Assembly: GCA_951812805.1 (NCBI GenBank) | Contig: CATOSZ010000005.1 | Coordinates: 1-64,000, forward strand | Reading direction: 5' to 3' | DNA length: 64,000 nt | Source: an uncultured Alphaproteobacteria bacterium | GTDB taxonomy: Bacteria > Pseudomonadota > Alphaproteobacteria > GCA-2731375 | Shown: piece by piece, positions 1-64,000 of the stretch | Numbering within the stretch: position 1 is the stretch's first letter | Layout: each line of letters begins with the position of its first letter | Notes under the pieces: model-generated | What the model was told of the DNA's origin: nothing | Databases searched by the model: none | The model's input: the letters and a program-made list of their open reading frames with translations, nothing else | Program-made: the position numbers and the translations under genes

Positions 1-1
1 C

Positions 2-568
2 GGCACGCGCCGTGCCGTTCCGCCCGCGATCTTCGCCCAGGCCCGGCGCTGGCACGCCGGCGGGGTCGTCGGCTTACGCGGCGGCGAGGAGCCGGCGATC
101 CTGGAGAAGGGCGAGGAGGTGCTGACGGCGCGGGACCCGCGCCACCGCGACAACCTCGCCCAGGTACCGCGCGCCCTCCCCCTCGACCTCGCCCTGAAGG
201 CCGAGGTGGCGTTGACGCTGCCCGAGAGTGTGAAGGACGATCTGGCCGGGCTGTTCGCCCCGCCGCGCGGGCGCCACTTCGTGGACCGGCTGCGACCCGA
301 GCAGATCCCCGTCGCCTACGAAGTGATGCCGCGCGGCGATGCACCGGCCGGCAACGCGGCAGCGAAGGCCCGCGCGCCCGCCGTGCCGCCGCCGGCCGCC
401 CCTGTCATCAACATCAGCAATCAGGGCACGCCACAGCGCGAGGTGAGCCGCACCGCGCGCTTCGAAGACGGGCAATGGGTGGTCGATCTGGTCGTCACGG
501 ACGGCCTGAACGGCGGCCCCATCGCGAGCATGGTCGAGACGATCGGGAGGCGTGGCGGCGCCCGATGA
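2..568 (+). CDS. Phage tail tape measure protein, C-terminal part (5' end outside window)
   Basis: The open frame enters from the left edge, so only the last 188 residues are visible. The peptide HAGGVVGL followed by a Glu-rich stretch reading ILEKGEEVLT is the motif commonly found near the C-terminus of tape measure proteins of siphovirus-like tails. A proline/alanine-rich linker precedes the final domain. Tape measure proteins set tail length and sit inside the tail tube. The stop overlaps the next start as ATGA, and four tail genes follow in the classical order, which supports the call. An internal ATG/GTG start is not needed because the frame is open to the edge. Confidence 0.75.
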   Translation, partial: GTRRAVPPAIFAQARRWHAGGVVGLRGGEEPAILEKGEEVLTARDPRHRDNLAQVPRALPLDLALKAEVALTLPESVKDDLAGLFAPPRGRHFVDRLRPEQIPVAYEVMPRGDAPAGNAAAKARAPAVPPPAAPVINISNQGTPQREVSRTARFEDGQWVVDLVVTDGLNGGPIASMVETIGRRGGAR

Positions 569-936
569 CCGCGTGGCCCGCATACGCGGTTGTCGAGGCC
601 GATGGCTATGAGGTCGTTCAGGACGTCGACGTCCGCCGCACGACGTTCGAGAGCGGCGCGGTGCGCCAGGCCCGCCGGTCGACCTCGGCGCTGCTGGTGC
701 GCATCGTGCGGGTCCATATCGACAGCGACGCCGATCTCGCGCGCTTCCGGGTCTGGGCGGCGCGCCACGCCCACCGCTGGTTCGCCTGGAACGACCCGCA
801 CGATGGCGTCCTTCGCCGGGCGCGGGTGCGCGGTGGCGCCGGCTCCATCCGCTACGCCGCGCGCTCTCCCGCCCAGGACAGACGCTACTGGGCGGCCGCC
901 CTGGAAATCGAGGGCCTGGAGGCGGACCGGATATGA
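565..936 (+). CDS. Small phage tail-tip protein
   Basis: A 123-residue protein starting MTAWPAYAVVEADGY. The start at 565 overlaps the tape measure stop (ATGA), so the two are probably translationally coupled. Its place between the tape measure gene and the next tail gene is that of lambda gpM-type minor tail proteins, which help assemble the tail tip. It is rich in Arg, Trp and beta-forming residues, with no signal peptide or membrane segment. I do not recognise a specific family motif; the role is inferred from position and size. Confidence 0.55.
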   Translation: MTAWPAYAVVEADGYEVVQDVDVRRTTFESGAVRQARRSTSALLVRIVRVHIDSDADLARFRVWAARHAHRWFAWNDPHDGVLRRARVRGGAGSIRYAARSPAQDRRYWAAALEIEGLEADRI

Positions 937-1604
937 CGACAGCACGATTCCGCCGCACGCTCTCCACCCTCGGCGCCGACGACGTGGTGCTGGCCGCCCT
1001 GGAGATCCGCCACCCGGCGATAACCGACCCGGTGCGCGTGGTCTCCCACACGACACCGATCACGATCGGCCGGCACCGTTACGATGCGCTCGGCTTCATG
1101 CTGCGCCTGGCCGACGACGTCGAGGGCCGCGCCCCCTCGGCCGAACTCGTGCTCGACAACGTCGGCCGCGATCTGACGCAATGGATCGAGCGCGCGGGTG
1201 GGGCCGCCGGCGCCACCTGCCGGGTAATGCTGGTGCTCGCCGCGCGCCGCGCCATCGAATGGGAGGCGGTGCTGGACGTCCTGCACGTGCGCTACGACGA
1301 CGAGCGGGTGACGGTCACGCTCGGCTACGATCCGCTGCTGGACCGCGACGCGGTCGCCGTGCGGTACGACCCCGAGACCGCGCCCGGCCTGTTCGGCGCG
1401 GCGACGGCCGCCAACGGCCCGACCGGTGGCGGTGGCGACGTCGACGTCGACCCGCCGCCACCACCCCCACCGCCGTCGCCAGCGCCTGGATCCTTGGGCC
1501 CGTCCGACGATCAGGGCGAGAGCGACCACGGCGACGACGGCCCCGACGGCCCCGACGGCCCCGAAGATAGCGCCTCGCCCGACGACGGAGGGATCGATGT
1601 CTGA
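933..1604 (+). CDS. Phage tail protein, DUF1833-like, with low-complexity tail
   Basis: 223 residues, start overlapping the previous stop (ATGA). Residues about 17-155 form a compact domain opening with LAALEIRHPAI and containing repeated short beta-type segments; this resembles DUF1833 phage tail proteins, which occupy the place of lambda gpL next to the NlpC/P60 gene. From residue 161 the protein is low complexity: a Gly/Asp stretch, a proline run at about 174-186, then a strongly acidic Asp/Gly/Pro tail to the C-terminus. The tail is unusual for the family and may be a flexible linker. The stop overlaps the next gene. Confidence 0.6.
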   Translation: MTTARFRRTLSTLGADDVVLAALEIRHPAITDPVRVVSHTTPITIGRHRYDALGFMLRLADDVEGRAPSAELVLDNVGRDLTQWIERAGGAAGATCRVMLVLAARRAIEWEAVLDVLHVRYDDERVTVTLGYDPLLDRDAVAVRYDPETAPGLFGAATAANGPTGGGGDVDVDPPPPPPPPSPAPGSLGPSDDQGESDHGDDGPDGPDGPEDSASPDDGGIDV

Positions 1605-2019
1605 AGCCGCCGCCACGTCGCGACACTGGAGCGAGGCCTACATCGGCCGACCTTATATCGAAGGCGCCTTCGACTGCGCCGATCTCGTCGCTCTCGTCCT
1701 GGCCGAGCGCTTCGCCCGGCACTGGTCGCCGCCGCCGCGCGCCCGGGGCGTGCGCGGGCGCGACGCCCAGGTGGGCGCGCTCGCCACTGAATACGCCCGC
1801 CCCCTCGCCCACGGCGAGAGAGCGACAGAGGGCGACGGCGTGCTGATGCGCGCCGCCGGCCGGCGGCGCGGCCTCGGCCACCACATCGGCCTCCACGTCG
1901 GAATCGAAAGCGACGCCTGGGTGCTGCACTGTCAGCGGGGCGTCGGCACCGTGCTGCACCCCGCCGCCAGCCTGGCGGCCCGTGGCCTCGAGATCCAAGG
2001 CCTGTACCGGTGGCTGTAA
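1597..2019 (+). CDS. NlpC/P60-type tail peptidase
   Basis: 140 residues from the ATG at 1597, which overlaps the end of the preceding gene by 8 bases. The motif FDCADLV gives the nucleophile Cys27, and the segment HHIGLHVGI about 65 residues later supplies the histidine typical of NlpC/P60 cysteine peptidases. Phage homologues (lambda gpK analogues, GTA peptidases) cut peptidoglycan cross-links and sit at the tail tip. Position directly before the J-type gene is the standard arrangement. A longer upstream frame exists but would be antagonistic to the neighbouring gene, so the internal start is preferred. Confidence 0.75.
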   Translation: MSEAAATSRHWSEAYIGRPYIEGAFDCADLVALVLAERFARHWSPPPRARGVRGRDAQVGALATEYARPLAHGERATEGDGVLMRAAGRRRGLGHHIGLHVGIESDAWVLHCQRGVGTVLHPAASLAARGLEIQGLYRWL

Positions 2020-2021
2020 AG

Positions 2022-5000
2022 ATGCGAGAAACGCCCGTTTCCGGCCCTTGCACCGCCCCGGAACAGGCCGCGGTCGCCGACCTCTGGCCCCATCCGCTGA
2101 CCGCCGAGGGCCGCGAGACACGGCGTGTGGCGCTCCGGGGCCACGAGACCCTGGCGAGCCTCGCCGCCCAGGAGGCGCGGCGTCTGGGCGCGGACCCGGG
2201 CCACGTCGCCATCGCCCTGAATGGCTGCCCGGTCGCCCGCGCACTCTGGCCAGCGGCGAGGCTCGGCCCCGGCGACATCGTGACCCTGCGCGTCGTGCCC
2301 GCCGGTGGCGACTCCAACGCCCTCGCCATCGCCCTGCAGATCGCCATCATCGCCGGCGCCGCCTATATCGGCGGTCCGGCCGGCGTCGCCTTGCTCGGCA
2401 GCCAGTTCGCCGCCAGTGCGGCCAGCGCCGCCGTGCTGATCGGCGGCACCCTGGTCGCCAACGCCCTCGTCCCGCCGCCTTCGCCCGACGCGCCGGGCGG
2501 CGGCGCGCCGGGCGAGGCGGTCTATTCGCTGGCCGGCGGCGCCAACCGGGCGCGCCTCTACGCCCGCCTGCCCCTCGTGCTCGGTACCCACCGGATGTTC
2601 CCCGACCTCGGGGCCCGTGAATACGCCGAGTTCGCCGCCGGCGCGGACGGTCGGGTCGAACAGGGCCTCTTCCAGATCTTCAACTTCGGCTTCGGCAACC
2701 TCGAGATCCGCGATCTCCGTCACGGCGACACACCGCTCTCCGTCTACGAGGGCGTCGAGACCGAGTGGGCGCGCGGTGGCGGCACGATCTCGCTGGTCGC
2801 GGGTAACGTCGACACCGTCGAGGGCGCCGCGCTCGATGCTACCGATTGGATCGAGCGCGTGCTGCCCGCCGGCACGGCCCGTGCCGCCATCGACATCGCC
2901 GGGCAGCTGTTCACTCTATCGAAGAAGGGCGACCCTGGGCGTCGCGCCGTCGAGATCGAGATCGAGCACTGGCCTGAGGGCGGCGATGTCGGCAAGGTCG
3001 CACTCCGCCGTACCCTCGCCTGGGACAAACGGACACCCTATCGCCGGACCATCGCTCTCACCCTGACGAATGCCGGCGCCGACAAAGCCCACCATGTCCG
3101 CCTGCGGCGTCTCCGGGCGCCGGAAGACAGTAAATACGTCATCGACCGGCTGCATTGGACCGCGCTACGCGGCTATCAGCCGGATAGCGCCGATTACAGC
3201 GGTCAGACCCGGCTCGGCCTCAAGTTCCGCGCCTCCGGCCAGGTCTCCGGCCGCCTGGAGAAAATATCCGCCATGGTGAGCCAGAGGGTCCCGGTCTGGG
3301 ACGGCCGGCGCTGGAGCGCACCCCGGGTCACCTCGAACCCGGCCTGGATCTACCGCTGGTTCGCCCGCGGCGTGTTCGTTGATGGCCAGCTCAAGGCCGG
3401 CGCCGGCCTGCCGCCCGCGCGGGTCGACGACGCGGCCCTCAAGCGCTGGGGCGCCTGGTGCGAGGCCCAGGGGTTGGCCTGCGATTACGCGATCGACCGC
3501 GCCATGACGCAGGCCCAGGTCCTCACCCTGATCGCGCGCTGTGGCCGCGCCAGCCCGAGCTGGGCCGCCGGCAAGCTCGGCGTGGTCTGGGAGGCCGCGG
3601 GGACGCCGGTCACCGCGCTGATCACGCCCGAGAACATCCTTGCCGGCTCCCTCGAGGTCGACTGGGCCGCGGCGACGGGCGCCGAGGAGATCGTCTGCCG
3701 CTACGTCGAACCCGACCTGGACTGGCAGTGGAACAGCGTCCGCCGCCTGGCGCCGGGCGTGCGTGGCGCGCCGGCCCGTAGCGTGACCGTCACGCTGCCC
3801 GGCGTGACGAAGCGTGCGCAGGCGGCCACCGAATGCAATTTGCAGGCCGCGCGGCAGATCTATCACCGCCGCCGCATCGCCTGGGACATGGCCGACGAGG
3901 GCCTGCTGATCCAGCGCGGCGACGTCGTCAGGCTGACCCACGGCCTGATCGACGGCGGCCTCGCCGGCCGTCTGCTCGGCGGCAACGAGCGCCGCCTGCG
4001 TCTCTCCCGCCCCGTCGAGCTCACCGGCGAGGATTACATAATCCTGCGTCTCGCCGACGGCGCCCTGCACACCACCCTGGTCGCTCGTCCTGGCGGCGGG
4101 GGCGATGACGAGGTCCTGTTGGCCGCGCCGCTGCCCGCCGCCCCGGGCGCGGCGGGCGACGATCCCCTGGACATCCTCTGGCGGCTCTACCCGGCCGGCA
4201 GCCCGCCGGCCAAGGTCCGGATCGTCTCGGTCCGGCCGCGCGCCGACGGCACGACCCGCTTCGAGGCGATCGACGAGGTCGACGCCTATCACCGGGCCGC
4301 CACCTCCGACCTCGCGGTGCCGCTGCCCCGCCTGCGCCGCGAGACGCCGCGTGTGCTCGCCATCGGCTTCTCGGAGGCGCCCGTCCAGGTTGGCCGCGCC
4401 CACTTGGTGGAGATCACCGCCACACTCTCCGTGGCCGGCGACTGGCGTGGCGGCACCATCCGCGCCGACGACGGCGGCGAGATGCGCGTCGTCGCCAGGC
4501 TCTCCGCCGGCGAGACCAGCGCCAGCTGGATCGCCCGCGCCGGCGGCGAAATCGACGTGGTGGTGACGCCCGGCTCCGACGCCGCCCCGGCGGGCACGCC
4601 CTTCGTGGCCAAATTCAAGGCCGCCGGCGTGGCCGGCCCGGCGCCCGCCGCGCCGGAGGCCTTCACGGTCGCGGCCGCCGCCGACGGCACCCGGCGCTTC
4701 GGCTGGCGCGACGCCGCATCCCCCACCGTCGTCGGATACCGCATTCTGTACGCGCCGGGCGCGCGGGACCCACGCTCGGCCATGACGCCGCTGCACGACG
4801 GCCTGCTCACCGCCAGTCCCTGGGAGAGCCAGGATCCGCCCGCCGGCACCTGGCGCTTCGCCATCGTGGCGGTCGACGCCCACGGCCGGGAGTCGGAACC
4901 GGCCTACGCCGCCGCCACCCTGCCGCCACCGCGCGGCGCCGCCCGGTCGACCGAATACATCTTTCGCCGCACGGCGGGCGCCACCGCGCCCGCCCGGCCC

Positions 5001-6011
5001 ACGGGCGACCGTGTCGTAGACTCCTATCTCCCCTACGGCTGGTCGCGCGATCCCCGGGGGGTCACCGTCGACCTCCCCTCCGAGTGGGTATCCAGCCGCC
5101 AGGGCCGCGCCGGCGCTTGGGGTAATTTCTCCACCCCCGCGCTGTTCTCGCGGTACTCTCGCGACGGCAAGGATGGTAATCCCGGCAAGGACGGCGAGGA
5201 TGGCGAGGATGGCGCGTCCGGAAAGCGCGCGCGGGGGGACTTTTATCGCCGCGCTCTTCGCGCCGCATGGTCTGGCGCGGAGGCTCGTCTCGCGTTGCCT
5301 GGTGCTCCGATAGTCTCAGATACAGTCACACTGTATTACCCGAGCGGCTCGTGGGCAGAGACCCGCGCCTGGTCGGGTCGCGCGTGGCTACGCATCGATA
5401 AACGCCTCGACGGGAATATTCTGATGCCCGGAAGCGTAACCGCGAACGCGATCGCGGCTAACTCCATTACCAGCTCTCACATCCGCGCCGGCTCTATCGT
5501 CGTCGGCTCGCAGGGGATCAGGGACGGGGCGGTCGGTAGCGAGAAACTTTCTGGCGTCATTCAGAGTTCTAATTTTCGGACCGGTAAATCCGGCTGGCGC
5601 ATCCAGAAGTCCGGGGACGCCGAATTCAACGGCGTCGTCATCTCGCGCAAGATCGTCGCCGATCAGGGATCTCTCCCCATCCCCCGCTGGGGCGTCAAAC
5701 ATTCCGCGGCGATTAGGCTCGCCGGCACCTGGTTCGTGGAGCGGACCGGCGTGCCGATCAGCGCCTGGAATGGCACCGACGCCACCTATCTCGGCACGGG
5801 CGGGATTACCAATGCCCACGTGATATCTAATCCAGGTGTCCCGCCGGACGTATTGTGGGGTGTGCAGGTCACTGTCTTGCCTTTAACGCGCTGGAGCGGC
5901 GGTCAGACGCTGCGCCTCAAGCTCGATCTCTGGTGTAAGGGGGTCACTGATATTCGACCAGTGCGCGGGGGCCGGTGGTGGATCAATTGGAAAATCTACA
6001 GGGTCTCATGA
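2022..6011 (+). CDS. Phage host-specificity / tip attachment protein J-like
   Basis: 1329 residues from ATG 2022, two bases after the peptidase stop and about eight bases after GGTGG; an in-frame GTG at 2010 is an alternative. The N-terminus contains an Ala/Gly/Ile-rich hydrophobic stretch (about residues 105-155), as in J proteins, followed by the long beta-rich tip body and fibronectin-like segments near 870-970. From about residue 1049 there is a short collagen-like run of Gly-X-Y triplets (GKDGNPGKDGEDGEDG), then a C-terminal part with an SVTANAIAANSI segment typical of tail fibre/central spike ends. The last third is less GC-rich than the body. It probably recognises the host receptor and is the last tail gene seen. 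Confidence 0.8.
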   Translation: MRETPVSGPCTAPEQAAVADLWPHPLTAEGRETRRVALRGHETLASLAAQEARRLGADPGHVAIALNGCPVARALWPAARLGPGDIVTLRVVPAGGDSNALAIALQIAIIAGAAYIGGPAGVALLGSQFAASAASAAVLIGGTLVANALVPPPSPDAPGGGAPGEAVYSLAGGANRARLYARLPLVLGTHRMFPDLGAREYAEFAAGADGRVEQGLFQIFNFGFGNLEIRDLRHGDTPLSVYEGVETEWARGGGTISLVAGNVDTVEGAALDATDWIERVLPAGTARAAIDIAGQLFTLSKKGDPGRRAVEIEIEHWPEGGDVGKVALRRTLAWDKRTPYRRTIALTLTNAGADKAHHVRLRRLRAPEDSKYVIDRLHWTALRGYQPDSADYSGQTRLGLKFRASGQVSGRLEKISAMVSQRVPVWDGRRWSAPRVTSNPAWIYRWFARGVFVDGQLKAGAGLPPARVDDAALKRWGAWCEAQGLACDYAIDRAMTQAQVLTLIARCGRASPSWAAGKLGVVWEAAGTPVTALITPENILAGSLEVDWAAATGAEEIVCRYVEPDLDWQWNSVRRLAPGVRGAPARSVTVTLPGVTKRAQAATECNLQAARQIYHRRRIAWDMADEGLLIQRGDVVRLTHGLIDGGLAGRLLGGNERRLRLSRPVELTGEDYIILRLADGALHTTLVARPGGGGDDEVLLAAPLPAAPGAAGDDPLDILWRLYPAGSPPAKVRIVSVRPRADGTTRFEAIDEVDAYHRAATSDLAVPLPRLRRETPRVLAIGFSEAPVQVGRAHLVEITATLSVAGDWRGGTIRADDGGEMRVVARLSAGETSASWIARAGGEIDVVVTPGSDAAPAGTPFVAKFKAAGVAGPAPAAPEAFTVAAAADGTRRFGWRDAASPTVVGYRILYAPGARDPRSAMTPLHDGLLTASPWESQDPPAGTWRFAIVAVDAHGRESEPAYAAATLPPPRGAARSTEYIFRRTAGATAPARPTGDRVVDSYLPYGWSRDPRGVTVDLPSEWVSSRQGRAGAWGNFSTPALFSRYSRDGKDGNPGKDGEDGEDGASGKRARGDFYRRALRAAWSGAEARLALPGAPIVSDTVTLYYPSGSWAETRAWSGRAWLRIDKRLDGNILMPGSVTANAIAANSITSSHIRAGSIVVGSQGIRDGAVGSEKLSGVIQSSNFRTGKSGWRIQKSGDAEFNGVVISRKIVADQGSLPIPRWGVKHSAAIRLAGTWFVERTGVPISAWNGTDATYLGTGGITNAHVISNPGVPPDVLWGVQVTVLPLTRWSGGQTLRLKLDLWCKGVTDIRPVRGGRWWINWKIYRVS

Positions 6012-6404
6012 AAGGCCTCCATCACCAACGCATCGTGGCCGATTTTCCAGGCCGGAATGCCCCCAAAATCACGGCGATTTTCCAGACGGTTTCGACCGTG
6101 AAAAAATATTTCCGAACATGATTCTTAATTATTTCTGTCCCGCTACAGCGGGCTTAAGCTTCGTATGACACGCAACAAAAATCTCCTTAGAGCAATTTTC
6201 AGGCGTGCGAAAGCTCATTTTTACGTCACCAGTTGCGGCCGACCGATGGTCCCCTATCGGATGAAGGCGAAACCCCAAAGCCACACACCGGAAGGCATTT
6301 TCCGGGTGGCGTTGCCGGTTCGGATCGCATCCCTCATACTGGTCGGCAAAACTGGTTTCTATGCGATGGCTCGCGGAATCCTTCGCGTGAAGGGGAGTTT
6401 GGGG
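6012..6404 (+). other. Intergenic stretch, probable prophage edge
   Basis: About 390 bases without a convincing gene. It holds a 10-base direct repeat GATTTTCCAG at 6041-6050 and 6076-6085 and a short hairpin CCCGC-N4-GCGGG within 6139-6152 that lacks a proper U-tract, so only a weak terminator. Base composition is noticeably more AT-rich than both flanks. An open frame reaching back to 6165 is continuous with the TPR gene, but the ribosome site and signal peptide place that start at 6405. No tRNA or recognisable attachment core was seen. Confidence 0.4.
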
Positions 6405-8072
6405 ATGCGGCACTTCCACGCTTACGCCTTGCTGGCGGCATTGATGTCTTCGACGGCGCTGGTCTCGACCACGGCGCTGGCGCAATCGACCGACGAGATC
6501 GCCCGGCAATGTCACGAGGCCTCGGATCCGGCGGCGCGGCTGGCGCTTTGCGACCAGGCGATGGCGGCTGAAGATCTGACGGATGAAAACCGCGCCATAT
6601 CCCTGGTCAACCGCGGTATCGCGCTTCGCGGGCTCGGCCGGCAGGCGGACGCCGTCGTCGACTATAATCGCGCGCTGGAACTCTCCCCCCGCCTGACGAG
6701 CGCCTATTTCAATCGCGCGCTGGCGCAGCAGACGCTCGGCAACGATACCGGCGCGGCCACCGATTTCACGCTGACCTTGAAGCTGCGGCCTGGGATGTCA
6801 GCGGCTTATCTCGGCCGTGCACAGTCTTACGCCCGCCTCGGCTATTTCCAGCATGCCGTGAACGACTACGCGCAGTATATCGACGACAATCCAAACCTCG
6901 CCGACGGCTATCTCGGCCGCGCCATCGCCTACGAGCGGCTGGGCGACGTCGACAAGGCGCAGGAGGATCTGCGGTCCGTCGTTCGCCTGGCGCCGGGCCG
7001 GGCCGATGCGCACAACTTGCGCGGCGTACTGCAGAACGCCAGTGGCAACAAGGAAGGCGCGCTCATCGCCTTTGCCGAGGCCATCAGCACGGATCCCGAT
7101 TATGCCGACGCGTACTTGAACCGGGCCAACCTTCTGCTCGCCGAGGGCAACACCCGCGAGGCCATGGTCGACCTCGACAAGCTGTTGGAGTTGCGGCCGA
7201 ACTACGTGGCCGGGTTCCGGGTTCGGGCGACGCTGCTGTTGGCCGCGGGCGACGACAAAATGGCGATCCGCGATCTCGACACGGTCATCGCCGCCAATGC
7301 CGGCGACATCGCCTCACGCCTCGACCGCGCGCTGGCCTACGAACGGCTGGACGACCTGCCGGCCGCGACCCCCGACCTGCAGCCGATCCTGGCGAGCGAT
7401 CCGAACAACGCGGCGGCCCGGCGCATCGAAGGCCATCTGCGGGTTCGGGCCGGCGACTATCGCGGCGCCATCCGCAGTTTGAACTTGGCGATCGCCGCGG
7501 GTGGCGACGATCCCCGCAACTATACGACCCGCGGCCTCGCCTACGCGGTGCTGGGCGACGATGCGCGGGCCATTCTGGACTTCAACGAGGCGCTCAAGCG
7601 CGACCGCCGCGACGTCACCGCGTTGACGGGACGGGCCATGGCCCGCTTCCGCACCGGCCTGCATGCGGCCGCGATCCCCGATCTCGGCAAGGCCCTGCGT
7701 CAGGACCCCGAAGACATCGACACGATGCTCTGGCTCTATTTATCGGAGGAGCGTTCGGGCCTCGGCGGGCGCGAGCGCCTGGCCGGTGCCGCGCGCCGCG
7801 TCGCCGGACAGGGCGGCTGGCCGGAGGCGGTCCTCGCGCTCTATCTCGGCACAGGCACGCCGGGTCGCGTGCTGGCGCAGGCCGACGACAGCGATGCCGC
7901 CATGCGCGCGCGCCGGCAGTGCGAAGGCAACTTCTACCTCGGCCAGCATGCCATTTTGCAGGGCGACAACGACCGGGCGCTGCGCCACTTCCGCGCCGCG
8001 CTGGAAAGCGGCCTGACGACGGTCCCGGCCTACCTCGCCGCCAAGGCGGAACTCAACCGTCTCGGTTCTTGA
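6405..8072 (+). CDS. Exported tetratricopeptide-repeat protein
   Basis: 555 residues. The ATG at 6405 is preceded by AGGGGAG at a spacing of 7 and starts a clear signal peptide (MRHFHAYALLAALMSS, cleavage likely after ALA near residue 27), so it is preferred to the upstream ATG at 6165. The mature protein is almost entirely 34-residue TPR units with recurring patterns such as AYFNRALAQQTLG and ADAYLNRANLLLAEG, roughly 11 units. The C-terminal segment CEGNFYLGQHAILQGD resembles the end of NlpI-type periplasmic TPR proteins. Likely a periplasmic scaffold for protein interactions; partner unknown. Confidence 0.75.
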   Translation: MRHFHAYALLAALMSSTALVSTTALAQSTDEIARQCHEASDPAARLALCDQAMAAEDLTDENRAISLVNRGIALRGLGRQADAVVDYNRALELSPRLTSAYFNRALAQQTLGNDTGAATDFTLTLKLRPGMSAAYLGRAQSYARLGYFQHAVNDYAQYIDDNPNLADGYLGRAIAYERLGDVDKAQEDLRSVVRLAPGRADAHNLRGVLQNASGNKEGALIAFAEAISTDPDYADAYLNRANLLLAEGNTREAMVDLDKLLELRPNYVAGFRVRATLLLAAGDDKMAIRDLDTVIAANAGDIASRLDRALAYERLDDLPAATPDLQPILASDPNNAAARRIEGHLRVRAGDYRGAIRSLNLAIAAGGDDPRNYTTRGLAYAVLGDDARAILDFNEALKRDRRDVTALTGRAMARFRTGLHAAAIPDLGKALRQDPEDIDTMLWLYLSEERSGLGGRERLAGAARRVAGQGGWPEAVLALYLGTGTPGRVLAQADDSDAAMRARRQCEGNFYLGQHAILQGDNDRALRHFRAALESGLTTVPAYLAAKAELNRLGS

Positions 8073-8169
8073 GCCGCCGGCCCGGGCGCGATAAGTAGCG
8101 GGCACGGGCCCCGCGATAGCGCACGCATCCAACGGGCCCGCGGCACGCGCCGGCGTGTGCCGTCCCCCG

Positions 8170-8214
8170 CGTGACGTCAAGAACCGTGACGTCCAAAACT
8201 ATGACGTCCAATAC
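8170..8214 (+). repeat. Three tandem 15-bp repeats upstream of aminotransferase
   Basis: Units at 8170-8184, 8185-8199 and 8200-8214 share the core TGACGTC followed by an A-rich end. Each contains the palindrome GACGTC. The array ends immediately before the ribosome site of the aminotransferase at 8227. It could be a set of regulator binding sites or a leader element. It is also in frame with the gene (encoding repeated DV-K/Q-N), so an N-terminal extension cannot be fully excluded. Confidence 0.6.
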
Positions 8215-8226
8215 GAGGTCAAGCCC

Positions 8227-9393
8227 ATGATCCAGCTCGCCCAACGCATGTCGCATCTCGGCACCGAAACCGCGTTCGAGGTTTTAGCCCGCGCCAACAA
8301 GCTCGCCGCCGAGGGCCGCTCGATCATCAACCTCGGCATCGGCCAACCGGACTTCAAAACCCCCGACCATATCGTCGACGCGGCCGTCCAGGCCCTGCGC
8401 GACGGCCACCACGGCTACACCCCCGCCAACGGCATCCCCGAACTTCGCGAGGCCGTGGCCGCGGATATCGCCACCTACCGCGGCGTCGAGATCGACCCCG
8501 ACCATGTCGTCATCCAGCCCGGCGGCAAGCCGACGATGTTCTACGCCTGCATGATGCTGGGCGAGCCCGGCACCGAGATCATGTATCCCAATCCCGGTTT
8601 TCCGATCTACGAGTCGGCGATCAACTTCTCCGGCGCGCGGCCGGTGCCGATCGCGCTGCATGAAGAAACCGGCTACTCCTTCAATGCGGAGGAAGTGCTG
8701 GCCCAGGTGAACGAGAAGACCCGCCTGATCATCGTCAACAGTCCCGCCAACCCGACCGGCGGCGTCGTCCCCCGGGCGGAGTTCGACAAGCTGGTCGCCG
8801 GCCTCGTCGCCCATCCCCACGTCGTCGTGCTGTCGGACGAGATCTACAGCCGGATGGTCTACGACAACCAGCCCCACGTCAGCCTGCTGGCCTACGAGGA
8901 ACTGCGCGACCGCCTGATCATGCTCGACGGCTGGTCCAAGACTTACGCGATGACCGGCTGGCGGCTCGGCTATGCGGTCTGGCCGGAGCGGCTCGTCGAA
9001 CAGGCGACCCGGCTCTGCGTCAACGACCATTCCTGCGTGAACGCGCCGACGCAGTTCGCCGGCATCGCCGCCCTGCAGGGCCCGCAGGATGCCGCCGACG
9101 CCATGGTCGAGGCCTTCGACGAGCGCCGCCTCGCCATCCAGGACGAGCTGAACGCCATTCCCGGCTTCCGCTGCCCGCGTCCCGGCGGCGCCTTCTATGC
9201 CTTCCCCAATATCGAAGGGACCGGCATGACATCGGATACGCTGCAGGAAAAGCTGTTGGGCGAGGCGGGGGTCGCGGTGATCTCCGGCACCAGTTTCGGG
9301 GCCTTCGGCGAGGGCTATCTTCGCTTTTCCTATGCCAATTCCCTGGAGAACATCAAAGAGGCCTGCCGGCGGATCCGGGAGCTTCTCGCCTAA
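8227..9393 (+). CDS. Class I/II pyridoxal-phosphate aminotransferase
   Basis: 388 residues, starting MIQLAQRMSHLGTETAFEVL, with GAGGT seven bases upstream. Fold-type I features are in order: substrate-side GIGQPDFKTP near residue 37, the NPTGG loop near 177, DEIYSRM near 205, and the Schiff-base Lys238 in SKTYAMTGWRLGY. This subgroup is commonly annotated as aspartate or broad-specificity aminotransferase, transferring amino groups between an amino acid and 2-oxoglutarate or oxaloacetate in the cytosol. The location just upstream of glnB-glnA fits nitrogen metabolism. Substrate cannot be decided from sequence. Confidence 0.85.
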   Translation: MIQLAQRMSHLGTETAFEVLARANKLAAEGRSIINLGIGQPDFKTPDHIVDAAVQALRDGHHGYTPANGIPELREAVAADIATYRGVEIDPDHVVIQPGGKPTMFYACMMLGEPGTEIMYPNPGFPIYESAINFSGARPVPIALHEETGYSFNAEEVLAQVNEKTRLIIVNSPANPTGGVVPRAEFDKLVAGLVAHPHVVVLSDEIYSRMVYDNQPHVSLLAYEELRDRLIMLDGWSKTYAMTGWRLGYAVWPERLVEQATRLCVNDHSCVNAPTQFAGIAALQGPQDAADAMVEAFDERRLAIQDELNAIPGFRCPRPGGAFYAFPNIEGTGMTSDTLQEKLLGEAGVAVISGTSFGAFGEGYLRFSYANSLENIKEACRRIRELLA

Positions 9394-9466
9394 AATTGCA
9401 TCGACCTGCCTAAAAAACAGGCTATATTGGCAAAGCCGGTCCTGTTTGCCGTGAAAACGCATTTGA

Positions 9467-9922
<456 letters not shown>

Positions 9923-9998
9923 GCCCACCGCGCTTTCATCGATGGGGGGTGCCCTCCCCCGCAAGCAAACCCGCAATCTCGTGGAGGTAACCTAGAAA

Positions 9999-11408
9999 AT
10001 GTCCGACGCCAATTCGGTTTTGAGCCAGATCAAGGAGCAGGACGTCAAGTTCGTCGACCTGCGCTTCAGCGATCCCCGCGGCAAGTGGCAGCATCTCGCC
10101 ATGGATGCGGCCGTGGTCGACGAGGACATGTTCACCGACGGCATCATGTTCGATGGCTCGTCGATCGCCGGCTGGAAGGCGATCAACGAGAGCGACATGA
10201 CCCTGATGCCCGATCCCGCCACGGCGGTCATGGATCCCTTTTCGGCGCAGGCCTCGATGATCCTGTTCTGCGACGTGCTGGAGCCGTCGACCCATGAGGC
10301 CTATGGCCGTTGCCCACGCTCGACCTCGCGCCGGGCCGAGGCCTATCTGCAGAGCAGTGGCGCCGGCGACACGGCCTTCTTCGGGCCCGAGGCCGAGTTC
10401 TTCGTCTTCGACGACGTCCGCTACGACGTCTCGATGCACAACACGTTCTTCAAGATCGACGATTCCGAAGGCCCCTACAATTCGGGCGCCGAGTTCGAGG
10501 GCGGCAACACCGGCCATCGCCCGCCGATCAAGGGCGGCTATTTCCCGGTGCCGCCGGTCGACTCCGGCTCCGACATCCGCGCCGAGATGCTGTCGGTGAT
10601 GCGCGAGATGGGCCTCAAGACCGAGAAGCACCATCACGAGGTAGCACCCAGCCAGCACGAGCTCGGCATCGTCTTCGACACCCTGGTGCGCACCGCCGAC
10701 AACATGCAGATCTATAAGTACTGCGTGCACAACGTCGCCCACTCCTACGGCAAGACGGCGACCTTCATGCCGAAGCCGGTGATGGAGGACAACGGCTCGG
10801 GCATGCATACGCATCAGTCGATCTGGAAGGACGGCAAGCCGCTCTTCGCGGGCTCTGGCTATGCCGATCTCTCGGACACGGCGCTGTACTACATCGGCGG
10901 CATCATCAAGCATGCCAAGGCGCTCAACGCCTTCACCAACCCGCTGACCAACTCCTACAAGCGGTTGATCCCGGGCTATGAGGCGCCGGTGCTGCTGGCC
11001 TATTCGGCCCGCAACCGGTCCGCGTCCTGCCGCATTCCCTTCGCGCCCGGGCCCAACGGCAAGCGCGTCGAAATCCGCTTCCCCGACGCGGGCGCCAATC
11101 CCTATCTCGCCTTCGCCGCCATGCTGATGGCCGGCCTGGACGGGATCGAGAACCGGATCCATCCGGGCGACCCGATGGACAAGAACCTCTACGACCTGCC
11201 GGCGGAAGAACTGGCCGACGTGCCGACGGTCTGCGGCTCCCTGCGCGAGGCGCTCGACGCCCTCGACGGCGACCGCGACTTCCTGAAAAAGGGCGGCGTC
11301 TTCACTGACGACCAGATCGACGGGTATCTCGAGCTAAAGATGGAAGAGGTGCATGCCTTCGAGCACACGCCCCATCCGATCGAGTTCGCGATGTACTACA
11401 GCGTCTGA
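9999..11408 (+). CDS. glnA: Glutamine synthetase type I
   Basis: 469 residues, full length for GSI-beta. It condenses glutamate and ammonia to glutamine with ATP. Signatures seen: FDGSSIAGW near residue 50, the metal ligands in [11 protein letters not shown] near 130, the ATP-site segment [16 protein letters not shown] near 260, the glutamate-binding NRSASCRIP near 340, and the adenylylation site Tyr398 in [14 protein letters not shown] lies nine bases upstream. Transcription probably comes from the sigma-54 promoter before glnB, and the gene ends 28 bases before a strong intrinsic terminator. Activity is expected to be tuned by GlnE adenylylation and PII. Confidence 0.96.
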
Positions 11409-11436
11409 TCACGACATCTGTGCCGGAAACAGACGG

Positions 11437-11463
11437 GGGCCGCCCTTCGGGGCGGCCCTTTGT
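11437..11463 (+). terminator. Intrinsic terminator after glnA
   Basis: A perfect 9-bp GC-rich stem (GGGCCGCCC / GGGCGGCCC) with a UUCG tetraloop is followed by TTTGTCGTTT. It lies 28 bases after the glnA stop and closes the glnB-glnA unit. The opposite strand lacks a T-run after the stem, so it is less likely to stop the convergent nucleoside operon. Confidence 0.85.
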
Positions 11464-11514
11464 CGTTTGGCGCTTTGATCGAGAACCCGAAGGGCATCGT
11501 CCGTCCAAACGACG

Positions 11515-11706
11515 TCATGCATCGGGGACGAATTTCCTCATGACCCGCTGCACGTCCGCCCGGCTCGCGAACTTTCCGGCATCTGCGGACTCGATGGCCG
11601 CCCGCACCTTGGCCCCCAGCCATTCCTCGTAATCGGAATCACCAGGCTCGGGGACGCTGCCGTTCACCGCGGCCCGATCCTGATTCATTTTGTCCATTCC
11701 ACTCAT
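11515..11706 (-). CDS. Small antitoxin-like protein
   Basis: 63 residues. The start overlaps the stop of the dioxygenase gene as ATGA, so it is the last gene of the nucleoside operon. The core DYEEWLGAKVRAAIESADAG followed by SRADVQRVMRKF resembles the C-terminal half of RelB/ParD-type antitoxins and related small regulators of the kind paired with RelE/ParE toxins. No toxin-sized frame is found on either side (11409-11514 has only the glnA terminator), so if it is an antitoxin it is an orphan. Alternative Met starts lie 3 and 6 residues inside. Function unproven. Confidence 0.5.
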   Translation of the reverse strand: MSGMDKMNQDRAAVNGSVPEPGDSDYEEWLGAKVRAAIESADAGKFASRADVQRVMRKFVPDA

Positions 11707-12587
11707 TTCGGCGAGTTGCTCCCATTTGTCGGCGCCGCCACCGCCAGCCAGTTGTCCGCGCTCCAGCGCGCCCCATCGTCGACCAGGTGCAGGGCATAGG
11801 CCGCCCGCGCGGCTGCCGTTTCGTTGGGGCCGCTTTGGTGCGGCAGCAGGCCATGCAGGACGATCAGGTCGCCGGCTTGCGCCTCCAGGGGGATGGTGGC
11901 ATCGGACCAGACGACGCCCGGCGTCGGCGGGTCCATCCGGCAGGCGTCCCCGCTACGGCGAAACCGCCTGGCAAGCCCGGCCCGATGCCCGCCGGGCACA
12001 ACGTGAAGACAGCCGTTGGCCCTGGTCGCTGGCTGCAAGGCGAACCAGAGGCCGGTCACCGTGACGGGATCGGTGTGCAGAAACGTGGCGTCCTGGTGGC
12101 ATTCGACCTCGCCGCCGACGAAGGGGGGCTTGCAGATCACCATGCTTTGGACGGCTCGGGGCCGGGCGAGGCCAAGGCCGCGGACCAGCGTTGAGAAGCG
12201 CGGATCATCGGAAAAGGACCGAAAGCGGGGATCCAGCGCATGCAGCGCGTGGCCGATCTTGTTGACCGCCACCGCCTTGTCGCAGGTCAACCGTCCCTCG
12301 GCGTCGAGGGCGCCGGCCTCGAGGAAGAAACGGATCTTGTCGCCGGACTCGAGGAAATAGCGGTCCGCGCCATGGCTCTGATCAGCGCCTGCATCGAAGA
12401 CCGTGCGCTGGGCGCCGGCGTCGAAATCAGCGATGAGCGCATCGATATGCGCCAACAGAACCTTCCGGGTCTCGACGTCGACGGCATCCGTGAAATGCAG
12501 AAAGCCGTCGCGATCATAGGCCGCGCGCATCTCGTCCGACGGCCGGCCGTCGGCGGGAAAAGGGAAGTGAGGATGAGGGCGGCTCAC
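11703..12587 (-). CDS. PHYHD1-like Fe(II)/2-oxoglutarate dioxygenase
   Basis: 294 residues from a GTG start at 12587 that overlaps the thymidine phosphorylase stop (GTGA). The double-stranded beta-helix core shows the iron ligands His164 and Asp166 (ECHQDATF) and His250 (LLPHQSG), plus the probable 2-oxoglutarate-binding Arg261. The run FALQPATRANGCLHVVPGGH and the ending WSADNW match the PHYHD1 branch of the phytanoyl-CoA dioxygenase family rather than true phytanoyl-CoA hydroxylases. Coupling to nucleoside phosphorylases suggests a nucleoside, free base or sugar-related substrate; that is inference. An ATG at residue 20 is a less likely start. Confidence 0.8.
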   Translation of the reverse strand: MSRPHPHFPFPADGRPSDEMRAAYDRDGFLHFTDAVDVETRKVLLAHIDALIADFDAGAQRTVFDAGADQSHGADRYFLESGDKIRFFLEAGALDAEGRLTCDKAVAVNKIGHALHALDPRFRSFSDDPRFSTLVRGLGLARPRAVQSMVICKPPFVGGEVECHQDATFLHTDPVTVTGLWFALQPATRANGCLHVVPGGHRAGLARRFRRSGDACRMDPPTPGVVWSDATIPLEAQAGDLIVLHGLLPHQSGPNETAAARAAYALHLVDDGARWSADNWLAVAAPTNGSNSPK

Positions 12588-13879
12588 GGGGCGATCCGCT
12601 CGACCACGACCGGCGCCGGCGGCGGCGGCGTATCGGAAATCATTACCAGTTCGCCATAGCGCGCAACCGCCGCCTGGGCGCTCGCCTCGTCTGCGGCATG
12701 CACCGTGGCGATCGCCTCCCCGGCCTCGACGGCGGCGCCGAGCGACAGAACATCCGCGAGGCCGACGCGCGGGTCGATCACGTCGTCCGGCCGGCGGCGC
12801 CCACCACCAATGGCGACGATCAGAAGGCCGATATCCCGTGTCGATATCGCCGCCAGAACGCCCGAGCGCGGCGCGGGCACCGGCCGGCGGACGGGGGCGT
12901 GCGGAAGATATGCGGCTGGCCGGTCCAGGAGATCCGCCGGCCCGCCGAGCGCGGCGACCATCGCCTGGAAGCGTTCCGCGGCCGCGCCCGAGGCGAGTGC
13001 GCCCTCGATGTCGGCCGCGATGCCGCCCAGCTCCAGCAGGGTTCGCGCCAGGGTCAGGACGACCGCCTCCAGACGTGGCTCCCGCGCCTCGCCGGCCAGA
13101 AAGTCGATCGTCTCGACGACCTCCAACGCATTGCCGGCGGTCCGGCCGAGCACCTGGTTCATGTCGGTCAGATGGGCGATGGCGGGCAGCTCGGCGCCGG
13201 CCGCGATTTGCACGATGCTTCCGGCCAGCTCCCGCGCCATGTCGAGATTGTCGGCGAAGGCGCCGTTGCCGACCTTCACGTCCATGACCAGCGCGTCGAG
13301 ACCGGCGGCCAGCTTCTTCGACAGGATCGACGCGGTGATGAGCGGCACGCTCTCGACCGTCGCCGTCACGTCGCGCACGGCATAGAGCCGCCGGTCGGCC
13401 GGCGCCAGTTCCGCCGTCTGCCCGATGATGGCCGTGCCCGCCTCGGCGACCACACGCTGGAAGCGCGCCAGGTCCGGCGTCGCATCGTAGCCGGGGATCG
13501 CTTCCAGCTTGTCGAGGGTGCCGCCCGTATGGCCGAGCCCTCGGCCGGAGATCATCGGGACATAGGCCCCGCACGCCGCCAACAGGGGCGCCAGGATCAG
13601 GCTGACCTTGTCGCCGACCCCACCGGTCGAGTGCTTGTCCAGTACCGGGCCGTCCAGACCCGTCCACGTCAGGGTTTCGCCCGATGCGGTCATCGCCCGG
13701 GTCAGCGCCACCGTCTCCGCCGTATCGAGACCGTTCAACCAGGCGGCCATGGCAAAAGCCCCAACCTGGGCGTCGGCCAGCGTGCCGTCGGCGACGCCGG
13801 CGACGATGGCCCCGATTTCCGCCTCGGAAAGACCGGCGCCGTCACGCTTCCGCCGGATGATCTCCTGCGGCAAAATCAT
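12584..13879 (-). CDS. deoA: Thymidine phosphorylase
   Basis: 431 residues, close to the usual bacterial length (about 440). It starts MILPQEIIRRKRDG and contains KHSTGGVGD (82-90) and the family signature SGRGLGHTGGTLDKLE at 111-126, plus SKK in the phosphate/sugar site region (about 200). It cleaves thymidine or deoxyuridine with phosphate to base and deoxyribose-1-phosphate. The ATG at 13879 overlaps the PNP stop (ATGA), and the stop overlaps the dioxygenase start, so the genes form one coupled cytosolic salvage unit. Confidence 0.93.
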   Translation of the reverse strand: MILPQEIIRRKRDGAGLSEAEIGAIVAGVADGTLADAQVGAFAMAAWLNGLDTAETVALTRAMTASGETLTWTGLDGPVLDKHSTGGVGDKVSLILAPLLAACGAYVPMISGRGLGHTGGTLDKLEAIPGYDATPDLARFQRVVAEAGTAIIGQTAELAPADRRLYAVRDVTATVESVPLITASILSKKLAAGLDALVMDVKVGNGAFADNLDMARELAGSIVQIAAGAELPAIAHLTDMNQVLGRTAGNALEVVETIDFLAGEAREPRLEAVVLTLARTLLELGGIAADIEGALASGAAAERFQAMVAALGGPADLLDRPAAYLPHAPVRRPVPAPRSGVLAAISTRDIGLLIVAIGGGRRRPDDVIDPRVGLADVLSLGAAVEAGEAIATVHAADEASAQAAVARYGELVMISDTPPPPAPVVVERIAP

Positions 13880-14688
13880 GGCATATCCTGCAAGAACCGA
13901 CGCAGAACGCGCGACAGGCCGGCAGCGGCCCGCGCGCCCATCGCCAGGGTTTCGTCGTGGCTGATCGCGCCTGCGCCGAGGCCCGCGGCGAGATTGGTGA
14001 TCGACGATACGCCTGCGACCCGCAGACCCGCATGCCGCGCCAGCAGGCATTCCGGCACCGTCGACATGCCGACCGCATCGGCGCCCAGGGCTGCGAAGGC
14101 CCGGATCTCGGCCGACGTCTCGAAGTTGGGACCGAGGCACCAGAGATAGACGCCTTCGTGCAGGCGCACCCCCTCCCCCGCCGCCGCCGCTTTCATGGCA
14201 GCGCGCAAGGGACCGTCATAGGCTTCGGTCATATCGGGAAAGCGCGGGCCCACCGCATCGTCGTTCGGCCCGACGAGGGGGTTGGCGCCCGCGAAATTGA
14301 TATGATCCGAAATCAGCATCAATTCGCCCGCCGCCATACCCGGCGTGATTCCGCCCGCCGCATTGGTCAGCACCACGATCTCGCAGCCGAGCGCCGCCAG
14401 GAGGCGGACAGGCACGGCCATAGCGTCGGCCGGACCGCCCTCATAGAGATGCGCGCGACCACGCAGGCAGGCAACCGACTGGCCTGCCAGCCGACCGAGA
14501 ACCAGGCGCCCGGCATGTCCCGCGACGCCGGGATCGGGAAAACCGGCGAGGTCCGCGTAGGCGACCTCGACCGCATCCTCGATATCCGCCGCCAGGGGAT
14601 CGAGGCCGCTGCCGAGGATCAGCCCGACGCGGGGCGCCGCCTCCGGCGCGCGGGTGCGGAGCGTCGACAACGCGGCGGCGACACTCAA
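13876..14688 (-). CDS. Purine nucleoside phosphorylase (PNP/MTAP family)
   Basis: 270 residues from a TTG at 14688 that overlaps the cytidine deaminase stop (TTGA); no ATG or GTG is available between that stop and the first conserved motif RVGLILGSGL. The trimeric PNP pattern is present: GRAHLYEG, LGCEIVVLTNAAGGI, the base-site Glu in LGPNFETSAEIR (about 180-191), and GMSTVPECLLARH. Asn in SSITNLAAGL is the residue that favours 6-oxopurines in this family. It phosphorolyses (deoxy)inosine and guanosine. Overlap with deoA indicates translational coupling. Confidence 0.9.
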   Translation of the reverse strand: MSVAAALSTLRTRAPEAAPRVGLILGSGLDPLAADIEDAVEVAYADLAGFPDPGVAGHAGRLVLGRLAGQSVACLRGRAHLYEGGPADAMAVPVRLLAALGCEIVVLTNAAGGITPGMAAGELMLISDHINFAGANPLVGPNDDAVGPRFPDMTEAYDGPLRAAMKAAAAGEGVRLHEGVYLWCLGPNFETSAEIRAFAALGADAVGMSTVPECLLARHAGLRVAGVSSITNLAAGLGAGAISHDETLAMGARAAAGLSRVLRRFLQDMP

Positions 14689-15086
14689 CCGAGCGTGTCC
14701 CGGTCGAAGGCGTGCGGCATCAGCTCGGCGAGCGTGAACCGGCGACGCAGTCCCTCCGGCCCGCAGATCAGGACCGGCGTGTCGGGGCCGGCGAACTCGA
14801 TCAGCTTCTGCCGGCAGCCGCCACACGGCGTACAGAGCCTCTCGCCACCGCCCGTGACCACGACCTCCGCGATGCGGCGATGGCCGGCCGCCACCATCGC
14901 GGCGATCGCCGAGGCCTCGGCACACCAGCCTTGCGGATAGGCCGCGTTCTCGACGTTGCAGCCGGAGAAGACGCCACCCTCGGCGCTGCGGATCGCCGCA
15001 CCCACCTGGAACTTGGAATAGGGCGCATGCGCCATGGCGCGCACGGCGGCGGCGGCATCGATCAGATCTTGCGGGAGCTTGCTCAT
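14685..15086 (-). CDS. cdd: Cytidine deaminase
   Basis: 133 residues, typical of the small tetrameric CDA. The zinc site is complete: Cys55 and Glu57 in WCAEASAI, and Cys88 and Cys91 in PCGGCRQ. The N-terminus has the substrate-binding YSKFQVGA and the segment GCNVENAAY. It hydrolyses cytidine and deoxycytidine to uridine and deoxyuridine, feeding the downstream phosphorylases. The start overlaps the stop of the upstream permease (ATGA), tying uptake and catabolism in one transcript. Confidence 0.95.
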   Translation of the reverse strand: MSKLPQDLIDAAAAVRAMAHAPYSKFQVGAAIRSAEGGVFSGCNVENAAYPQGWCAEASAIAAMVAAGHRRIAEVVVTGGGERLCTPCGGCRQKLIEFAGPDTPVLICGPEGLRRRFTLAELMPHAFDRDTLG

Positions 15087-16057
15087 CGTTCCTTCACATA
15101 AGGTATGCCGATCGCCTTGGGTGCCACCGCGCGCCCCATGAAGCCCGCCAGCAACACCACGGTCAGCACATAGGGCAGCGCCTGGATGAACTGTACCGGA
15201 ATTTCACCGACCCCGGGCAAGGCCACGCCCTGCAGGCGAACCGCGAGGGCGTCGAGAAAGCCGAACAGCAGGCAGGCGCCCAATGCCGGAACCGGCCGCC
15301 ACTTGCCGAAGATCATCGCAGCGAGCGCGATATAGCCCTGCCCCGCCGTCATGTCCCGCACGAACGCACCGTTCTGCGCGGTTGAGAGATAGGCCCCGGC
15401 GATACCGGCGAGCAATCCCGCCAGAAGCACGGCACGGTAACGCAGCCAGGCCACCGAGATGCCCGCCGTGTCGACCGCCTCCGGGTTTTCGCCGACGGCA
15501 CGCAGGCGAAGTCCGAAGCGGGTGCGGTAGAGCCCCCACCAGACCAGCGGCACGGCGGCGAGCGCAACGTAGACCAGGAGATTGTGGCCGCTCAACAATT
15601 CACGGTAGAGGGTGCCGAGTACCGGCACCTCGCGAAGCGCCTCCGTGCCCGGCCAGAGGAGCGGGCGAAATCGTTCCGCTTCGCCCAGGCCCGGGGTCTG
15701 GCCGCCCTGGGCAAACCAGGCGATGCCGAGCGTGACGGTCAGGCCCGACATCAGGATGTTGACGGCAACGCCGCTCACCACCTGGCTGCCGTTGTGGGTG
15801 ATGCAGGCGAAGCCGTGCACCAGGGACAGCATGGCGCCGGTGAGGACGGCGGCGAGCAAGCCGACCCATTCGCTGCCCGAAACATGGGCCACCGCTGCCG
15901 CGGCGAAGGCGGCACCCAACATCTTGCCCTCGAGACTGATGTCGATGATGCCGGAACGCTCGGAAATCAACCCGGCCATGGCACAGAGGATCAGCGGCGT
16001 GGCGACCCGCAGGGTCGCGTCCAGGGTCAGCACGGCGAGGAGGAAATGCTCGTCCAT
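15083..16057 (-). CDS. Nucleoside ABC transporter permease (second)
   Basis: 324 residues with about nine hydrophobic segments and the BPD_transp_2 pattern of the branched-chain/ribose permease superfamily. The N-terminus TPLILCAMAGLISERSGIIDISLEGKM is diagnostic for the YufQ/NupQ-type permeases that pair with BMP-family receptors; GENPEAVDTAGI is the coupling-loop motif contacting the ATPase. It ends in cytoplasmic PYVKER. It lies 7 bases after the first permease and overlaps cdd. Together with the neighbouring permease it forms the inner-membrane channel for nucleosides. Confidence 0.88.
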   Translation of the reverse strand: MDEHFLLAVLTLDATLRVATPLILCAMAGLISERSGIIDISLEGKMLGAAFAAAAVAHVSGSEWVGLLAAVLTGAMLSLVHGFACITHNGSQVVSGVAVNILMSGLTVTLGIAWFAQGGQTPGLGEAERFRPLLWPGTEALREVPVLGTLYRELLSGHNLLVYVALAAVPLVWWGLYRTRFGLRLRAVGENPEAVDTAGISVAWLRYRAVLLAGLLAGIAGAYLSTAQNGAFVRDMTAGQGYIALAAMIFGKWRPVPALGACLLFGFLDALAVRLQGVALPGVGEIPVQFIQALPYVLTVVLLAGFMGRAVAPKAIGIPYVKER

Positions 16058-16064
16058 GGCCAGG

Positions 16065-17177
16065 CTAGCCTTCCCCGCCGGCCGGTGCCGGACGGCGGAA
16101 CATCGCCTCGATACGCGGCCGCAGCATGTGTTCGAGCGCGCCCGAAAACAGGATCACCAGCCCCTGGATGACGACCACCAGCTCCCGCGTGATGCGGGGC
16201 ATTTCGAAGGCGAGTTCGGCACCGCCCTGGTAAAGGGCGCCGAACAGCAGGCTCGCCAGGATGATGCCGAGCGGGTGGTTGCGTCCCATCAGCGCCGCGG
16301 CGATGCCGACGAAACCGTAGCCGGCCGTGAAGTTCAGCAGCAGGCGGTGCTGCACGCCCATGATCTCGTTCAGGCCGACGAAGCCGGCGAGCGCGCCGGA
16401 AACGCACATGGTGGCGATCACCACCTTGGCCGGATCGATACCGGCATAGCGGGCCGCCGGCTCGTTGCCACCGACGACGCGGATCCGGTAGCCCCAACGG
16501 GTGCGCCAGATCAGCAGCCAGACCAACAGGCAGCAGGCCAGCGCCCACAGCAAAGAGAGGTTGAGCGGCGAACGCGTCACCTGGATGCCGAACCAGCCGA
16601 GCGCCTCGTGCGCGAACGGCAACCAGGCGACCGGCTCGAATTCCCGGCTCTGCGGGCTCATCTGTCCGGGCTGGATCAGCACGTTGACCAGGAGATAGTT
16701 CATCAATGCGAAGGCGATGAAGTTGAACATGATCGTGGTGATGACGACATGGCTGCCGCGCCGGGCCTGCAGGTACCCCGGTATCCACGCCCAGGCCGCA
16801 CCGAAGGCCGCGCTGGCGAGGATCGAGATCAGCAGCAGGATCGGGAGCGGCAGGTGGGCGTCGAACGCCAGCAACGCCACGCCGACGCCGAGGCCGCCGA
16901 TATAGGCCTGGCCCTCGCCGCCAATGTTGAACAGGCCGGCATGAAAGGCGACCGCCACGGCGAGGCCGGCGAACATGATGTTGGTTGCGTAATAGAGGGT
17001 ATAGCCGATCGCCTCCTCGAAGCCGACGGCACCGCGGACCAGGATGACGACGGCCTCCAGCGGGTCCTCGCCGATCGCCAGCACGATGAGGCCCGAGACC
17101 AGGAAGGCCAGCGCCAGATTGACCAGCGGCACCAGGACATGCCCGACCCAGGCGGGCGCCGCCTCACCGCGAGCCAT
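16065..17177 (-). CDS. Nucleoside ABC transporter permease (first)
   Basis: 370 residues with multiple membrane segments, of the YufP/NupP type. Characteristic pieces are a long N-terminal hydrophobic anchor (LVPLVNLALAFLVSGLIVLA), FNIGGEGQAYIGG and the ATPase-coupling loop VVGGNEPAARYAGID. It overlaps the end of the ATPase gene by 14 bases and precedes the second permease by 7 bases. A heterodimer of the two permeases with the duplicated ATPase is the expected transporter in the inner membrane. Confidence 0.88.
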   Translation of the reverse strand: MARGEAAPAWVGHVLVPLVNLALAFLVSGLIVLAIGEDPLEAVVILVRGAVGFEEAIGYTLYYATNIMFAGLAVAVAFHAGLFNIGGEGQAYIGGLGVGVALLAFDAHLPLPILLLISILASAAFGAAWAWIPGYLQARRGSHVVITTIMFNFIAFALMNYLLVNVLIQPGQMSPQSREFEPVAWLPFAHEALGWFGIQVTRSPLNLSLLWALACCLLVWLLIWRTRWGYRIRVVGGNEPAARYAGIDPAKVVIATMCVSGALAGFVGLNEIMGVQHRLLLNFTAGYGFVGIAAALMGRNHPLGIILASLLFGALYQGGAELAFEMPRITRELVVVIQGLVILFSGALEHMLRPRIEAMFRRPAPAGGEG

Positions 17178-18729
17178 CGCCGTCGCCTTCCGCCGCGTTC
17201 GCCATCAACAGGCCGAGGGTGCGCTCGTCCGCCGTCTCGCCCGCGACCTCGCCCACGATGCGGCCCTCGAACATCACCAGGATCCGGTCGGCGAGCGCCA
17301 TGATCTCCTCCAGCTCGACCGAGACCAGCAGCACCGCGCAGCCGGCGTCGCGCATCGCGAGAAGCGTCTTGTGGATGAACTCGATAGCGCCGATGTCGAC
17401 GCCCCGCGTCGGCTGCCCGACCAGCAGCACCGACGGCGCCCGTTCCAACTCCCGGGCAATGACCAGCTTCTGTTGGTTGCCGCCGGAAAAGCCGTGGGTG
17501 GCGAGATGCGGATCGGCCGGCCGCACGTCGTACTTGGCCATCTTCGCCGCGCAATCGGCCAGGATCGCGGGCCGGTCGATCAGCACGACGCGGCGATAGG
17601 CCGGATCGTCGTGATAGCCGAGGATGACGTTCTCCCAGGCCGGGAAGGCGCCGACCACGCCGTCGCCCAACCGGTCCTCCGGCACATGCGCCAACCCGCG
17701 CGTCCGCAGGTCGCCCGGATCCCCCGGCAGGGCCGGCGTCATGACCGTGCCGGCGAACCGCACCTCGCCCTGCGGGAAGGGTTCCATCCCGGCAAGCGCT
17801 GCCAGCAACTCGCTCTGCCCGTTGCCCGAAACCCCGGCGATGCCGACGATTTCGCCGGCCCGCACCTCGAAGCCGACGTCGTCGACGCGGGTGACGCCGA
17901 GGTCGTCGACGACGCTCAGGCCGCGGACGGCGAGCGCGACGTCGCCCGGCCGAGCGGCCTGTTTGTCGAGGCCGAGCGGGACCTTGCGGCCGACCATCAG
18001 CTCGGCCAGGCTTTCCCTGTCCGTCTCCGCCGTCACCCGGTGCGCGACCATCGCGCCCTGGCGCATGACCGAGACGGTATCCGTGATCTCCATGATTTCG
18101 CGCAGCTTGTGGGTAATCAGGACAACGGTCACGCCGCGGGCTTTCAGGGCGCGCAGGACCGCGAACAGCCGCGCCGTTTCCGCAGGCGTGAGGACGCTGG
18201 TCGGCTCGTCCAGGATCAGGATCCGGGCGCCGCGATAGAGGGCCTTCAGGATCTCCACCCGTTGGCGCGGGCCGACCGGCAGATCGCCGACGACGGCATC
18301 GGGATCGATCTCCAGGCCGAACTCGTCGGCGAGGCGCAGCAACTCGCGCCGTGCCCGGCCAAGGGCGGGCGCAAGCCGCCAGCCGCCCTTGACGCCCAGC
18401 ACTAGGTTCTCGAGCACCGTGAAGGTCGAGACCAGCATGAAGTGCTGGTGCACCATGTCGATGCCCGCGCGGATCGCATCCTCGGGCGAGCGGACGGCGA
18501 TGGCGGTGCCGTCGACCCGGATTTCCCCCGCATCGGCCTGGTAGAAGCCGTGCAGGATATTCATCAAGGTCGACTTGCCGGCGCCGTTCTCGCCGACGAT
18601 GCCGTGGATCGTCCCGGCCGCGACGGCGAGCGAGACCGCGCGGTTCGCATGCACGGCGCCGAAGCGCTTGTCGATGCCGACCAGCTCGATCGCCGGCGGC
18701 AGGAGCGCGACGTCGGCCGCCTGGCTCAC
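17164..18729 (-). CDS. Nucleoside ABC transporter ATP-binding protein (two ABC domains)
   Basis: 521 residues, containing two nucleotide-binding domains in tandem as in YufO/NupO and RbsA/MglA. Domain 1 has Walker A GENGAGKST (46-54), a signature-like LPVGPRQRVEILKALYR and Walker B ILILDEPTSVLT. Domain 2 has a degenerate Walker A (GVSGNGQSELL) and signature FSGGNQQKLVIARELE. Such proteins energise BMP-dependent nucleoside uptake. The only start compatible with the conserved N-terminus is GTG at 18729. It lies 22 bases after the receptor gene. Confidence 0.9.
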   Translation of the reverse strand: MSQAADVALLPPAIELVGIDKRFGAVHANRAVSLAVAAGTIHGIVGENGAGKSTLMNILHGFYQADAGEIRVDGTAIAVRSPEDAIRAGIDMVHQHFMLVSTFTVLENLVLGVKGGWRLAPALGRARRELLRLADEFGLEIDPDAVVGDLPVGPRQRVEILKALYRGARILILDEPTSVLTPAETARLFAVLRALKARGVTVVLITHKLREIMEITDTVSVMRQGAMVAHRVTAETDRESLAELMVGRKVPLGLDKQAARPGDVALAVRGLSVVDDLGVTRVDDVGFEVRAGEIVGIAGVSGNGQSELLAALAGMEPFPQGEVRFAGTVMTPALPGDPGDLRTRGLAHVPEDRLGDGVVGAFPAWENVILGYHDDPAYRRVVLIDRPAILADCAAKMAKYDVRPADPHLATHGFSGGNQQKLVIARELERAPSVLLVGQPTRGVDIGAIEFIHKTLLAMRDAGCAVLLVSVELEEIMALADRILVMFEGRIVGEVAGETADERTLGLLMANAAEGDGDGSR

Positions 18730-18751
18730 CGCGCGCGCCGTTCCGAGAGGT

Positions 18752-19750
18752 TCAGCCCTCGCAGCTGTTGTTCGACATGTAGTCGTGCACCTTGATCTTG
18801 CCGGCGATGATGTCGGCCCTGAGGCTGTCCATCATGGCCCGGGTTCCGGCGTCCACCAGCTTGTCGTTGTTGCCGTCGAGGGCCCAGCCGACGCCGTCCT
18901 CGGCGAGGCCGAGCACCTGGATACCCGGCTTCCAGGTCCCGTCCATCGCCGTCTTGAAGACATTGTAGGCGGCGACGTCGACGCGCTTCAGCATCGAGGT
19001 CAGGATGGTGCCCGGATGGATGTGGTTCTGGTTGCTGTCGACGCCGATCGCCAGCTTGCCGGCGTCCTTGGCCGCCTGCATCACGCCGACGCCGGTGCCA
19101 CCTGCCGCCGCGTAGACGATATCGGCGCCGCGGTCGAACTGGCTGCGCGCCAGCTCACCCCCCTTGGTTGGATTGTTCCAGGCCGCCGGCGTCGTGCCCG
19201 TCATGTTCTGCAGGACTTCGGCCTTGGCGTTCCCGTGCTTCACGCCCTGGACATAACCACAGGCGAAGCGGCGGATCAGCGGAATGTCCATGCCGCCGAT
19301 GAAGCCGACCTTGCCGGTCTTCGAGGTCGCGGCCGCCAGGGCGCCGACCAGGAAGGAGCCTTCATGCTCCTTGAAGACGATTGACTGCACGTTCGGCAGA
19401 TCGACCACCATGTCGATGATGGCGAAGCGGGTTTCGGGAAACTCCTTCGCGACCTTTTCCAAGGCCGGCGCCTGGGCGAAGCCGATGCCGAGGACGGGAT
19501 CGGCGCCGCGCTGGGCCATGCGGCGGAGTGCCTGTTCGCGCTGGGTTTCGTTGGTGACCTCGAACTCGCGGTACTTGACGCCGGTTTCCGTCTTGAAGCG
19601 TTCGATGCCGTTCCAGACGCCCTCGTTGAAGGATTTGTCGAACTTGCCGCCCATGTCGAAGACGACGGCGGGGCTCAACTCGGCGGCGGCAAGCGGCATG
19701 GCGGCCAGCAGCGCGGCCGAGGCGATGGTGATGGGAAGCGAAGCGCGCAT
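18752..19750 (-). CDS. BMP-family nucleoside-binding periplasmic protein
   Basis: 332 residues from ATG 19750, preceded by GGGGGAT. A signal peptide (MRASLPITIASAALLAAMPLAAA) is followed by the BMP-family opening VVFDMGGKFDKSFNEGVWNG and later EHEGSFLVGALAA, GFIGGMDIPLIRRF and GVDSNQNHIHPG, all typical of the PnrA/BmpA purine-nucleoside receptor family. There is no lipobox Cys at the cleavage site, so it is probably a soluble periplasmic protein. First gene of the operon that runs leftwards to the small antitoxin-like gene; the promoter should be within the 148 bases before 19899. Confidence 0.9.
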   Translation of the reverse strand: MRASLPITIASAALLAAMPLAAAELSPAVVFDMGGKFDKSFNEGVWNGIERFKTETGVKYREFEVTNETQREQALRRMAQRGADPVLGIGFAQAPALEKVAKEFPETRFAIIDMVVDLPNVQSIVFKEHEGSFLVGALAAATSKTGKVGFIGGMDIPLIRRFACGYVQGVKHGNAKAEVLQNMTGTTPAAWNNPTKGGELARSQFDRGADIVYAAAGGTGVGVMQAAKDAGKLAIGVDSNQNHIHPGTILTSMLKRVDVAAYNVFKTAMDGTWKPGIQVLGLAEDGVGWALDGNNDKLVDAGTRAMMDSLRADIIAGKIKVHDYMSNNSCEG

Positions 19751-19898
19751 GGGATCCCCCTTGGGAAAACTGTCTTGCCCGACCACCGGTGCGGTGGCGA
19801 GCGGATCGCTGAATTGTCACCCGCGCGTGGCCCGTCGGTCCAGCGCGAAATACGCTATCATCGGCCAGCGTGTTCGAAATTCAGGAGAGGCCGTCGCC

Positions 19899-20183
19899 AT
19901 GACCTTCGACGAGTTCAAAGCATCCCTCGACCAATCGGCCCCGTCCGCCGGCCTGTCACCGGCGCTCCAGGCGCTCTGGCAGGACGCCAAGGGGGAATGG
20001 GACGCCGCCCACGCCCTGGCGCAAAGCCAGGAGGATGCGACGGGGGCCTGGGTGCACGCCTACCTGCACCGGGTCGAAGGCGACCTCACGAATGCCGGCT
20101 ATTGGTATCGTCGCGCGGACAAGCCCGCGTCCGAGGCTGCGCTGGCGGAGGAATGGGAAGACATCGCCCGCGCCCTGCTGTAG
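19899..20183 (+). CDS. Small conserved protein of unknown function
   Basis: 94 residues, starting MTFDEFKASLDQSAPSAGL, with AGGAGAGG upstream. The pattern ALQALWQDAKGEWDAAHALAQ followed by GAWVHAYLHRVEGD and AGYWYRRADKPA is a helical arrangement I associate with widespread uncharacterised alphaproteobacterial proteins. It has no signal peptide, membrane segment or obvious catalytic motif. It is divergent from the nucleoside operon and 31 bases upstream of the iron-sulfur fusion gene, so may be co-transcribed with it. Confidence 0.75.
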   Translation: MTFDEFKASLDQSAPSAGLSPALQALWQDAKGEWDAAHALAQSQEDATGAWVHAYLHRVEGDLTNAGYWYRRADKPASEAALAEEWEDIARALL

Positions 20184-20214
20184 ATCCGGAAGCGGTGAGA
20201 GACGGAGAGTGCCG

Positions 20215-21834
20215 ATGAGCCGTTTGGGCATGGTCGTGGACCTCAACCGCTGCGTGGGGTGTCATACCTGCACCGCCGCCTGCAAGCAGACCAACGCCAC
20301 CCCGCCGGGCGTGCAGTGGCGCAGCGTCATCGACATCGAGCAGGGCAGCTATCCCGACGTCGAGCGGCTGTTCATGGTCGTCGGCTGCCAGCATTGTGCC
20401 GAGCCGCCCTGCGTTCCCGTCTGCCCCTCCGGCGCCACGGCGCAGCGCGCCGACGGGCTGGTGACCATGGACTACGAGACCTGCATCGGCTGCGGCTACT
20501 GCGCCGTCGCCTGTCCCTACCAGGCCCGCACCATCGTCGCGGAAAAGGAATATTTCTACGGCGAGCCGACGGCGTTGGAGAACGCGACCTATCACGACGA
20601 GCGGTTGGGCGTCGCCACCAAATGCACCTTCTGCGTCGAGCGCATCGACGAGGCCGATGCGCTGGGGCTGACGCCGGGCGTCGACATGGACGTAACGCCC
20701 GCCTGCGCCGCCGCCTGCATCGCCAGCGCGATCCACTTCGGCGATTTCGCCGATCCGGCCTCCAACGTCTCGCGCCTGGCGGCCGAGAACGCCTTCTTCC
20801 AGATGCACGAGGAACTCGGCACCGATCCGCAGATCAAGTACCTCTACGAAGTGCCGGGCAGCATGCCGGGACACACCGCCCGCCCCGAAGACACCGACGA
20901 CGAAAGCCTGAGCGACCCCGAGAACCCGCTGGTCGGCAAACGGCAGGAATACTGGGACTACAAGGCCGCGATGAACTTCGGCCTCGGCGGCCTGGCGTCG
21001 GGCGCGATGGTGATGGCCTGGCTGGCGAGTTTTGCGCTGCCGGTGACGGACGCCGCGCTCTCGGGCCTCTTCGCACTCTCCGGTGCGCTTCTGACCGTCG
21101 GCCTGGTCTTCGTCTTCCTGAAAATCCACAGGAAGGCGCGGTTCCTCAACGTGCTGCTGCGCCCCTCCAGCTCCTGGATGACGCGCGAGACCTACTGCGT
21201 GGCCCTGATCGTGCCGGCGATCCTGCTCGACCTGCTCTGGCCGAACGATGTCTTCCATGCCCTCGTCGGTATCGGCGCTTTGGGCTTCCTGGTCAGCCAG
21301 GCGCAAATTCTCTACCGCGCGCGCGGCATTCCCGCCTGGCGGGCGCCACTTGTCCCCTGGATGCTGACGGCGACCGGCCTGCTCGAGGGGCTGGGCCTGC
21401 TCGCCGTCCTGGCCTTCGCCTGGGCGAGCGCCGCGACCAGCGGCCTGGTCGATGGGCTCGCCTTCACGGGCATCGCCTTGACTCTCGCCAACGCCGGTCT
21501 CTGGTTCGCCTACCGGACCACGGCGCGCGCGCGCGGCATTCCGCCGCTCGCCCGGCGCGAGATCGAGGCGGTGACGCCCCTGCTGATGGTCGCGGGACAG
21601 GCTTGCCCCTTGCTGTTCTTCGGCCTGGCCGTCTGGGTCGGCGCCGGCGCGGGCGCGCTGGTACTGCTCGCGCTCGGCGGGGTCGCGGCGATCGCCGGCG
21701 GCCTGCTGTGGAAGTTCAAGGTGATTTTGGAGGCGTCGTATTTCCAGGGCTTCGCCCTGCCGAAGGCGCCGACGCGCGGCTCCGGCAACCGGGCCGCACC
21801 CCGGCGCCTGATCAGCCCCGGCGGCGCCGCCTGA
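20215..21834 (+). CDS. Fused DmsB-type ferredoxin / DmsC-type membrane anchor
   Basis: 539 residues. Residues 1-210 form an NrfC/DmsB-like electron-transfer module with four cysteine clusters: CVGCHTCTAAC, CQHCAEPPCVPVC, CIGCGYCAVAC and a fourth set in CTFCVERI...CAAAC. Residues about 255-525 contain eight or so membrane segments resembling DmsC/NrfD quinol-interacting anchors. In molybdoenzyme complexes these are normally two subunits serving a catalytic MGD-containing partner. No such partner, nor a TorD chaperone, lies in the flanks, so the electron donor/acceptor is unknown. Start 20215 is chosen for the conserved MVVDLNRCVGC opening. Confidence 0.85.
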   Translation: MSRLGMVVDLNRCVGCHTCTAACKQTNATPPGVQWRSVIDIEQGSYPDVERLFMVVGCQHCAEPPCVPVCPSGATAQRADGLVTMDYETCIGCGYCAVACPYQARTIVAEKEYFYGEPTALENATYHDERLGVATKCTFCVERIDEADALGLTPGVDMDVTPACAAACIASAIHFGDFADPASNVSRLAAENAFFQMHEELGTDPQIKYLYEVPGSMPGHTARPEDTDDESLSDPENPLVGKRQEYWDYKAAMNFGLGGLASGAMVMAWLASFALPVTDAALSGLFALSGALLTVGLVFVFLKIHRKARFLNVLLRPSSSWMTRETYCVALIVPAILLDLLWPNDVFHALVGIGALGFLVSQAQILYRARGIPAWRAPLVPWMLTATGLLEGLGLLAVLAFAWASAATSGLVDGLAFTGIALTLANAGLWFAYRTTARARGIPPLARREIEAVTPLLMVAGQACPLLFFGLAVWVGAGAGALVLLALGGVAAIAGGLLWKFKVILEASYFQGFALPKAPTRGSGNRAAPRRLISPGGAA

Positions 21835-21845
21835 GGCGCGCCGCC

Positions 21846-22256
21846 ATGAGCCCGACCCTCACCCATATCGCCCTGCATGTCCGCGACTTCGCCGCCAACC
21901 TCGCCTTCTACCGCGATTTCTGCGCCATGAACGTCGTGCACGAGCGCGCCGCCGACGGGGTCGAGGTCGCCTGGCTGGCGGAGCCCGGACGGGAGAAGAG
22001 CTTCATCTTCGTGCTGATCTCCGGCGGCCCCGGACGACGGGTCGCGGAACGCGATTTCAGCCACCTCGGCTTCGCGCTGGCGAGCCGCGAGGCGGTCGAC
22101 GCCATCGCCGCCCGCGCCGAGGCGGCCGGTATCCTGGTCTGGCCGGCCCGCGAAGAGCCCTATCCCGTCGGCTACTACTGCGGTGTCCGCGATCCCGACG
22201 GCAACGCGGTCGAGTTCAGCCACGGCCAGCCACTGGGACCGGGCGCAGAGGACTGA
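21846..22256 (+). CDS. VOC (glyoxalase/dioxygenase) superfamily protein
   Basis: 136 residues beginning LTHIALHVRDFAANLAFYRDFC, a classical VOC beta-alpha-beta-beta-beta module. The second half GYYCGVRDPDGNAVEFSHGQ carries the metal-binding Glu of the C-terminal strand; the early His (HIALHV) is a candidate second ligand. Members include glyoxalase I, ring-cleavage enzymes and resistance proteins. It starts 11 bases after the iron-sulfur/membrane gene and is probably in its transcript. Substrate not determinable. Confidence 0.8.
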   Translation: MSPTLTHIALHVRDFAANLAFYRDFCAMNVVHERAADGVEVAWLAEPGREKSFIFVLISGGPGRRVAERDFSHLGFALASREAVDAIAARAEAAGILVWPAREEPYPVGYYCGVRDPDGNAVEFSHGQPLGPGAED

Positions 22257-22285
22257 TACCGGCGAATCATCACCGACCCGACCCG

Positions 22286-22714
22286 TCAGGGCGCCTGGCA
22301 TTCCCCATAACTGAGGAAGATATTCGGCGATCCGCCGACCACGCCGCCATGGATATAGGAGAAGGTGAAGCTGGCGTCGCCCTTGAAGGCCCAGGTCTCG
22401 TAGCCGCGCCGGCAAAGCGTTAAATCCTCACCGCCGGCCTCGCATTTCAGGGTGCGCTCACGTTCCCCCGAGCTGACGGTGCGTCGCCGTTGCGAGGTGA
22501 TCTTGACCAGATAGCGCGACTTGCCGAATTCCTTCAGCTTCGCCTCGTCGTCTTTCCAGCGAAAGCCGCCGGAACCGCTCTCGACGCAGACGAGCGATTT
22601 GGCCTCTCCATCCCCCACGGAAACCTTGGCTTTCGCCTTGTCCTGCGCCATGGCCATGGACGGTGCCACGGCCAGCGACATCGCCGCCAAAAGCGGCAGA
22701 ATTCGAATGTACAT
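22286..22714 (-). CDS. Secreted protein of unknown function
   Basis: 142 residues from ATG 22714, preceded by GAGGAG. A clear signal peptide (MYIRILPLLAAMSLAVAPSMAMA, cut before Q24) is followed by a charged linker and a small domain with four to five cysteines (SLVCVESGSGGFRWK, LKCEAGGEDLTLC, SYGECQAP), which could form disulphides in the periplasm. No family recognised. It converges on the VOC gene, with 29 bases between stops. Confidence 0.65.
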   Translation of the reverse strand: MYIRILPLLAAMSLAVAPSMAMAQDKAKAKVSVGDGEAKSLVCVESGSGGFRWKDDEAKLKEFGKSRYLVKITSQRRRTVSSGERERTLKCEAGGEDLTLCRRGYETWAFKGDASFTFSYIHGGVVGGSPNIFLSYGECQAP

Positions 22715-22824
22715 CAACACTCCTCCCCAACGCCGGCACGAGTTTTCGCGGGCCACGTGCCCCCGGCATTACCCGCGAGGAATTATGTTAACCAGCGTTA
22801 CGGGACGGGTCGAGTGTATTGGCC

Positions 22825-25164
22825 TCACGTCACGGAATTGTTTTGCGCCGCGCGGATCGCCCGCCAGACCCTCTCGGGCGTGGCCGGCATCTCGACATGG
22901 CGCACGCCGTAATCGCCGAGCGCATCGACTATGGCGTTGATCACCACGGCCAGGGCCGGTGTCGTGCCCCCTTCCCCGCCCGGGCGAATGCCGTGGGGGT
23001 GGGACGACGCCGGCACCTCCATTAACTCAGTCTGCATCGGCGACGTGGTATCGGCGCGCGGCATGGCGTAGTCCATGAACGACCCGGTGAGCAATTGCGC
23101 GGTTTCCGGCTCGTAGTGGATCGCTTCCATCAACGCCTGGCCCAGGCCCTGGGCGATCGCCCCTTGCGCCTGGCCGTGCAGGATCAGCGGATTGACCGCC
23201 CGGCCGACATCGTCGACCCCGGTCCAGGTCAACAGGCGAACCTCGCCCGTCACCGGATCCACCTCGACCTCGCAGACATGGCTGCCCGAGGGATAACCGC
23301 CGGCCCGGTCCGTGATGTCGCCGACGCCGGTGAGGCCCTCGCCGGCCGCCCGTGCGGTGCTTGCGAGGTCGAGGCTGGCGCCGCCCGGGCCGTGAAAGAC
23401 GCCGTCTCGGAAGGCGATATCGCCCTCCGGCGCCTGCATCTCCCGGCTGGCGATTTTCGTGCCGCGCGCCACCAGATCCTCGATGGCCTGGGAGATCGCG
23501 ATGGAGGCGAGACGCATGGAACGGCCCGAGTGGGAACCGCCGCCGACCGACACCCGCGCCGTGTCGTTGGCGACATAGCGGACCGCGTCGAACGGCACGC
23601 CCAGCCAGTCGGCCACCAGCTGGGCATAGCTCGTCTCGTGCCCCTGGCCGCTGCTGGCGGTGCCCACGACGAGTTCGACACCGCCGTCGGGCGCCACCGT
23701 CAGCTCCGCGCGTTCGCGCGGCAGGCCGCTCGTCACCTCGATGTAGTTGGCGAGCGCGATGCCGCGACAAAGCCCGCGCGCGGCAGACTCCGCCCGGCGT
23801 GCGGCAAAGCCGTCCCACGCGCCGAGGTGCAGGGCCCGCTCCATGCCCGCCAGATAGTCGCCGCTGTCGTAGGTAACGCCGACCGCGGTGGTGAAGGGCA
23901 TGGCTGCGCTCGGGATCAGGTTGCGGCGACGCAGCTCGATCCGGTCGATACCCGAGACCTCGGCTGCCAGGTCGATCAACCGCTCGATGACGAAAATCGC
24001 CTCCGGCCGCCCGGCGCTGCGATAGACGGCGACGGGGGGCGTGTTGGTGAACACCGCCTCGCCGGTGAAGTGTACCGCGGGGATGTCGTAGACCCCCTGC
24101 ATGATCGAAAGGCCCTTGCGCAACGGCCAGAAATAAACCGTGTAGGCGCCGAGGTTCATCGTGTTGGCGCCGCGCAGGCCGAGGAACGTCCCATCCACAT
24201 CCAGTGCCAGCGCCGCCCGGACGGCGAGGTCGCGCCCCTGATAGTCCGAGAGGAAACATTCATTGCGGCTGGCGGTCCACTTCACCGGCCGGCCCACCCG
24301 CCGCGACGCCCAGGCGACCAGGGCGAATTCCGGCGAAAAGGCGTTTCGCGTGCCGAAGTTGCCGCCCATGTCGCCGAACAGCACGCGGCAGGTCTCCGGC
24401 GCGACGCCGAGGATGGTCGCCAGCCGATCCCGCGTCTGCACCGCGCCCCGGCCGGAGGCGGCGCGCAGCGTGTAGTGGTCGCGCGCGGAATCGTATTCGC
24501 CGATCGCCGCGCGCGGCTCCATCGGGCTGCCGGTGATCCGCTGTACCCAGGTCTCGAACTCCACGACATGGGCGGCCTCGGCGAAGGCCACATCGGTGCG
24601 GGCCGCATCGCCCACCTCGCAGGCGAGCGAGAGGTTGCCGGCGCATTCGGGCCAGACCCGGGGCGCGTCGGCGGCGCGGGCCGCGCGAGCATCGACCACG
24701 GCGGCCAGCGGCGCGTACGTCACCTCGACCCGCTCCGCCGCATCGGCCGCGATCTCCGCGCTTTCGGCGACGACGAAGGCGACCGGCTCGCCGACATAGC
24801 GAACCCGGTCCGCCGGCAGCACGTCGTGCGCGGCGAGATAGACCTCGAAGCCGTCCGGCAACGTCAGTTCGGCGTCCGGCGGGCCGGACCAGACCGGATC
24901 GTGCGGCATCGGCTGCAGCCCGTCGGCCGCCGCGTCCGCGCCGGTCAACACCGCCAGCACGCCCGGCAGGGCGCGGGCCTCCGTGGCGTCGATCGCCGTG
25001 ATTTCTGCATGTGCGTGGAGGGAGCGGACGACGGCCGCGAAGGCCAGACCGTCCGGCGCGAAGTCGCTCGTATAACCGCCGCGCCCGGTCAGCAGGCGGC
25101 GATCCTCCTTGCGCGGCATCGACGCGCCGATGCCGCCTGGCCGGACCTCCCTGTTCTCTGCCAT
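22825..25164 (-). CDS. Xanthine oxidase-family molybdopterin-binding large subunit (CoxL-like), solitary
   Basis: 779 residues, full length for CoxL/XdhB-type subunits. It begins with GASMPRKEDRRLLTGRGGYTSDF, has the Mo-cofactor segments MGGNFGTRNAFSPE and GQGHETSYAQLVADWLG, and the catalytic Glu731 in GGEGG. The loop that in CO dehydrogenase reads AYxCSFR and in form II enzymes AYRGAGR is VYRSAGR here (Tyr381), so it is not a form I CO dehydrogenase. No small iron-sulfur or FAD subunit gene adjoins it; it may borrow those from the cox operon at 30716. Gene context (CoA transferase, MaoC, Gfo/Idh/MocA) points to hydroxylation of an organic acid or heterocycle. Confidence 0.85.
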   Translation of the reverse strand: MAENREVRPGGIGASMPRKEDRRLLTGRGGYTSDFAPDGLAFAAVVRSLHAHAEITAIDATEARALPGVLAVLTGADAAADGLQPMPHDPVWSGPPDAELTLPDGFEVYLAAHDVLPADRVRYVGEPVAFVVAESAEIAADAAERVEVTYAPLAAVVDARAARAADAPRVWPECAGNLSLACEVGDAARTDVAFAEAAHVVEFETWVQRITGSPMEPRAAIGEYDSARDHYTLRAASGRGAVQTRDRLATILGVAPETCRVLFGDMGGNFGTRNAFSPEFALVAWASRRVGRPVKWTASRNECFLSDYQGRDLAVRAALALDVDGTFLGLRGANTMNLGAYTVYFWPLRKGLSIMQGVYDIPAVHFTGEAVFTNTPPVAVYRSAGRPEAIFVIERLIDLAAEVSGIDRIELRRRNLIPSAAMPFTTAVGVTYDSGDYLAGMERALHLGAWDGFAARRAESAARGLCRGIALANYIEVTSGLPRERAELTVAPDGGVELVVGTASSGQGHETSYAQLVADWLGVPFDAVRYVANDTARVSVGGGSHSGRSMRLASIAISQAIEDLVARGTKIASREMQAPEGDIAFRDGVFHGPGGASLDLASTARAAGEGLTGVGDITDRAGGYPSGSHVCEVEVDPVTGEVRLLTWTGVDDVGRAVNPLILHGQAQGAIAQGLGQALMEAIHYEPETAQLLTGSFMDYAMPRADTTSPMQTELMEVPASSHPHGIRPGGEGGTTPALAVVINAIVDALGDYGVRHVEMPATPERVWRAIRAAQNNSVT

Positions 25165-25177
25165 CCGGCCCTGCTCC

Positions 25178-26227
25178 TCACGCGATGTTGGTCGGCGCCA
25201 GGGTGCGACCGGCCGCCGCCGCCGCGTTCACCGCGAGGGTCGCGGCCAAGGTCGCCGCGCCGTCGCGCGCGCTCGTCCGCGGTGCTTCCTTGCCCCGGGC
25301 GACACGGCCGAAATGCTCGATCTGCCGGGCATAGGCATAGCCCCAGTCGTGTGGCCGGGTCTCGCTCGCCAGCGGATACTGCCAGCCGGACGCATTCGCG
25401 CCGCTGTATCGCCAGAGCCGCATCTCCGGCACCGCGAAAGACGCCTCGCTGCCCATGAAGTGAAAACTGTTCTGGTCCGTCTGGAAGAAATCCGCGTTCT
25501 CCCGCATGGTCATCTCGTAGGACCAGGGCGCCGGCGTCGCATCCGAGAGGATGACCGTGCCGATCGCACCGCCCTCGAGCCGCAGCGCCACCGCCGCCGT
25601 ATCCTCGACCTCGTGGCCCCGGGTCGCCGAGCTGACCTGGGCGCTCACCTCCGTGATCTCACCGGCGATCCAGCGCAGGCAATCGATATCGTGAATGAGG
25701 TTGGTCAGCACGGGCCCGCCGCCGGCCGCCACATGCCAGTCGACGTCGTAATATTCCGCATGCTTCAACGCCGTCCAGAAGACATGGAAAGCGACCAGCC
25801 GGCCGAGCTCGCCCGAGCGAACGATCGCCCGCGTGTTTTCCACCGTCGGATTGAAGCGGCGGTGGTGGCCGACGGCCATCGCCACGCCCTTGGCCTCCGC
25901 CGCCCGCACCAGCGTCTGCGCCTCCTCGACGCTGGCGGCCACGGGTTTCTCCATCAGGATGGCCACGCCCGCCTCGATGCAGGCGAGGCCCATCTCCAGA
26001 TGGTTGCCGGTCGGCGTTGCAACGATGACGCCTTCGGGCGCGTCGCTTTCGAACAGGTCTTGAACGGTGGCGCGCCAGGGCACCCCGAAGGCCGCCGCGA
26101 GCTCTCGGGCCTGGGGATCGGGATCGCAGATGGCCGCGAGCGCGCAGGTCTCCGACTCCGCAATCAGCTTGATGTGGCGGCGGCCGATGACGCCGGCGCC
26201 GATGACCGCCAGTCGAACCTTTTGCAT
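25178..26227 (-). CDS. Gfo/Idh/MocA-family NAD(P)-dependent oxidoreductase
   Basis: 349 residues. The N-terminal Rossmann motif VIGAGVIGRRHIKLIAES, the ATPTGNHLEMGLACIEAG stretch and the EKPVAAS motif with its catalytic Lys are diagnostic; the C-terminal half is the alpha/beta substrate domain with HDIDCLRWIAGEI (His near 170). Family members oxidise sugars, inositols or hydroxy acids with NAD(P). It is 13 bases upstream of the CoxL-like gene and 19 bases downstream of the CoA transferase, so one transcript is likely. Confidence 0.88.
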   Translation of the reverse strand: MQKVRLAVIGAGVIGRRHIKLIAESETCALAAICDPDPQARELAAAFGVPWRATVQDLFESDAPEGVIVATPTGNHLEMGLACIEAGVAILMEKPVAASVEEAQTLVRAAEAKGVAMAVGHHRRFNPTVENTRAIVRSGELGRLVAFHVFWTALKHAEYYDVDWHVAAGGGPVLTNLIHDIDCLRWIAGEITEVSAQVSSATRGHEVEDTAAVALRLEGGAIGTVILSDATPAPWSYEMTMRENADFFQTDQNSFHFMGSEASFAVPEMRLWRYSGANASGWQYPLASETRPHDWGYAYARQIEHFGRVARGKEAPRTSARDGAATLAATLAVNAAAAAGRTLAPTNIA

Positions 26228-26246
26228 GCTCGTTTCCCTTGCTCTC

Positions 26247-27791
26247 TCAGGCCCGGAAGTGGTCCGGGTTCATGATTGCCGGGCCGTCGATCTCGGGGCG
26301 GAAGCCCATGCGTTGCAGCACGTCGGCCTCGAGGTCGATGCCGGGCGCGATCTCCGTCAGGGTGACGCCCGTCTCGCTCAAACGGAAGACCGCGCGCTCG
26401 GTGACGTAGACGACCTCCTGGTTCGTGGCCCGCGCCCTTGCGCCGGAAAAGGTGATCTGTGCGACCTCGGCCACGAGCTTGGAGATCTGGCCCGGCGCCT
26501 CGATACGCAGCACACCGTCACCCGGCACGAGGCGCGCGCCCTTGGTCTCGAAGGTGCCGCAGAACACCATTTTGCGGGCGTTCTGCGCGATGTCGATGAA
26601 GCCGCCAGGCCCGACCGTGGTCCCGTCCAGCTTGGAGGCGTTGACGTTGCCGGCGCCGTCCAGCTCCCCCATCCCGAGGAAGGCGATATCCAGCCCGCCG
26701 CCGCCGTAGAAATCGAACTGCGAGGGCGAGTCGAGCATGGCCGTGGCGTTGCGCGCATAGCCGAACAACGTGCCGTCGAGCAGGGAGCCGCCGTAGGTGC
26801 CGTGCTCGATCGTCTGGTAATAGCGATCGACCGCGCCGGAGGCGGCCAGGATCTTGGCGACGCCGTCGGGAATGCCGAAGCCGAAGTTGATCACCGCGCC
26901 CTCGCGCAGTTCCTCGGCCGCGCGGCGGGCCACCACCTGGCGGACGGAGAACTCGGGCGGCGCCTCGGCCGGCACCACGCCGCGCCGCTCGCCCGAAAGG
27001 GTCGGATCATAGGCGCCCGCATAGCTCTGCGCCTGGTCGGGGACCAGCAGCACGGCATCGACCATCGCGCCCGGCACCCGGACCGAGCGTGCGGGCAAGG
27101 CGCCGTGCTCGACCGCCGTGCGCGCCTGGGCCAGGACCTTGCCGCCACTGTTGTGCGCGGCCAGCGCCATCGCCCAGATGTCGAGGTTCGCCCCCTCCTG
27201 GTCGAGCGACAGGTTGCCGTCGCCGTCGGCGAAGCTGCCGCGGATCACCGCGATATCGAGCGGCATCGGCTTGTAGCGCAGCCATTCCCGTCCCGCGATC
27301 TCGACCACCTCGACCAGTTCGTCCTTGGCCGCGTCGTTCATCCGGCCACCGTCGAGGCGGGGATCGACGAAGGTGCCGAGGCCGACATGGCTCAACAGGC
27401 CGGGCCGCCCCGCGCCGGTCTCGCGCATGAGCTGGCCGATCACGCCGCCCGGCAGGACGTAGGCCTCGATTTTGTTCTCCCGCGCCAGGCGCTGCATCTC
27501 CGGCGACCAGACCCAGTGGCCGCCGATGACCTTGCGCACCATGCCCTCGTGCGCCAGCCGGTTGACGCCGCGCGCCGCGCGGTCGCCGATACCAAGTGCG
27601 TGGATCACCGTCAGGTCGCGGGGATGGCCAGTCTCGAAAAAGCGCGCCTCGATCGCCGCCAGCACCGCGTCCGGCTCGACCAGGCCGCCGCCCGCCCCGC
27701 TCATGCCCAGGGTGGCGCCGTCGGGGACCAGCGCGGCGAGCGCCCGGGGATCGGTGAACTTGTCGCGCCGGCTCAACTGTTCGCCACCCAT
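26247..27791 (-). CDS. Acyl-CoA:acetate/3-ketoacid CoA transferase (fused subunits)
   Basis: 514 residues, a single-chain family I CoA transferase like YdiF, with both halves fused. The N-terminal half has LGMSGAGGGLVEP and VIGGHWVWSPEM; the C-terminal half has INFGFGIPDGVAKIL, the glutamyl nucleophile in TIEHGTYGG (about residue 330) and GMGELDGAGNVNASK, and GPGGFIDIAQNARK. It moves CoA between a carboxylate and acetyl- or succinyl-CoA, activating the pathway acid. The gene overlaps the upstream MaoC gene by 19 bases. Confidence 0.88.
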   Translation of the reverse strand: MGGEQLSRRDKFTDPRALAALVPDGATLGMSGAGGGLVEPDAVLAAIEARFFETGHPRDLTVIHALGIGDRAARGVNRLAHEGMVRKVIGGHWVWSPEMQRLARENKIEAYVLPGGVIGQLMRETGAGRPGLLSHVGLGTFVDPRLDGGRMNDAAKDELVEVVEIAGREWLRYKPMPLDIAVIRGSFADGDGNLSLDQEGANLDIWAMALAAHNSGGKVLAQARTAVEHGALPARSVRVPGAMVDAVLLVPDQAQSYAGAYDPTLSGERRGVVPAEAPPEFSVRQVVARRAAEELREGAVINFGFGIPDGVAKILAASGAVDRYYQTIEHGTYGGSLLDGTLFGYARNATAMLDSPSQFDFYGGGGLDIAFLGMGELDGAGNVNASKLDGTTVGPGGFIDIAQNARKMVFCGTFETKGARLVPGDGVLRIEAPGQISKLVAEVAQITFSGARARATNQEVVYVTERAVFRLSETGVTLTEIAPGIDLEADVLQRMGFRPEIDGPAIMNPDHFRA

Positions 27792-28210
27792 TTCAGGATA
27801 TGCGCGCCGACGCAGACCAGCTCACCCTGCTGGTTGGTCACCTGGATCTCGGCGGTGGAGCGGCGCCGTTCGACATCGACCTCGTTCACCTCGTAGGCGA
27901 CGGTGATGGTATCGCCGAGGAAGACCGGCGCCAGGAAGCGGATCCGGTCATAGCCGAGGGAGACCGGCGTCTCGTGCGGATCCTCGCGACACTTCGCGAT
28001 CGCCAGGGTCGAGGCGGTCGACATGAAGCCCACCATCAACGCGCCGTGCGCCATGCGCCGGCCGTAGCTGGAGCGGGCCATGTATTCCTCGTTCACATGG
28101 TTGGGCGAGAAATCACCGGTGAGGCCGGCGAAGTTGTAGACGTCGCATTCCGCGACGGTCTTGGAAAAGGTCACCCGGTCGCCGACGGCGACATGGAAAT
28201 CGTTGTTCAT
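27773..28210 (-). CDS. MaoC-like (hot-dog fold) dehydratase
   Basis: 145 residues from ATG 28210, preceded by GGGGAGGAGAG. The MaoC pattern is present: FAGLTGDFSPNHVNEEYMARSSYGRRMAHG contains the hydratase-motif Asp and His, followed by GALMVGFM and a GDTITVAYEV strand. Such proteins hydrate enoyl-CoA thioesters or form thioesterase-like subunits. As first gene of the leftward catabolic unit (MaoC, CoA transferase, Gfo/Idh/MocA, CoxL-like), it fits CoA-linked degradation. Confidence 0.85.
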   Translation of the reverse strand: MNNDFHVAVGDRVTFSKTVAECDVYNFAGLTGDFSPNHVNEEYMARSSYGRRMAHGALMVGFMSTASTLAIAKCREDPHETPVSLGYDRIRFLAPVFLGDTITVAYEVNEVDVERRRSTAEIQVTNQQGELVCVGAHILKWVANS

Positions 28211-28288
28211 CTCTCCTCCCCTTCGTCCAGGCGATGCTATGCTCGGCCAGGCACCGCGCGTCAACAAGCGATATTCGAGGCGGCAGAG

Positions 28289-29011
28289 ATGAAGGCACTG
28301 GAAGGCAAGCGCGCGGTCGTCACCGGCGGCGCGCGGGGCATCGGCCACGCCATCGTCGAACGGCTGGCCGCCGACGGCGCCCGGGTGTCGATCTGGGATC
28401 GCGATCCCCGCGCCGATATCGCGCCGGCCGAACACGCCACCGCCTGCGACGTCGCCGACGAGGCCGCCGTCGCCGCCGCGCTCGCCGACAGCACGAAGGC
28501 GATCGGGCCCATCGACATCATGGTCGCCAACGCCGGCGTCAACGGCCCGACCAAGCCCGCCTGGGACTACAGCCTGGAGGACTGGCGGCGCGTCATCGAC
28601 GTCGACCTCACGGGCGTCTTCCTCACCGCCCGCGCCGTGTTGCCCGGCATGCGGGCGCGGCGGCAGGGCCGCTTCGTCGCCATCTCCTCCATCGCCGGCA
28701 AGGAGGGCAATCCGAACGCCGTCGCCTATTCCGCTGCCAAAGCCGGCGTCATCGGCCTCACCAAGGCGCTGGCGCAGGGCGTGGTCGGCGACGGCGTGCT
28801 GGTCAACTGCATCACCCCGGCGATGGCGGAGACCGACCTCCTGGCGGAAATGGACGCCGACTATATCCAGGCGATCCGCGACCGCATGCCCTTCGGCCGC
28901 CTCTGTACCGTCGAGGAGATCGCCGCCATGGTCGCCTTCGTCGTCGGACCGGAGTGCAGCTTCACCACCGGCATGGCCTTCGACGTCTCCGGCGGCCGGG
29001 CGAGTTTCTAG
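28289..29011 (+). CDS. Short-chain dehydrogenase/reductase
   Basis: 240 residues starting MKALEGKRAVVTGGARGIG. The coenzyme-binding TGGARGIG, the NAG motif (ANAGVNG) near residue 91, the catalytic Ser (SSIAG) and the YSAAK Tyr-Lys pair near 152-156 are all present, so it should be active. Acidic Asp after the second strand (WDRDPRAD) suggests NAD(H) rather than NADP(H). Divergent from the MaoC gene with 78 bases between, and followed by the hydrolase 13 bases on. Confidence 0.9.
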   Translation: MKALEGKRAVVTGGARGIGHAIVERLAADGARVSIWDRDPRADIAPAEHATACDVADEAAVAAALADSTKAIGPIDIMVANAGVNGPTKPAWDYSLEDWRRVIDVDLTGVFLTARAVLPGMRARRQGRFVAISSIAGKEGNPNAVAYSAAKAGVIGLTKALAQGVVGDGVLVNCITPAMAETDLLAEMDADYIQAIRDRMPFGRLCTVEEIAAMVAFVVGPECSFTTGMAFDVSGGRASF

Positions 29012-29024
29012 ATTTGGAGACCAC

Positions 29025-29822
29025 ATGCTGATCGACCTCGGCGACTTCGAAGTGGGCTACGACCTCGTCGGCCCGGTGGACGCGCCCGTCGTCGTCCTCG
29101 GCCATTGTTTCGCCGCCGACCGCACGCTTTGGGATCCGCAGATGCCGGCCCTGCTGGCGGCCGGCTACCGGGTGCTGCGCCACGACGCGCGCGGCCACGG
29201 GGAAAGCGGCACGCCCGGTGGTTGGTTCACGCTCGCCGAGATGGCCGAGGACGTAGTCCGTCTGCTGGATGCGTTGGACCTGCACCGCGTCCATTTCTGC
29301 GGCATCTCGATGAGCAGCATGATCGGCCAGCACCTCGCCATCCGGCATGGCGACCGGCTGCGCTCCCTCGTACTTTCCAACACCTGCAGCGTCTATACGC
29401 CGGAACAAAGGGCCGGCTGGACCGCCCGTTTCGAGGAGTTGGCCGATCACGGCGCGGAAGCCCTGCTGGAAGGCGTCATGGTGCGCTGGTTCACGCCCGA
29501 GTCGTTGGCCCGCGAAGTCCACGGCGTCGCCTTGATGCGGGCGGGCTTCCTCGCCATGGCGGACGACGTGCGCCTCAACATCATGACCAACCTGCGCGAC
29601 ATCGACACCACCCGCCAGCTGCATCGGATCGGCGTGCCGACCCTGGTGATCGCCGGCGCCCGCGACGTCGCCACCCCGCCGGACCGGGGCGAAATGGTCC
29701 GCGCCGAAATCTCGGGCGCGGAATTCGTCCTCCTGCCCGACGTCGGCCACATCCCGCCGGGCGAGGCGCCGGAGGCCTTCACCGCCGCCCTGCTGGATTT
29801 TCTGGCGCGCCGGCAGGGTTGA
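29025..29822 (+). CDS. Alpha/beta hydrolase, 3-oxoadipate enol-lactonase-like
   Basis: 265 residues. The oxyanion motif GHCF near residue 26, DARGHGES (54-61), the nucleophile Ser95 in GISMSS and the C-terminal DVGHIPP His give a full triad; the acid is probably Asp in GARDVATPP. The nearest functional group by pattern is PcaD-type lactonases and related C-C or ester hydrolases, but the elbow is GISMSS rather than the usual GLSMGG, so the substrate is open. Probably co-transcribed with the SDR. Confidence 0.8.
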   Translation: MLIDLGDFEVGYDLVGPVDAPVVVLGHCFAADRTLWDPQMPALLAAGYRVLRHDARGHGESGTPGGWFTLAEMAEDVVRLLDALDLHRVHFCGISMSSMIGQHLAIRHGDRLRSLVLSNTCSVYTPEQRAGWTARFEELADHGAEALLEGVMVRWFTPESLAREVHGVALMRAGFLAMADDVRLNIMTNLRDIDTTRQLHRIGVPTLVIAGARDVATPPDRGEMVRAEISGAEFVLLPDVGHIPPGEAPEAFTAALLDFLARRQG

Positions 29823-29828
29823 TCTGCG

Positions 29829-30521
29829 CTACGCCACCCCCCGCGACTCCAGATACCCCAACACCTCCGCGCAGCCCACGACATCGCCGAACGTCCGGTT
29901 GATATCGAACAGCGTGACGTGATGCGACAGCGGGATGCGGTCGAAGACCGCCTCCTCCGGCACGATCACATGGTAATTGTGGGCCGCGGCGTCGGTCACC
30001 GTGTTGCGCACGCAGTTGGAGGTGGAGCCGCCGGTGACGATCACCGTGTCGACGGCGCGGTCCGTCAGATAGGCCTGCAACGGCGTGCCGAAGAAGGCGC
30101 TCGACTTCTGCTTGGTGATGACGATCTCGTCGCCGCGCGGCGCGATGTCGGCGACGATTTGGCTGCCGGGCGTGCCCTCGATGAAGACGTGGTCGCCCGG
30201 CGGCGGGGAGAGCTTGCGGGTGAAGCCGCCGCCCTCGCCGCGGTCCAGATCCAGGGCGAAGCGGGTGTAGATCACCGGCACGCCCGCCGCCCGCGCCGCC
30301 TCGATCAAGGTGCGGGCGTGGTCGAGGGCGCGCCAGCCGATGTCGCCGCAGCTCAAGGGCCAGGTCTCGGGGTCGTCGACGCCGCGCTTGCCCACCATGT
30401 AGTTCTGCGCGTCGATCACCAGGACCGCCGGCCGCGCGCCGTAGCCACCCGCCCGCGCCCAGCCGCCGCGCGACAGAGTCTTGCGGTCGGCCTCACTCAA
30501 ATAATCGTCCCAACTCGCCAT
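29829..30521 (-). CDS. Isochorismatase-family cysteine hydrolase (amidohydrolase type)
   Basis: 230 residues with the family triad Asp37 (VLVIDAQNYM), Lys137 or Lys139 (ITKQKSS) and Cys170 (GGSTSNCVRNT). The N-terminal 30 residues ahead of the core and the SNCVRNTVTDA motif resemble N-carbamoylsarcosine amidase, maleamate amidohydrolase and similar enzymes more than true isochorismatase. It would release ammonia (and CO2 for carbamoyl substrates) from a small amide. It converges on the hydrolase gene with 6 bases between stops. Confidence 0.82.
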   Translation of the reverse strand: MASWDDYLSEADRKTLSRGGWARAGGYGARPAVLVIDAQNYMVGKRGVDDPETWPLSCGDIGWRALDHARTLIEAARAAGVPVIYTRFALDLDRGEGGGFTRKLSPPPGDHVFIEGTPGSQIVADIAPRGDEIVITKQKSSAFFGTPLQAYLTDRAVDTVIVTGGSTSNCVRNTVTDAAAHNYHVIVPEEAVFDRIPLSHHVTLFDINRTFGDVVGCAEVLGYLESRGVA

Positions 30522-30590
30522 CGCCCGAGGCTGCGCCGATTTGCACGCCGAAGCAAGCTGGCTACACCACCTTTCCCGTCGTGCTTTTCC

Positions 30591-30619
30591 TTGACCTCGG
30601 CCGGCGAACGCGGAACACT
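30591..30619 (+). promoter_or_regulatory. Possible sigma-70-type promoter for cox operon
   Basis: TTGACC at 30591-30596 is a good -35 element; AACACT lies 17 bases downstream at 30614-30619 as a weak -10. It sits about 95 bases before the coxS start. The 194-base gap between the amidohydrolase and coxS must contain the cox promoter because the flanking gene is divergent. Confidence 0.3.
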
Positions 30620-30715
30620 TCGACCTAGAGGGAGGGGTGGTGTCGCGGGCGCGCGTCGCTGTGTCTTATCCCCTGTGACAAGAAACCTTTACGTCCTAAT
30701 TCGAGGGAGGACCCG

Positions 30716-31177
<462 letters not shown>

Positions 31178-31250
31178 CGCCCGCCCGCCGGACCTCCGTC
31201 CGGCACATTGGCGAGGCGACCCGGCTATTGGGATTAGGGAGGATAGAAAC

Positions 31251-33605
31251 ATGACGGCGGAGACCGGTATTGGCGCAGCGGTCAAGCGCAAGGAAGACGG
31301 CCGATTTCTCACCGGCAGGGGCCGGTATACGGACGACATCAACCAGCCGGGACAGGTGCATGCCTTTTTCCTGCGCTCGCCCCATGCGCACGCGACGATC
31401 AACAGCATCGACGTCAATGCGGCCAAATCGGCGGCGGGCGTCCGCGCGGTTTACACCGGCACCGACGTCACGGCGGAAGACGTCGGCACGCTGATCTGCG
31501 GCTGGAACGTCGTCGGCAAGAACGGTGAAGGCCACCTGGCCCCGCCGCACCCGGTGATCGCCAGCGGCAAGGCGCGCTATGTCGGCGACCCCGTCGCCGT
31601 GGTCGTGGCCGATACGCTGGCCCAGGCCAAGGACGCGGCCGAGCTGATCGACGTCGATTACGGCGTGCTGCCGGCGAGCGCCGACCTGGCGACGACGCTG
31701 GACGCGGGCGCGGCGCAGATCCACGACGAGGTCCCCGGCAACATGTCCTACGACTGGGACCTCGGCGACAAGGCCGCCGTCGATGCCGCCTTCGCCGGTG
31801 CCGCCCATGTCACCAAGCTGGAGATCGTCAACAACCGCTTGGCGCCGAACGCGATCGAGCCGCGCGCGGCGGTGGGCGCGCATGATCCGGGCACCGACCA
31901 GCACACCCTCTATCTCGCGAGCCAGAACCCGCATGTGACGCGCCTCGTGCTCTCCGCCTTCCACGGGCTGGCGCCGGAGCACAAGCTTCGTGTCGTCGCA
32001 CCCGACGTCGGCGGCGGCTTCGGCTCAAAGATCTTCATCTACAACGAGGATGTCTTCCTCACCTGGGCGTCGGCCAAGGTCGGCCGGCCGATCAAGTGGA
32101 CGGCGGAGCGTTCGGAAAGCTTTATGACCGACGCGCACGGCCGCGACCATGTAACGACGGCGGAACTCGCGCTCGACGGGGACGGTAACTTCCTCGCCAT
32201 GCGGGTCGACACCATCGCCAACATGGGGGCCTATCTCTCGACCTTCTCGACGGCGGTGCCGACCTACCTCTACGGCACCCTGCTGGCGGGCCAGTACAAG
32301 ACCCCGGTGATCCACGTGAACGTCCGCGCGGCCTTCACCAACACCGTGCCGGTCGACGCCTATCGCGGCGCCGGGCGGCCGGAGGCGACCTTCGTGGTCG
32401 AGCGGCTGGTCGAGCAGGCGGCCCGTGAGACCGGCGTCGATCCGGCGGAGTTGCGCCGGCGGAACTTCATCCAGCCGGACGAGTTCCCCTACCAGACCCC
32501 GGTGGCGCTGCAATACGACTCGGGCAACTACGAGGCCACGATGGACAAGGCGTTGGGCCTGGCCGATTACGCCGGCTTCGCCGCCCGCAAGGCGGAGGCA
32601 GCAGGTCGCGGCAAGCGCCGTGGCATCGGCTTCTCCAACTACATCGAGGCCTGCGGCCTGGCACCGAGCCAGGTGGTCGGGTCCTTGGGCGCCGGCGTCG
32701 GCCAGTGGGAGAGCGCGCAGGTGCGCTTCAACCCGACCGGCAACGTGCTGGTCTTCACCGGCTCGCACAGCCACGGCCAGGGCCACGAGACGACCTTCGC
32801 ACAGATCGTCTCCGACAAGCTCGGCATTCCGCTGGAGAATGTCGAGGTGGTGCACGGCGATACCGCCAGCGTGCCCTTCGGCATGGGCACCTACGGCTCG
32901 CGCAGCCTGGCGGTCGGCGGAAGCGCCATCGTCAAGGCCTGCGACAAGATCGTCGAGAAGGGCCGCAAGATCGCCGCCCACATCATGGAGGCCTCGGTCG
33001 AGGATATCGAGTACGACGGCGGCACCTTCGCCGTCGCCGGCACCGACAAGTCGATCACCACCGCGGAGATCGCCTTCGCGGCCTACGTCCCGCACAACTA
33101 TCCGCTCGATGAGCTGGAGCCGGGCCTGGACGAGAACGCCTTTTACGATCCCGCCAACTTCACCTACCCGGCGGGCTGTCAGATCTGCGAGGTGGAGATC
33201 GATCCCGACACCGGCGTGGTGGAGATCGCCAAGTTCACCGCGGTCGACGACTTCGGCAACGTCGTCAACCCGATGATCGTCGAAGGCCAGGTGCACGGCG
33301 GCATCACCCAGGGCATCGGTCAGGCGCTGCATGAAGGTGTCGTCTACGACGGCAGCGGTCAGCTCATCACCGGGTCCTTCATGGACTACCAGATGCCGCG
33401 GGCCGGCGACCTTCCTTCCTACGACGTCGACACCACCGTGACCCCCTGCCCGCACAATCCGCTGGGCGTGAAGGGCTGCGGCGAGGCGGGCGCCATCGCA
33501 GCGCCGGCCGCGGTGATGAACGCGGTAACCGACGCGCTTGGGATCGACAATATGCAGATGCCCGCGACGGCCGAAAAAGTCTGGCGCGCGGCAAACGCCG
33601 GCTGA
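31251..33605 (+). CDS. coxL: Form II CO dehydrogenase-type large molybdenum subunit
   Basis: 784 residues, preceded by GGAGGA. It has the N-terminal [20 protein letters not shown], the active-site loop AYRGAGR (residues 370-376), which defines form II, the segment [17 protein letters not shown], and the catalytic Glu745 in GCGEAG. It lacks the CSFR selenocysteyl-copper loop of genuine form I CO dehydrogenase, so oxidation of CO at atmospheric levels should not be assumed. It binds molybdopterin cytosine dinucleotide and forms the LMS heterohexamer with the neighbouring gene products. Confidence 0.92.
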
Positions 33606-33639
33606 CCTCGGCCCGGCACTGAATTCAAGGAGTAGACGG

Positions 33640-34437
33640 ATGTACAACTTCAACTACCACCGCGCGGGCTCCCTCGCCGAGGCGGAGAGCGCGCTCGCCG
33701 CCGCCGAGGACGGCGCCCTGATGGCCGGCGGCCAGACCTTGCTGCCGACCCTGAAGCAGCGTCTCGCCAGTCCGAGCGATGTGATCGATATCGGCGCGAT
33801 TCCCGAGCTCGCCAACATCGAGTCGGCCGGCGGCGCCGTGACCGTCGGGGCCGGCACCCGGCATGCCGACGTCGCCGGATCCGCAGCGGTGGCAAGCGCC
33901 ATTCCCGCGCTCGCCGCCCTCGCCGAGCTGATCGGCGATCCGCAGGTCCGCAACATGGGCACCATCGGTGGTTCCATCGCCAACGCGGATCCGGCCGCCG
34001 ACTATCCCGCCGCCATCGTCGGCCTCGGCGCCACGGTCAACACCAACCGGCGCGCCATCGCCGGCGACGACTTCTTCCAGGGCCTGTTCGAAACGGCGCT
34101 GGACGAGGGCGAAATCATCACCTCCATGGCCTTCCCGGTACCTGAGGCGGCGGGCTATGCCAAGTTCCCGCAGCCGGCCTCGCGCTTCGCCATGGTCGGC
34201 GTCATGGTCAGCCGCGGCGCCGGTGGCGTCCGCGTCGCCGTCACCGGCGCAGGCCCCAGCGTCTTCCGCGTCGGTGATATGGAAGCCGCACTGGCCGGCA
34301 ACTTCTCCGCCGGCGCCCTCGACGGCATCTCGGTCTCGGCCGACGGCCTCAACGCCGACATCCACGGCAGCGCCGAGTATCGCGCCCACCTCGTCGGTGT
34401 GATGGCCAAGCGGGCCGTCCAGGCCGCGGGCGGCTGA
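33640..34437 (+). CDS. coxM: CO dehydrogenase-type FAD-binding medium subunit
   Basis: 265 residues starting MYNFNYHRAGSLAEAE. The two FAD motifs are visible: AGGQTLLP (35-42) and TIGGSIANADPAADYP (about 109-124). It transfers electrons from the iron-sulfur subunit to an external acceptor such as quinone. The start follows coxL by 34 bases with AAGGAG upstream. It is followed by a strong hairpin before coxD. Confidence 0.92.
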   Translation: MYNFNYHRAGSLAEAESALAAAEDGALMAGGQTLLPTLKQRLASPSDVIDIGAIPELANIESAGGAVTVGAGTRHADVAGSAAVASAIPALAALAELIGDPQVRNMGTIGGSIANADPAADYPAAIVGLGATVNTNRRAIAGDDFFQGLFETALDEGEIITSMAFPVPEAAGYAKFPQPASRFAMVGVMVSRGAGGVRVAVTGAGPSVFRVGDMEAALAGNFSAGALDGISVSADGLNADIHGSAEYRAHLVGVMAKRAVQAAGG

Positions 34438-34451
34438 GCTTACGAACCGCC

Positions 34452-34516
34452 CGCCCCTCGCGGGGCGTGGATATGCTACATGTCCGGGGAGGTTCGCCTC
34501 CCCGGACATTTGTTTG
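34452..34516 (+). terminator. Two hairpins between coxM and coxD (possible partial terminator or processing site)
   Basis: A 6-bp stem CGCCCC/GGGGCG with a TCGC loop at 34452-34467 is followed by a perfect 12-bp stem (TGTCCGGGGAGG / CCTCCCCGGACA) with a TTCG loop at 34481-34508 and the T-rich tail TTTGTTTG. Geometry is that of an intrinsic terminator, yet the maturation genes continue only 40 bases downstream. It may let structural genes be expressed at a higher level than the maturation genes. Confidence 0.75.
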
Positions 34517-34547
34517 TGGCCTCGATGAACAGCAGGAGTCACGCGCC

Positions 34548-35492
34548 ATGAGCGAGCGCGCCATCCCTTCCCCGGCCCCCGGCGCCCTGCCGGGCGATAT
34601 CGACGCCATGCAGGCGCTGCTCTCGGCGGGCAGTTACGTCGCCGACCGCAGCCTGGCGACGACGCTGTTCCTCTCGCTCTCGCTCGGCCGGCCGATCTTC
34701 CTCGAAGGCGAGGCCGGGGTCGGCAAGACGGAAATCGCCAAGGTCCTGGCCGACACGCTCGGCCGCCGCCTGGTCCGCCTGCAATGCTACGAGGGGCTCG
34801 ACATCGCCTCGGCGGTCTATGAGTGGAACTACGCTCGCCAGATGATCGAGATCCGCCTGGCCGAGGCGAGCGGCACGGTCGACCGCGGCGCGCTCGGCCG
34901 CGACGTCTTCAATGCTGAATTCCTGATCAAGCGGCCGCTGCTGCAGGCCCTGGAGGCGGACGTGGGCGGCCCGCCGGTGCTGCTGATCGACGAACTCGAC
35001 CGTACGGACGAACCCTTCGAAGCCTTCCTGCTGGAGGTGCTGTCCGACTTCCAGATCACCATTCCCGAGATCGGCACCCTGGCGGCGGGCGCCCCGCCCC
35101 TCGTCGTCATCACCTCGAACCGGACGCGGGAAATCCACGACGCGCTGAAACGGCGCTGTCTCTATCACTGGGTCGACTATCCCGACGCCGAACGCGAGCT
35201 GGAGATCATTCGCCTGAAGGCCCCCGGCACGCCGGAGGCGCTGGCCCGCCAGGTCGTCGCCTTCGTCCAGGCCTTGCGCCGGGAGGACCTGTTCAAACTG
35301 CCGGGCGTCGCCGAGACGATCGATTGGGCCACCGCATTGTCGTTCCTCGACCGTCTCGCCCTCGATCCCGAAACGATCGACACCACGCTCGGCGTGCTGC
35401 TGAAGTACCAGGACGACATTCAGAAGATCCAGGGCAGCGAAGCGGCGCGCATCCTGCAGGACATCAACCGGGAAATCCTCAACCTGTCATGA
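34548..35492 (+). CDS. coxD: MoxR-type AAA+ ATPase, CoxD-like
   Basis: 314 residues. Walker A GEAGVGKT (54-61), Walker B LLIDELDRTDE (near 145) and sensor-1 region VVITSNRTREI are complete. MoxR ATPases act as chaperones together with a VWA protein; CoxD is needed for maturation of the metal centre in CO dehydrogenase of Afipia/Oligotropha. Start at 34548 places GCAGGAG upstream. Its stop overlaps the coxE start (ATGA). Confidence 0.9.
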   Translation: MSERAIPSPAPGALPGDIDAMQALLSAGSYVADRSLATTLFLSLSLGRPIFLEGEAGVGKTEIAKVLADTLGRRLVRLQCYEGLDIASAVYEWNYARQMIEIRLAEASGTVDRGALGRDVFNAEFLIKRPLLQALEADVGGPPVLLIDELDRTDEPFEAFLLEVLSDFQITIPEIGTLAAGAPPLVVITSNRTREIHDALKRRCLYHWVDYPDAERELEIIRLKAPGTPEALARQVVAFVQALRREDLFKLPGVAETIDWATALSFLDRLALDPETIDTTLGVLLKYQDDIQKIQGSEAARILQDINREILNLS

Positions 35493-36730
35493 GCGAGACG
35501 CCGTCGCCGACGCCCGCCAGCGGCGAGAGCGGGCACATCGCCCTGAACGTCATGCACTTCGCCCGCGTCCTGCGGGCCGCCGGCCTCCCCGTCGGGCCCG
35601 GCCGGGTGATCGAGGCGGTGCGCGCGCTGGAGGTCGTCGGCGTCACACGGCGCGACGATTTCTACTGGGCCCTGTTTTCCGTCTTCGTCTCACGGCGCGA
35701 CCAGCGCGACCTGTTCGACCAGGCCTTCCACGTCTTCTGGCGCAATCCGAAGATCCTGGAACGGATGGTTTCCATGCTGCTCCCGAGCGTCGAGACGGAG
35801 AGCGAGGACGACCAGCGCGAGGAGTTGAACCGCCGGGTCGCGGAGGCCCTGTTGCCGGGGCGCGACGGCGAACAAAACGACGATGCGCCGGAAGAGATCG
35901 AGTTCGACGCCACCCTCACCTTTTCAGATCAAGAAGTCCTCCAGGGCATGGACTTCGAAGCCATGAGCGCGGAGGAGTTGGCACAGGCCAAGGCGGCGAT
36001 CGCGCGGCTGCGCCTGCCGATCGTCGATGTTCCCACCCGCCGCTTCAAGCCGCACTCCCACGGCCGACGGATCGACATGCGGGCAACCTTGCGCGCGGCA
36101 CTCCGCGATCCCGCCGCCATTCCACTGCGCCGCCGCAAGCGCCTGCGCCGCCATCCCCCGCTGGTGGTGATCTGCGACATTTCCGGATCCATGAGCCGTT
36201 ACTCCCGGATGTTCCTGCATTTCATGCATGCGGTCACCAACGATCGCGACCGGGTGCATACGTTCGTATTCGGCACGCGCCTCACCAACATCACCCGCCA
36301 CCTGCGGCAGAAGGACGTCGACGTCGCCCTCGACCGGATTACCGAGGCGGTCGACGACTGGTCCGGCGGCACGCGGATCGGTGCCTGCATGGCGGACTTC
36401 AACGCCACCTGGTCGCGCCGGGTGCTGGGCCAGGGCGCCATCGTCCTGGTCATCTCCGACGGCCTCGACCGGGACGCAGGCCAGGGCATCACCGGCGAGA
36501 TGGAACGGCTGCACAAATCCTGCCGCCGGCTGATTTGGCTCAATCCCCTCTTGCGCTACGAGGGATTCCAACCAAAATCGAGAGGGGTACGCGCGATGCT
36601 GCCCCATGTGGACGATTTCCGCACCGTCCATAACCTCGACAGTCTGGGGGACCTGGCCACGGCGCTGAGCCGGCCGGCAACCCGCAAGGTGGAACACCGC
36701 GCCGCCCTGAGCGAGGCGCGGATGGCATGA
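35489..36730 (+). CDS. coxE: VWA-domain protein, CoxE-like
   Basis: 413 residues. The N-terminal helical part and the acidic middle (EDDQREELN...EEIEFDATL) lead to a von Willebrand A domain with the MIDAS motif DISGSMS from Asp230 and a later SGGTRIG and VISDGLDRD. The RRIDMRATLRAALR stretch before the domain is typical of CoxE/VWA containing CoxE-like proteins. Expected to work with the MoxR ATPase in enzyme maturation. Translational overlap with coxD supports this. Confidence 0.9.
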   Translation: MSETPSPTPASGESGHIALNVMHFARVLRAAGLPVGPGRVIEAVRALEVVGVTRRDDFYWALFSVFVSRRDQRDLFDQAFHVFWRNPKILERMVSMLLPSVETESEDDQREELNRRVAEALLPGRDGEQNDDAPEEIEFDATLTFSDQEVLQGMDFEAMSAEELAQAKAAIARLRLPIVDVPTRRFKPHSHGRRIDMRATLRAALRDPAAIPLRRRKRLRRHPPLVVICDISGSMSRYSRMFLHFMHAVTNDRDRVHTFVFGTRLTNITRHLRQKDVDVALDRITEAVDDWSGGTRIGACMADFNATWSRRVLGQGAIVLVISDGLDRDAGQGITGEMERLHKSCRRLIWLNPLLRYEGFQPKSRGVRAMLPHVDDFRTVHNLDSLGDLATALSRPATRKVEHRAALSEARMA

Positions 36731-36752
36731 CAAGGCAACGGATGAGGCCCAG

Positions 36753-37082
36753 ATGGACGCGCTGAAGGACGACGAAACGGTTCTGGAACAGGCCGCGGCC
36801 TGGAAGACGGAAGGCAAGGGCGTGGCGCTCGCCACCGTGGTTTCGACCTGGGGCTCATCGCCCCGCCCGGTCGGCAGCCAGCTGGCGATCACGGGCGAGG
36901 GTAATTTCATCGGCTCGGTCTCCGGCGGCTGCATCGAGGGCGCGGTGGTGCACGAGGCGCGGCAAGTGATCGACGAGGGCGGCACCCGCATGCTGACCTA
37001 CGGCGTCACCGACGAGATGGCCTGGGAAGTCGGGCTCGCCTGCGGCGGCACGGTCGAAGTCTTCGTGGAGCCAGTCGAATGA
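36753..37082 (+). CDS. XdhC/CoxI-family protein, N-terminal domain only
   Basis: 109 residues, containing only the XdhC_CoxI domain: VALATVVSTWGSSPRPVGSQLAI, GSVSGGCIEGAV and GLACGGTVEVFVEP. XdhC-type proteins bind molybdenum cofactor, help sulfurate it, and deliver it to xanthine dehydrogenase-family enzymes. Here the Rossmann half is a separate gene that overlaps the stop (ATGA), so the usual single protein is split in two coupled polypeptides. Confidence 0.88.
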   Translation: MDALKDDETVLEQAAAWKTEGKGVALATVVSTWGSSPRPVGSQLAITGEGNFIGSVSGGCIEGAVVHEARQVIDEGGTRMLTYGVTDEMAWEVGLACGGTVEVFVEPVE

Positions 37083-37762
37083 AGTCGGATTTGCTGGACA
37101 GGCTGCTGGCGGACCGGGACGCCAAACGCGCGGTGGTGCTGGTGACCGACCTCGATAACGGCGGCGGCGAACTGCACTATCCCGGCGAGGGCGGCGATGG
37201 CGCCCTGGCCGAGGCGGTCGCCGCCGCGGCCCGTGCCGACAAGAGCCGGATCATCGAGCACGAAGGCCGGCGCCTGTTCCTGAACGTGAACAATCCGCCC
37301 TTGCGCATGGTCATCTGCGGTGCCGTGCACATCGCGCAGCCGCTAAGCCGCATGGCCACGCTCGCCGGCTACGACGTCACCGTGGTCGACCCGCGCGCCG
37401 CGTTCGCCAGCGCGGAACGCTTTCCCGGGCTGGCGTTGAGCCACGAATGGCCGGATGAAGCGATGGAGGCGCTCGGCCCCGACGCCCGCACGGCCGTAGT
37501 GACGCTAACGCACGACCCGAAGCTCGACGACCCGGCACTGCTGGTCACGCTCCGCTCGCCGGCCTTCTACATCGGCTCCCTCGGCTCGACCCGCACGCAC
37601 GCCAAGCGCAAGGAACGGCTGTCGGCGGAAGGCATCGACGAGGCGAACTTCGCCCGCATCCACGGCCCCATCGGGCTCGACATCGGGGCCAAGTCGCCGG
37701 CGGAGATCGCCGTCTCCATCATGGGCGAGATCACCGAAACGCTTCGCCGGAAGCTCGACTGA
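37079..37762 (+). CDS. XdhC family, C-terminal Rossmann domain protein
   Basis: 227 residues. The C-terminal XdhC domain is recognisable from LRMVICGAVHIAQPLSRMATLAGYDVTVVDPR, then VTLTHDPKLDDPAL, FYIGSLGSTRTHAKRKERL and HGPIGLDIGAKSPAEIAVSI. It completes the function of the preceding small protein in Mo-cofactor sulfuration and insertion. The ATG overlaps the previous stop and its own stop overlaps the next start by one base (TGATG), so the three genes are tightly coupled. Confidence 0.88.
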   Translation: MKSDLLDRLLADRDAKRAVVLVTDLDNGGGELHYPGEGGDGALAEAVAAAARADKSRIIEHEGRRLFLNVNNPPLRMVICGAVHIAQPLSRMATLAGYDVTVVDPRAAFASAERFPGLALSHEWPDEAMEALGPDARTAVVTLTHDPKLDDPALLVTLRSPAFYIGSLGSTRTHAKRKERLSAEGIDEANFARIHGPIGLDIGAKSPAEIAVSIMGEITETLRRKLD

Positions 37763-39393
37763 TGTATTTCGGGCCGCTTCCGACAGCCGAGGCCGCCGGC
37801 GCCATTCTCGCACATGCCCAGGCGGTGGCGGGCCTGCGGATGAAGAAGGGGCGCGTGCTGTCCACCGGCGATGTCGAGGCACTGCTGGCCGCCGGCGTCG
37901 ACAGTGTGATCGCCGCCCGCCTCGAGGCCGGCGACATGGCGGAGGATGAAGCGGCGGAGGCGATCGCCGGCACGCTCGCCGGTGCGGCCGTGCGTCGTCA
38001 GGCCGCCTTCACCGGGCGGGCCAACCTCTATGCCGAGGCCGACGGCGTGCTGTGCCTGGACACGGGCCGGATCGACGCCCTCAACCGCATCGACGAGGCG
38101 ATCACCGTCGCCACCCTGCCGCCGCACCACCGGGTGCGCGAGGGACAGATGCTGGCGACGATCAAGATCATCCCCTTCGCCGCCCCCAGGGCCGCGGTCG
38201 AGACGGCCCTCGCCATCGCGGGCGAGGCCACCCCGCTGGTCTCGGTGAGTGCGCTCCGCCCGCGCAACGCGGCGCTGATCATGACGCGGCTGGAGACGAC
38301 GAAGGCCAGCGTCCTCGACAAGACGCGCGAGGTTCTGGCCGCCCGCCTCACCGAACTGTCTAGCCGGATCGGCCACGAGGCGCGCTGCGCCCACGAAGCG
38401 GAGGCGATTGGGAGCGAGATCGAGGCGGCGCTGGCCGCCGGCGCCAATCCGGTGTTGATCTTCGGCGCCTCCGCCATCACCGATCGGCGCGACGAGATCC
38501 CCGCAGGTATCGAGGCGGCCGGCGGCACCGTCGACCATTTCGGCATGCCGGTCGATCCGGGCAACCTGCTGCTGCTCGGTCACAAGGGCGACGTGCCGAT
38601 CATCGGCCTGCCGGGCTGTGCCCGCTCGCCCAAGCTGAACGGCTTCGACTGGGTACTGGAACGCCTGGTCGCCGGCGTGCCGGTGACGGCCGACGACATC
38701 AAGGCGATGGGCACCGGCGGCCTGTTGATGGAAATCGCCAGCCGCCCGCAACCCCGCGCCGGATCACAGGCAAACGAGCCCGCCCGCGCGCCGCGCATCG
38801 CCGCGCTGGTGCTGGCGGCCGGCCAGTCGCGCCGCATGGGCCGGCGCAACAAGCTGCTGGCCGAGATCGACGGCGTGCCCATGGTCGCCCGCGCGGTGGA
38901 TTCGGCACTCGCGTCGGAAGCCCGCAGTGTCGTCGTCGTCACCGGGCACGAACCGGACGAGGTGCGGGCCTGCCTCGCCGACCGCTCCGTCCGATTCGCC
39001 CACAGCCCCGATTATGCGGAGGGACTGAGCCAGTCACTGCGCGCCGGCCTGGACGCGCTGGGGGAAGATATCGACGGCGTCGTCGTCCTGCTCGGCGACA
39101 TGCCGCGCGTCGGGCCGGCGCATATCGACAAGCTGATCGCCGCCTTCAACCCGCTGGAGGGACGCGCCATCTGCGTGCCGACGCGTGCCGGCAAACGCGG
39201 CAATCCCGTGCTCTTCGCCCGCCACCTGTTCGAAGACATGCGCACCGTCGCCGGCGACGTCGGCGCCCGCCACCTGATCGGACAACACGAAGACGAGCTG
39301 GTGGAGGTCGAGATGGGCGGCGACGACGACGCCATCTTCATCGACGTCGACACGCCGGAGGCCCTGACGGAGATTACGAGCCGGTCGACCTGA
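37762..39393 (+). CDS. Fused molybdopterin-binding domain and MobA/MocA-like nucleotidyltransferase
   Basis: 543 residues. The first 330 residues are a MoCF-biosynthesis-type domain with MKKGRVLSTGD, GASAITDRRDEIPAGIEAAGG and GLPGCARSPKLNGFDWVLER. Residues about 345-540 are a nucleotidyltransferase with the signature LVLAAGQSRRMGRRNKLLAEI and LLGDMPRVGPAHID, resembling MocA, which makes molybdopterin cytosine dinucleotide, the cofactor of CoxL. Placement at the end of the cox operon matches cofactor maturation. The start overlaps the XdhC stop, and the 3' end overlaps the convergent hydrolase gene by 20 bases. Confidence 0.88.
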   Translation: MYFGPLPTAEAAGAILAHAQAVAGLRMKKGRVLSTGDVEALLAAGVDSVIAARLEAGDMAEDEAAEAIAGTLAGAAVRRQAAFTGRANLYAEADGVLCLDTGRIDALNRIDEAITVATLPPHHRVREGQMLATIKIIPFAAPRAAVETALAIAGEATPLVSVSALRPRNAALIMTRLETTKASVLDKTREVLAARLTELSSRIGHEARCAHEAEAIGSEIEAALAAGANPVLIFGASAITDRRDEIPAGIEAAGGTVDHFGMPVDPGNLLLLGHKGDVPIIGLPGCARSPKLNGFDWVLERLVAGVPVTADDIKAMGTGGLLMEIASRPQPRAGSQANEPARAPRIAALVLAAGQSRRMGRRNKLLAEIDGVPMVARAVDSALASEARSVVVVTGHEPDEVRACLADRSVRFAHSPDYAEGLSQSLRAGLDALGEDIDGVVVLLGDMPRVGPAHIDKLIAAFNPLEGRAICVPTRAGKRGNPVLFARHLFEDMRTVAGDVGARHLIGQHEDELVEVEMGGDDDAIFIDVDTPEALTEITSRST

Positions 39394-40216
39394 CCGGTTC
39401 CGCCCCCGTGGCCAGCGCGCCCTCGAGAAACTCGATCTCGACGTCCAGGGCACCAGAGGCGTGCAGATCGCCATGGCCGGCATCGGGATAGAACATCGCC
39501 CGCTTCGGCTCCCGCGCCGCCGCGAACAGCTGGCGGCCGAAGTCGACCGGAATGACCCGGTCCTTTTCGCCATGCACGACCAGCAACGGCGCATCGATCC
39601 GGGCGATGACGGAAAGCGAGTCGAAGCGGTCCTTCATCAACAGCTTCACCGGGATAATCGGATAGCAGCGCTGGCCGACATCGGCGGTGGAGGTATAAGG
39701 CGCTTCCAGCACGACGGCGCCGACCTCGTGTTCGCTGGCCATGCGGACGGCGACGCCGGTGCCGAGGGATTCGCCGATCAGGCCCAGCCGGGCGCCCGGC
39801 ACGCCGCGGGCCGCCATGAAAGCCATCGCCGCGCGCCCGTCGGCGAACAGCCCCGTCTCGCTCGGCTTGCCCGGATTGTCGCCGAAGCCCCGGTAACTCA
39901 CCAACAGCAAGCCGAAGCCCTCATCCAGCAGGCGGCGCGCCCGATCGGCCCGGTGGGCGATGTTGCCCGCGTTGCCGTGGAAATGAACCAGCTCCGCGCC
40001 GTGCGGCGCCGTCGCCGGGCGATACCAGGCGACCAGATCCAGGCCGTCGGAGGTCCGCAGCCGCACCACCTCCATATCGGCGAGCCCGACATCGGCCGGC
40101 ATCGGCAGATCGCCCGCCGGGTGATACATCATGTTGCGCTGGATCAGGTACATCGCCCCCACCACGCCGGCATAGATCCCGACGCCCAGGATGGAGATTT
40201 TCAGTATCAGGTCCAT
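39374..40216 (-). CDS. Membrane-anchored alpha/beta hydrolase (BEM46-like)
   Basis: 280 residues. A single N-terminal membrane segment (LILKISILGVGIYAGVVGAMYLI) is followed by YHPAGDLPMPADVG, a serine-hydrolase core with HFHGNAGN, nucleophile Ser150 in GESLGTG, Asp in HGEKDRVIP and His in DAGHGDLH. This is the BEM46/ABHD13-type family, often annotated as alpha/beta hydrolase or lysophospholipase-like. Inner-membrane anchored with the catalytic domain facing either side. Substrate unknown. Confidence 0.85.
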   Translation of the reverse strand: MDLILKISILGVGIYAGVVGAMYLIQRNMMYHPAGDLPMPADVGLADMEVVRLRTSDGLDLVAWYRPATAPHGAELVHFHGNAGNIAHRADRARRLLDEGFGLLLVSYRGFGDNPGKPSETGLFADGRAAMAFMAARGVPGARLGLIGESLGTGVAVRMASEHEVGAVVLEAPYTSTADVGQRCYPIIPVKLLMKDRFDSLSVIARIDAPLLVVHGEKDRVIPVDFGRQLFAAAREPKRAMFYPDAGHGDLHASGALDVEIEFLEGALATGAEPVRSTGS

Positions 40217-40318
40217 GCCGCCCCCAGAAAGGTCGGCGCACTATAGGGCTGGATCGGAGTAAGGGATAGCCGGTCTCATACCGCTGAGCCTTTGAATTGC
40301 CCCACCGCTTCGTCTTGA

Positions 40319-40438
40319 TGTCATCGCGAACGAGCGTAGCGAGTGTGGCGATCCAGAGCCTCGTGACGGATGCCAAAAGTTTGAGCTCGGTCTCGAAATT
40401 TCCTGGATCGCCACGGCGCTTCGCACCTCGCGATGACA
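40319..40438. repeat. Inverted intergenic repeat element, about 120 bp
   Basis: Outer arms TGTCATCGCGA and TCGCGATGACA are perfect inverted repeats, and the arms continue imperfectly inwards through TGGCGATCCAG / CTGGATCGCCA. The unit looks like the dispersed bacterial repeat whose ends read GTCATCGCGA...GTAGCGA...GGCGATCC, found in many alphaproteobacterial genomes between genes. It can fold into a large hairpin. No coding signal inside. Confidence 0.7.
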
Positions 40439-40485
40439 GCGATCGAATGGCAGCGGCTGCGCGTCATTTAGATCGGTCGATGACC

Positions 40486-40848
40486 TCAATCCTCGACCCG
40501 CTCGCCCTTGGAATAACGGGCCACAACCTCGATCTTCCCCAGGATATGGGCGTTGAAGTCATCCAACGCCTCCGCCGGCACCCAGAGTTCGGCATGACGG
40601 GCCCCGCCGACGACCTGGCTTTGGTATTGCGCCACGTGGCTGTCGTCGACCTCGAAACGCGTCACATACCCCTCAAAACCGTTGTCTTCGCGCGTCGAGT
40701 TCCAGCGCGCGGCAATTTCCTCGGCATACTCGAAATTCAGCACGGGATAGAATATGGGCTGGCCCGGCAGGCGGGGCGGAAATGCACGCCAGTCGCTCGC
40801 CTCGATCAACGCCAATTCCTTGGGACCGACCGGCCGATAGAGAATCAC
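40486..40848 (-). CDS. Small conserved protein, annotated elsewhere as ADP-ribosylation/crystallin J1-like
   Basis: 120 residues from GTG 40848, which overlaps the stop of the upstream membrane protein gene (GTGA). It opens ILYRPVGPKELALIEASDWRAFPPR and continues with GQPIFYPVLNFEYAEEIA and GGARHAELWVPAEALDDFN. I recall such proteins in many genomes carrying the name ADP-ribosylation/crystallin J1, but no catalytic residues of ADP-ribosylglycohydrolases are visible, so the name is probably misleading. Cytosolic, function unknown. Confidence 0.7.
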   Translation of the reverse strand: MILYRPVGPKELALIEASDWRAFPPRLPGQPIFYPVLNFEYAEEIAARWNSTREDNGFEGYVTRFEVDDSHVAQYQSQVVGGARHAELWVPAEALDDFNAHILGKIEVVARYSKGERVED

Positions 40849-41156
40849 GCCTTCTTCCTCGGCGGGCGCGGCGGCGGGGGGGCCGGGTCCGGGGCGCGGC
40901 GCTTCGAGCGGGCGAAAAACAGGCGGACCAGGAAGATCGGCACGACGACGATCGCCCCCAGCAACACCCATTCCCCGCCGATCTTCAGAACACCGGAGGC
41001 GTTGTCGACGATGTAATGGGTCGCCTGACCGAGGGAGCGCAGATAATCCAGCACGTCGATCGACAGCCAGCTCATCACCATGCCGACGAGAAGGCAGGCC
41101 GCAATCAGCTTCAACGCTGTCTTTACCTTGGGCGACATCGAAACGTCCGTATCCAT
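40845..41156 (-). CDS. Small membrane protein
   Basis: 103 residues from ATG 41156 (an internal Met at 41138 is also possible). Two hydrophobic segments are present, VKTALKLIAACLLVGMVMSWL near the N-terminus and WVLLGAIVVVPIFLVRLFF near residue 80, ending in a Pro/Arg/Lys-rich cytoplasmic tail. The layout resembles DUF6460 membrane proteins. It precedes the GTG-started small gene with translational overlap, so they are a pair. Confidence 0.65.
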   Translation of the reverse strand: MDTDVSMSPKVKTALKLIAACLLVGMVMSWLSIDVLDYLRSLGQATHYIVDNASGVLKIGGEWVLLGAIVVVPIFLVRLFFARSKRRAPDPAPPPPRPPRKKA

Positions 41157-41231
41157 TGCCGAATCGGCCGCCAGAATGGCACAACCCCCCGGTCGGCGAA
41201 ACCGTGGGCGAGCCTTCCACATACCAACACG

Positions 41232-41268
41232 TTTTGTAGCGGACAAAAAGAAAAATTTCCGTTACAAT
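41232..41268 (+). promoter_or_regulatory. Palindromic operator candidate and -10 element before S24 repressor
   Basis: A perfect inverted repeat TTTTGT-N5-ACAAAA (41232-41248) lies in an AT-rich island within otherwise GC-rich DNA, 145 bases upstream of the repressor gene and 76 bases from the divergent start at 41156. TACAAT at 41263-41268 could be a -10 hexamer. The form is that of an operator bound by a dimeric HTH repressor, possibly autoregulating the repressor and the divergent pair. Confidence 0.5.
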
Positions 41269-41392
41269 TCGTATCAGAACCCGATTCGCGCACTGCGCAC
41301 GACGCTCCCGCCCTCTCGACCCGATCCCGAAGGTCCGCGCCGTCCGGCCGGCGCGAGGTGGGCATGCTTGGCGGAAATGGAATGGGACGACA

Positions 41393-42169
41393 ATGGTCGA
41401 TAAACCGGCACGGTTGAGGTGGGCGCGCGCGTTGGAGTACGACTCCGCCGCCGAATTCGCCCGTATCCTGGAAGTTCCCGAAGTCACGTACCGGGCACAT
41501 GAATCCGGCACCCGGAATTTCGGCGAGAAGGCGGCGCGGCGCTATGCCGGGCACCTGGGTGTGAGCTGGGTCTGGCTGCTCACCGGCGAAGGCCAGCCGG
41601 GGTTGAGCGATCCGCGCCTGCCGCCGGGCCACTTCGGTGAGGCCGAGGCCGGCGGCTTCGAAGCGATGCCGGCTGCCATGGCCGTCGGCGGAGCCGAGGC
41701 CGACATCGCCGATCCACAACGCCCGGCCAGCGTCGCGGAGCGGATCAGCCCGCGGGCCATGCCGCGCGACGTCGAAGTCCACGGCACCGCCGTGGGGGGC
41801 GACGACGGTGAATTCGCCTTCAACGGCGAGGTCATCGACCGGGTTCGCCGCCCGCCCGGCGTCGCCGCGGCGAGCGGTATCTTCGCCGTCTATGTCGCCG
41901 GCGACAGCATGACGCCGCGCTACGACCCGGGCGACCTGCTCTATGTCAATCCGCACCTGCCGGTCCGCCCCGGGGCCGACGTCATCGTCGAGTTGCACGG
42001 GCGCGACGGTGACCCCGGCGCCTGTTTCGTCAAGCGCTTCCTGCGCCGGGCCCGCGGCCGGGTCCTGCTGGCCCAGTTCAATCCGCCGCGCGACGACATC
42101 GAAATCGCCGAGGAGCGGATCAAGCGGATCTACCGTGTCCTCTCCACCGCCGAACTGCTGGGGATCTAG
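41393..42169 (+). CDS. S24-family (LexA-like) HTH repressor
   Basis: 258 residues. The N-terminal 65 residues form an XRE-like helix-turn-helix (YDSAAEFARILEVPEVTYRAHESG...LGVSWVWLLTGEG). The C-terminal peptidase domain has Ser172 in AGDSMTPRY and Lys214 in CFVKRF, the self-cleavage dyad of LexA/CI repressors. A possible Ala-Gly type cleavage region lies in the linker. Such proteins respond to RecA or other stress by autocleavage. It is 2 bases upstream of the TPP enzyme gene, so may share its transcript. Confidence 0.85.
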   Translation: MVDKPARLRWARALEYDSAAEFARILEVPEVTYRAHESGTRNFGEKAARRYAGHLGVSWVWLLTGEGQPGLSDPRLPPGHFGEAEAGGFEAMPAAMAVGGAEADIADPQRPASVAERISPRAMPRDVEVHGTAVGGDDGEFAFNGEVIDRVRRPPGVAAASGIFAVYVAGDSMTPRYDPGDLLYVNPHLPVRPGADVIVELHGRDGDPGACFVKRFLRRARGRVLLAQFNPPRDDIEIAEERIKRIYRVLSTAELLGI

Positions 42170-42171
42170 AG

Positions 42172-43815
42172 ATGAGCGAGACGCAAAGACCCGAACGGCC
42201 GGTGGCGGCGAATACGACGACACTCGGCTGGGCGAGCGATGCGGTGGCGGAAATGCTGCGCCGGCTGGAGGTCGAATACATCGCGCTCGTGCCCGGCTCC
42301 AGCTACCGGGGTTTGCACGACAGTCTGGTCAACTATCTCGGCAACGAGGCGCCGACGATGCTGGTCTGCCTGCACGAGGAGCATGCGATCGCCATCGCGC
42401 ACGGCTGGGCGAAAGTTCGCGACCAGGCGATGGCCGCCGCCGTGCACGCCAACGTCGGCCTGATGCACGCGACCATGGCCCTTTTCAATGCCTGGTGCGA
42501 TCGCCAGCCGATGCTGGTACTGGGCGCGACCGGGCCATTGGATGCGGCCAAGCGGCGGCCCTGGATCGACTGGATCCACACCGCGCGCGACCAGGGCGCC
42601 CTGGTCCGCGACTATGTGAAGTGGGACGAGCAACCGGCGAGCGCGCAGGCCGCCGTCGACGCCATGGCCCGCGCCGCCAAGCTGGCGAACGAAGCGCCCC
42701 GGGCGCCGGTCTACATCTGCCTCGACGTCGGCCTGCAGGAATCGGCGCTGGCCAGCGCGCCCCGCTTTCCCGACCTCGCCCGCCATCGCCCCGCCCCGCT
42801 GGCACCGCCGGCAGCGGCCCCGCTGAGCGCCGCCGCCCAGGCCTTGCGGGAGGCAAAGTCCCCTCTGATCCTGGCCGGCCGGGTCGGCCGCGACATGACC
42901 GCCTGGCAGGCCCGCATCGCGCTCGCCGAACGCCTCGGCGCGCGGGTACTGACCGACCAGAAAGCGGCGGCCGCTTTCCCAACGGCGCATCCCCTGCATG
43001 CCAACCCGCCGATCTTCTTCCTCGACGAGGCGACCACGGCGATCGTCTGGAGTGCCGACGTCATCCTCTCCCTCGATTGGATCGACCTCGGCGGCACGCT
43101 CGCCACGGTCTGGGGCGAAGCACGGATCGCGGCGACGGTGATCGGTGCCTCCCTCGACGAACGGCTGGCCAACGGCTGGAGCTACGACCACCAGGCGCCG
43201 GCACCGCTGGACATCGACCTCGGCGCCGATCCCGACGCGGCGACGGCGGCCTTGAACCAGGCCCTCGAAGCGCCGACGCCGGCACCGTTCGCGCCGACAC
43301 AGACGCCGGCGACGACCATTCCGGCGGAGGGGCCGATCAACCTCGAGATCCTGGCCCGCGCCCTCGAAGCCGCGACCGCCATGCGGGAACGCTGCCTAAT
43401 CCGCTTGCCGCTCGGCTGGCCCGGTGCCTATTGCCGCTTCGACCATCCGCTGTCGTTCCTCGGCTACGACGGCGGCGCCGGTCTCGGCTCCGGCCCCGGC
43501 ATGGCGGTGGGCGCGGCATTAGCACTCCGGGGCAGCGGCCGCCTGCCGGTCGCGGTGCTGGGCGACGGCGACTTTTTGATGTCGGCCCAGGCGCTGTGGA
43601 CCGCGGCGCATTATGCCATCCCCCTCCTCGTCGTCGTCGCCAACAACCGCAGCTACTTCAACGACGAAATGCACCAGGAACGCGTCGCCCGCGCGCGCGA
43701 ACGCCCGGTACAGAACCGCTGGATCGGCCAACGCCTCGACGACCCCCCCGTCGATATCCCCGCCCTCGCCCGCGCCCTCGGCGCCGAGGCGCTGCGGATT
43801 TCGGTAGTTCCGGAC
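42172..43815 (+). pseudogene. Thiamine-diphosphate-dependent enzyme, 5' part, interrupted by IS21-family element
   Basis: 548 codons remain before the insertion; reading continues into the element and stops at 43851. The N-terminal TPP Pyr domain shows VPGSSYRGLHDSLVNYLG and the catalytic Glu in CLHEEHAIAIAHGWAK; the central domain follows; the C-terminal PP domain has GDGDFLMSAQALW...NNRSYFNDEMH, with the Mg-TPP GDG/NN motif. This is the acetolactate synthase/benzoylformate decarboxylase-like class. The last 43 codons lie at 46428-46559. Joining 43815 to 46428 gives one 591-residue frame. The truncated product retains the cofactor motifs but lacks its C-terminus. Confidence 0.85.
43810..43815 (+). 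repeat. Candidate target-site duplication, left copy
   Basis: CCGGAC occurs here and at 46422-46427, on either side of the IS. Deleting one copy together with the intervening DNA joins the two halves of the enzyme gene in frame (…VVPDTVRDAG…). A 3-bp GCG match closer to the terminal repeats is the alternative but would not restore the frame. Confidence 0.5.
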
Positions 43816-43817
43816 GG

Positions 43818-43863
43818 CGGTTTCAGTAAGTCCTGGCCACCGATTTCATAAAGTCCCGGCCGG
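43818..43863 (+). repeat. IS21 left-end repeats (two 23-bp copies)
   Basis: Copies at 43818-43840 and 43841-43863 share the core TTTCAxxAAGTCCyGGCC. They are the inverted counterparts of the right-end array and probably bind IstA. Confidence 0.75.
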
Positions 43864-43897
43864 TTCCGGGAGTTTGGCTTCGGGTGCCTTGTTGCCG

Positions 43898-44674
43898 TCA
43901 GTCGGGATTGTTTTCCGTTGTGGTTGGCTGGGTCAAGTCGGTCGTCGATTTCTTCTTTCGCATGCTGTCGCCTTTCAAGCCGATGCGGTGGGCGTTGTGG
44001 ATGACGCGGTCGAGGATGGCGTCGGCGATGGTGGCCTCGCCGATCAGGTCGTGCCAGGCGGTCACGGGGATCTGCGCGGTGATGAGGGTTGAGCGTCGGT
44101 GGTATCGTTCCTCGCAGATTTCCAGGAGATCGAGGCGCTGGCGGTCGGTCAGGCCATGGGTTCCCCAGTCGTCGAGGACGAGCAGCTGGACCCGGGCGAG
44201 GCGGTCGATCAGGCGGGGCAGCCGGCCGTCGAGGCGGGCCATGGCGAGGTCCTCGAAGAGCCTGGGCATGCGGACGTAGAGGACGGAATGATCGAGCCTG
44301 GCGGCCTGATGGGCGATGGCACAGGCGAGCCATGTCTTGCCGGTTCCGGTCTGGCCGGTGACGATGAGGTTCTCGTGTGCCTTGAGCCAGACGCCCTGGG
44401 CGAGAGAGAGGACGGCGCGGCGGTCGAGGCCTCGTTCGGCGGCGAAGTCGATGTCCTCGATGCAGGCCTCGGGGAAGCGTAGCCTGGCCTGTCTGAGGCG
44501 GTTGGCGAGGCGCTTGTCGGCGCGGGTGGCGGCCTCGCGGTCGAGCATGAGGGCGAGCCAGTCCTCGCGGTTCAATTCCGATGATTGGCCTCGCTCGGCC
44601 ATGTCGCGGTAAGCCTCTGCCATGCCCTTGAAGCCGAGGGCCTGCATCTGGTCGAGGGTCGGGTGTGTCAGCAT
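43898..44674 (-). CDS. istB: IS21-family helper ATPase IstB
   Basis: 258 residues from ATG 44674. Walker [10 protein letters not shown] (about 106-114), Walker B LLVLDDWG and the C-terminal [22 protein letters not shown] identify the DnaA/DnaC-like IstB ATPase that selects target DNA and activates the transposase. The start is 18 bases after the istA stop. Full length and free of visible lesions, so the element could be active. Confidence 0.93.
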
Positions 44675-44691
44675 GAGGTGTCTTCTCCTGG

Positions 44692-46245
44692 TTATCGGTA
44701 GTAGCCGGGGCCGCGGATGTTGGTGTGTGGCGGCAGCGGCAGAAGCGGTTCGCGCTCGGGGCGTGTGCGATCGAGGCCGGACTTGAGGATGGCGGCGAGC
44801 GATGAGTAGCTGGTCGTGTTGATGGTGAGCGCGCGTGCGCAGGCGGCCTCGACGCGTTCCGGTTCGTATCGGCGGGCGAGCGACAAGACGCCCATGGCGC
44901 TGCGATAGCCTTGCTCGGGATGGGGCCGATCGCGGATCATCCGCTCGACCAGGAGGGCGGCGTTGGGGCCGATGCGGCTGGCCTGGTCGATCAGGCTTTG
45001 TGGCGTTCGCTCGGCATAGCGCTGGTGCGCCTTGGGCATGTGGGCCGGGATCGTGGCATGGCCGCCATGCGGTGAGCGGCGGAGATGGCTGGCGACGCGC
45101 TTGTGGTTGTGGAAGATCTCGACCGTGCGGTGAGTGAGCCGGACTTGGACCTTGCGGCCGATCAGGCCGTGCGGCACGGAGTAGAAGCTGCGCTCGACGT
45201 CGACGTGATAGTCGGAATGGACCTTGGCGGTCTTCCATTCGGCATATTCGAAGGGCGTCGTCGGCAGGGGTGCCAGGGCCTCGCGCTCGATGGCCTCGAA
45301 CATCTGGCGCCGGCTCTTTCCAAGGTTGCGCATGGGCCGCTCGTTGAGCTCCTCGAGGAGGTCGCGGATCGCCCGGTTGAGCTGGTCGAGGGAGAAGAAG
45401 CGCGTATTGCGCAGTCTTGCCAGGATCCAGCGCTCGACGACCTGGACGGCGACTTCGACCTTGGCCTTGTCGCGCGGCTTGCGGACCCGGGTCGGCAGGA
45501 CGGTGGTGTCGTAGTGCTCGGCGAGCGCGGCGAAGGTCGGGTTGAGGGTCGGCTCGAACCAGAGCGGCTTGGCGACGCCGGCCTTGAGGTTATCGCAGAC
45601 GATGCTCTTGGGCACGCCGCCGAAGTAGGCGAGCGCCCGGCATTGTCCGGCGACCCAGTCGGGCAGGCGCTGGGTCAGGCTGGCGGTGGCGAAGGTGAGC
45701 GAGGAAGCGCCCAGCACGGCGACGAAGATCTGCGCGTCGTGCACCTCGCCGGTCTCGGGGTCGACGATGTCCACCGTCTGGCCGGCATAATCGGTCTGCA
45801 TGACCGCACCGGCCTCGTGGCGGTTGCGCCAGGTGGCGCCGGTGCGCCGCTTGAACGCCGTGAAGGCTTCGCAGAACCAGGTGTAGCCGTAGCCATCGGG
45901 ATGTGAGGCGCGGTATTCCTGCCAGAGCAGGGTCAGCGTCACCCCCTTGCGCTTCAGCTCGGCCGCGACCGTCGGCCAGTGCGGCTCGCACCTGTCGCGC
46001 GGGGGCCGGCCCATGCGGCGGAACAGCGTCTCTTGCAGGACCGCGTCGTCCTCGTATTCCGCCGGCAGCGGCCAGGCGGTAAGGCCGACCTCGCGGGCCC
46101 GCAGCAAATAGGTCGACACTGTCGTCTTGGAGACCTTCAGCCGTTCCGCCACCTCTCGCGCCGAGAGGCCTTGGTCATGCGTCAGCCGCAGGATCGTTCG
46201 TGCATCTCTCACCGTCGTTCGTCTCGTCTGCTTCCGTCTGGGCAT
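44692..46245 (-). CDS. istA: IS21-family transposase IstA
   Basis: 517 residues from ATG 46245, preceded by GGGAGGGG; a TTG at 46260 would add five residues. The N-terminal helix-turn-helix ([21 protein letters not shown]) is followed by the DDE integrase core: Asp in [11 protein letters not shown], Asp in VCDNLKAGV and Glu in [11 protein letters not shown]-terminal beta domain [18 protein letters not shown] follows. It performs cut-and-paste or replicative transposition with IstB. The frame appears intact. Confidence 0.93.
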
Positions 46246-46322
46246 GTCCCCTCCCGGCAAAAGCCAAGAGGTAGACGCCGAGACGGCGCACCCGAAAGCT
46301 GAACTCAGATCGCCCCGTGATG

Positions 46323-46414
46323 CTGTCCGGGACTTTCCGGAATCACTGGCCGCGACTTACTGAAATCTCTGGCCAGGACTTTCCGTAATCGGTGTCCGGG
46401 ACTTTCCGAAACGC
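46323..46414 (+). repeat. IS21 right-end array of four tandem 23-bp repeats
   Basis: Exact 23-bp period: 46323-46345, 46346-46368, 46369-46391 and 46392-46414, sharing CTGkCCxGGACTTTCCGxAA; the second copy is the most diverged (ACTTACTG). Multiple end repeats of unequal number at each end are typical of IS21 elements and serve as transposase-binding sites. Confidence 0.8.
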
Positions 46415-46427
46415 GCAGGCGCCGGAC

Positions 46428-46559
46428 ACCGTGCGCGATGCCGGCGCTCTGGTCGCGGCCCTGACGGCGGCCGCGGACCGGGTCGCGGCCGGCGGCCTCG
46501 TCGTCCTCGATGTCAGCGTCGATCCCGGCTATGCGACGGAGATGGTGGCGACGGATTGA
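46428..46559 (+). pseudogene. Thiamine-diphosphate enzyme, 3' remnant after IS21 insertion
   Basis: 43 codons plus TGA, reading TVRDAGALVAALTAAADRV…GLVVLDVSVDPGY to the stop, which is the usual final helix and strand of acetolactate synthase-like PP domains. It has no start signals of its own. It is in frame with the 5' part once the element and one CCGGAC copy are removed. Confidence 0.85.
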
Positions 46560-46563
46560 GCGC

Positions 46564-47286
46564 TCACCCCGCCATGACGTCCTCGGCCCGGTCGGGATAG
46601 ATCACCGTCTCGGCCAGTCGGTACATCGCCTCGACCTCGTCCTTCGCACGATAGCGGACCGCCGTGCCTTTCGCCGCCGCCAGCTGCTCGGCCACGATGT
46701 TGCGGCGGACTTCCGAGGTGAAGGCGTTCAGCCGGTGATAGGCCTCGGAAATCGTGCGGCCCAGCGTCGTGATGCCATGGCCCAGCAGCACCAGGCAGTT
46801 GGTCTCCTGAATGAACTCGTGGACGATGCGCGTGTCGCTCTCGACGTCGACGTCGGCCGGCAGGTAGTAGGCGGGCTTGCCATGGATGAAGGGGAAGTCG
46901 AGGCTGACGACGCCGACCTCCTCGAACGCGCCCGAGGCGAAGAAGCCGATCGTGGCGTCGTCGTGCACATGGATGACCGCGTCGATGTCGGGGCGCAGGC
47001 GCAGGATCTCGCGGTTGAGATTGTGGCCGACGCTGGTCATCCGCTCGCCATGCAGGATCCGGGAACTCGGAATATCGGTGACGACGATGTTTTCGCGCCC
47101 CATCTCCTCCAGGCTGACCTCGGCATGCTTGGTATAGGCAAGGCCGTGCGCGAAGTCCGGATGGCGCGCGCGGATCGCCATGTTACCCAGCGTGTTGTGG
47201 ATATAGCCGCGCGCGGCGACCATGCCGGCGTAGCGTAGAAATTCCGCGCCGATCGCCTCCTCGAAGTCGATGTTTTCCCCGCCCAT
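46564..47286 (-). CDS. Class II aldolase/adducin-family protein
   Basis: 240 residues from ATG 47286. The class II aldolase fold is indicated by GYIHNTLGNMAIR, the zinc-ligand pair in AVIHVHDDATIGF (about 118-121), and a later LLGHGITTLGRTISEA His. Members include L-fuculose-phosphate aldolase, ribulose-phosphate epimerase and decarboxylase-like enzymes. The glutamate normally supplying acid/base in fuculose aldolase (after NLS) is not obvious, so a decarboxylase or other role is possible. It converges with the TPP gene remnant with four bases between stops. Confidence 0.85.
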   Translation of the reverse strand: MGGENIDFEEAIGAEFLRYAGMVAARGYIHNTLGNMAIRARHPDFAHGLAYTKHAEVSLEEMGRENIVVTDIPSSRILHGERMTSVGHNLNREILRLRPDIDAVIHVHDDATIGFFASGAFEEVGVVSLDFPFIHGKPAYYLPADVDVESDTRIVHEFIQETNCLVLLGHGITTLGRTISEAYHRLNAFTSEVRRNIVAEQLAAAKGTAVRYRAKDEVEAMYRLAETVIYPDRAEDVMAG

Positions 47287-47370
47287 TGCATCCCCCCGTA
47301 TTCGCAATCGCCGCGCGACGCGGCTACACTCCTCTTGTCATAAATCAAAAAGCCGACAAAGGGGGCAATC

Positions 47371-47652
47371 ATGGCTTGGATTCGGACGATCTCGTGGACC
47401 TCGAAACTCTCCTATGCGGAGTGCATGAAACACTTCCGCAAGGAACTGGTACCGGTTTTGGCCGAGAGCCCGGCGACGGCGATGCAGATGACGCAGATCG
47501 GACCGAACGCGGGCATGCTGATCCAGCACTTCGAGAACAAGCGCGCCCTCAACCAACACGACAAGGCGATGGCTGATTCCCGCAAGCAGGCCGCCAAGGA
47601 CCTGAAGATGCGCATGACCGTGCACGACGGCGAGGTGAAGTGGAGCCGTTAG
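47371..47652 (+). CDS. Small protein of unknown function
   Basis: 93 residues starting MAWIRTISWTSKLSYAECMKHFRKEL, preceded by AAAGGGGG. The order strand-helix-strand with a central QIGPNAGMLIQHFENKRALNQHDKAM could fit a dimeric alpha/beta barrel (ABM-like) fold, but no catalytic signature is seen. Monocistronic between two minus-strand genes. A small hairpin follows at 47684-47701. Confidence 0.7.
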   Translation: MAWIRTISWTSKLSYAECMKHFRKELVPVLAESPATAMQMTQIGPNAGMLIQHFENKRALNQHDKAMADSRKQAAKDLKMRMTVHDGEVKWSR

Positions 47653-47683
47653 ACGCCCGCTTCATGATTCGAACGCAGGGCGC

Positions 47684-47701
47684 CGATGCTAGCCCGCATC
47701 G
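47684..47701 (+). terminator. Weak hairpin after small gene
   Basis: CGATGC-N6-GCATCG, a 6-bp stem followed by ATAAAGG without a T-run. It lies 31 bases after the small + strand gene and 12 bases before the convergent kinase stop; a bidirectional terminator is possible but weak. Confidence 0.35.
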
Positions 47702-47713
47702 ATAAAGGCACAC

Positions 47714-48667
47714 CTACGTCAGATGCCTGGCGAGCAGGCCTTCCAGTCGGGCGACGTCGACGGAATCGACGGCTGCAGCCTCCGCACGGTTGAAGCGATG
47801 CCCGAACTCCGAAAGGAAGGTGAGGGCAAAGAGCGCGGTGTAGACGTCGAGCACGCGATCCGCATCGCGATCGCGACTGTAGGCCTGGCGCCAACACTCG
47901 GCATAGAAGGGCGCGTGGCCGTGCGCCAGCAGGGCCATTCGAATGAGGCCGACCAGAAACAGCGGATCGCCAAAACAAAGATCGTCCACATCGACGATGC
48001 CGCTCAGCCGGCCGCCTTCGACGATCACGTTCTTTGTGGTGATGTCGTGCAGGAATGGAGTCGCGGGCACGTCGGCACAGTAATCGCCGATATCCAGGAG
48101 CGCCGTCTCGACCCGGTCCGCCAGTCGCTCACAGACGATGCCGGCCGCGCGAAGGCGCCGGCGGCTTCGGGCTACCTGCCCGGTCAGGACGCCTGCCCAA
48201 CTTTCGTGCGGAAACGGTCCGTCACGGTGAGGCGTAAAGCCAAAGCCTTTCCCCGGCGGCAGTGAGGTAACGATCTCCTGCACCCGGGCCAGTTCGCCGG
48301 CGAGCCGGGACAGCTCGTCTTCACTGAGATCGCCGACGACCTGGCCGAGGTCACGCCCCGGCAACCGCTCCAAGATCATGAAGGGAAAGGGATGGCGCGA
48401 CATCCCATCGTCGGCATGCAGTACCTCGGGCAGCGGCACGCCCATCGGCCGCAGCAGCTGCGACCAATAGAGGGCATCCCGCAGGATTTCGACCTGCGAA
48501 CCGCGCGATGCACGAACAACCACAGCCCGATCGTCGGACGATACCGCCTCGTAGACAAAATGACTTGTGCCGGTCGGAAACCGCGTCACACGGAGCGGTC
48601 CGGAAAGCACCTCGGCCGCCATAGCCGCGGCGAGAACCTCATTCGGTTCCTCGGGCACGGCGCGCAC
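47714..48667 (-). CDS. APH/choline kinase-like phosphotransferase
   Basis: 317 residues from GTG 48667. It follows the aminoglycoside-phosphotransferase fold: FPTGTSHFVYEAV in the glycine-rich loop, VVRASRG with the ATP-binding residue, FMILERLPG hinge, catalytic FLHDITTKNVIV (HD…N) near residue 206 and the metal-binding IVDVDDLCFGDP. Such kinases phosphorylate small hydroxyl compounds (aminoglycosides, choline, homoserine, macrolides); the substrate cannot be told. It lies 21 bases after mcmA-type gene and may be co-transcribed with it. Confidence 0.85.
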   Translation of the reverse strand: MRAVPEEPNEVLAAAMAAEVLSGPLRVTRFPTGTSHFVYEAVSSDDRAVVVRASRGSQVEILRDALYWSQLLRPMGVPLPEVLHADDGMSRHPFPFMILERLPGRDLGQVVGDLSEDELSRLAGELARVQEIVTSLPPGKGFGFTPHRDGPFPHESWAGVLTGQVARSRRRLRAAGIVCERLADRVETALLDIGDYCADVPATPFLHDITTKNVIVEGGRLSGIVDVDDLCFGDPLFLVGLIRMALLAHGHAPFYAECWRQAYSRDRDADRVLDVYTALFALTFLSEFGHRFNRAEAAAVDSVDVARLEGLLARHLT

Positions 48668-48688
48668 CTCCCCCGCCCCACACCGTCG

Positions 48689-50833
48689 TCAGGCGGCTTG
48701 GCGCTCCTTCGCCAGCAAGGTCAGGATCTCGCGTGCCGCCTCGGGGATGTTGGTGCCGGGGCCGTAGACGGCGGAGACGCCGGCCTGGTGCAGGAAGTCG
48801 TAGTCCTTGGCCGGGATGACGCCGCCGCAGACCACCAGGATCTCGCCGGCGCCGGCGGTGCGGAGGGCCTCGATCAGTTCCGGCACCAGGGTCTTGTGGC
48901 CCGCGGCCTGGGTCGAGACGCCGACCACGTGCACGTCACTGTCGATCGCGTCGGCGGCGACCTCGGCCGGCGTCTGGAACAGCGGCCCGACGTCGACGTC
49001 GAAGCCGATGTCGGCGAAGGCGGTGGCGATCACCTTGGCGCCCCGGTCGTGCCCGTCCTGGCCGAGCTTGGCGACCAGCAGGCGCGGGCGCCGGCCTTCC
49101 CGTTCGGCGAAGGCCGCGATCTCGGCAACCGCGGCCTCGAAACCGGCATCGCCCTCGTAGGCCTTGCCGTAGACGCCGGAGATCGAGCGGATCTCCGCCC
49201 GGTAACGATCGAAGACGTCCTCCATGGCCAGGCTCATCTCGCCGACCGTGGCCCGGGCGCGTGCCGCCTCGACGCAGGCGGCCAGCAGGTTCGCGTCACC
49301 CGCCGCCCGGTCGCGGAGCGCGTTCAGCGCGTTTGCCACCGCCGTCTCGTCCCGGCCGGCGCGGATCGTCGCCAGGCGGGCGACCTGCGCCTGGCGCACT
49401 TCGGTGTTGTCGATCTCGCGGACGTCGATCTCCTCTTCCCGCTCCGCGCGGTACTTGTTGACGCCGACGATCACCTCTTCGCCCCGGTCGATGCGGGCCT
49501 GGCGACGGGCGGCGGCCTCCTCGATGCGGAGCTTCGGCATCCCAGCCTCGACAGCGCGGGTCATGCCGCCCATCGCCTCGACCTCCTCGATCAACTCCCA
49601 GGCGTGGCGGGCCAGCGACTGGGTCAGCGCCTCCACGTAATAGCTGCCGCCCAGGGGATCGACGACGCGGGTGACACCGGTTTCCTCCGCCAGGATCAGC
49701 TGGGTATTGCGCGCCACCGACGCGGCGAAATCCGAGGGCAGCGCGATCGCCTCGTCGAAGGAATTGGTGTGCAGGCTCTGGGTGCCGCCCAGCACGGCGG
49801 CCATCGCCTCGTAGGCGGTGCGGACGATGTTGTTGTGCGGCGATTGCTCGGTCAGGCTGACGCCGCTGGTCTGGCAGTGGGTGCGCAGCATCAGGCTGCG
49901 CGGGTTCTGCGGCTCGAACCCGCCGACGATGCGGGCCCACAGCATGCGGGCGGCCCGCAGTTTGGCGATCTCCATGAAGAAGTTCATGCCGATGCCGAAG
50001 AAGAACGACAGCCGGCCGGCGAAGGCGTCGATCGCCAGGCCCCTGTCGGTCGCAACGCGGACATACTCCAGCCCGTCGGCGAGCGTGAAGGCCAGCTCCT
50101 GCACCGCCGTGCCGCCGGCCTCCTGCATGTGGTAGCCGGAGATCGAGATCGAGTTGAAGCGCGGCATCTCCGCCGCGGTGTAGTCGATGACGTCGGCGAC
50201 GATGCGCATCGAGGGGGCCGGCGGATAGATGTACGTATTGCGGACCATGAACTCCTTCAGGATGTCGTTCTGGATGGTCCCGGACAGCTTCTCGCGCGGC
50301 GTCCCCTGCTCCTCGCCCGCAACGATGAAGGTGGCGAGCGTCGGCAACACCGCCCCGTTCATGGTCATCGAAACGCTCATCTGGTCGAGCGGGATCTGGT
50401 CGAACAGGATCTTCATGTCCTCGACCGAGTCGATCGCCACGCCCGCCTTGCCGACATCGCCGACGACGCGGTCGTGATCCGAGTCGTAGCCCCGGTGCGT
50501 CGCCAGGTCGAAGGCGACGGAAAGCCCGGTCTGCCCGCCGGCGATGCCGCGACGATAGAAGGCGTTCGATTCCTCCGCCGTGGAGAAGCCGGCGTATTGC
50601 CGGATCGTCCAGGGCCGGTTGGTATACATCGTCGCGCGCACGCCCCGCGTGAAGGGCGCCTGGCCCGGCAGGGTGTCGGTTTCCGCCAACGCCTCCAGAT
50701 CCGCCGCGGTATAGAGCGGCTTGATGGCGATACCCTCCGGCGTCGCCCAATCGAGATCGAGGCTATCGCGACGCAACTCCTTGGCCGCCATCCGGGCCCA
50801 GGCGTCGAGACGGCTCTCAGCGTCATTACTCAT
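48689..50833 (-). CDS. Methylmalonyl-CoA mutase, large subunit type
   Basis: 714 residues, near the standard size. The TIM-barrel substrate domain has [32 protein letters not shown] and [14 protein letters not shown]; the C-terminal B12 domain has the base-off cobalamin motif DGHDRG with His595 and [12 protein letters not shown]. It isomerises (R)-methylmalonyl-CoA to succinyl-CoA, linking propionyl-CoA, odd-chain and branched-chain degradation to the TCA cycle. ATG 50833 gives the conserved N-terminus; a GTG further upstream is less likely. No small subunit gene or B12 riboswitch adjoins. Confidence 0.95.
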
Positions 50834-50885
50834 GACTTCGTCCTCCACGGTCGTCGCGGCACTATAGCCTATCCCGAGGGACAAC

Positions 50886-52235
50886 TCAGGCGTTCGGCTG
50901 GGCGAAGGCCGCTTCCATTTCGCGGCGCACGCCGAGGGCCGGGTCGCTCTCGTCCAGCGTGACGTCGGCCCAGGTCAGCAGTTCGCCCGCCTTGATATCG
51001 CGGGTGAGCGGGCCGTCGCTCGCCAGGCCCAGCGGCAGGCCGCCGAGCGCGAGCGAGGTCGAGGCCGCGACCTGCTTGCCCCAGACCAGGTAACCGCCCT
51101 CCCCGTCCAGTACCTCGCCCGCCTTCAGGTCGCGTTTGGCGCAGGCGACGACGTCGGAGCGGAACGCCGTCGGCGCCCCCGTCGGCTCACCGCGCAACGC
51201 CACGCTCGCGACCGTCACGCCGAGTTCGTGGCCGATCATGTGCGTCGGCCGGTATAGCGCGAAATGCTCGTAGCTCTCGTCGGGCAGGAAGCCGTACTGC
51301 CGGTTGCATTCCACCACATAGTCATGGCCCGCCGCGACGACGACGAAGGTGCCCATGCGGATGTGATGTTCGATCTCGTTCATTTCCGCATCGAGGGAGG
51401 AGACGACCTCGGTCGTGCCCGTGTGGCTGAGGCGCCCGCCGGCCGCTGCCGGCTTGCAGATCGAGGCGAGCTCGTAGCAGGACGCGGTCGGAAAGCCGAG
51501 GCCGCCGGCTTGCGGTGTCAGGCCGGTGGCGTTGCAGACCGCCGTCATCTCGATGCCGGATTTCGAGCCGTCGTGAAAGCTGTTGAACATCTTCGGGTTC
51601 AGGCCGCCGGCCTCGGCCTGTTCGGCGGTGATGTAGAAATGATCCCACACCGTCTCCGGCGTCGAGGCATGGAAGCTCGGATGCCAGGCGGTGCCCTTGC
51701 CGGCGGAGACGACCTCGAAGCCGCAGGTCCGCGCCCAGTCGACCTGCTCGCAGATCAGCGCCGGCTGATCGCCGTAGGCGAGCGAGTAGACGACGCCCGC
51801 CTCCGCCGCCTTGCGGGCCAGCAACGGCCCCGCGACCACGTCGGCCTCGACGTTGACCATGACGATGTGCCGGCCGGCGGAAATCGTCGCCAAGGCATGG
51901 CGAATGCCGACCCGGGGATCGCCCGTCGCCTCGATCACCAGGTCGATCTCACCGGCCGCGATGAGGGCCGCGGCATCCTCCAGCAGGTAGGTCGCCCCGC
52001 TCGCCACCGCGCCGTCGAAGGACGTGGCGGCATAAGCCGCCTCGTCCCAGCCGGTGACCCGACAGGCGTGGCGGGCCCGCTCGACATCGAGGTCCGCGAT
52101 CGCCACGACATGGATCCCGGCGGTGCGCCGGGCTTGCGAGAGGAACATGGCGCCGAACTTGCCGGCGCCGATCAGGCCGACACGCACCGGGCGTCCGGCC
52201 TCCGCACGGGCGGCCAGGAGGGAATGGAGGTTCAT
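50886..52235 (-). CDS. NAD(P)-binding oxidoreductase with C-terminal SAF domain
   Basis: 449 residues. The N-terminal Rossmann fold ([32 protein letters not shown]) resembles homoserine dehydrogenase-like proteins, and the last 90 residues form an SAF domain ([17 protein letters not shown]…). Such proteins are frequently misannotated as FlgA-like because of the SAF domain. The middle region [13 protein letters not shown] and SAGKGTAW is conserved in the group. It is 12 bases upstream of methylmalonyl-CoA mutase side and 12 bases after the dioxygenase, hence part of one catabolic unit. Likely oxidises a hydroxy or sugar acid. Confidence 0.75.
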
Positions 52236-52247
52236 CGGCGGTTGTCC

Positions 52248-53033
52248 TCAGGCGGCGTCCTGGGCGAGCAGGCAATCATCGGCCAGCGGTCGGATCGGCG
52301 TGAAATCGCGATGCGCAATCCACTCGGCCCGTTTGTACTGCTGGATCGCGTTGTCGACCCGGTTGGCACTGACATAGACGATGGTCCGGCCCCAGGGCGT
52401 CATGTTCGGGGGCGAGCCGTGCACCAGATTGCCATGGAAGAAGATGCCGCCGCCGGGCGCACCCTTCGGCGCGACGATCCCGTGCTGGTCGACCAGCCGG
52501 GTCATGGTGGCATTGTCGATGGTCCACAATGGGTAGCTGGTCGTCGCGGTGTCGTGGCCCGCCTCGATCACGCCGCCCTTGTGGCTGCCGGGAATGAAAT
52601 AGAGCGGGCCGTTATACTCGTTCACCTCGTCCAGGAAGATCGCCAGGTTCATCGCCCGGGGCTCCGGCATCCGGTCGTCGCGCGACCAGACGCCATAGTC
52701 CTGGTGCCATTGCCAGACGTCACCGTCGAAGGCGGCCTTGGCGTTGACCTTGAACTGGTGGATGTAGACCTCGCCGCCGAGCAGCGACATCGCCGGCTCG
52801 ACCAGGCGGGGATGGCGGGCGACCTTCTCGAAGACGTCGGAGAAGCGGTGCGCGGCGAACACCGTGCGCACGGTCTTGCCGTCGCTCTCGCGCACGATCT
52901 CCTCGCGCTCCTGGTCATAGAGGCGGCCTGCCTCCTCGCGCAGGACGGCCACTTCCGCCGGGCTGAACAGCTCGGGGAAAAACAGATAGCCCTCATCGTC
53001 GAACTGCCGCCTTTCGGCCTCGCTCAGCTGCAT
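52248..53033 (-). CDS. EctD-like Fe(II)/2-oxoglutarate dioxygenase
   Basis: 261 residues. The core has His110 and Asp112 (WQWHQDYGVW) and His205 (GNLVHGSPPN) as iron ligands and Arg216 as the likely 2-oxoglutarate anchor. The segment after the iron site resembles the ectoine hydroxylase/prolyl hydroxylase branch (WHxD…W…MPEPRAMN…FIPGSH). No ectoine biosynthesis genes are present here, so a related osmolyte or amino-acid derivative is more likely. The following gene (hydroxyacid dehydrogenase) and amidohydrolase suggest that the hydroxylated product is catabolised. Confidence 0.85.
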   Translation of the reverse strand: MQLSEAERRQFDDEGYLFFPELFSPAEVAVLREEAGRLYDQEREEIVRESDGKTVRTVFAAHRFSDVFEKVARHPRLVEPAMSLLGGEVYIHQFKVNAKAAFDGDVWQWHQDYGVWSRDDRMPEPRAMNLAIFLDEVNEYNGPLYFIPGSHKGGVIEAGHDTATTSYPLWTIDNATMTRLVDQHGIVAPKGAPGGGIFFHGNLVHGSPPNMTPWGRTIVYVSANRVDNAIQQYKRAEWIAHRDFTPIRPLADDCLLAQDAA

Positions 53034-53090
53034 CTTCGTCTCCCTCGCAGGCGTCTTCCCGTTTCTAGCACGGGCCCGCCGCGCCGTGCA

Positions 53091-54035
53091 TCAGGCTTGC
53101 GGCGGTACCGGGGTCCACACCGGCTTGCCGGCGAAATGCGCCTGCAGATTGTCGTAGACCAGGTCCGCCATGGCGCGCCGCGTTTCGCGGGTCGACGAGG
53201 CGATGTGCGGCGTCAGCACGACGTTCTCCATGGCCATCAGTTCGTCGGGCACCGCCGGCTCGCCGTCGAAGACGTCGAGGGCGGCGCCGGCGATGGTACC
53301 GGCCTGCAAGGCGGCGACGAGGGCCGGCTGGTCGATGATGGTGCCGCGCGCCGTGTTGATCAAAAAGCCATCGGGGCCGAGCGCCGCCAGCACCTCGGCG
53401 CCGACCAGGCCGCGCGTCGCCTCGCCCCCCTCGCAGGCGACGAGCAGGATATCGCTCGCCGCGGCCAGTTCGACCAGCGTCGGATAGGCCAGGTAGGGCA
53501 GATCGCCCATCGGCTTGATATCGTGATAGCCGACATGCAGGCCGAAAGGCTGCGCACGACGCGCCACCGCGCCGCCAATACGCCCGAGGCCGAGGATGCC
53601 GAGCCGCTTGCCCTTCACCGTGGTACCGAGGTCCATGCGCCCGGCCAGCCACTTGCCCTCGCGCAGGAAGCGCTCACTCTCGCCGATGCGGCGCGGCGCC
53701 ATCAGAATGAAGATCATCGCCAGGTCCGCGACGTCCGCGGTCAGCACGTCGGGGGTATGGGTGACGATGACGCCCTGGCCCTGCGCCGCCAGGACATCGG
53801 TCGCATCGAAGCCAACCGAGCAATGGGCGATGATCTCCAGATTCTCCAAGCGGTGGATCAGATTGGCGTTCGGACCCTTCATGCCGCCGGCCAGCACGCC
53901 GCGCACCCGCGGCCCGACCTCGTCGATGAGCGCATCCGGGTCGGCCGGGTTGGTGAAATCGTGGATCGTGTACTCTTTCGCCAACCGCTCCATCAGGTAG
54001 GGCGGCAGGGTGGCGACCTGCAACAACTCGATCAT
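53091..54035 (-). CDS. D-isomer-specific 2-hydroxyacid dehydrogenase
   Basis: 314 residues with the NAD site GILGLGRIGGAVARRAQPFG (about 147-166), the catalytic Arg in NTARGTIID, Glu in DVFDGEP and His in LTPHIASST. NAD versus NADP cannot be settled, although YHDIKP after the second strand suggests NAD preference. It reduces or oxidises glyoxylate, hydroxypyruvate or related 2-oxo acids. The start overlaps the aminoacylase stop (ATGA). Confidence 0.9.
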   Translation of the reverse strand: MIELLQVATLPPYLMERLAKEYTIHDFTNPADPDALIDEVGPRVRGVLAGGMKGPNANLIHRLENLEIIAHCSVGFDATDVLAAQGQGVIVTHTPDVLTADVADLAMIFILMAPRRIGESERFLREGKWLAGRMDLGTTVKGKRLGILGLGRIGGAVARRAQPFGLHVGYHDIKPMGDLPYLAYPTLVELAAASDILLVACEGGEATRGLVGAEVLAALGPDGFLINTARGTIIDQPALVAALQAGTIAGAALDVFDGEPAVPDELMAMENVVLTPHIASSTRETRRAMADLVYDNLQAHFAGKPVWTPVPPQA

Positions 54036-55741
54036 GTCTTGGCTCCCCGCACCAGGCGGCCCGGCAGGGCGCCCGTCGCCTCGCCGTGGCGGTAGACCAC
54101 CTCGCCGGCGACGATGGTGGCGTCGTAGCCGACGGTCCGCTGGACCATGCGCTTGCCGCCGGCCGGCAGGTCGTAGATCACTTCCGGCGCATGCACTTGC
54201 AAACGGTCGTAGTCGATGACGTTGAGATCCGCCTTGCGGCCGACGGCGATTATCCCGCGGTCATGCAGGCCGATCGCATGGGCGTTGTCCGCCGAAAGCC
54301 GCCGGACCGCCCAGACGAGCGGCAGCCGCTCCCCCCGCGTGCGGTCGCGGGTCCAATGGGTCAGCAGGTAGGTGATGGCGCTGGCATCGGTCAGCACGCC
54401 GACATGGGCCCCGCCATCGCCCAGCCCGACGAGGGAGTTGGGATGGCGCATCATGTCCTTCACCGTCTCCAGGTCGCCATGGGCGTAGTTGGAGAGCGGG
54501 CGATAGAGGATGTTCCGCCCTTCGTTCTCCATCAGCAGGTCGTAGCCGACCTCCTCCGGCGTGCGGCCCTCGCGCGCGGCAATCGCGGCGATCGAGCGAT
54601 CCGCGCTCGGCTCGTAGTCCGGCGGGTCGCCTAAGGGGAAGATCCGTTCCCAGGTGAGGACGCGGGTCCGCATCAGATGCTCGCCCTGCGGCTCCGACAG
54701 CATACGCGCCCGGAAGGCCGGATCGCTGAGGCGGGCGAGCTTGCCCGCATGCGGCAGGTCCTTGATCTCAGCCCAGGCCGCGCAGGCCATGAAGGGGTTG
54801 AGCGAAATTTCGAAGCCGAGCATGACGCCGGTCGGCCGGGTCAGCACCTGGCCGAAGATCGCCGCACCGTCGGCGTTCGCCTCGGCGATGTCGGCCATGG
54901 TCTCACGCCAGAGTTCGGGCCGCTTGTCGCGCTGCAGGACGGTGATGGTCATCGGCCGGCCGGCGGTGTGCACCAGGCGGCGCAGCATCGCCATTTCCTC
55001 GGCCGGGTCGTCGAAGTCGGAAATCACCTGCAGCCAGCCCTGCCCGGTCTCGCCGACCGCGGCCGCGATCTCGTGCAGTTCCGCCTCCGCCGCGCCGAGC
55101 GTCGGCGTGTTCTCGCCGGCGACGGTGCGATGGTTGATGGTCCGGCTGGTCGAAAAGCCGAGCGCGCCGGCCCGGATGCCGTCCGCCGCGAGGCGCGCCA
55201 TCGCCGCCCGGTCCGCCGCCGTCGCATCCTCGCGGGCGACGCCGCGGTCCCCCATGACATAGACGCGGAGTGCGGCGTGCGGCACCTGGGTGGCCACGTC
55301 GAGATCGAAGGGCTTGCCGTCGAGGGCGTCGAGATAGTCGGCGAAGCTTTCCCAGTTCCACGGCAGGCCGGCGGCCAGCACCGGCTCCGGGATGTCCTCG
55401 ACGCCCTCCATCAGCTCCACCAGCTTGTCGCGCTGATGCGGCCGACAGGGCGCGAAGCCGACACCGCAGTTGCCGATCATCACCGTGGTCACACCATTCC
55501 AGGAGGATGGATTGATCCGGTTCGACCAGGTCACCTGGGCGTCGTAGTGCGTGTGCACATCGACGAAGCCCGGCGTGACGATCCGCCCTTTGGCCTCGAC
55601 CTCCTCCGCCCCCTTGGGCAGATCCGGGCCGATGGCGGAAATCCTGCCGCCGGAAACCGCGATGTCGGCATCGATCGGCGCGCCGCCGGTGCCGTCATAA
55701 AGGGTGCCGCCACGAATGACGAGATCGGGGGTGTCGGTCAT
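54032..55741 (-). CDS. N-acyl-D-amino-acid deacylase-type amidohydrolase
   Basis: 569 residues. Opening LVIRGGTLYDGTGGAPI and the metal motif VDVHTHYDAQVTW identify the D-aminoacylase branch; GNCGVGFAPC carries the Cys ligand typical of these enzymes, GDGGAH near residue 440 the late Asp site. Such enzymes hydrolyse N-acyl-D-amino acids to D-amino acids, though many members act on other amides. First gene of the leftward unit with dehydrogenase, dioxygenase and SAF oxidoreductase. Confidence 0.88.
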   Translation of the reverse strand: MTDTPDLVIRGGTLYDGTGGAPIDADIAVSGGRISAIGPDLPKGAEEVEAKGRIVTPGFVDVHTHYDAQVTWSNRINPSSWNGVTTVMIGNCGVGFAPCRPHQRDKLVELMEGVEDIPEPVLAAGLPWNWESFADYLDALDGKPFDLDVATQVPHAALRVYVMGDRGVAREDATAADRAAMARLAADGIRAGALGFSTSRTINHRTVAGENTPTLGAAEAELHEIAAAVGETGQGWLQVISDFDDPAEEMAMLRRLVHTAGRPMTITVLQRDKRPELWRETMADIAEANADGAAIFGQVLTRPTGVMLGFEISLNPFMACAAWAEIKDLPHAGKLARLSDPAFRARMLSEPQGEHLMRTRVLTWERIFPLGDPPDYEPSADRSIAAIAAREGRTPEEVGYDLLMENEGRNILYRPLSNYAHGDLETVKDMMRHPNSLVGLGDGGAHVGVLTDASAITYLLTHWTRDRTRGERLPLVWAVRRLSADNAHAIGLHDRGIIAVGRKADLNVIDYDRLQVHAPEVIYDLPAGGKRMVQRTVGYDATIVAGEVVYRHGEATGALPGRLVRGAKT

Positions 55742-55809
55742 GTCTCTATACTCATCGTTGCCTCGGGCAGCGCCAGTCTGGCCCAGGACGTGAATCGCGA
55801 CAAGCCGGC

Positions 55810-57524
55810 TCAGATTTCCAGGCCCGCACGACGTAAACCGTCCAGAAAATGTTCGCGGTCCTCGCCCCGACGAAACGTATAGGCCGTGTCGAAGTAAGAC
55901 AGCGACACATCAGGATGAAGGCGGCGCAGCGTTGCGATCGCCGAGGCCGCCGCCGCCGTGTCGCCCAGCATGCCGAGCGCGGCGACCAGGCGGTGGTAGC
56001 CGCGAAAATTCTCGCCCTGGGCGGCGATCGCCTGTTCGCCGAATGCCTTCGCGGCCTCGTAATTCCCCAACAGCAGATGGCCGAGCGAGAAGGCCGAAAG
56101 CGCGTGCGTGCGCAGCGGATCGTTCGGATCCAGACGTTGCCAGATCTCGAGCGTATGGATCGCCTCTTCGCAGTACCCGGTGAAGACCTGGCAACCGCCC
56201 AGGAAATGGTAGGCACGGGCCGCACTCGGGTTCAGTTCGATGGCCCGGTTCAGCTCCTGGATGCCGGCCTCGTGCCGGTTGGCAAAGAGGAGCGCGGCCC
56301 CGAGTGCGGTGTGGGCCAGCCAGTCCCCTTCGTTTACCGCCAGCGCGCGCCGCGCCGCCGTGGCCGCCGTCTCGAAATTCCGCGAAAGATCGAGCCTGAG
56401 ATCCCGGTTCGCCGCCAGGATCTCGCACATGGCCTGGAGGGCCGCCGCACCACTCCAGTCCGGATCCTGGTGCACCGCCCGGGCCAGCAGCCGGCGAGCC
56501 TTTTCGTCGTCTTCCCGGGTCTGCTGATTGATATGCCATTGCGCCCGCATGGCATTCTCCCAGGCATCGAGCGCCTCGGGCGCCTTCCGCGCCGCGCGCT
56601 GTTGCTCGGCGCGGCCGATCTCCGGCTCGATGCTGGCAACGATGGTCTCGGTGATCTCGTCCTGCAGGGCGAAGATATCGTCGAGATCGCGGTCATAACG
56701 CTTGGCCCAGAGGTGGTGTCCGCTGGCGGCATCGATCAGCTGCGCATTGACCCGCACCCTGGGCCCGGCCTTGCGAACGCTGCCTTCCAGTACGTAGCGG
56801 GCGCCCAGCTCGGCGGCGATGCGGGTCACATCGATCGACTGCCCCTTGTAGGTGAAGGTCGAATTTCACGAGATCACCGGAAACCAGCGCCATTGGGACA
56901 AGGCCGTTATCACGTCCTCGGTAATGCCGTCGGCGAAATAGTCCTGCTCGGGGTCAGCGCTCAGATTGTCGAACGGCAGCACGGCGAGCGCCGGCCGGGC
57001 CAGGACCTGGGCATTCGGTGCGGCGGACGCCGGCGGCCCCTCGCGCCAGTTCCACGCATGTACGGGCCGCGCGATGTTCTTCACCACGACTTCACCGAGA
57101 TCCTCGAGGGTCAGGTCCAGCCGGTCGACGATCTGCTCGCGCACAGTGCGGGATAGGCAAATGCCACCCGCATCCGCCATGGCCTCCAGCCGCGCGGCGA
57201 CGTTGACGCCGTCGCCATGGATGTCGTCGCCATCGACGATGACGTCGCCGAGATTGACGCCGACGCGAAACAGCATGCGCCGGGCCTCGTCCCGGTCGGC
57301 TTCGCGCGCGGCGACGGCACGCTGGAGAATTCCAACAGCAGGCCGTCGCCGCTGCTCTTGACCAGGCGTCCGCCGTGGTCGGCAACGGCGGGATCGACGA
57401 TCTCGCTGCGAAGGGATCCCAAATGGGCAAGCGTGCCCTCCTCGTCGGCACCCATCAGTCGCGAGTAGCCGACGACATCTGCGGCGACAATGGCCGTAAG
57501 TCTGCGCTGCGTCGTCTTCGTCAT
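55810..57524 (-). pseudogene. Degraded class III adenylate/guanylate cyclase with TPR domain
   Basis: The gene starts MTKTTQRRLTAIVAADVVGYSRLMGAD at 57524 and reads through SSGDGLLLEFSS, then loses the frame near 57315-57330: the expected helix between EFSS and AVAAREADRDEARRM is missing, consistent with a deletion not divisible by three. The frame then gives VNLGDVIVDGDDIHGDGVNVAARLEAM and an autotransporter-like linker, until TGA at 56866-56868 where homologues have Arg (VIS*NSTFTYKG). The same frame continues to 55810 with five to six TPR units. Two independent lesions indicate an inactive gene. Confidence 0.8.
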
Positions 57525-57648
57525 GGCGCGCAGCTTAGCCCGCCGGCCGCGCCTCAGCCACGCCCGAAGTCTCGACGGCCGATAGAGGCGACGGCGCGCG
57601 GAAAGCCTGTTAGAAGGCTCCCGCCCCACGTCCCCCAAGGAGTATTCG

Positions 57649-58845
57649 ATGTCGCGCCACCTGCAGATCATGATCGCCTGCGGCATTCTCATCGTCCTGC
57701 TGGCCGGCGGCCTGCGCCAGTCCTTCGGCGTCTTCCTGCCGCCGATCGCCCTGGATCTCGACATCCAGCGCCAGTTCTTCGGTCTGGTGATTGCCAGCCA
57801 GGCCCTGCTGTTCGGCATCTGCCAGCCGGTCGCCGGGCTGCTGGCGGACCGTTTCGGCGCCTACAAGTTGATCCTCGGCGGCGCTCTGCTCTATGCGGGC
57901 GGCCTCTGGTTCGCGAGCTCGAGCGAGAGTGCGCTCGGCCTCTATCTCTCGCTCGGCCTGATGGTCGGCGTGGGGCTCAGCGGCTCGACCCAGGTCATCG
58001 TGCTGGGCGCCGTCGGCAAGGTTGTACCGGAGGAGCGCCGGGGCACCGCCTTCGGCCTGATCATCGCGTCCGCCTCGCTCGGCATGTTTTTCATGGTGCC
58101 GGGCACCCAGGCGCTGATCGACGGATTCGGCTGGCGCCAGGCCATGGCGCTGCTGGCCGTCGCCATCCTGGTGCTGCCCCTGCTGGCCGTCGGCCTGACG
58201 GGCGCGAAAACGAGCGAGCCGGCGGGCCCGCGCCAATCGCTCGGCGCCGCGATCTGGGAGGCGCGCACCCATTCCGGTTACATCCTGCTGACGCTCGGCT
58301 TCTTCGTCTGCGGCTTCCACGTCACCTTCGTCGGCACCCATCTGCCGGCCTATCTCGCGGACAATCAGGTTTCCTCCTGGGCGGCCTCCCTGGCGCTCGG
58401 GATGATCGGTCTATTCAACGTCGTCGGCGCCTTTCTGTTCGGCAAGCTTTCGGACCGCTATTCGAAGAAGAACCTGCTGGTCGTGCTCTACATCGGGCGG
58501 GCGATCGTCATGTCCCTGCTACTCGTCGTGCCGATCAACGATGCGACCGCCCTCGTTTTCGGCGCCTTGATGGGTGTGATGTGGCTGGCGACCGTGCCGT
58601 TGACCGGCGGCATCGTCGCGCAGATCTTCGGCACCCGCTATTTCGGCATGCTGTTCGGCGTCGTCTTCATGAGCCACCAGTTCGGCGCCTTTGGCGGCGC
58701 CTGGCTCGGCGGCTATATTTACGATGTCACCGGCTCGTACGACTTGATGTGGGGCCTCTCGATCGGCCTCGGCCTGGTGGCGGCACTATTGCACTGGCCG
58801 ATCCGCGAACAGCCGTTGGAACGGCTGGCGCACGAGACGGCGTGA
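57649..58845 (+). CDS. MFS transporter, monocarboxylate/oxalate-formate antiporter-like
   Basis: 398 residues with twelve hydrophobic segments. After TM1 (IMIACGILIVLLAGGLRQSFGVFL) come the MFS motif region LLADRFGAYK between TM2 and TM3 and the equivalent GKLSDRYSKKN in the second half. The GLRQSFGVFLPP opening resembles monocarboxylate transporter/OFA carriers. It likely moves an organic acid across the inner membrane. AAGGAG is ideally placed upstream. It is 10 bases before an SDR gene and probably the first gene of a two-gene unit. Confidence 0.87.
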   Translation: MSRHLQIMIACGILIVLLAGGLRQSFGVFLPPIALDLDIQRQFFGLVIASQALLFGICQPVAGLLADRFGAYKLILGGALLYAGGLWFASSSESALGLYLSLGLMVGVGLSGSTQVIVLGAVGKVVPEERRGTAFGLIIASASLGMFFMVPGTQALIDGFGWRQAMALLAVAILVLPLLAVGLTGAKTSEPAGPRQSLGAAIWEARTHSGYILLTLGFFVCGFHVTFVGTHLPAYLADNQVSSWAASLALGMIGLFNVVGAFLFGKLSDRYSKKNLLVVLYIGRAIVMSLLLVVPINDATALVFGALMGVMWLATVPLTGGIVAQIFGTRYFGMLFGVVFMSHQFGAFGGAWLGGYIYDVTGSYDLMWGLSIGLGLVAALLHWPIREQPLERLAHETA

Positions 58846-58855
58846 GGAGCGGGAC

Positions 58856-59620
58856 ATGACGGGATCTCTCGACGGCCGGGTGGCGATCGTCACCGGCGGC
58901 AATTCCGGTATCGGCCGGGCGAGCGCGCTGGCCCTGGCAGCGAAGGGCGCGCGCGTCGTCGTCGCCGCCCGGCGCGAGGCCCCGGGCCTGGCCGTCGTCG
59001 ACGAAATCCGAGCCGCCGGCGGCGAGGCCGTCTTCGCCCGCACCGACGTCACCAAGACGGCCGACATCACCGCCATGATCGAGACCGCGCTTACGACCTA
59101 CGGCGGCCTCGACATCGCCTTCAACAATGCGGGCAACGGGGTGCAGGGTGCGCCGGCACGCATGCACGAGCGGGACGAAGACTATTGGGATCACTATTCC
59201 CATACCTTCCTGCGCGCCGTCTTCGTCGCCATGAAGGCGGAGATCGAGGTGATGCTGGCGCGCGGCAAGGGCGGGGTCATCGTCAACAACGCCTCCACCG
59301 CCGGGCTGAAGGCGCATGCGGGCAGCCCGATCTACAGCGCGATGAAGTTCGGCGTCGTCGGCGTGACCCGTTCCGCGGCCCTGCAATACGGCGAGGACGG
59401 CATCCGCATCAACGCCGTCTGTCCGGGCTGGATCGACACGCCGATGACCGAGGATTGGAAGAACCGGCCCGAGTGGACCAACGCCATCCTCGCCCAGCAG
59501 GCGACGAAGCGGCCCGGCCGGCCGGAGGAGGTCGCCAGCCTGGTCGCCTGGCTCGCCGAAGACGGCGCCAGCTTCATGACCGGCGCGGCGATCCCGGTCG
59601 ACGGCGGCCTGGTCGCCTGA
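58856..59620 (+). CDS. Short-chain dehydrogenase/reductase
   Basis: 254 residues. TGGNSGIGRASAL gives the coenzyme site, FNNAGNG the NAG motif, and Ser in NASTAG with YSAMKFG (Tyr-x-x-x-Lys) complete the catalytic set. AARREAP after the second strand points to NADP(H). The ending DGASFMTGAAIPVDGGLVA is typical of the family. Neighbouring MFS and acyl-CoA dehydrogenase genes suggest a role in acid degradation. Confidence 0.9.
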   Translation: MTGSLDGRVAIVTGGNSGIGRASALALAAKGARVVVAARREAPGLAVVDEIRAAGGEAVFARTDVTKTADITAMIETALTTYGGLDIAFNNAGNGVQGAPARMHERDEDYWDHYSHTFLRAVFVAMKAEIEVMLARGKGGVIVNNASTAGLKAHAGSPIYSAMKFGVVGVTRSAALQYGEDGIRINAVCPGWIDTPMTEDWKNRPEWTNAILAQQATKRPGRPEEVASLVAWLAEDGASFMTGAAIPVDGGLVA

Positions 59621-59630
59621 CGGCGGCGAC

Positions 59631-60791
59631 CTACAGGCCCAGAATGCGTTTCGCCATGACGTTGCGCTGAATTTCGTTCGAGCCGCCCCAGATCGACATC
59701 TTGCGACATTCGAGAAAGTCGGCCATGCGGGCGTTCGCGTCGCGCGGCCCGACCGCCGGGACGTTGCCGCCCTGCTCATAGGCCTCGACGCTGTAGGGCA
59801 TGGCGCAGTAGCCGAGCGCCTCGGCGGTCAGCTCGGTGATGCGCTGGTTGGTCTCGGAACCGCGGATCTTGACCAGGGACGAGAGGGCGCCGAGGTCCAG
59901 GCCCGCCGCACCTTGGGCCAGCATGCGCTCGGTCGTACAACGGGTCGTCATCAGGTCGATCTCGACCGCCGCCCGCGCGCGCCCTGGGTCAGCCAGCCCG
60001 GCCGAGGCGTCCCACATGTCGGCCAGGCGGCGCCCGGCCCTCCCGATTTCGGCGCTGCCGCCGGAACGCTCGTGCTCCAATAGATACTTGGCGATGGTCC
60101 AGCCCTCGCCCGCCCGGCCGATCCTGTTCGCGGCCGGCACCCGGACGTCGGTAAGGACGACCTGATTGAAGTAGTGCGTGCCGTCGAGAATCCGGATCGG
60201 CTCGACGAGGATGCCGGGCGACGTCATGTCGACCAGCAGGCAGGTGATCCCCTCCTGCTTGCGGCCCTCGGCGCTGGTGCGGACCAGGGCGAACATCCAG
60301 TCGGACCAATGCGCCTTGGAGGTCCAGATCTTCGTGCCGTTGACGACGTAATCGTCGCCGTCCCGTTCCGCCCGGGTCGTGAGGGCGGCCAGGTCCGAAC
60401 CGGCGCCGGGCTCCGAATAGCCCTGGCACCAGAGTTCGTCGGCAGCCAGGATCGGCGGCAGGAAGCGGGCCTTCTGCGCCTCGTCGCCAAAGGCGATCAG
60501 CACCGGCCCGACCATCGCGGCGCCGATCGGCAGGACCGGCGGCGCGATGCCGGCACATTCGTTCTCGAAGACGAAGGCCTGGGCGGCCGTCCATCCGGCA
60601 CCGCCATGCGCGAGCGGCCAGCCGGGCGCCGCCCAGCCGCGCGCATGCAGGATCTTCATCCAGCGCACATAGTCGTCGCGCCGCAGGTAGAGGCCGCGGG
60701 CCACCTTCTCGCGAAGGTCCGCCGGCAAGGCCTCGGCCAGAAACGCCCGCACCTCCGCCCGGAAGGCGTCGTCGTCGTGTGCGAGATCCAT
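59631..60791 (-). CDS. Acyl-CoA dehydrogenase
   Basis: 386 residues. The FAD/substrate segments are recognisable: CQGYSEPGAGSDLAALTTRAERDGDDYVVNGTKIWTS, then an ADxxxxVRT-like stretch, and the C-terminal ECRKMSIWGGSNEIQRNVMAKRILGL. The catalytic base near TAEALGY is not a glutamate in the usual medium-chain position, as in many acyl-CoA dehydrogenases of this ACAD group, so the base may be elsewhere. It oxidises an acyl-CoA to the enoyl-CoA, passing electrons to ETF. It converges on the SDR gene. Confidence 0.9.
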   Translation of the reverse strand: MDLAHDDDAFRAEVRAFLAEALPADLREKVARGLYLRRDDYVRWMKILHARGWAAPGWPLAHGGAGWTAAQAFVFENECAGIAPPVLPIGAAMVGPVLIAFGDEAQKARFLPPILAADELWCQGYSEPGAGSDLAALTTRAERDGDDYVVNGTKIWTSKAHWSDWMFALVRTSAEGRKQEGITCLLVDMTSPGILVEPIRILDGTHYFNQVVLTDVRVPAANRIGRAGEGWTIAKYLLEHERSGGSAEIGRAGRRLADMWDASAGLADPGRARAAVEIDLMTTRCTTERMLAQGAAGLDLGALSSLVKIRGSETNQRITELTAEALGYCAMPYSVEAYEQGGNVPAVGPRDANARMADFLECRKMSIWGGSNEIQRNVMAKRILGL

Positions 60792-60938
60792 CGTGCCCCT
60801 CCCCGCTCGTCCGCGTCATCATGGACGAGGCATTATTGCCCTTTGGGCCAGCCGCGAACAGCCTTAGAGTCGCGTCCCATCGGACCAAGATCCATCCACC
60901 TGCTCGGGGCGACGCCTCGACCCCACGGGAGACCCGGT

Positions 60939-61607
60939 ATGACCACGATGAACGTCGGCTTCGTTCTGTTCCCCAATCTCACCCAGCTCGACTTCACCGG
61001 ACCGTTGCAGGTGTTGGCGCGGTTGCCGGGCGCCGAGATCCATATCGCCGCCAAAAGCACAGCGCCCGTGCCGACCGATTGCCCGCTGGCCCTGGTGCCG
61101 ACGACCAGGTTCGCCGACTGCCCGCCGCTCGACCTCATCTGCGTGCCGGGCGGCCTCGGCGTCGCCGAGGCGGTGGGGGATGCGGAGACGGTCGACTTCA
61201 TCCGCACGCAAGGAGAACGCGCGCGCTGGGTGACCTCGGTCTGTACCGGCGCCTTCCTGCTGGGCGCCGCGGGCCTGCTGGACGGCCGGCGCGCCACGAC
61301 GCATTGGGGCTATACCGGGTTGCTGCCGCTGGTCGGCGCCACCCACGAGGCGGGCCGCGTCGTGCACGACGGCAACGTCACCACCGCCGGCGGCGTGACC
61401 TCGGGCATCGACTTCGCGCTTCGCCTCGTCGCCGAGATCGCCGGCGAGGAGGTCGCGCAATCGATCCAACTGACCATCGAATACGACCCGGCCCCGCCCT
61501 ACCAGTCGGGCCATCCTTCCCAGGCGCCGGACGCCGTCATGGCCAAGGTCGGCCCGAACTTCGAAGCCTCCAGTGCACGTATGCGCGAGGCCCTCGCCGC
61601 GGCATAA
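60939..61607 (+). CDS. DJ-1/PfpI-family protein, isonitrile hydratase-like
   Basis: 222 residues starting MTTMNVGFVLFPNLTQLDFTGP. The nucleophile elbow SVCTGAFLLGAAGLL and the following RATTHWGYTGLL match the isonitrile hydratase branch (InhA of Pseudomonas), which hydrates isocyanides to N-formamides. Asp in QLDFTGP and Thr after the Cys are the residues reported as important there. Divergent from the acyl-CoA dehydrogenase with 147 bases between. Confidence 0.85.
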   Translation: MTTMNVGFVLFPNLTQLDFTGPLQVLARLPGAEIHIAAKSTAPVPTDCPLALVPTTRFADCPPLDLICVPGGLGVAEAVGDAETVDFIRTQGERARWVTSVCTGAFLLGAAGLLDGRRATTHWGYTGLLPLVGATHEAGRVVHDGNVTTAGGVTSGIDFALRLVAEIAGEEVAQSIQLTIEYDPAPPYQSGHPSQAPDAVMAKVGPNFEASSARMREALAAA

Positions 61608-61620
61608 AGGCGCCTCAATC

Positions 61621-62865
61621 CTATCGGTCGGCCCGGCTAAGTACGGCGTGCAGGAGCACGTTTACGCTCGGGGCGGCGTCTTCGAGGCTGACGTTCTCCG
61701 CCTCGTTGTGGGTGATGCCGCCGTCGCAGGGACAGAAGATCAGCGCCGTCGGACAGACGTGCGTCATGTTGTAGGCGTCGTGTCCGGCTTGGCTCAGCAG
61801 TTCGATATAGGGAATCTCCAGCGCGCCTGCGGCGTCGCGGACCCGCTGCGTGCAATCGTCATCGAAGGCCTCGTCGCCGAAGCGCCAGGTCTCGGCGATC
61901 TCGATATCGACGTTGCCCTTCTTGGCGGAGGCCTCCAGCGCGGCCAGGACCTCGGCGCGCATCGTCTCGACGCCGGCCTGTTCCGGGTGGCGGAAGTCGA
62001 CGGTCAGCATCGCGTGTTCCGGCAGGATGCCGGTCGCGTTCGGCCAGATCTCGATCTGGCTGGAGGTCGCCTTGGCGCCCGCGTCATGGTGCGCCCAGCC
62101 GATGTCGTTGACCGCGGCGATGACATAGCCGGCGCCGACCAACGCGTTGCGGCGCTGATCCATCGGCGTCGGCCCGGTATGCGCCGTCTCGCCGGAAATA
62201 CGGATCCGCATGCCGCGTGTCGCATAGCCGCCGGTAACGACCCCGACGGGGACGCCGGCCGCCTCCAGCAAGGGGCCCTGCTCGATGTGCAGTTCGAAAT
62301 AGGAATCGATCTCCCGCCCGCCGACGGGCGTGCTGCCGGCATAGCCGATCTCGGCCAGCGCATCGCCAAAAGTGATGCCGTCGAGATCGGTGCGCGCCAG
62401 CCCCCATTCCAGGCTTTGAATGCCGGCGAACACCGCGGAGGCCATCATCGGCGGGTTGAAGCGCGCACCCTCCTCGTTCGACCAGTCGACCAGCTCTATC
62501 GGCCGGCGGGTTTCGATGCCGCGGTCGTTCAGGCTGCGCAACGCTTCCAAGCCGCCCAACACGCCGAGGATGCCGTCGAACTTGCCCCCGGTGTATTGCG
62601 TGTCCAGATGGCTGCCGACCAGAACCGGCGGCAGCTCGTCCTCGCGCCCGGCCCGGCGCGCGAAGATCGAGCCCATGCCATCGACCCGCACCGCAAGCCC
62701 GGCCTCTTCGCACCAGGCCACGAACAGGTCGCGCATCTCGCCGTCGGATGCATCCAGGGCCAGCCGGCGCAAGCCCTGATCGCGGCCCGGCCCGATCTCG
62801 CCCGACCGCATGACCGTGTCCCACAGCCGCTGTTCGTTTATCGCCAGGGTATTCTTCGTGTTCAT
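61621..62865 (-). CDS. M20-family Zn hydrolase, N-carbamoyl-L-amino-acid hydrolase/allantoate amidohydrolase type
   Basis: 414 residues from ATG 62865, preceded by GGGAGACGG. Metal-binding residues are in GSHLDTQYTGGKFDGILG, DWSNEEGARF and ELHIEQGP; the dimerisation-domain arginine/histidine pattern GETAHTGPTPMDQRRNAL and the C-terminal SQAGHDAYNM complete the family. It hydrolyses N-carbamoyl amino acids, ureidoglycine or allantoate with ammonia release. Lies 14 bases after the AraD1-like gene. Confidence 0.9.
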   Translation of the reverse strand: MNTKNTLAINEQRLWDTVMRSGEIGPGRDQGLRRLALDASDGEMRDLFVAWCEEAGLAVRVDGMGSIFARRAGREDELPPVLVGSHLDTQYTGGKFDGILGVLGGLEALRSLNDRGIETRRPIELVDWSNEEGARFNPPMMASAVFAGIQSLEWGLARTDLDGITFGDALAEIGYAGSTPVGGREIDSYFELHIEQGPLLEAAGVPVGVVTGGYATRGMRIRISGETAHTGPTPMDQRRNALVGAGYVIAAVNDIGWAHHDAGAKATSSQIEIWPNATGILPEHAMLTVDFRHPEQAGVETMRAEVLAALEASAKKGNVDIEIAETWRFGDEAFDDDCTQRVRDAAGALEIPYIELLSQAGHDAYNMTHVCPTALIFCPCDGGITHNEAENVSLEDAAPSVNVLLHAVLSRADR

Positions 62866-62879
62866 GTCCCGTCTCCCGG

Positions 62880-63878
62880 TCAGAGCGTTCGCACCCGGAC
62901 GTCTTCCGCCGCGTCCGCGACGATTCCATTGCGGAGCGGCCGGCCGAACAGCTCGCTCTCGATCTCGAATACGTCGCCCGGACGGGTTTCGACGCCGTCG
63001 GCGGTGCTGATCGCGTCGGCGCCGAAGAAATGGACATGCACGTCGCCCGGCCGGCGGAACAGCCCGTATTTGAAGTGATGGTGTTCCAGGTTGGCGAGGC
63101 TGTGCGACATGTTCGCTTCGCCGGAACGGAACGGCTTCTCCCAAACCACTTCATTGCCCCGGCGCACCCGAACGGTGCCGGCAACGTCGGCCGGCAACTC
63201 GCCGATCAGCAGCTCCGGCCCGAAGGAACAGGGGCGGAGCTTGGAATGGGCGAGGTAGAGATAGTTCTGCCGTTCCATCACATGATCGGCGTACTCGTTG
63301 CCGAGCGCATAGCCGATGCGGCACGGCGTGCCGTCGGGCGCGATGATGTAGAGGCCGGCGATCTCCGCCTCGTCGCCGCCGTCGAGCGCGAAGGCCGGCA
63401 TCGCCAGGCCCGCTTCCGGCGGCACGACACAGGCGCCGTCGCCCTTGTAGAACCATTCGGGCTGCACGCCGGTCTCGCCCGGCGCCGGCTTGCCGCCGTC
63501 GAGGCCGAGCTTGAACATCTTCATCGAGTCGGTGAGCGCATCGTCCGCCGCCGCGGCATCCAGCTTCACATGCATCTGGTCGCGCGCGTCGGCCGAGCCG
63601 AGATGGGTGAGGCCGGTGCCGGTGACGATGCAGTGCGCGGGATCGGGATGGTCGAGGGGGGCGAGGATCCGTCCCTCCGCCAGCACCTGGTCCAAGCTCT
63701 CGCGCCCGTCGCTGAGCCGCGTGGTGACGAGATGGGTGAGCGGCGCGTCCGTCTCAACGGCGATCGAGGCCAGCTCATGGACGGAGGTGCAATCGCCCAG
63801 AACCTCCAGCTCGCCCCCCTCCCCCACCATGGCGACACGGCGTGCGCCATCCCGGTCCTTGAACTGCACCAGCCTCAT
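62880..63878 (-). CDS. AraD1-like fumarylacetoacetate-hydrolase-fold protein
   Basis: 332 residues. The opening MRLVQFKDRDGARRVAMV and the central GTGLTHLGSADARDQMH, then EPEWFYKGDG-like and AEIAGLYIIAPDGTPCRIGYALGNEYADH resemble the AraD1 family, whose members occur with pentonate catabolic genes. The acidic residues of the FAH metal site (E…D in a GYALGNEYADH context) are present. Probably a dehydratase or hydrolase for a sugar-acid intermediate. Followed by the M20 hydrolase; preceded by the truncated gene at the window edge. Confidence 0.8.
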   Translation of the reverse strand: MRLVQFKDRDGARRVAMVGEGGELEVLGDCTSVHELASIAVETDAPLTHLVTTRLSDGRESLDQVLAEGRILAPLDHPDPAHCIVTGTGLTHLGSADARDQMHVKLDAAAADDALTDSMKMFKLGLDGGKPAPGETGVQPEWFYKGDGACVVPPEAGLAMPAFALDGGDEAEIAGLYIIAPDGTPCRIGYALGNEYADHVMERQNYLYLAHSKLRPCSFGPELLIGELPADVAGTVRVRRGNEVVWEKPFRSGEANMSHSLANLEHHHFKYGLFRRPGDVHVHFFGADAISTADGVETRPGDVFEIESELFGRPLRNGIVADAAEDVRVRTL

Positions 63879-63903
63879 GATGTCGTGTCCTTTTCTCGTG
63901 CCG

Positions 63904-64000
63904 TCACGTCGGCTTGGCGGAGGGGAACTGGTCGATCCCCAGCTCCGCCCGGATCCCGACGGAGAGATCGGCCTTGTAGTCCTCCAGCGGGATGCCCGTG
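63904..64000 (-). CDS. C-terminal end of an unidentified gene (truncated by window)
   Basis: The last 32 codons of a minus-strand frame end in LGIDQFPSAKPT before TGA at 63904-63906. It is 25 bases upstream of the AraD1-like gene and thus likely in the same operon. Too little is visible to assign a family. Confidence 0.5.
   Translation of the reverse strand, partial: TGIPLEDYKADLSVGIRAELGIDQFPSAKPT

Follow-up and report, generated by a model that had tools for sequence, protein, structure and literature searches.

Genomic evidence that a solitary CoxL-type molybdenum subunit may share the CoxS and CoxM subunits of a form II-type cox operon

Introduction

In the xanthine oxidase family, electrons generally pass from the molybdenum cofactor (Moco) through 2Fe-2S centers to FAD. 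The locus described here raises the question of how a molybdenum-binding large subunit (L) can function when neither a 2Fe-2S subunit (S) nor an FAD subunit (M) is encoded beside it. We examined such a gene in a 64,000-nucleotide stretch of DNA (the window) from an uncultured member of the Alphaproteobacteria, whose genome is referred to as the source genome (G000).

Form II is defined by the loop AYRGAGR and the gene order coxSLM, and its role is described as unclear (PMC13203968). Three papers attribute lone form II coxL, or coxSM without coxL, to genome incompleteness or functional loss (PMC13285871, PMC13240472, and PMC11245477). The first puts 16 metagenome-assembled genomes with form II coxL and without coxM/coxS down to incompleteness; the second, a survey of form I, gives the same account of lone coxL; and the third records coxS and coxM in photic SAR202 with coxL absent.

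The solitary gene and its catalytic residues

The solitary gene (Table 1) is a real, complete CoxL-type large subunit gene. Its product matched the Pfam domains Ald_Xan_dh_C, MoCoBD_1, and MoCoBD_2, each far over the cut-off. Antisense noise was rejected as an explanation because a codon-position gene call picked the minus-strand open reading frame (ORF) that encodes these three domains and passed over an overlapping 787-residue ORF on the plus strand. An earlier reading of the DNA (the sequence-only reading) had described, without giving its strand, a large subunit that lacks an adjoining S or FAD gene in the window, carries an active-site loop of neither form I nor canonical form II, and retains the catalytic Glu731, and on each of these points our analysis agrees. 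The catalytic role of Glu731 is taken over from the xanthine oxidase family, and the motif GDMGGNFGTRN presumably represents the Moco-binding region. Judging by its domains and catalytic residues, the protein is predicted to be a catalytically complete molybdenum hydroxylase large subunit.

An AlphaFold model of L alone, built from a 17-row alignment, had a mean pLDDT of 69.4 with active-site segments below 50 and serves as a fold check only. The top folds retrieved by Foldseek with this low-confidence model were the same as the best PDB sequence matches.

Table 1. Positions of the features discussed, in the window or in the locus record named
Feature	Record	Positions	Strand	Basis or remark
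Solitary CoxL-type molybdenum subunit	window	22825..25164	minus (25164 down to 22825)	ATG start, 779 aa; ORF and Pfam
Catalytic Glu731	window	22972..22974	minus	residue 731, C-terminal GxGE-like motif
Active-site loop VYRSAGR	window	24007..24027	minus	residues 380-386; kept in 52/52 orthologues
Motif GDMGGNFGTRN	window	24343..24375	minus	residues 264-274; kept in 52/52 orthologues
Gfo/Idh/MocA oxidoreductase	window	25178..26227	minus	13 bp upstream of solitary L; profile match
Single-chain CoA-transferase	window	26247..27791	minus	PF01144; weak resemblance to FadX
MaoC-like hydratase	window	27773..28201 (approx.)	minus	overlaps CoA-transferase start
coxS, 2Fe-2S subunit	window	30716..31177	plus	proposed shared S partner; S clade placement
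coxL, form II type	window	31251..33605	plus	AYRGAGR at residue 370; same L clade as solitary gene
coxM, FAD subunit	window	33640..34437	plus	proposed shared M partner; M tree
MoxR-type AAA ATPase (CoxD-like)	window	34467..35492	plus	cassette gene
CoxE-like VWA protein	window	35504..36730	plus	PF05762
XdhC/CoxI-type protein	window	36753..37082	plus	PF02625
XdhC Rossmann-domain protein	window	37079..37762	plus	PF13478
MobA-like nucleotidyltransferase protein	window	37762..39393	plus	PF12804
Mu/IS21-like transposase unit near solitary L	L108	11564-13818
Mu/IS21-like transposase unit near solitary L	L109	3511-5765
Mu/IS21-like transposase unit near solitary L	L106	12345-14599

Orthologues and their surroundings

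When a species-level genome set was scanned, 52 distinct orthologues with 59 to 71% identity were recovered, nearly all of them in metagenome or single-cell genomes of Alphaproteobacteria. Rows L075 to L083 duplicate genomes of L023 to L074, and counts first made on 61 rows were redone on the 52. Since the loop VYRSAGR recurs in every orthologue, it is not a chance variation, and the many residues that are invariant among the orthologues speak for selection. The equivalent of Glu731 is present in 58 of the 61 aligned rows, nine of which are duplicates, and the other three have gaps. Matches at 51 to 52% in four further genomes (G126, G222, G311, and G388) lack VYRSAGR and are tree neighbors rather than strict orthologues; VYRSAGR marks one orthologous subfamily. 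We also considered the loop as the cause of solitude and rejected it: solitary members of the wider L clade described below carry AYRGAGR or PYRGAGR, and the loop therefore does not account for the missing partners.

Searches with tblastn using the window CoxS and CoxM matched none of the 52 orthologous loci at an E value of ≤1e-6 within the available flanks (both sides extend for ≥2.5 kb at 34 loci and for ≥8 kb at 19). Hidden Markov models (HMMs) built from the source genome's own S and M found no M at the 52 loci and only one weak S match (L028, 3536-4369; E value of 5.4e-5), some 6 kb away from the orthologue there. The contig that carries one orthologue (L055) is 5.09 Mb long and bears the title chromosome 1.

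Another explanation for these data could be that the assemblies are fragmented or incomplete, or that the gene is a decaying remnant. Most of the relatives are indeed metagenome-assembled, two surveys from 2026 account for lone coxL in this way (PMC13240472 and PMC13285871), and one paralogue in the source genome (C3:2159334) is interrupted. However, the flanks consist of intact DNA with other genes, and the conservation of residues among the orthologues is at odds with decay. Furthermore, G311, a genome assembled as a single 4.15-Mb contig, has 19 L genes of the same clade without an adjacent S or M, which argues against incomplete assembly as the cause of lone L genes. We regard artifact or decay as very improbable.

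Mobile elements were observed near several paralogues. In the source genome, a paralogous solitary L (C3:2157806-2161301; L107 8304-12054) is split by an ORF with helix-turn-helix transposase-like domains, and similar-looking two-gene Mu/IS21-like transposase units (PF22483 and rve; Table 1) lie near three other solitary L genes.

In the window, the solitary gene is the last of a tight minus-strand run of MaoC, CoA-transferase, Gfo, and L. The CoA-transferase, MaoC, and Gfo genes singled out by the sequence-only reading are thus present here, but they are not conserved: tblastn searches with the three window proteins matched none of the 52 orthologous loci at an E value of ≤1e-6, apart from a single distant Gfo match at L026 (23% identity). 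Because this cluster adjoins none of the 52 orthologues, it says little about the function of the family, and we rejected it as a clue to the function of L. Clustering of neighbors over the 52 loci likewise found no widely conserved neighbor, only lineage-limited sets: an amidohydrolase at 8 loci, and PhzF, SDR, MFS, dienelactone hydrolase, and acyl-CoA ligase genes at 6 to 7 related loci (Pfam assignments of examples). Such sets fit peripheral catabolism and point to no particular substrate. Elsewhere in the window are a BMP-type ABC transporter (permease, ATPase, and PnrA-like binding protein; 15083-19786, minus strand) and a 4Fe-4S dicluster protein whose C-terminal portion is long and hydrophobic (20035-21834, plus strand), followed by a glyoxalase-family gene.

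Could L simply work without S and M, either delivering Moco electrons to dioxygen or a different acceptor or serving a non-redox role? Solitude that is near-absolute over 52 loci would agree with this, as would the fold kept in the model of L alone. However, at its level of confidence the model is uninformative on partners, and the active-site motifs and Glu731 are kept, while no alternative redox gene is conserved alongside across lineages. Moreover, the L-less S-M cassettes of genomes with many clade L genes (see below) would be left with no obvious function. We consider a partner-independent L quite unlikely.

Subunit counts and matching clades

The source genome gave 24 large-subunit (MoCoBD_2) matches, some of which are pieces of split genes, versus 15 Fer2_2 and 12 FAD_binding_5 matches, and several of the closest paralogues of the solitary L also stand alone. 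MoCoBD_2 matches outnumbered Fer2_2 matches in all 15 genomes of the family (the order-level search covered the same 15), and in three genomes of another family, G311 among them, the respective counts were 36/12, 42/13, and 43/14.

Phylogenetic trees of the three subunits were obtained by a quick, short search, the S tree on about 145 columns. In the L tree (139 rows), a clade of 93 with SH-aLRT support of 100 brings together the query and its orthologues, the closest paralogues of the query, and the window coxL. Its 91 labeled rows comprise 78 solo and 13 partnered genes, compared with 13 solo and 33 partnered outside it (Fisher P = 3e-11, descriptive only because the rows are related; for G311, a gene was scored as partnered if an S lay no more than 4 kb away). 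Two rows truncated at contig ends carry no label, and one divergent ior-type L of G311 and one orthologue row sharing the genome of G207 were dropped. The solo rows outside the clade come from G311 (8), G000 (3), G299 (1), and G207 (1).

A matching clade appears in each of the other trees. In the S tree (103 rows), a clade of 29 with support of 98 holds the S partners of the L clade's partnered genes; among the S placed, it includes a single sequence from each of 23 genomes and 6 plasmid records. The M tree (44 rows) has a matching clade of 23 with support of 100. Placement covered every S of G311 (14), G222 (12), G002 (8), G126 (5), G014 (5), and G299 (4); G000 is represented by 14 S rows for its 15 Fer2_2 matches, G207 by 5 of 6 S matches, and the remaining genomes by some of their S. 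For solitary plasmid homologues, the S content is that of the plasmid records rather than of whole host genomes.

Within the matching clades, the L:S ratio is 19:1 in G311, 7:1 in G000 and G126, and 5:1 in G299 and G207; each of these five genomes combines one clade S-M module with more than one clade L. None of the 19 in G311 has an adjacent S or M, and 3 of them are split into two ORFs; one of the seven in G000 is interrupted by an insertion. Across the 15 family genomes, a search at an E value of ≤1e-150, a cut that admits only clade members in G000, gave 89 L matches, 3 to 8 per genome, with one matching operon in each.

The sequence-only reading had suggested that the solitary L might use CoxS and CoxM from the nearby cox operon, so that two enzymes would share electron-transfer subunits. 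Phylogeny and gene content favor these partners, as the window coxS and coxM are the only matching-clade S and M found in G000. The number of enzymes needs revision: rather than two, seven clade L genes occur in G000 and up to 19 in the related G311. Nearness, in turn, was rejected as meaningful. The nearest S to the solitary L is coxS, which lies 5.6 kb away measured from the L start codon and 7.9 kb away measured from the L stop codon, but the orthologue and the S-L-M operon of the matching clade occupy separate contigs in all 9 family relatives that have an orthologue, so the short distance is incidental.

Alternatively, the S and M used by the solitary L might be of a different type and come from another locus of the genome, such as an M-S-L or ior-type operon. 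Heterologous partnerships are conceivable in this family, and further types of S occur in every genome searched (the total of Fer2_2 matches runs from 4 to 15, with the maximum in G000). In the fully examined genomes, however, the other S that were placed fall outside the clade that matches the solitary L, and nearly all of them adjoin their own L or an ior-type L; possible exceptions in G000 are a weak S-like match on C3 and one lone M. No co-varying lone S-M pair was found except that of the clade, and a separate dedicated S-M pair elsewhere in G000, which the sequence-only reading had named as evidence against sharing, was looked for and not found. Pairing with another type seems to us unlikely.

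Cassettes without L and intermediate arrangements

In G311, G222, and G388, an S-M-MoxR-CoxE-XdhC-XdhC-MobA-like cassette is syntenic with the window operon and has no L. No L was found in the 16 kb around the S-M cassette of these genomes, and the G311 cassette is separated from the closest clade L by 70 kb. S and M are only tens of bases apart, leaving no room for a remnant of L. A cassette of this kind implies either that S-M serves large subunits encoded elsewhere or that it has another role. All three cassettes come from one genus and perhaps represent one event.

On two Sinorhizobium plasmids, S. meliloti pA (L144) and S. fredii NGR234 pNGR234b (L180), two divergent clade L genes flank one S-M pair, an intermediate arrangement. 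S and M adjoin a clade L in Paraburkholderia, where an enoyl-CoA hydratase gene comes next, as it does after the solitary genes of Sagittula and Neorhizobium. About 4 kb from the solo L of A. tumefaciens is an S-M pair, the S of which falls outside the clade of 29.

A proposed shared electron-transfer module

We propose, at a probability of roughly 70%, that one S-M module is used in trans by many catalytic L subunits, including the solitary L. The solitary L would work with CoxS and CoxM of the source genome's single form II-type cox operon, which would also provide cofactor maturation through its MoxR, CoxE, XdhC, and MobA-like proteins, these inserting Moco into the solitary L. The substrate would be oxidized at Moco, and electrons would pass by way of the two 2Fe-2S centers of CoxS to the FAD in CoxM. 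The S-M module would thus act as a hub, with several related solitary L subunits as interchangeable catalytic parts. From the genomic pattern we infer both the physical assembly of the solitary L with CoxS and CoxM and the flow of electrons between them. The reaction is probably a hydroxylation, and the substrate probably belongs to the peripheral catabolism of aromatic or CoA-linked acids.

Several lines of evidence support this proposal: the intact domains and residues of the solitary L, its conserved solitude, the matching L, S, and M clades, the single S-M pair facing many L genes, and the L-less cassette in a one-contig genome. Against it stand the 13 solo rows outside the L clade, which make solitude not unique to the clade, and the S genes of other types in all genomes searched, which could serve instead. 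A broader version, to which we give even odds, is that the form II "CO dehydrogenase" operon is a general service module (an S-M pair plus maturation proteins) for dispersed L genes, up to about 19 per genome and each with its own substrate, and that some lineages have lost the L of the module.

We found no earlier description of such sharing of S-M among molybdenum hydroxylases in the open-access literature searched. If S-M is shared, the published observations of lone coxL and of coxSM alone would be explained, enzyme counts taken from coxL alone would be wrong, and deleting coxSM once would directly test a whole series of unknown oxidations. Bacteria could then diversify multisubunit hydroxylases by duplicating the catalytic part alone, and a wide range of enzymes might depend on one electron-transfer module.

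Comparison with known enzymes

The solitary L shares its clade with form II CoxL, and its proposed S-M partner belongs to a coxSLM operon in the window, but it differs from form II in its loop and in the absence of S and M alongside; its identity to the window coxL is 45%. With form I CO dehydrogenase (CoxMSL) it has fold and domains in common, and its best PDB sequence match is a CoxL (8uem), but the Cys of the form I loop AYxCSFR is absent. The solitary L stayed below every NCBIfam equivalog cut-off: its nearest scores were 498 bits versus 790 for glyceraldehyde dehydrogenase alpha and 393 versus 991 for CO dehydrogenase (TIGR02416), followed by 332 versus 994.55 for 4-hydroxybenzoyl-CoA reductase, and 290 versus 780 for xanthine dehydrogenase. 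Comparable sequence matches were obtained to the xanthine oxidase family large subunits of quinoline 2-oxidoreductase (1t3q), 6-hydroxypseudooxynicotine dehydrogenase (7dqx), and 4-hydroxybenzoyl-CoA reductase (1rm6), each of which has a dedicated S and M.

Common electron-transfer parts occur in another setting, the sphingomonads, where they are used by many dioxygenases. The ring-hydroxylating dioxygenases of SAR202 resemble the present case in that catalytic alpha subunits far outnumber beta subunits, as L does S here; these are Rieske enzymes, however, and their authors infer monomeric enzymes rather than sharing (PMC6946804).

A second, smaller, and mostly solitary group of L genes was also observed in G311 (L154, L164, L165, and L174, with L175), one of them partnered; it perhaps represents another hub.
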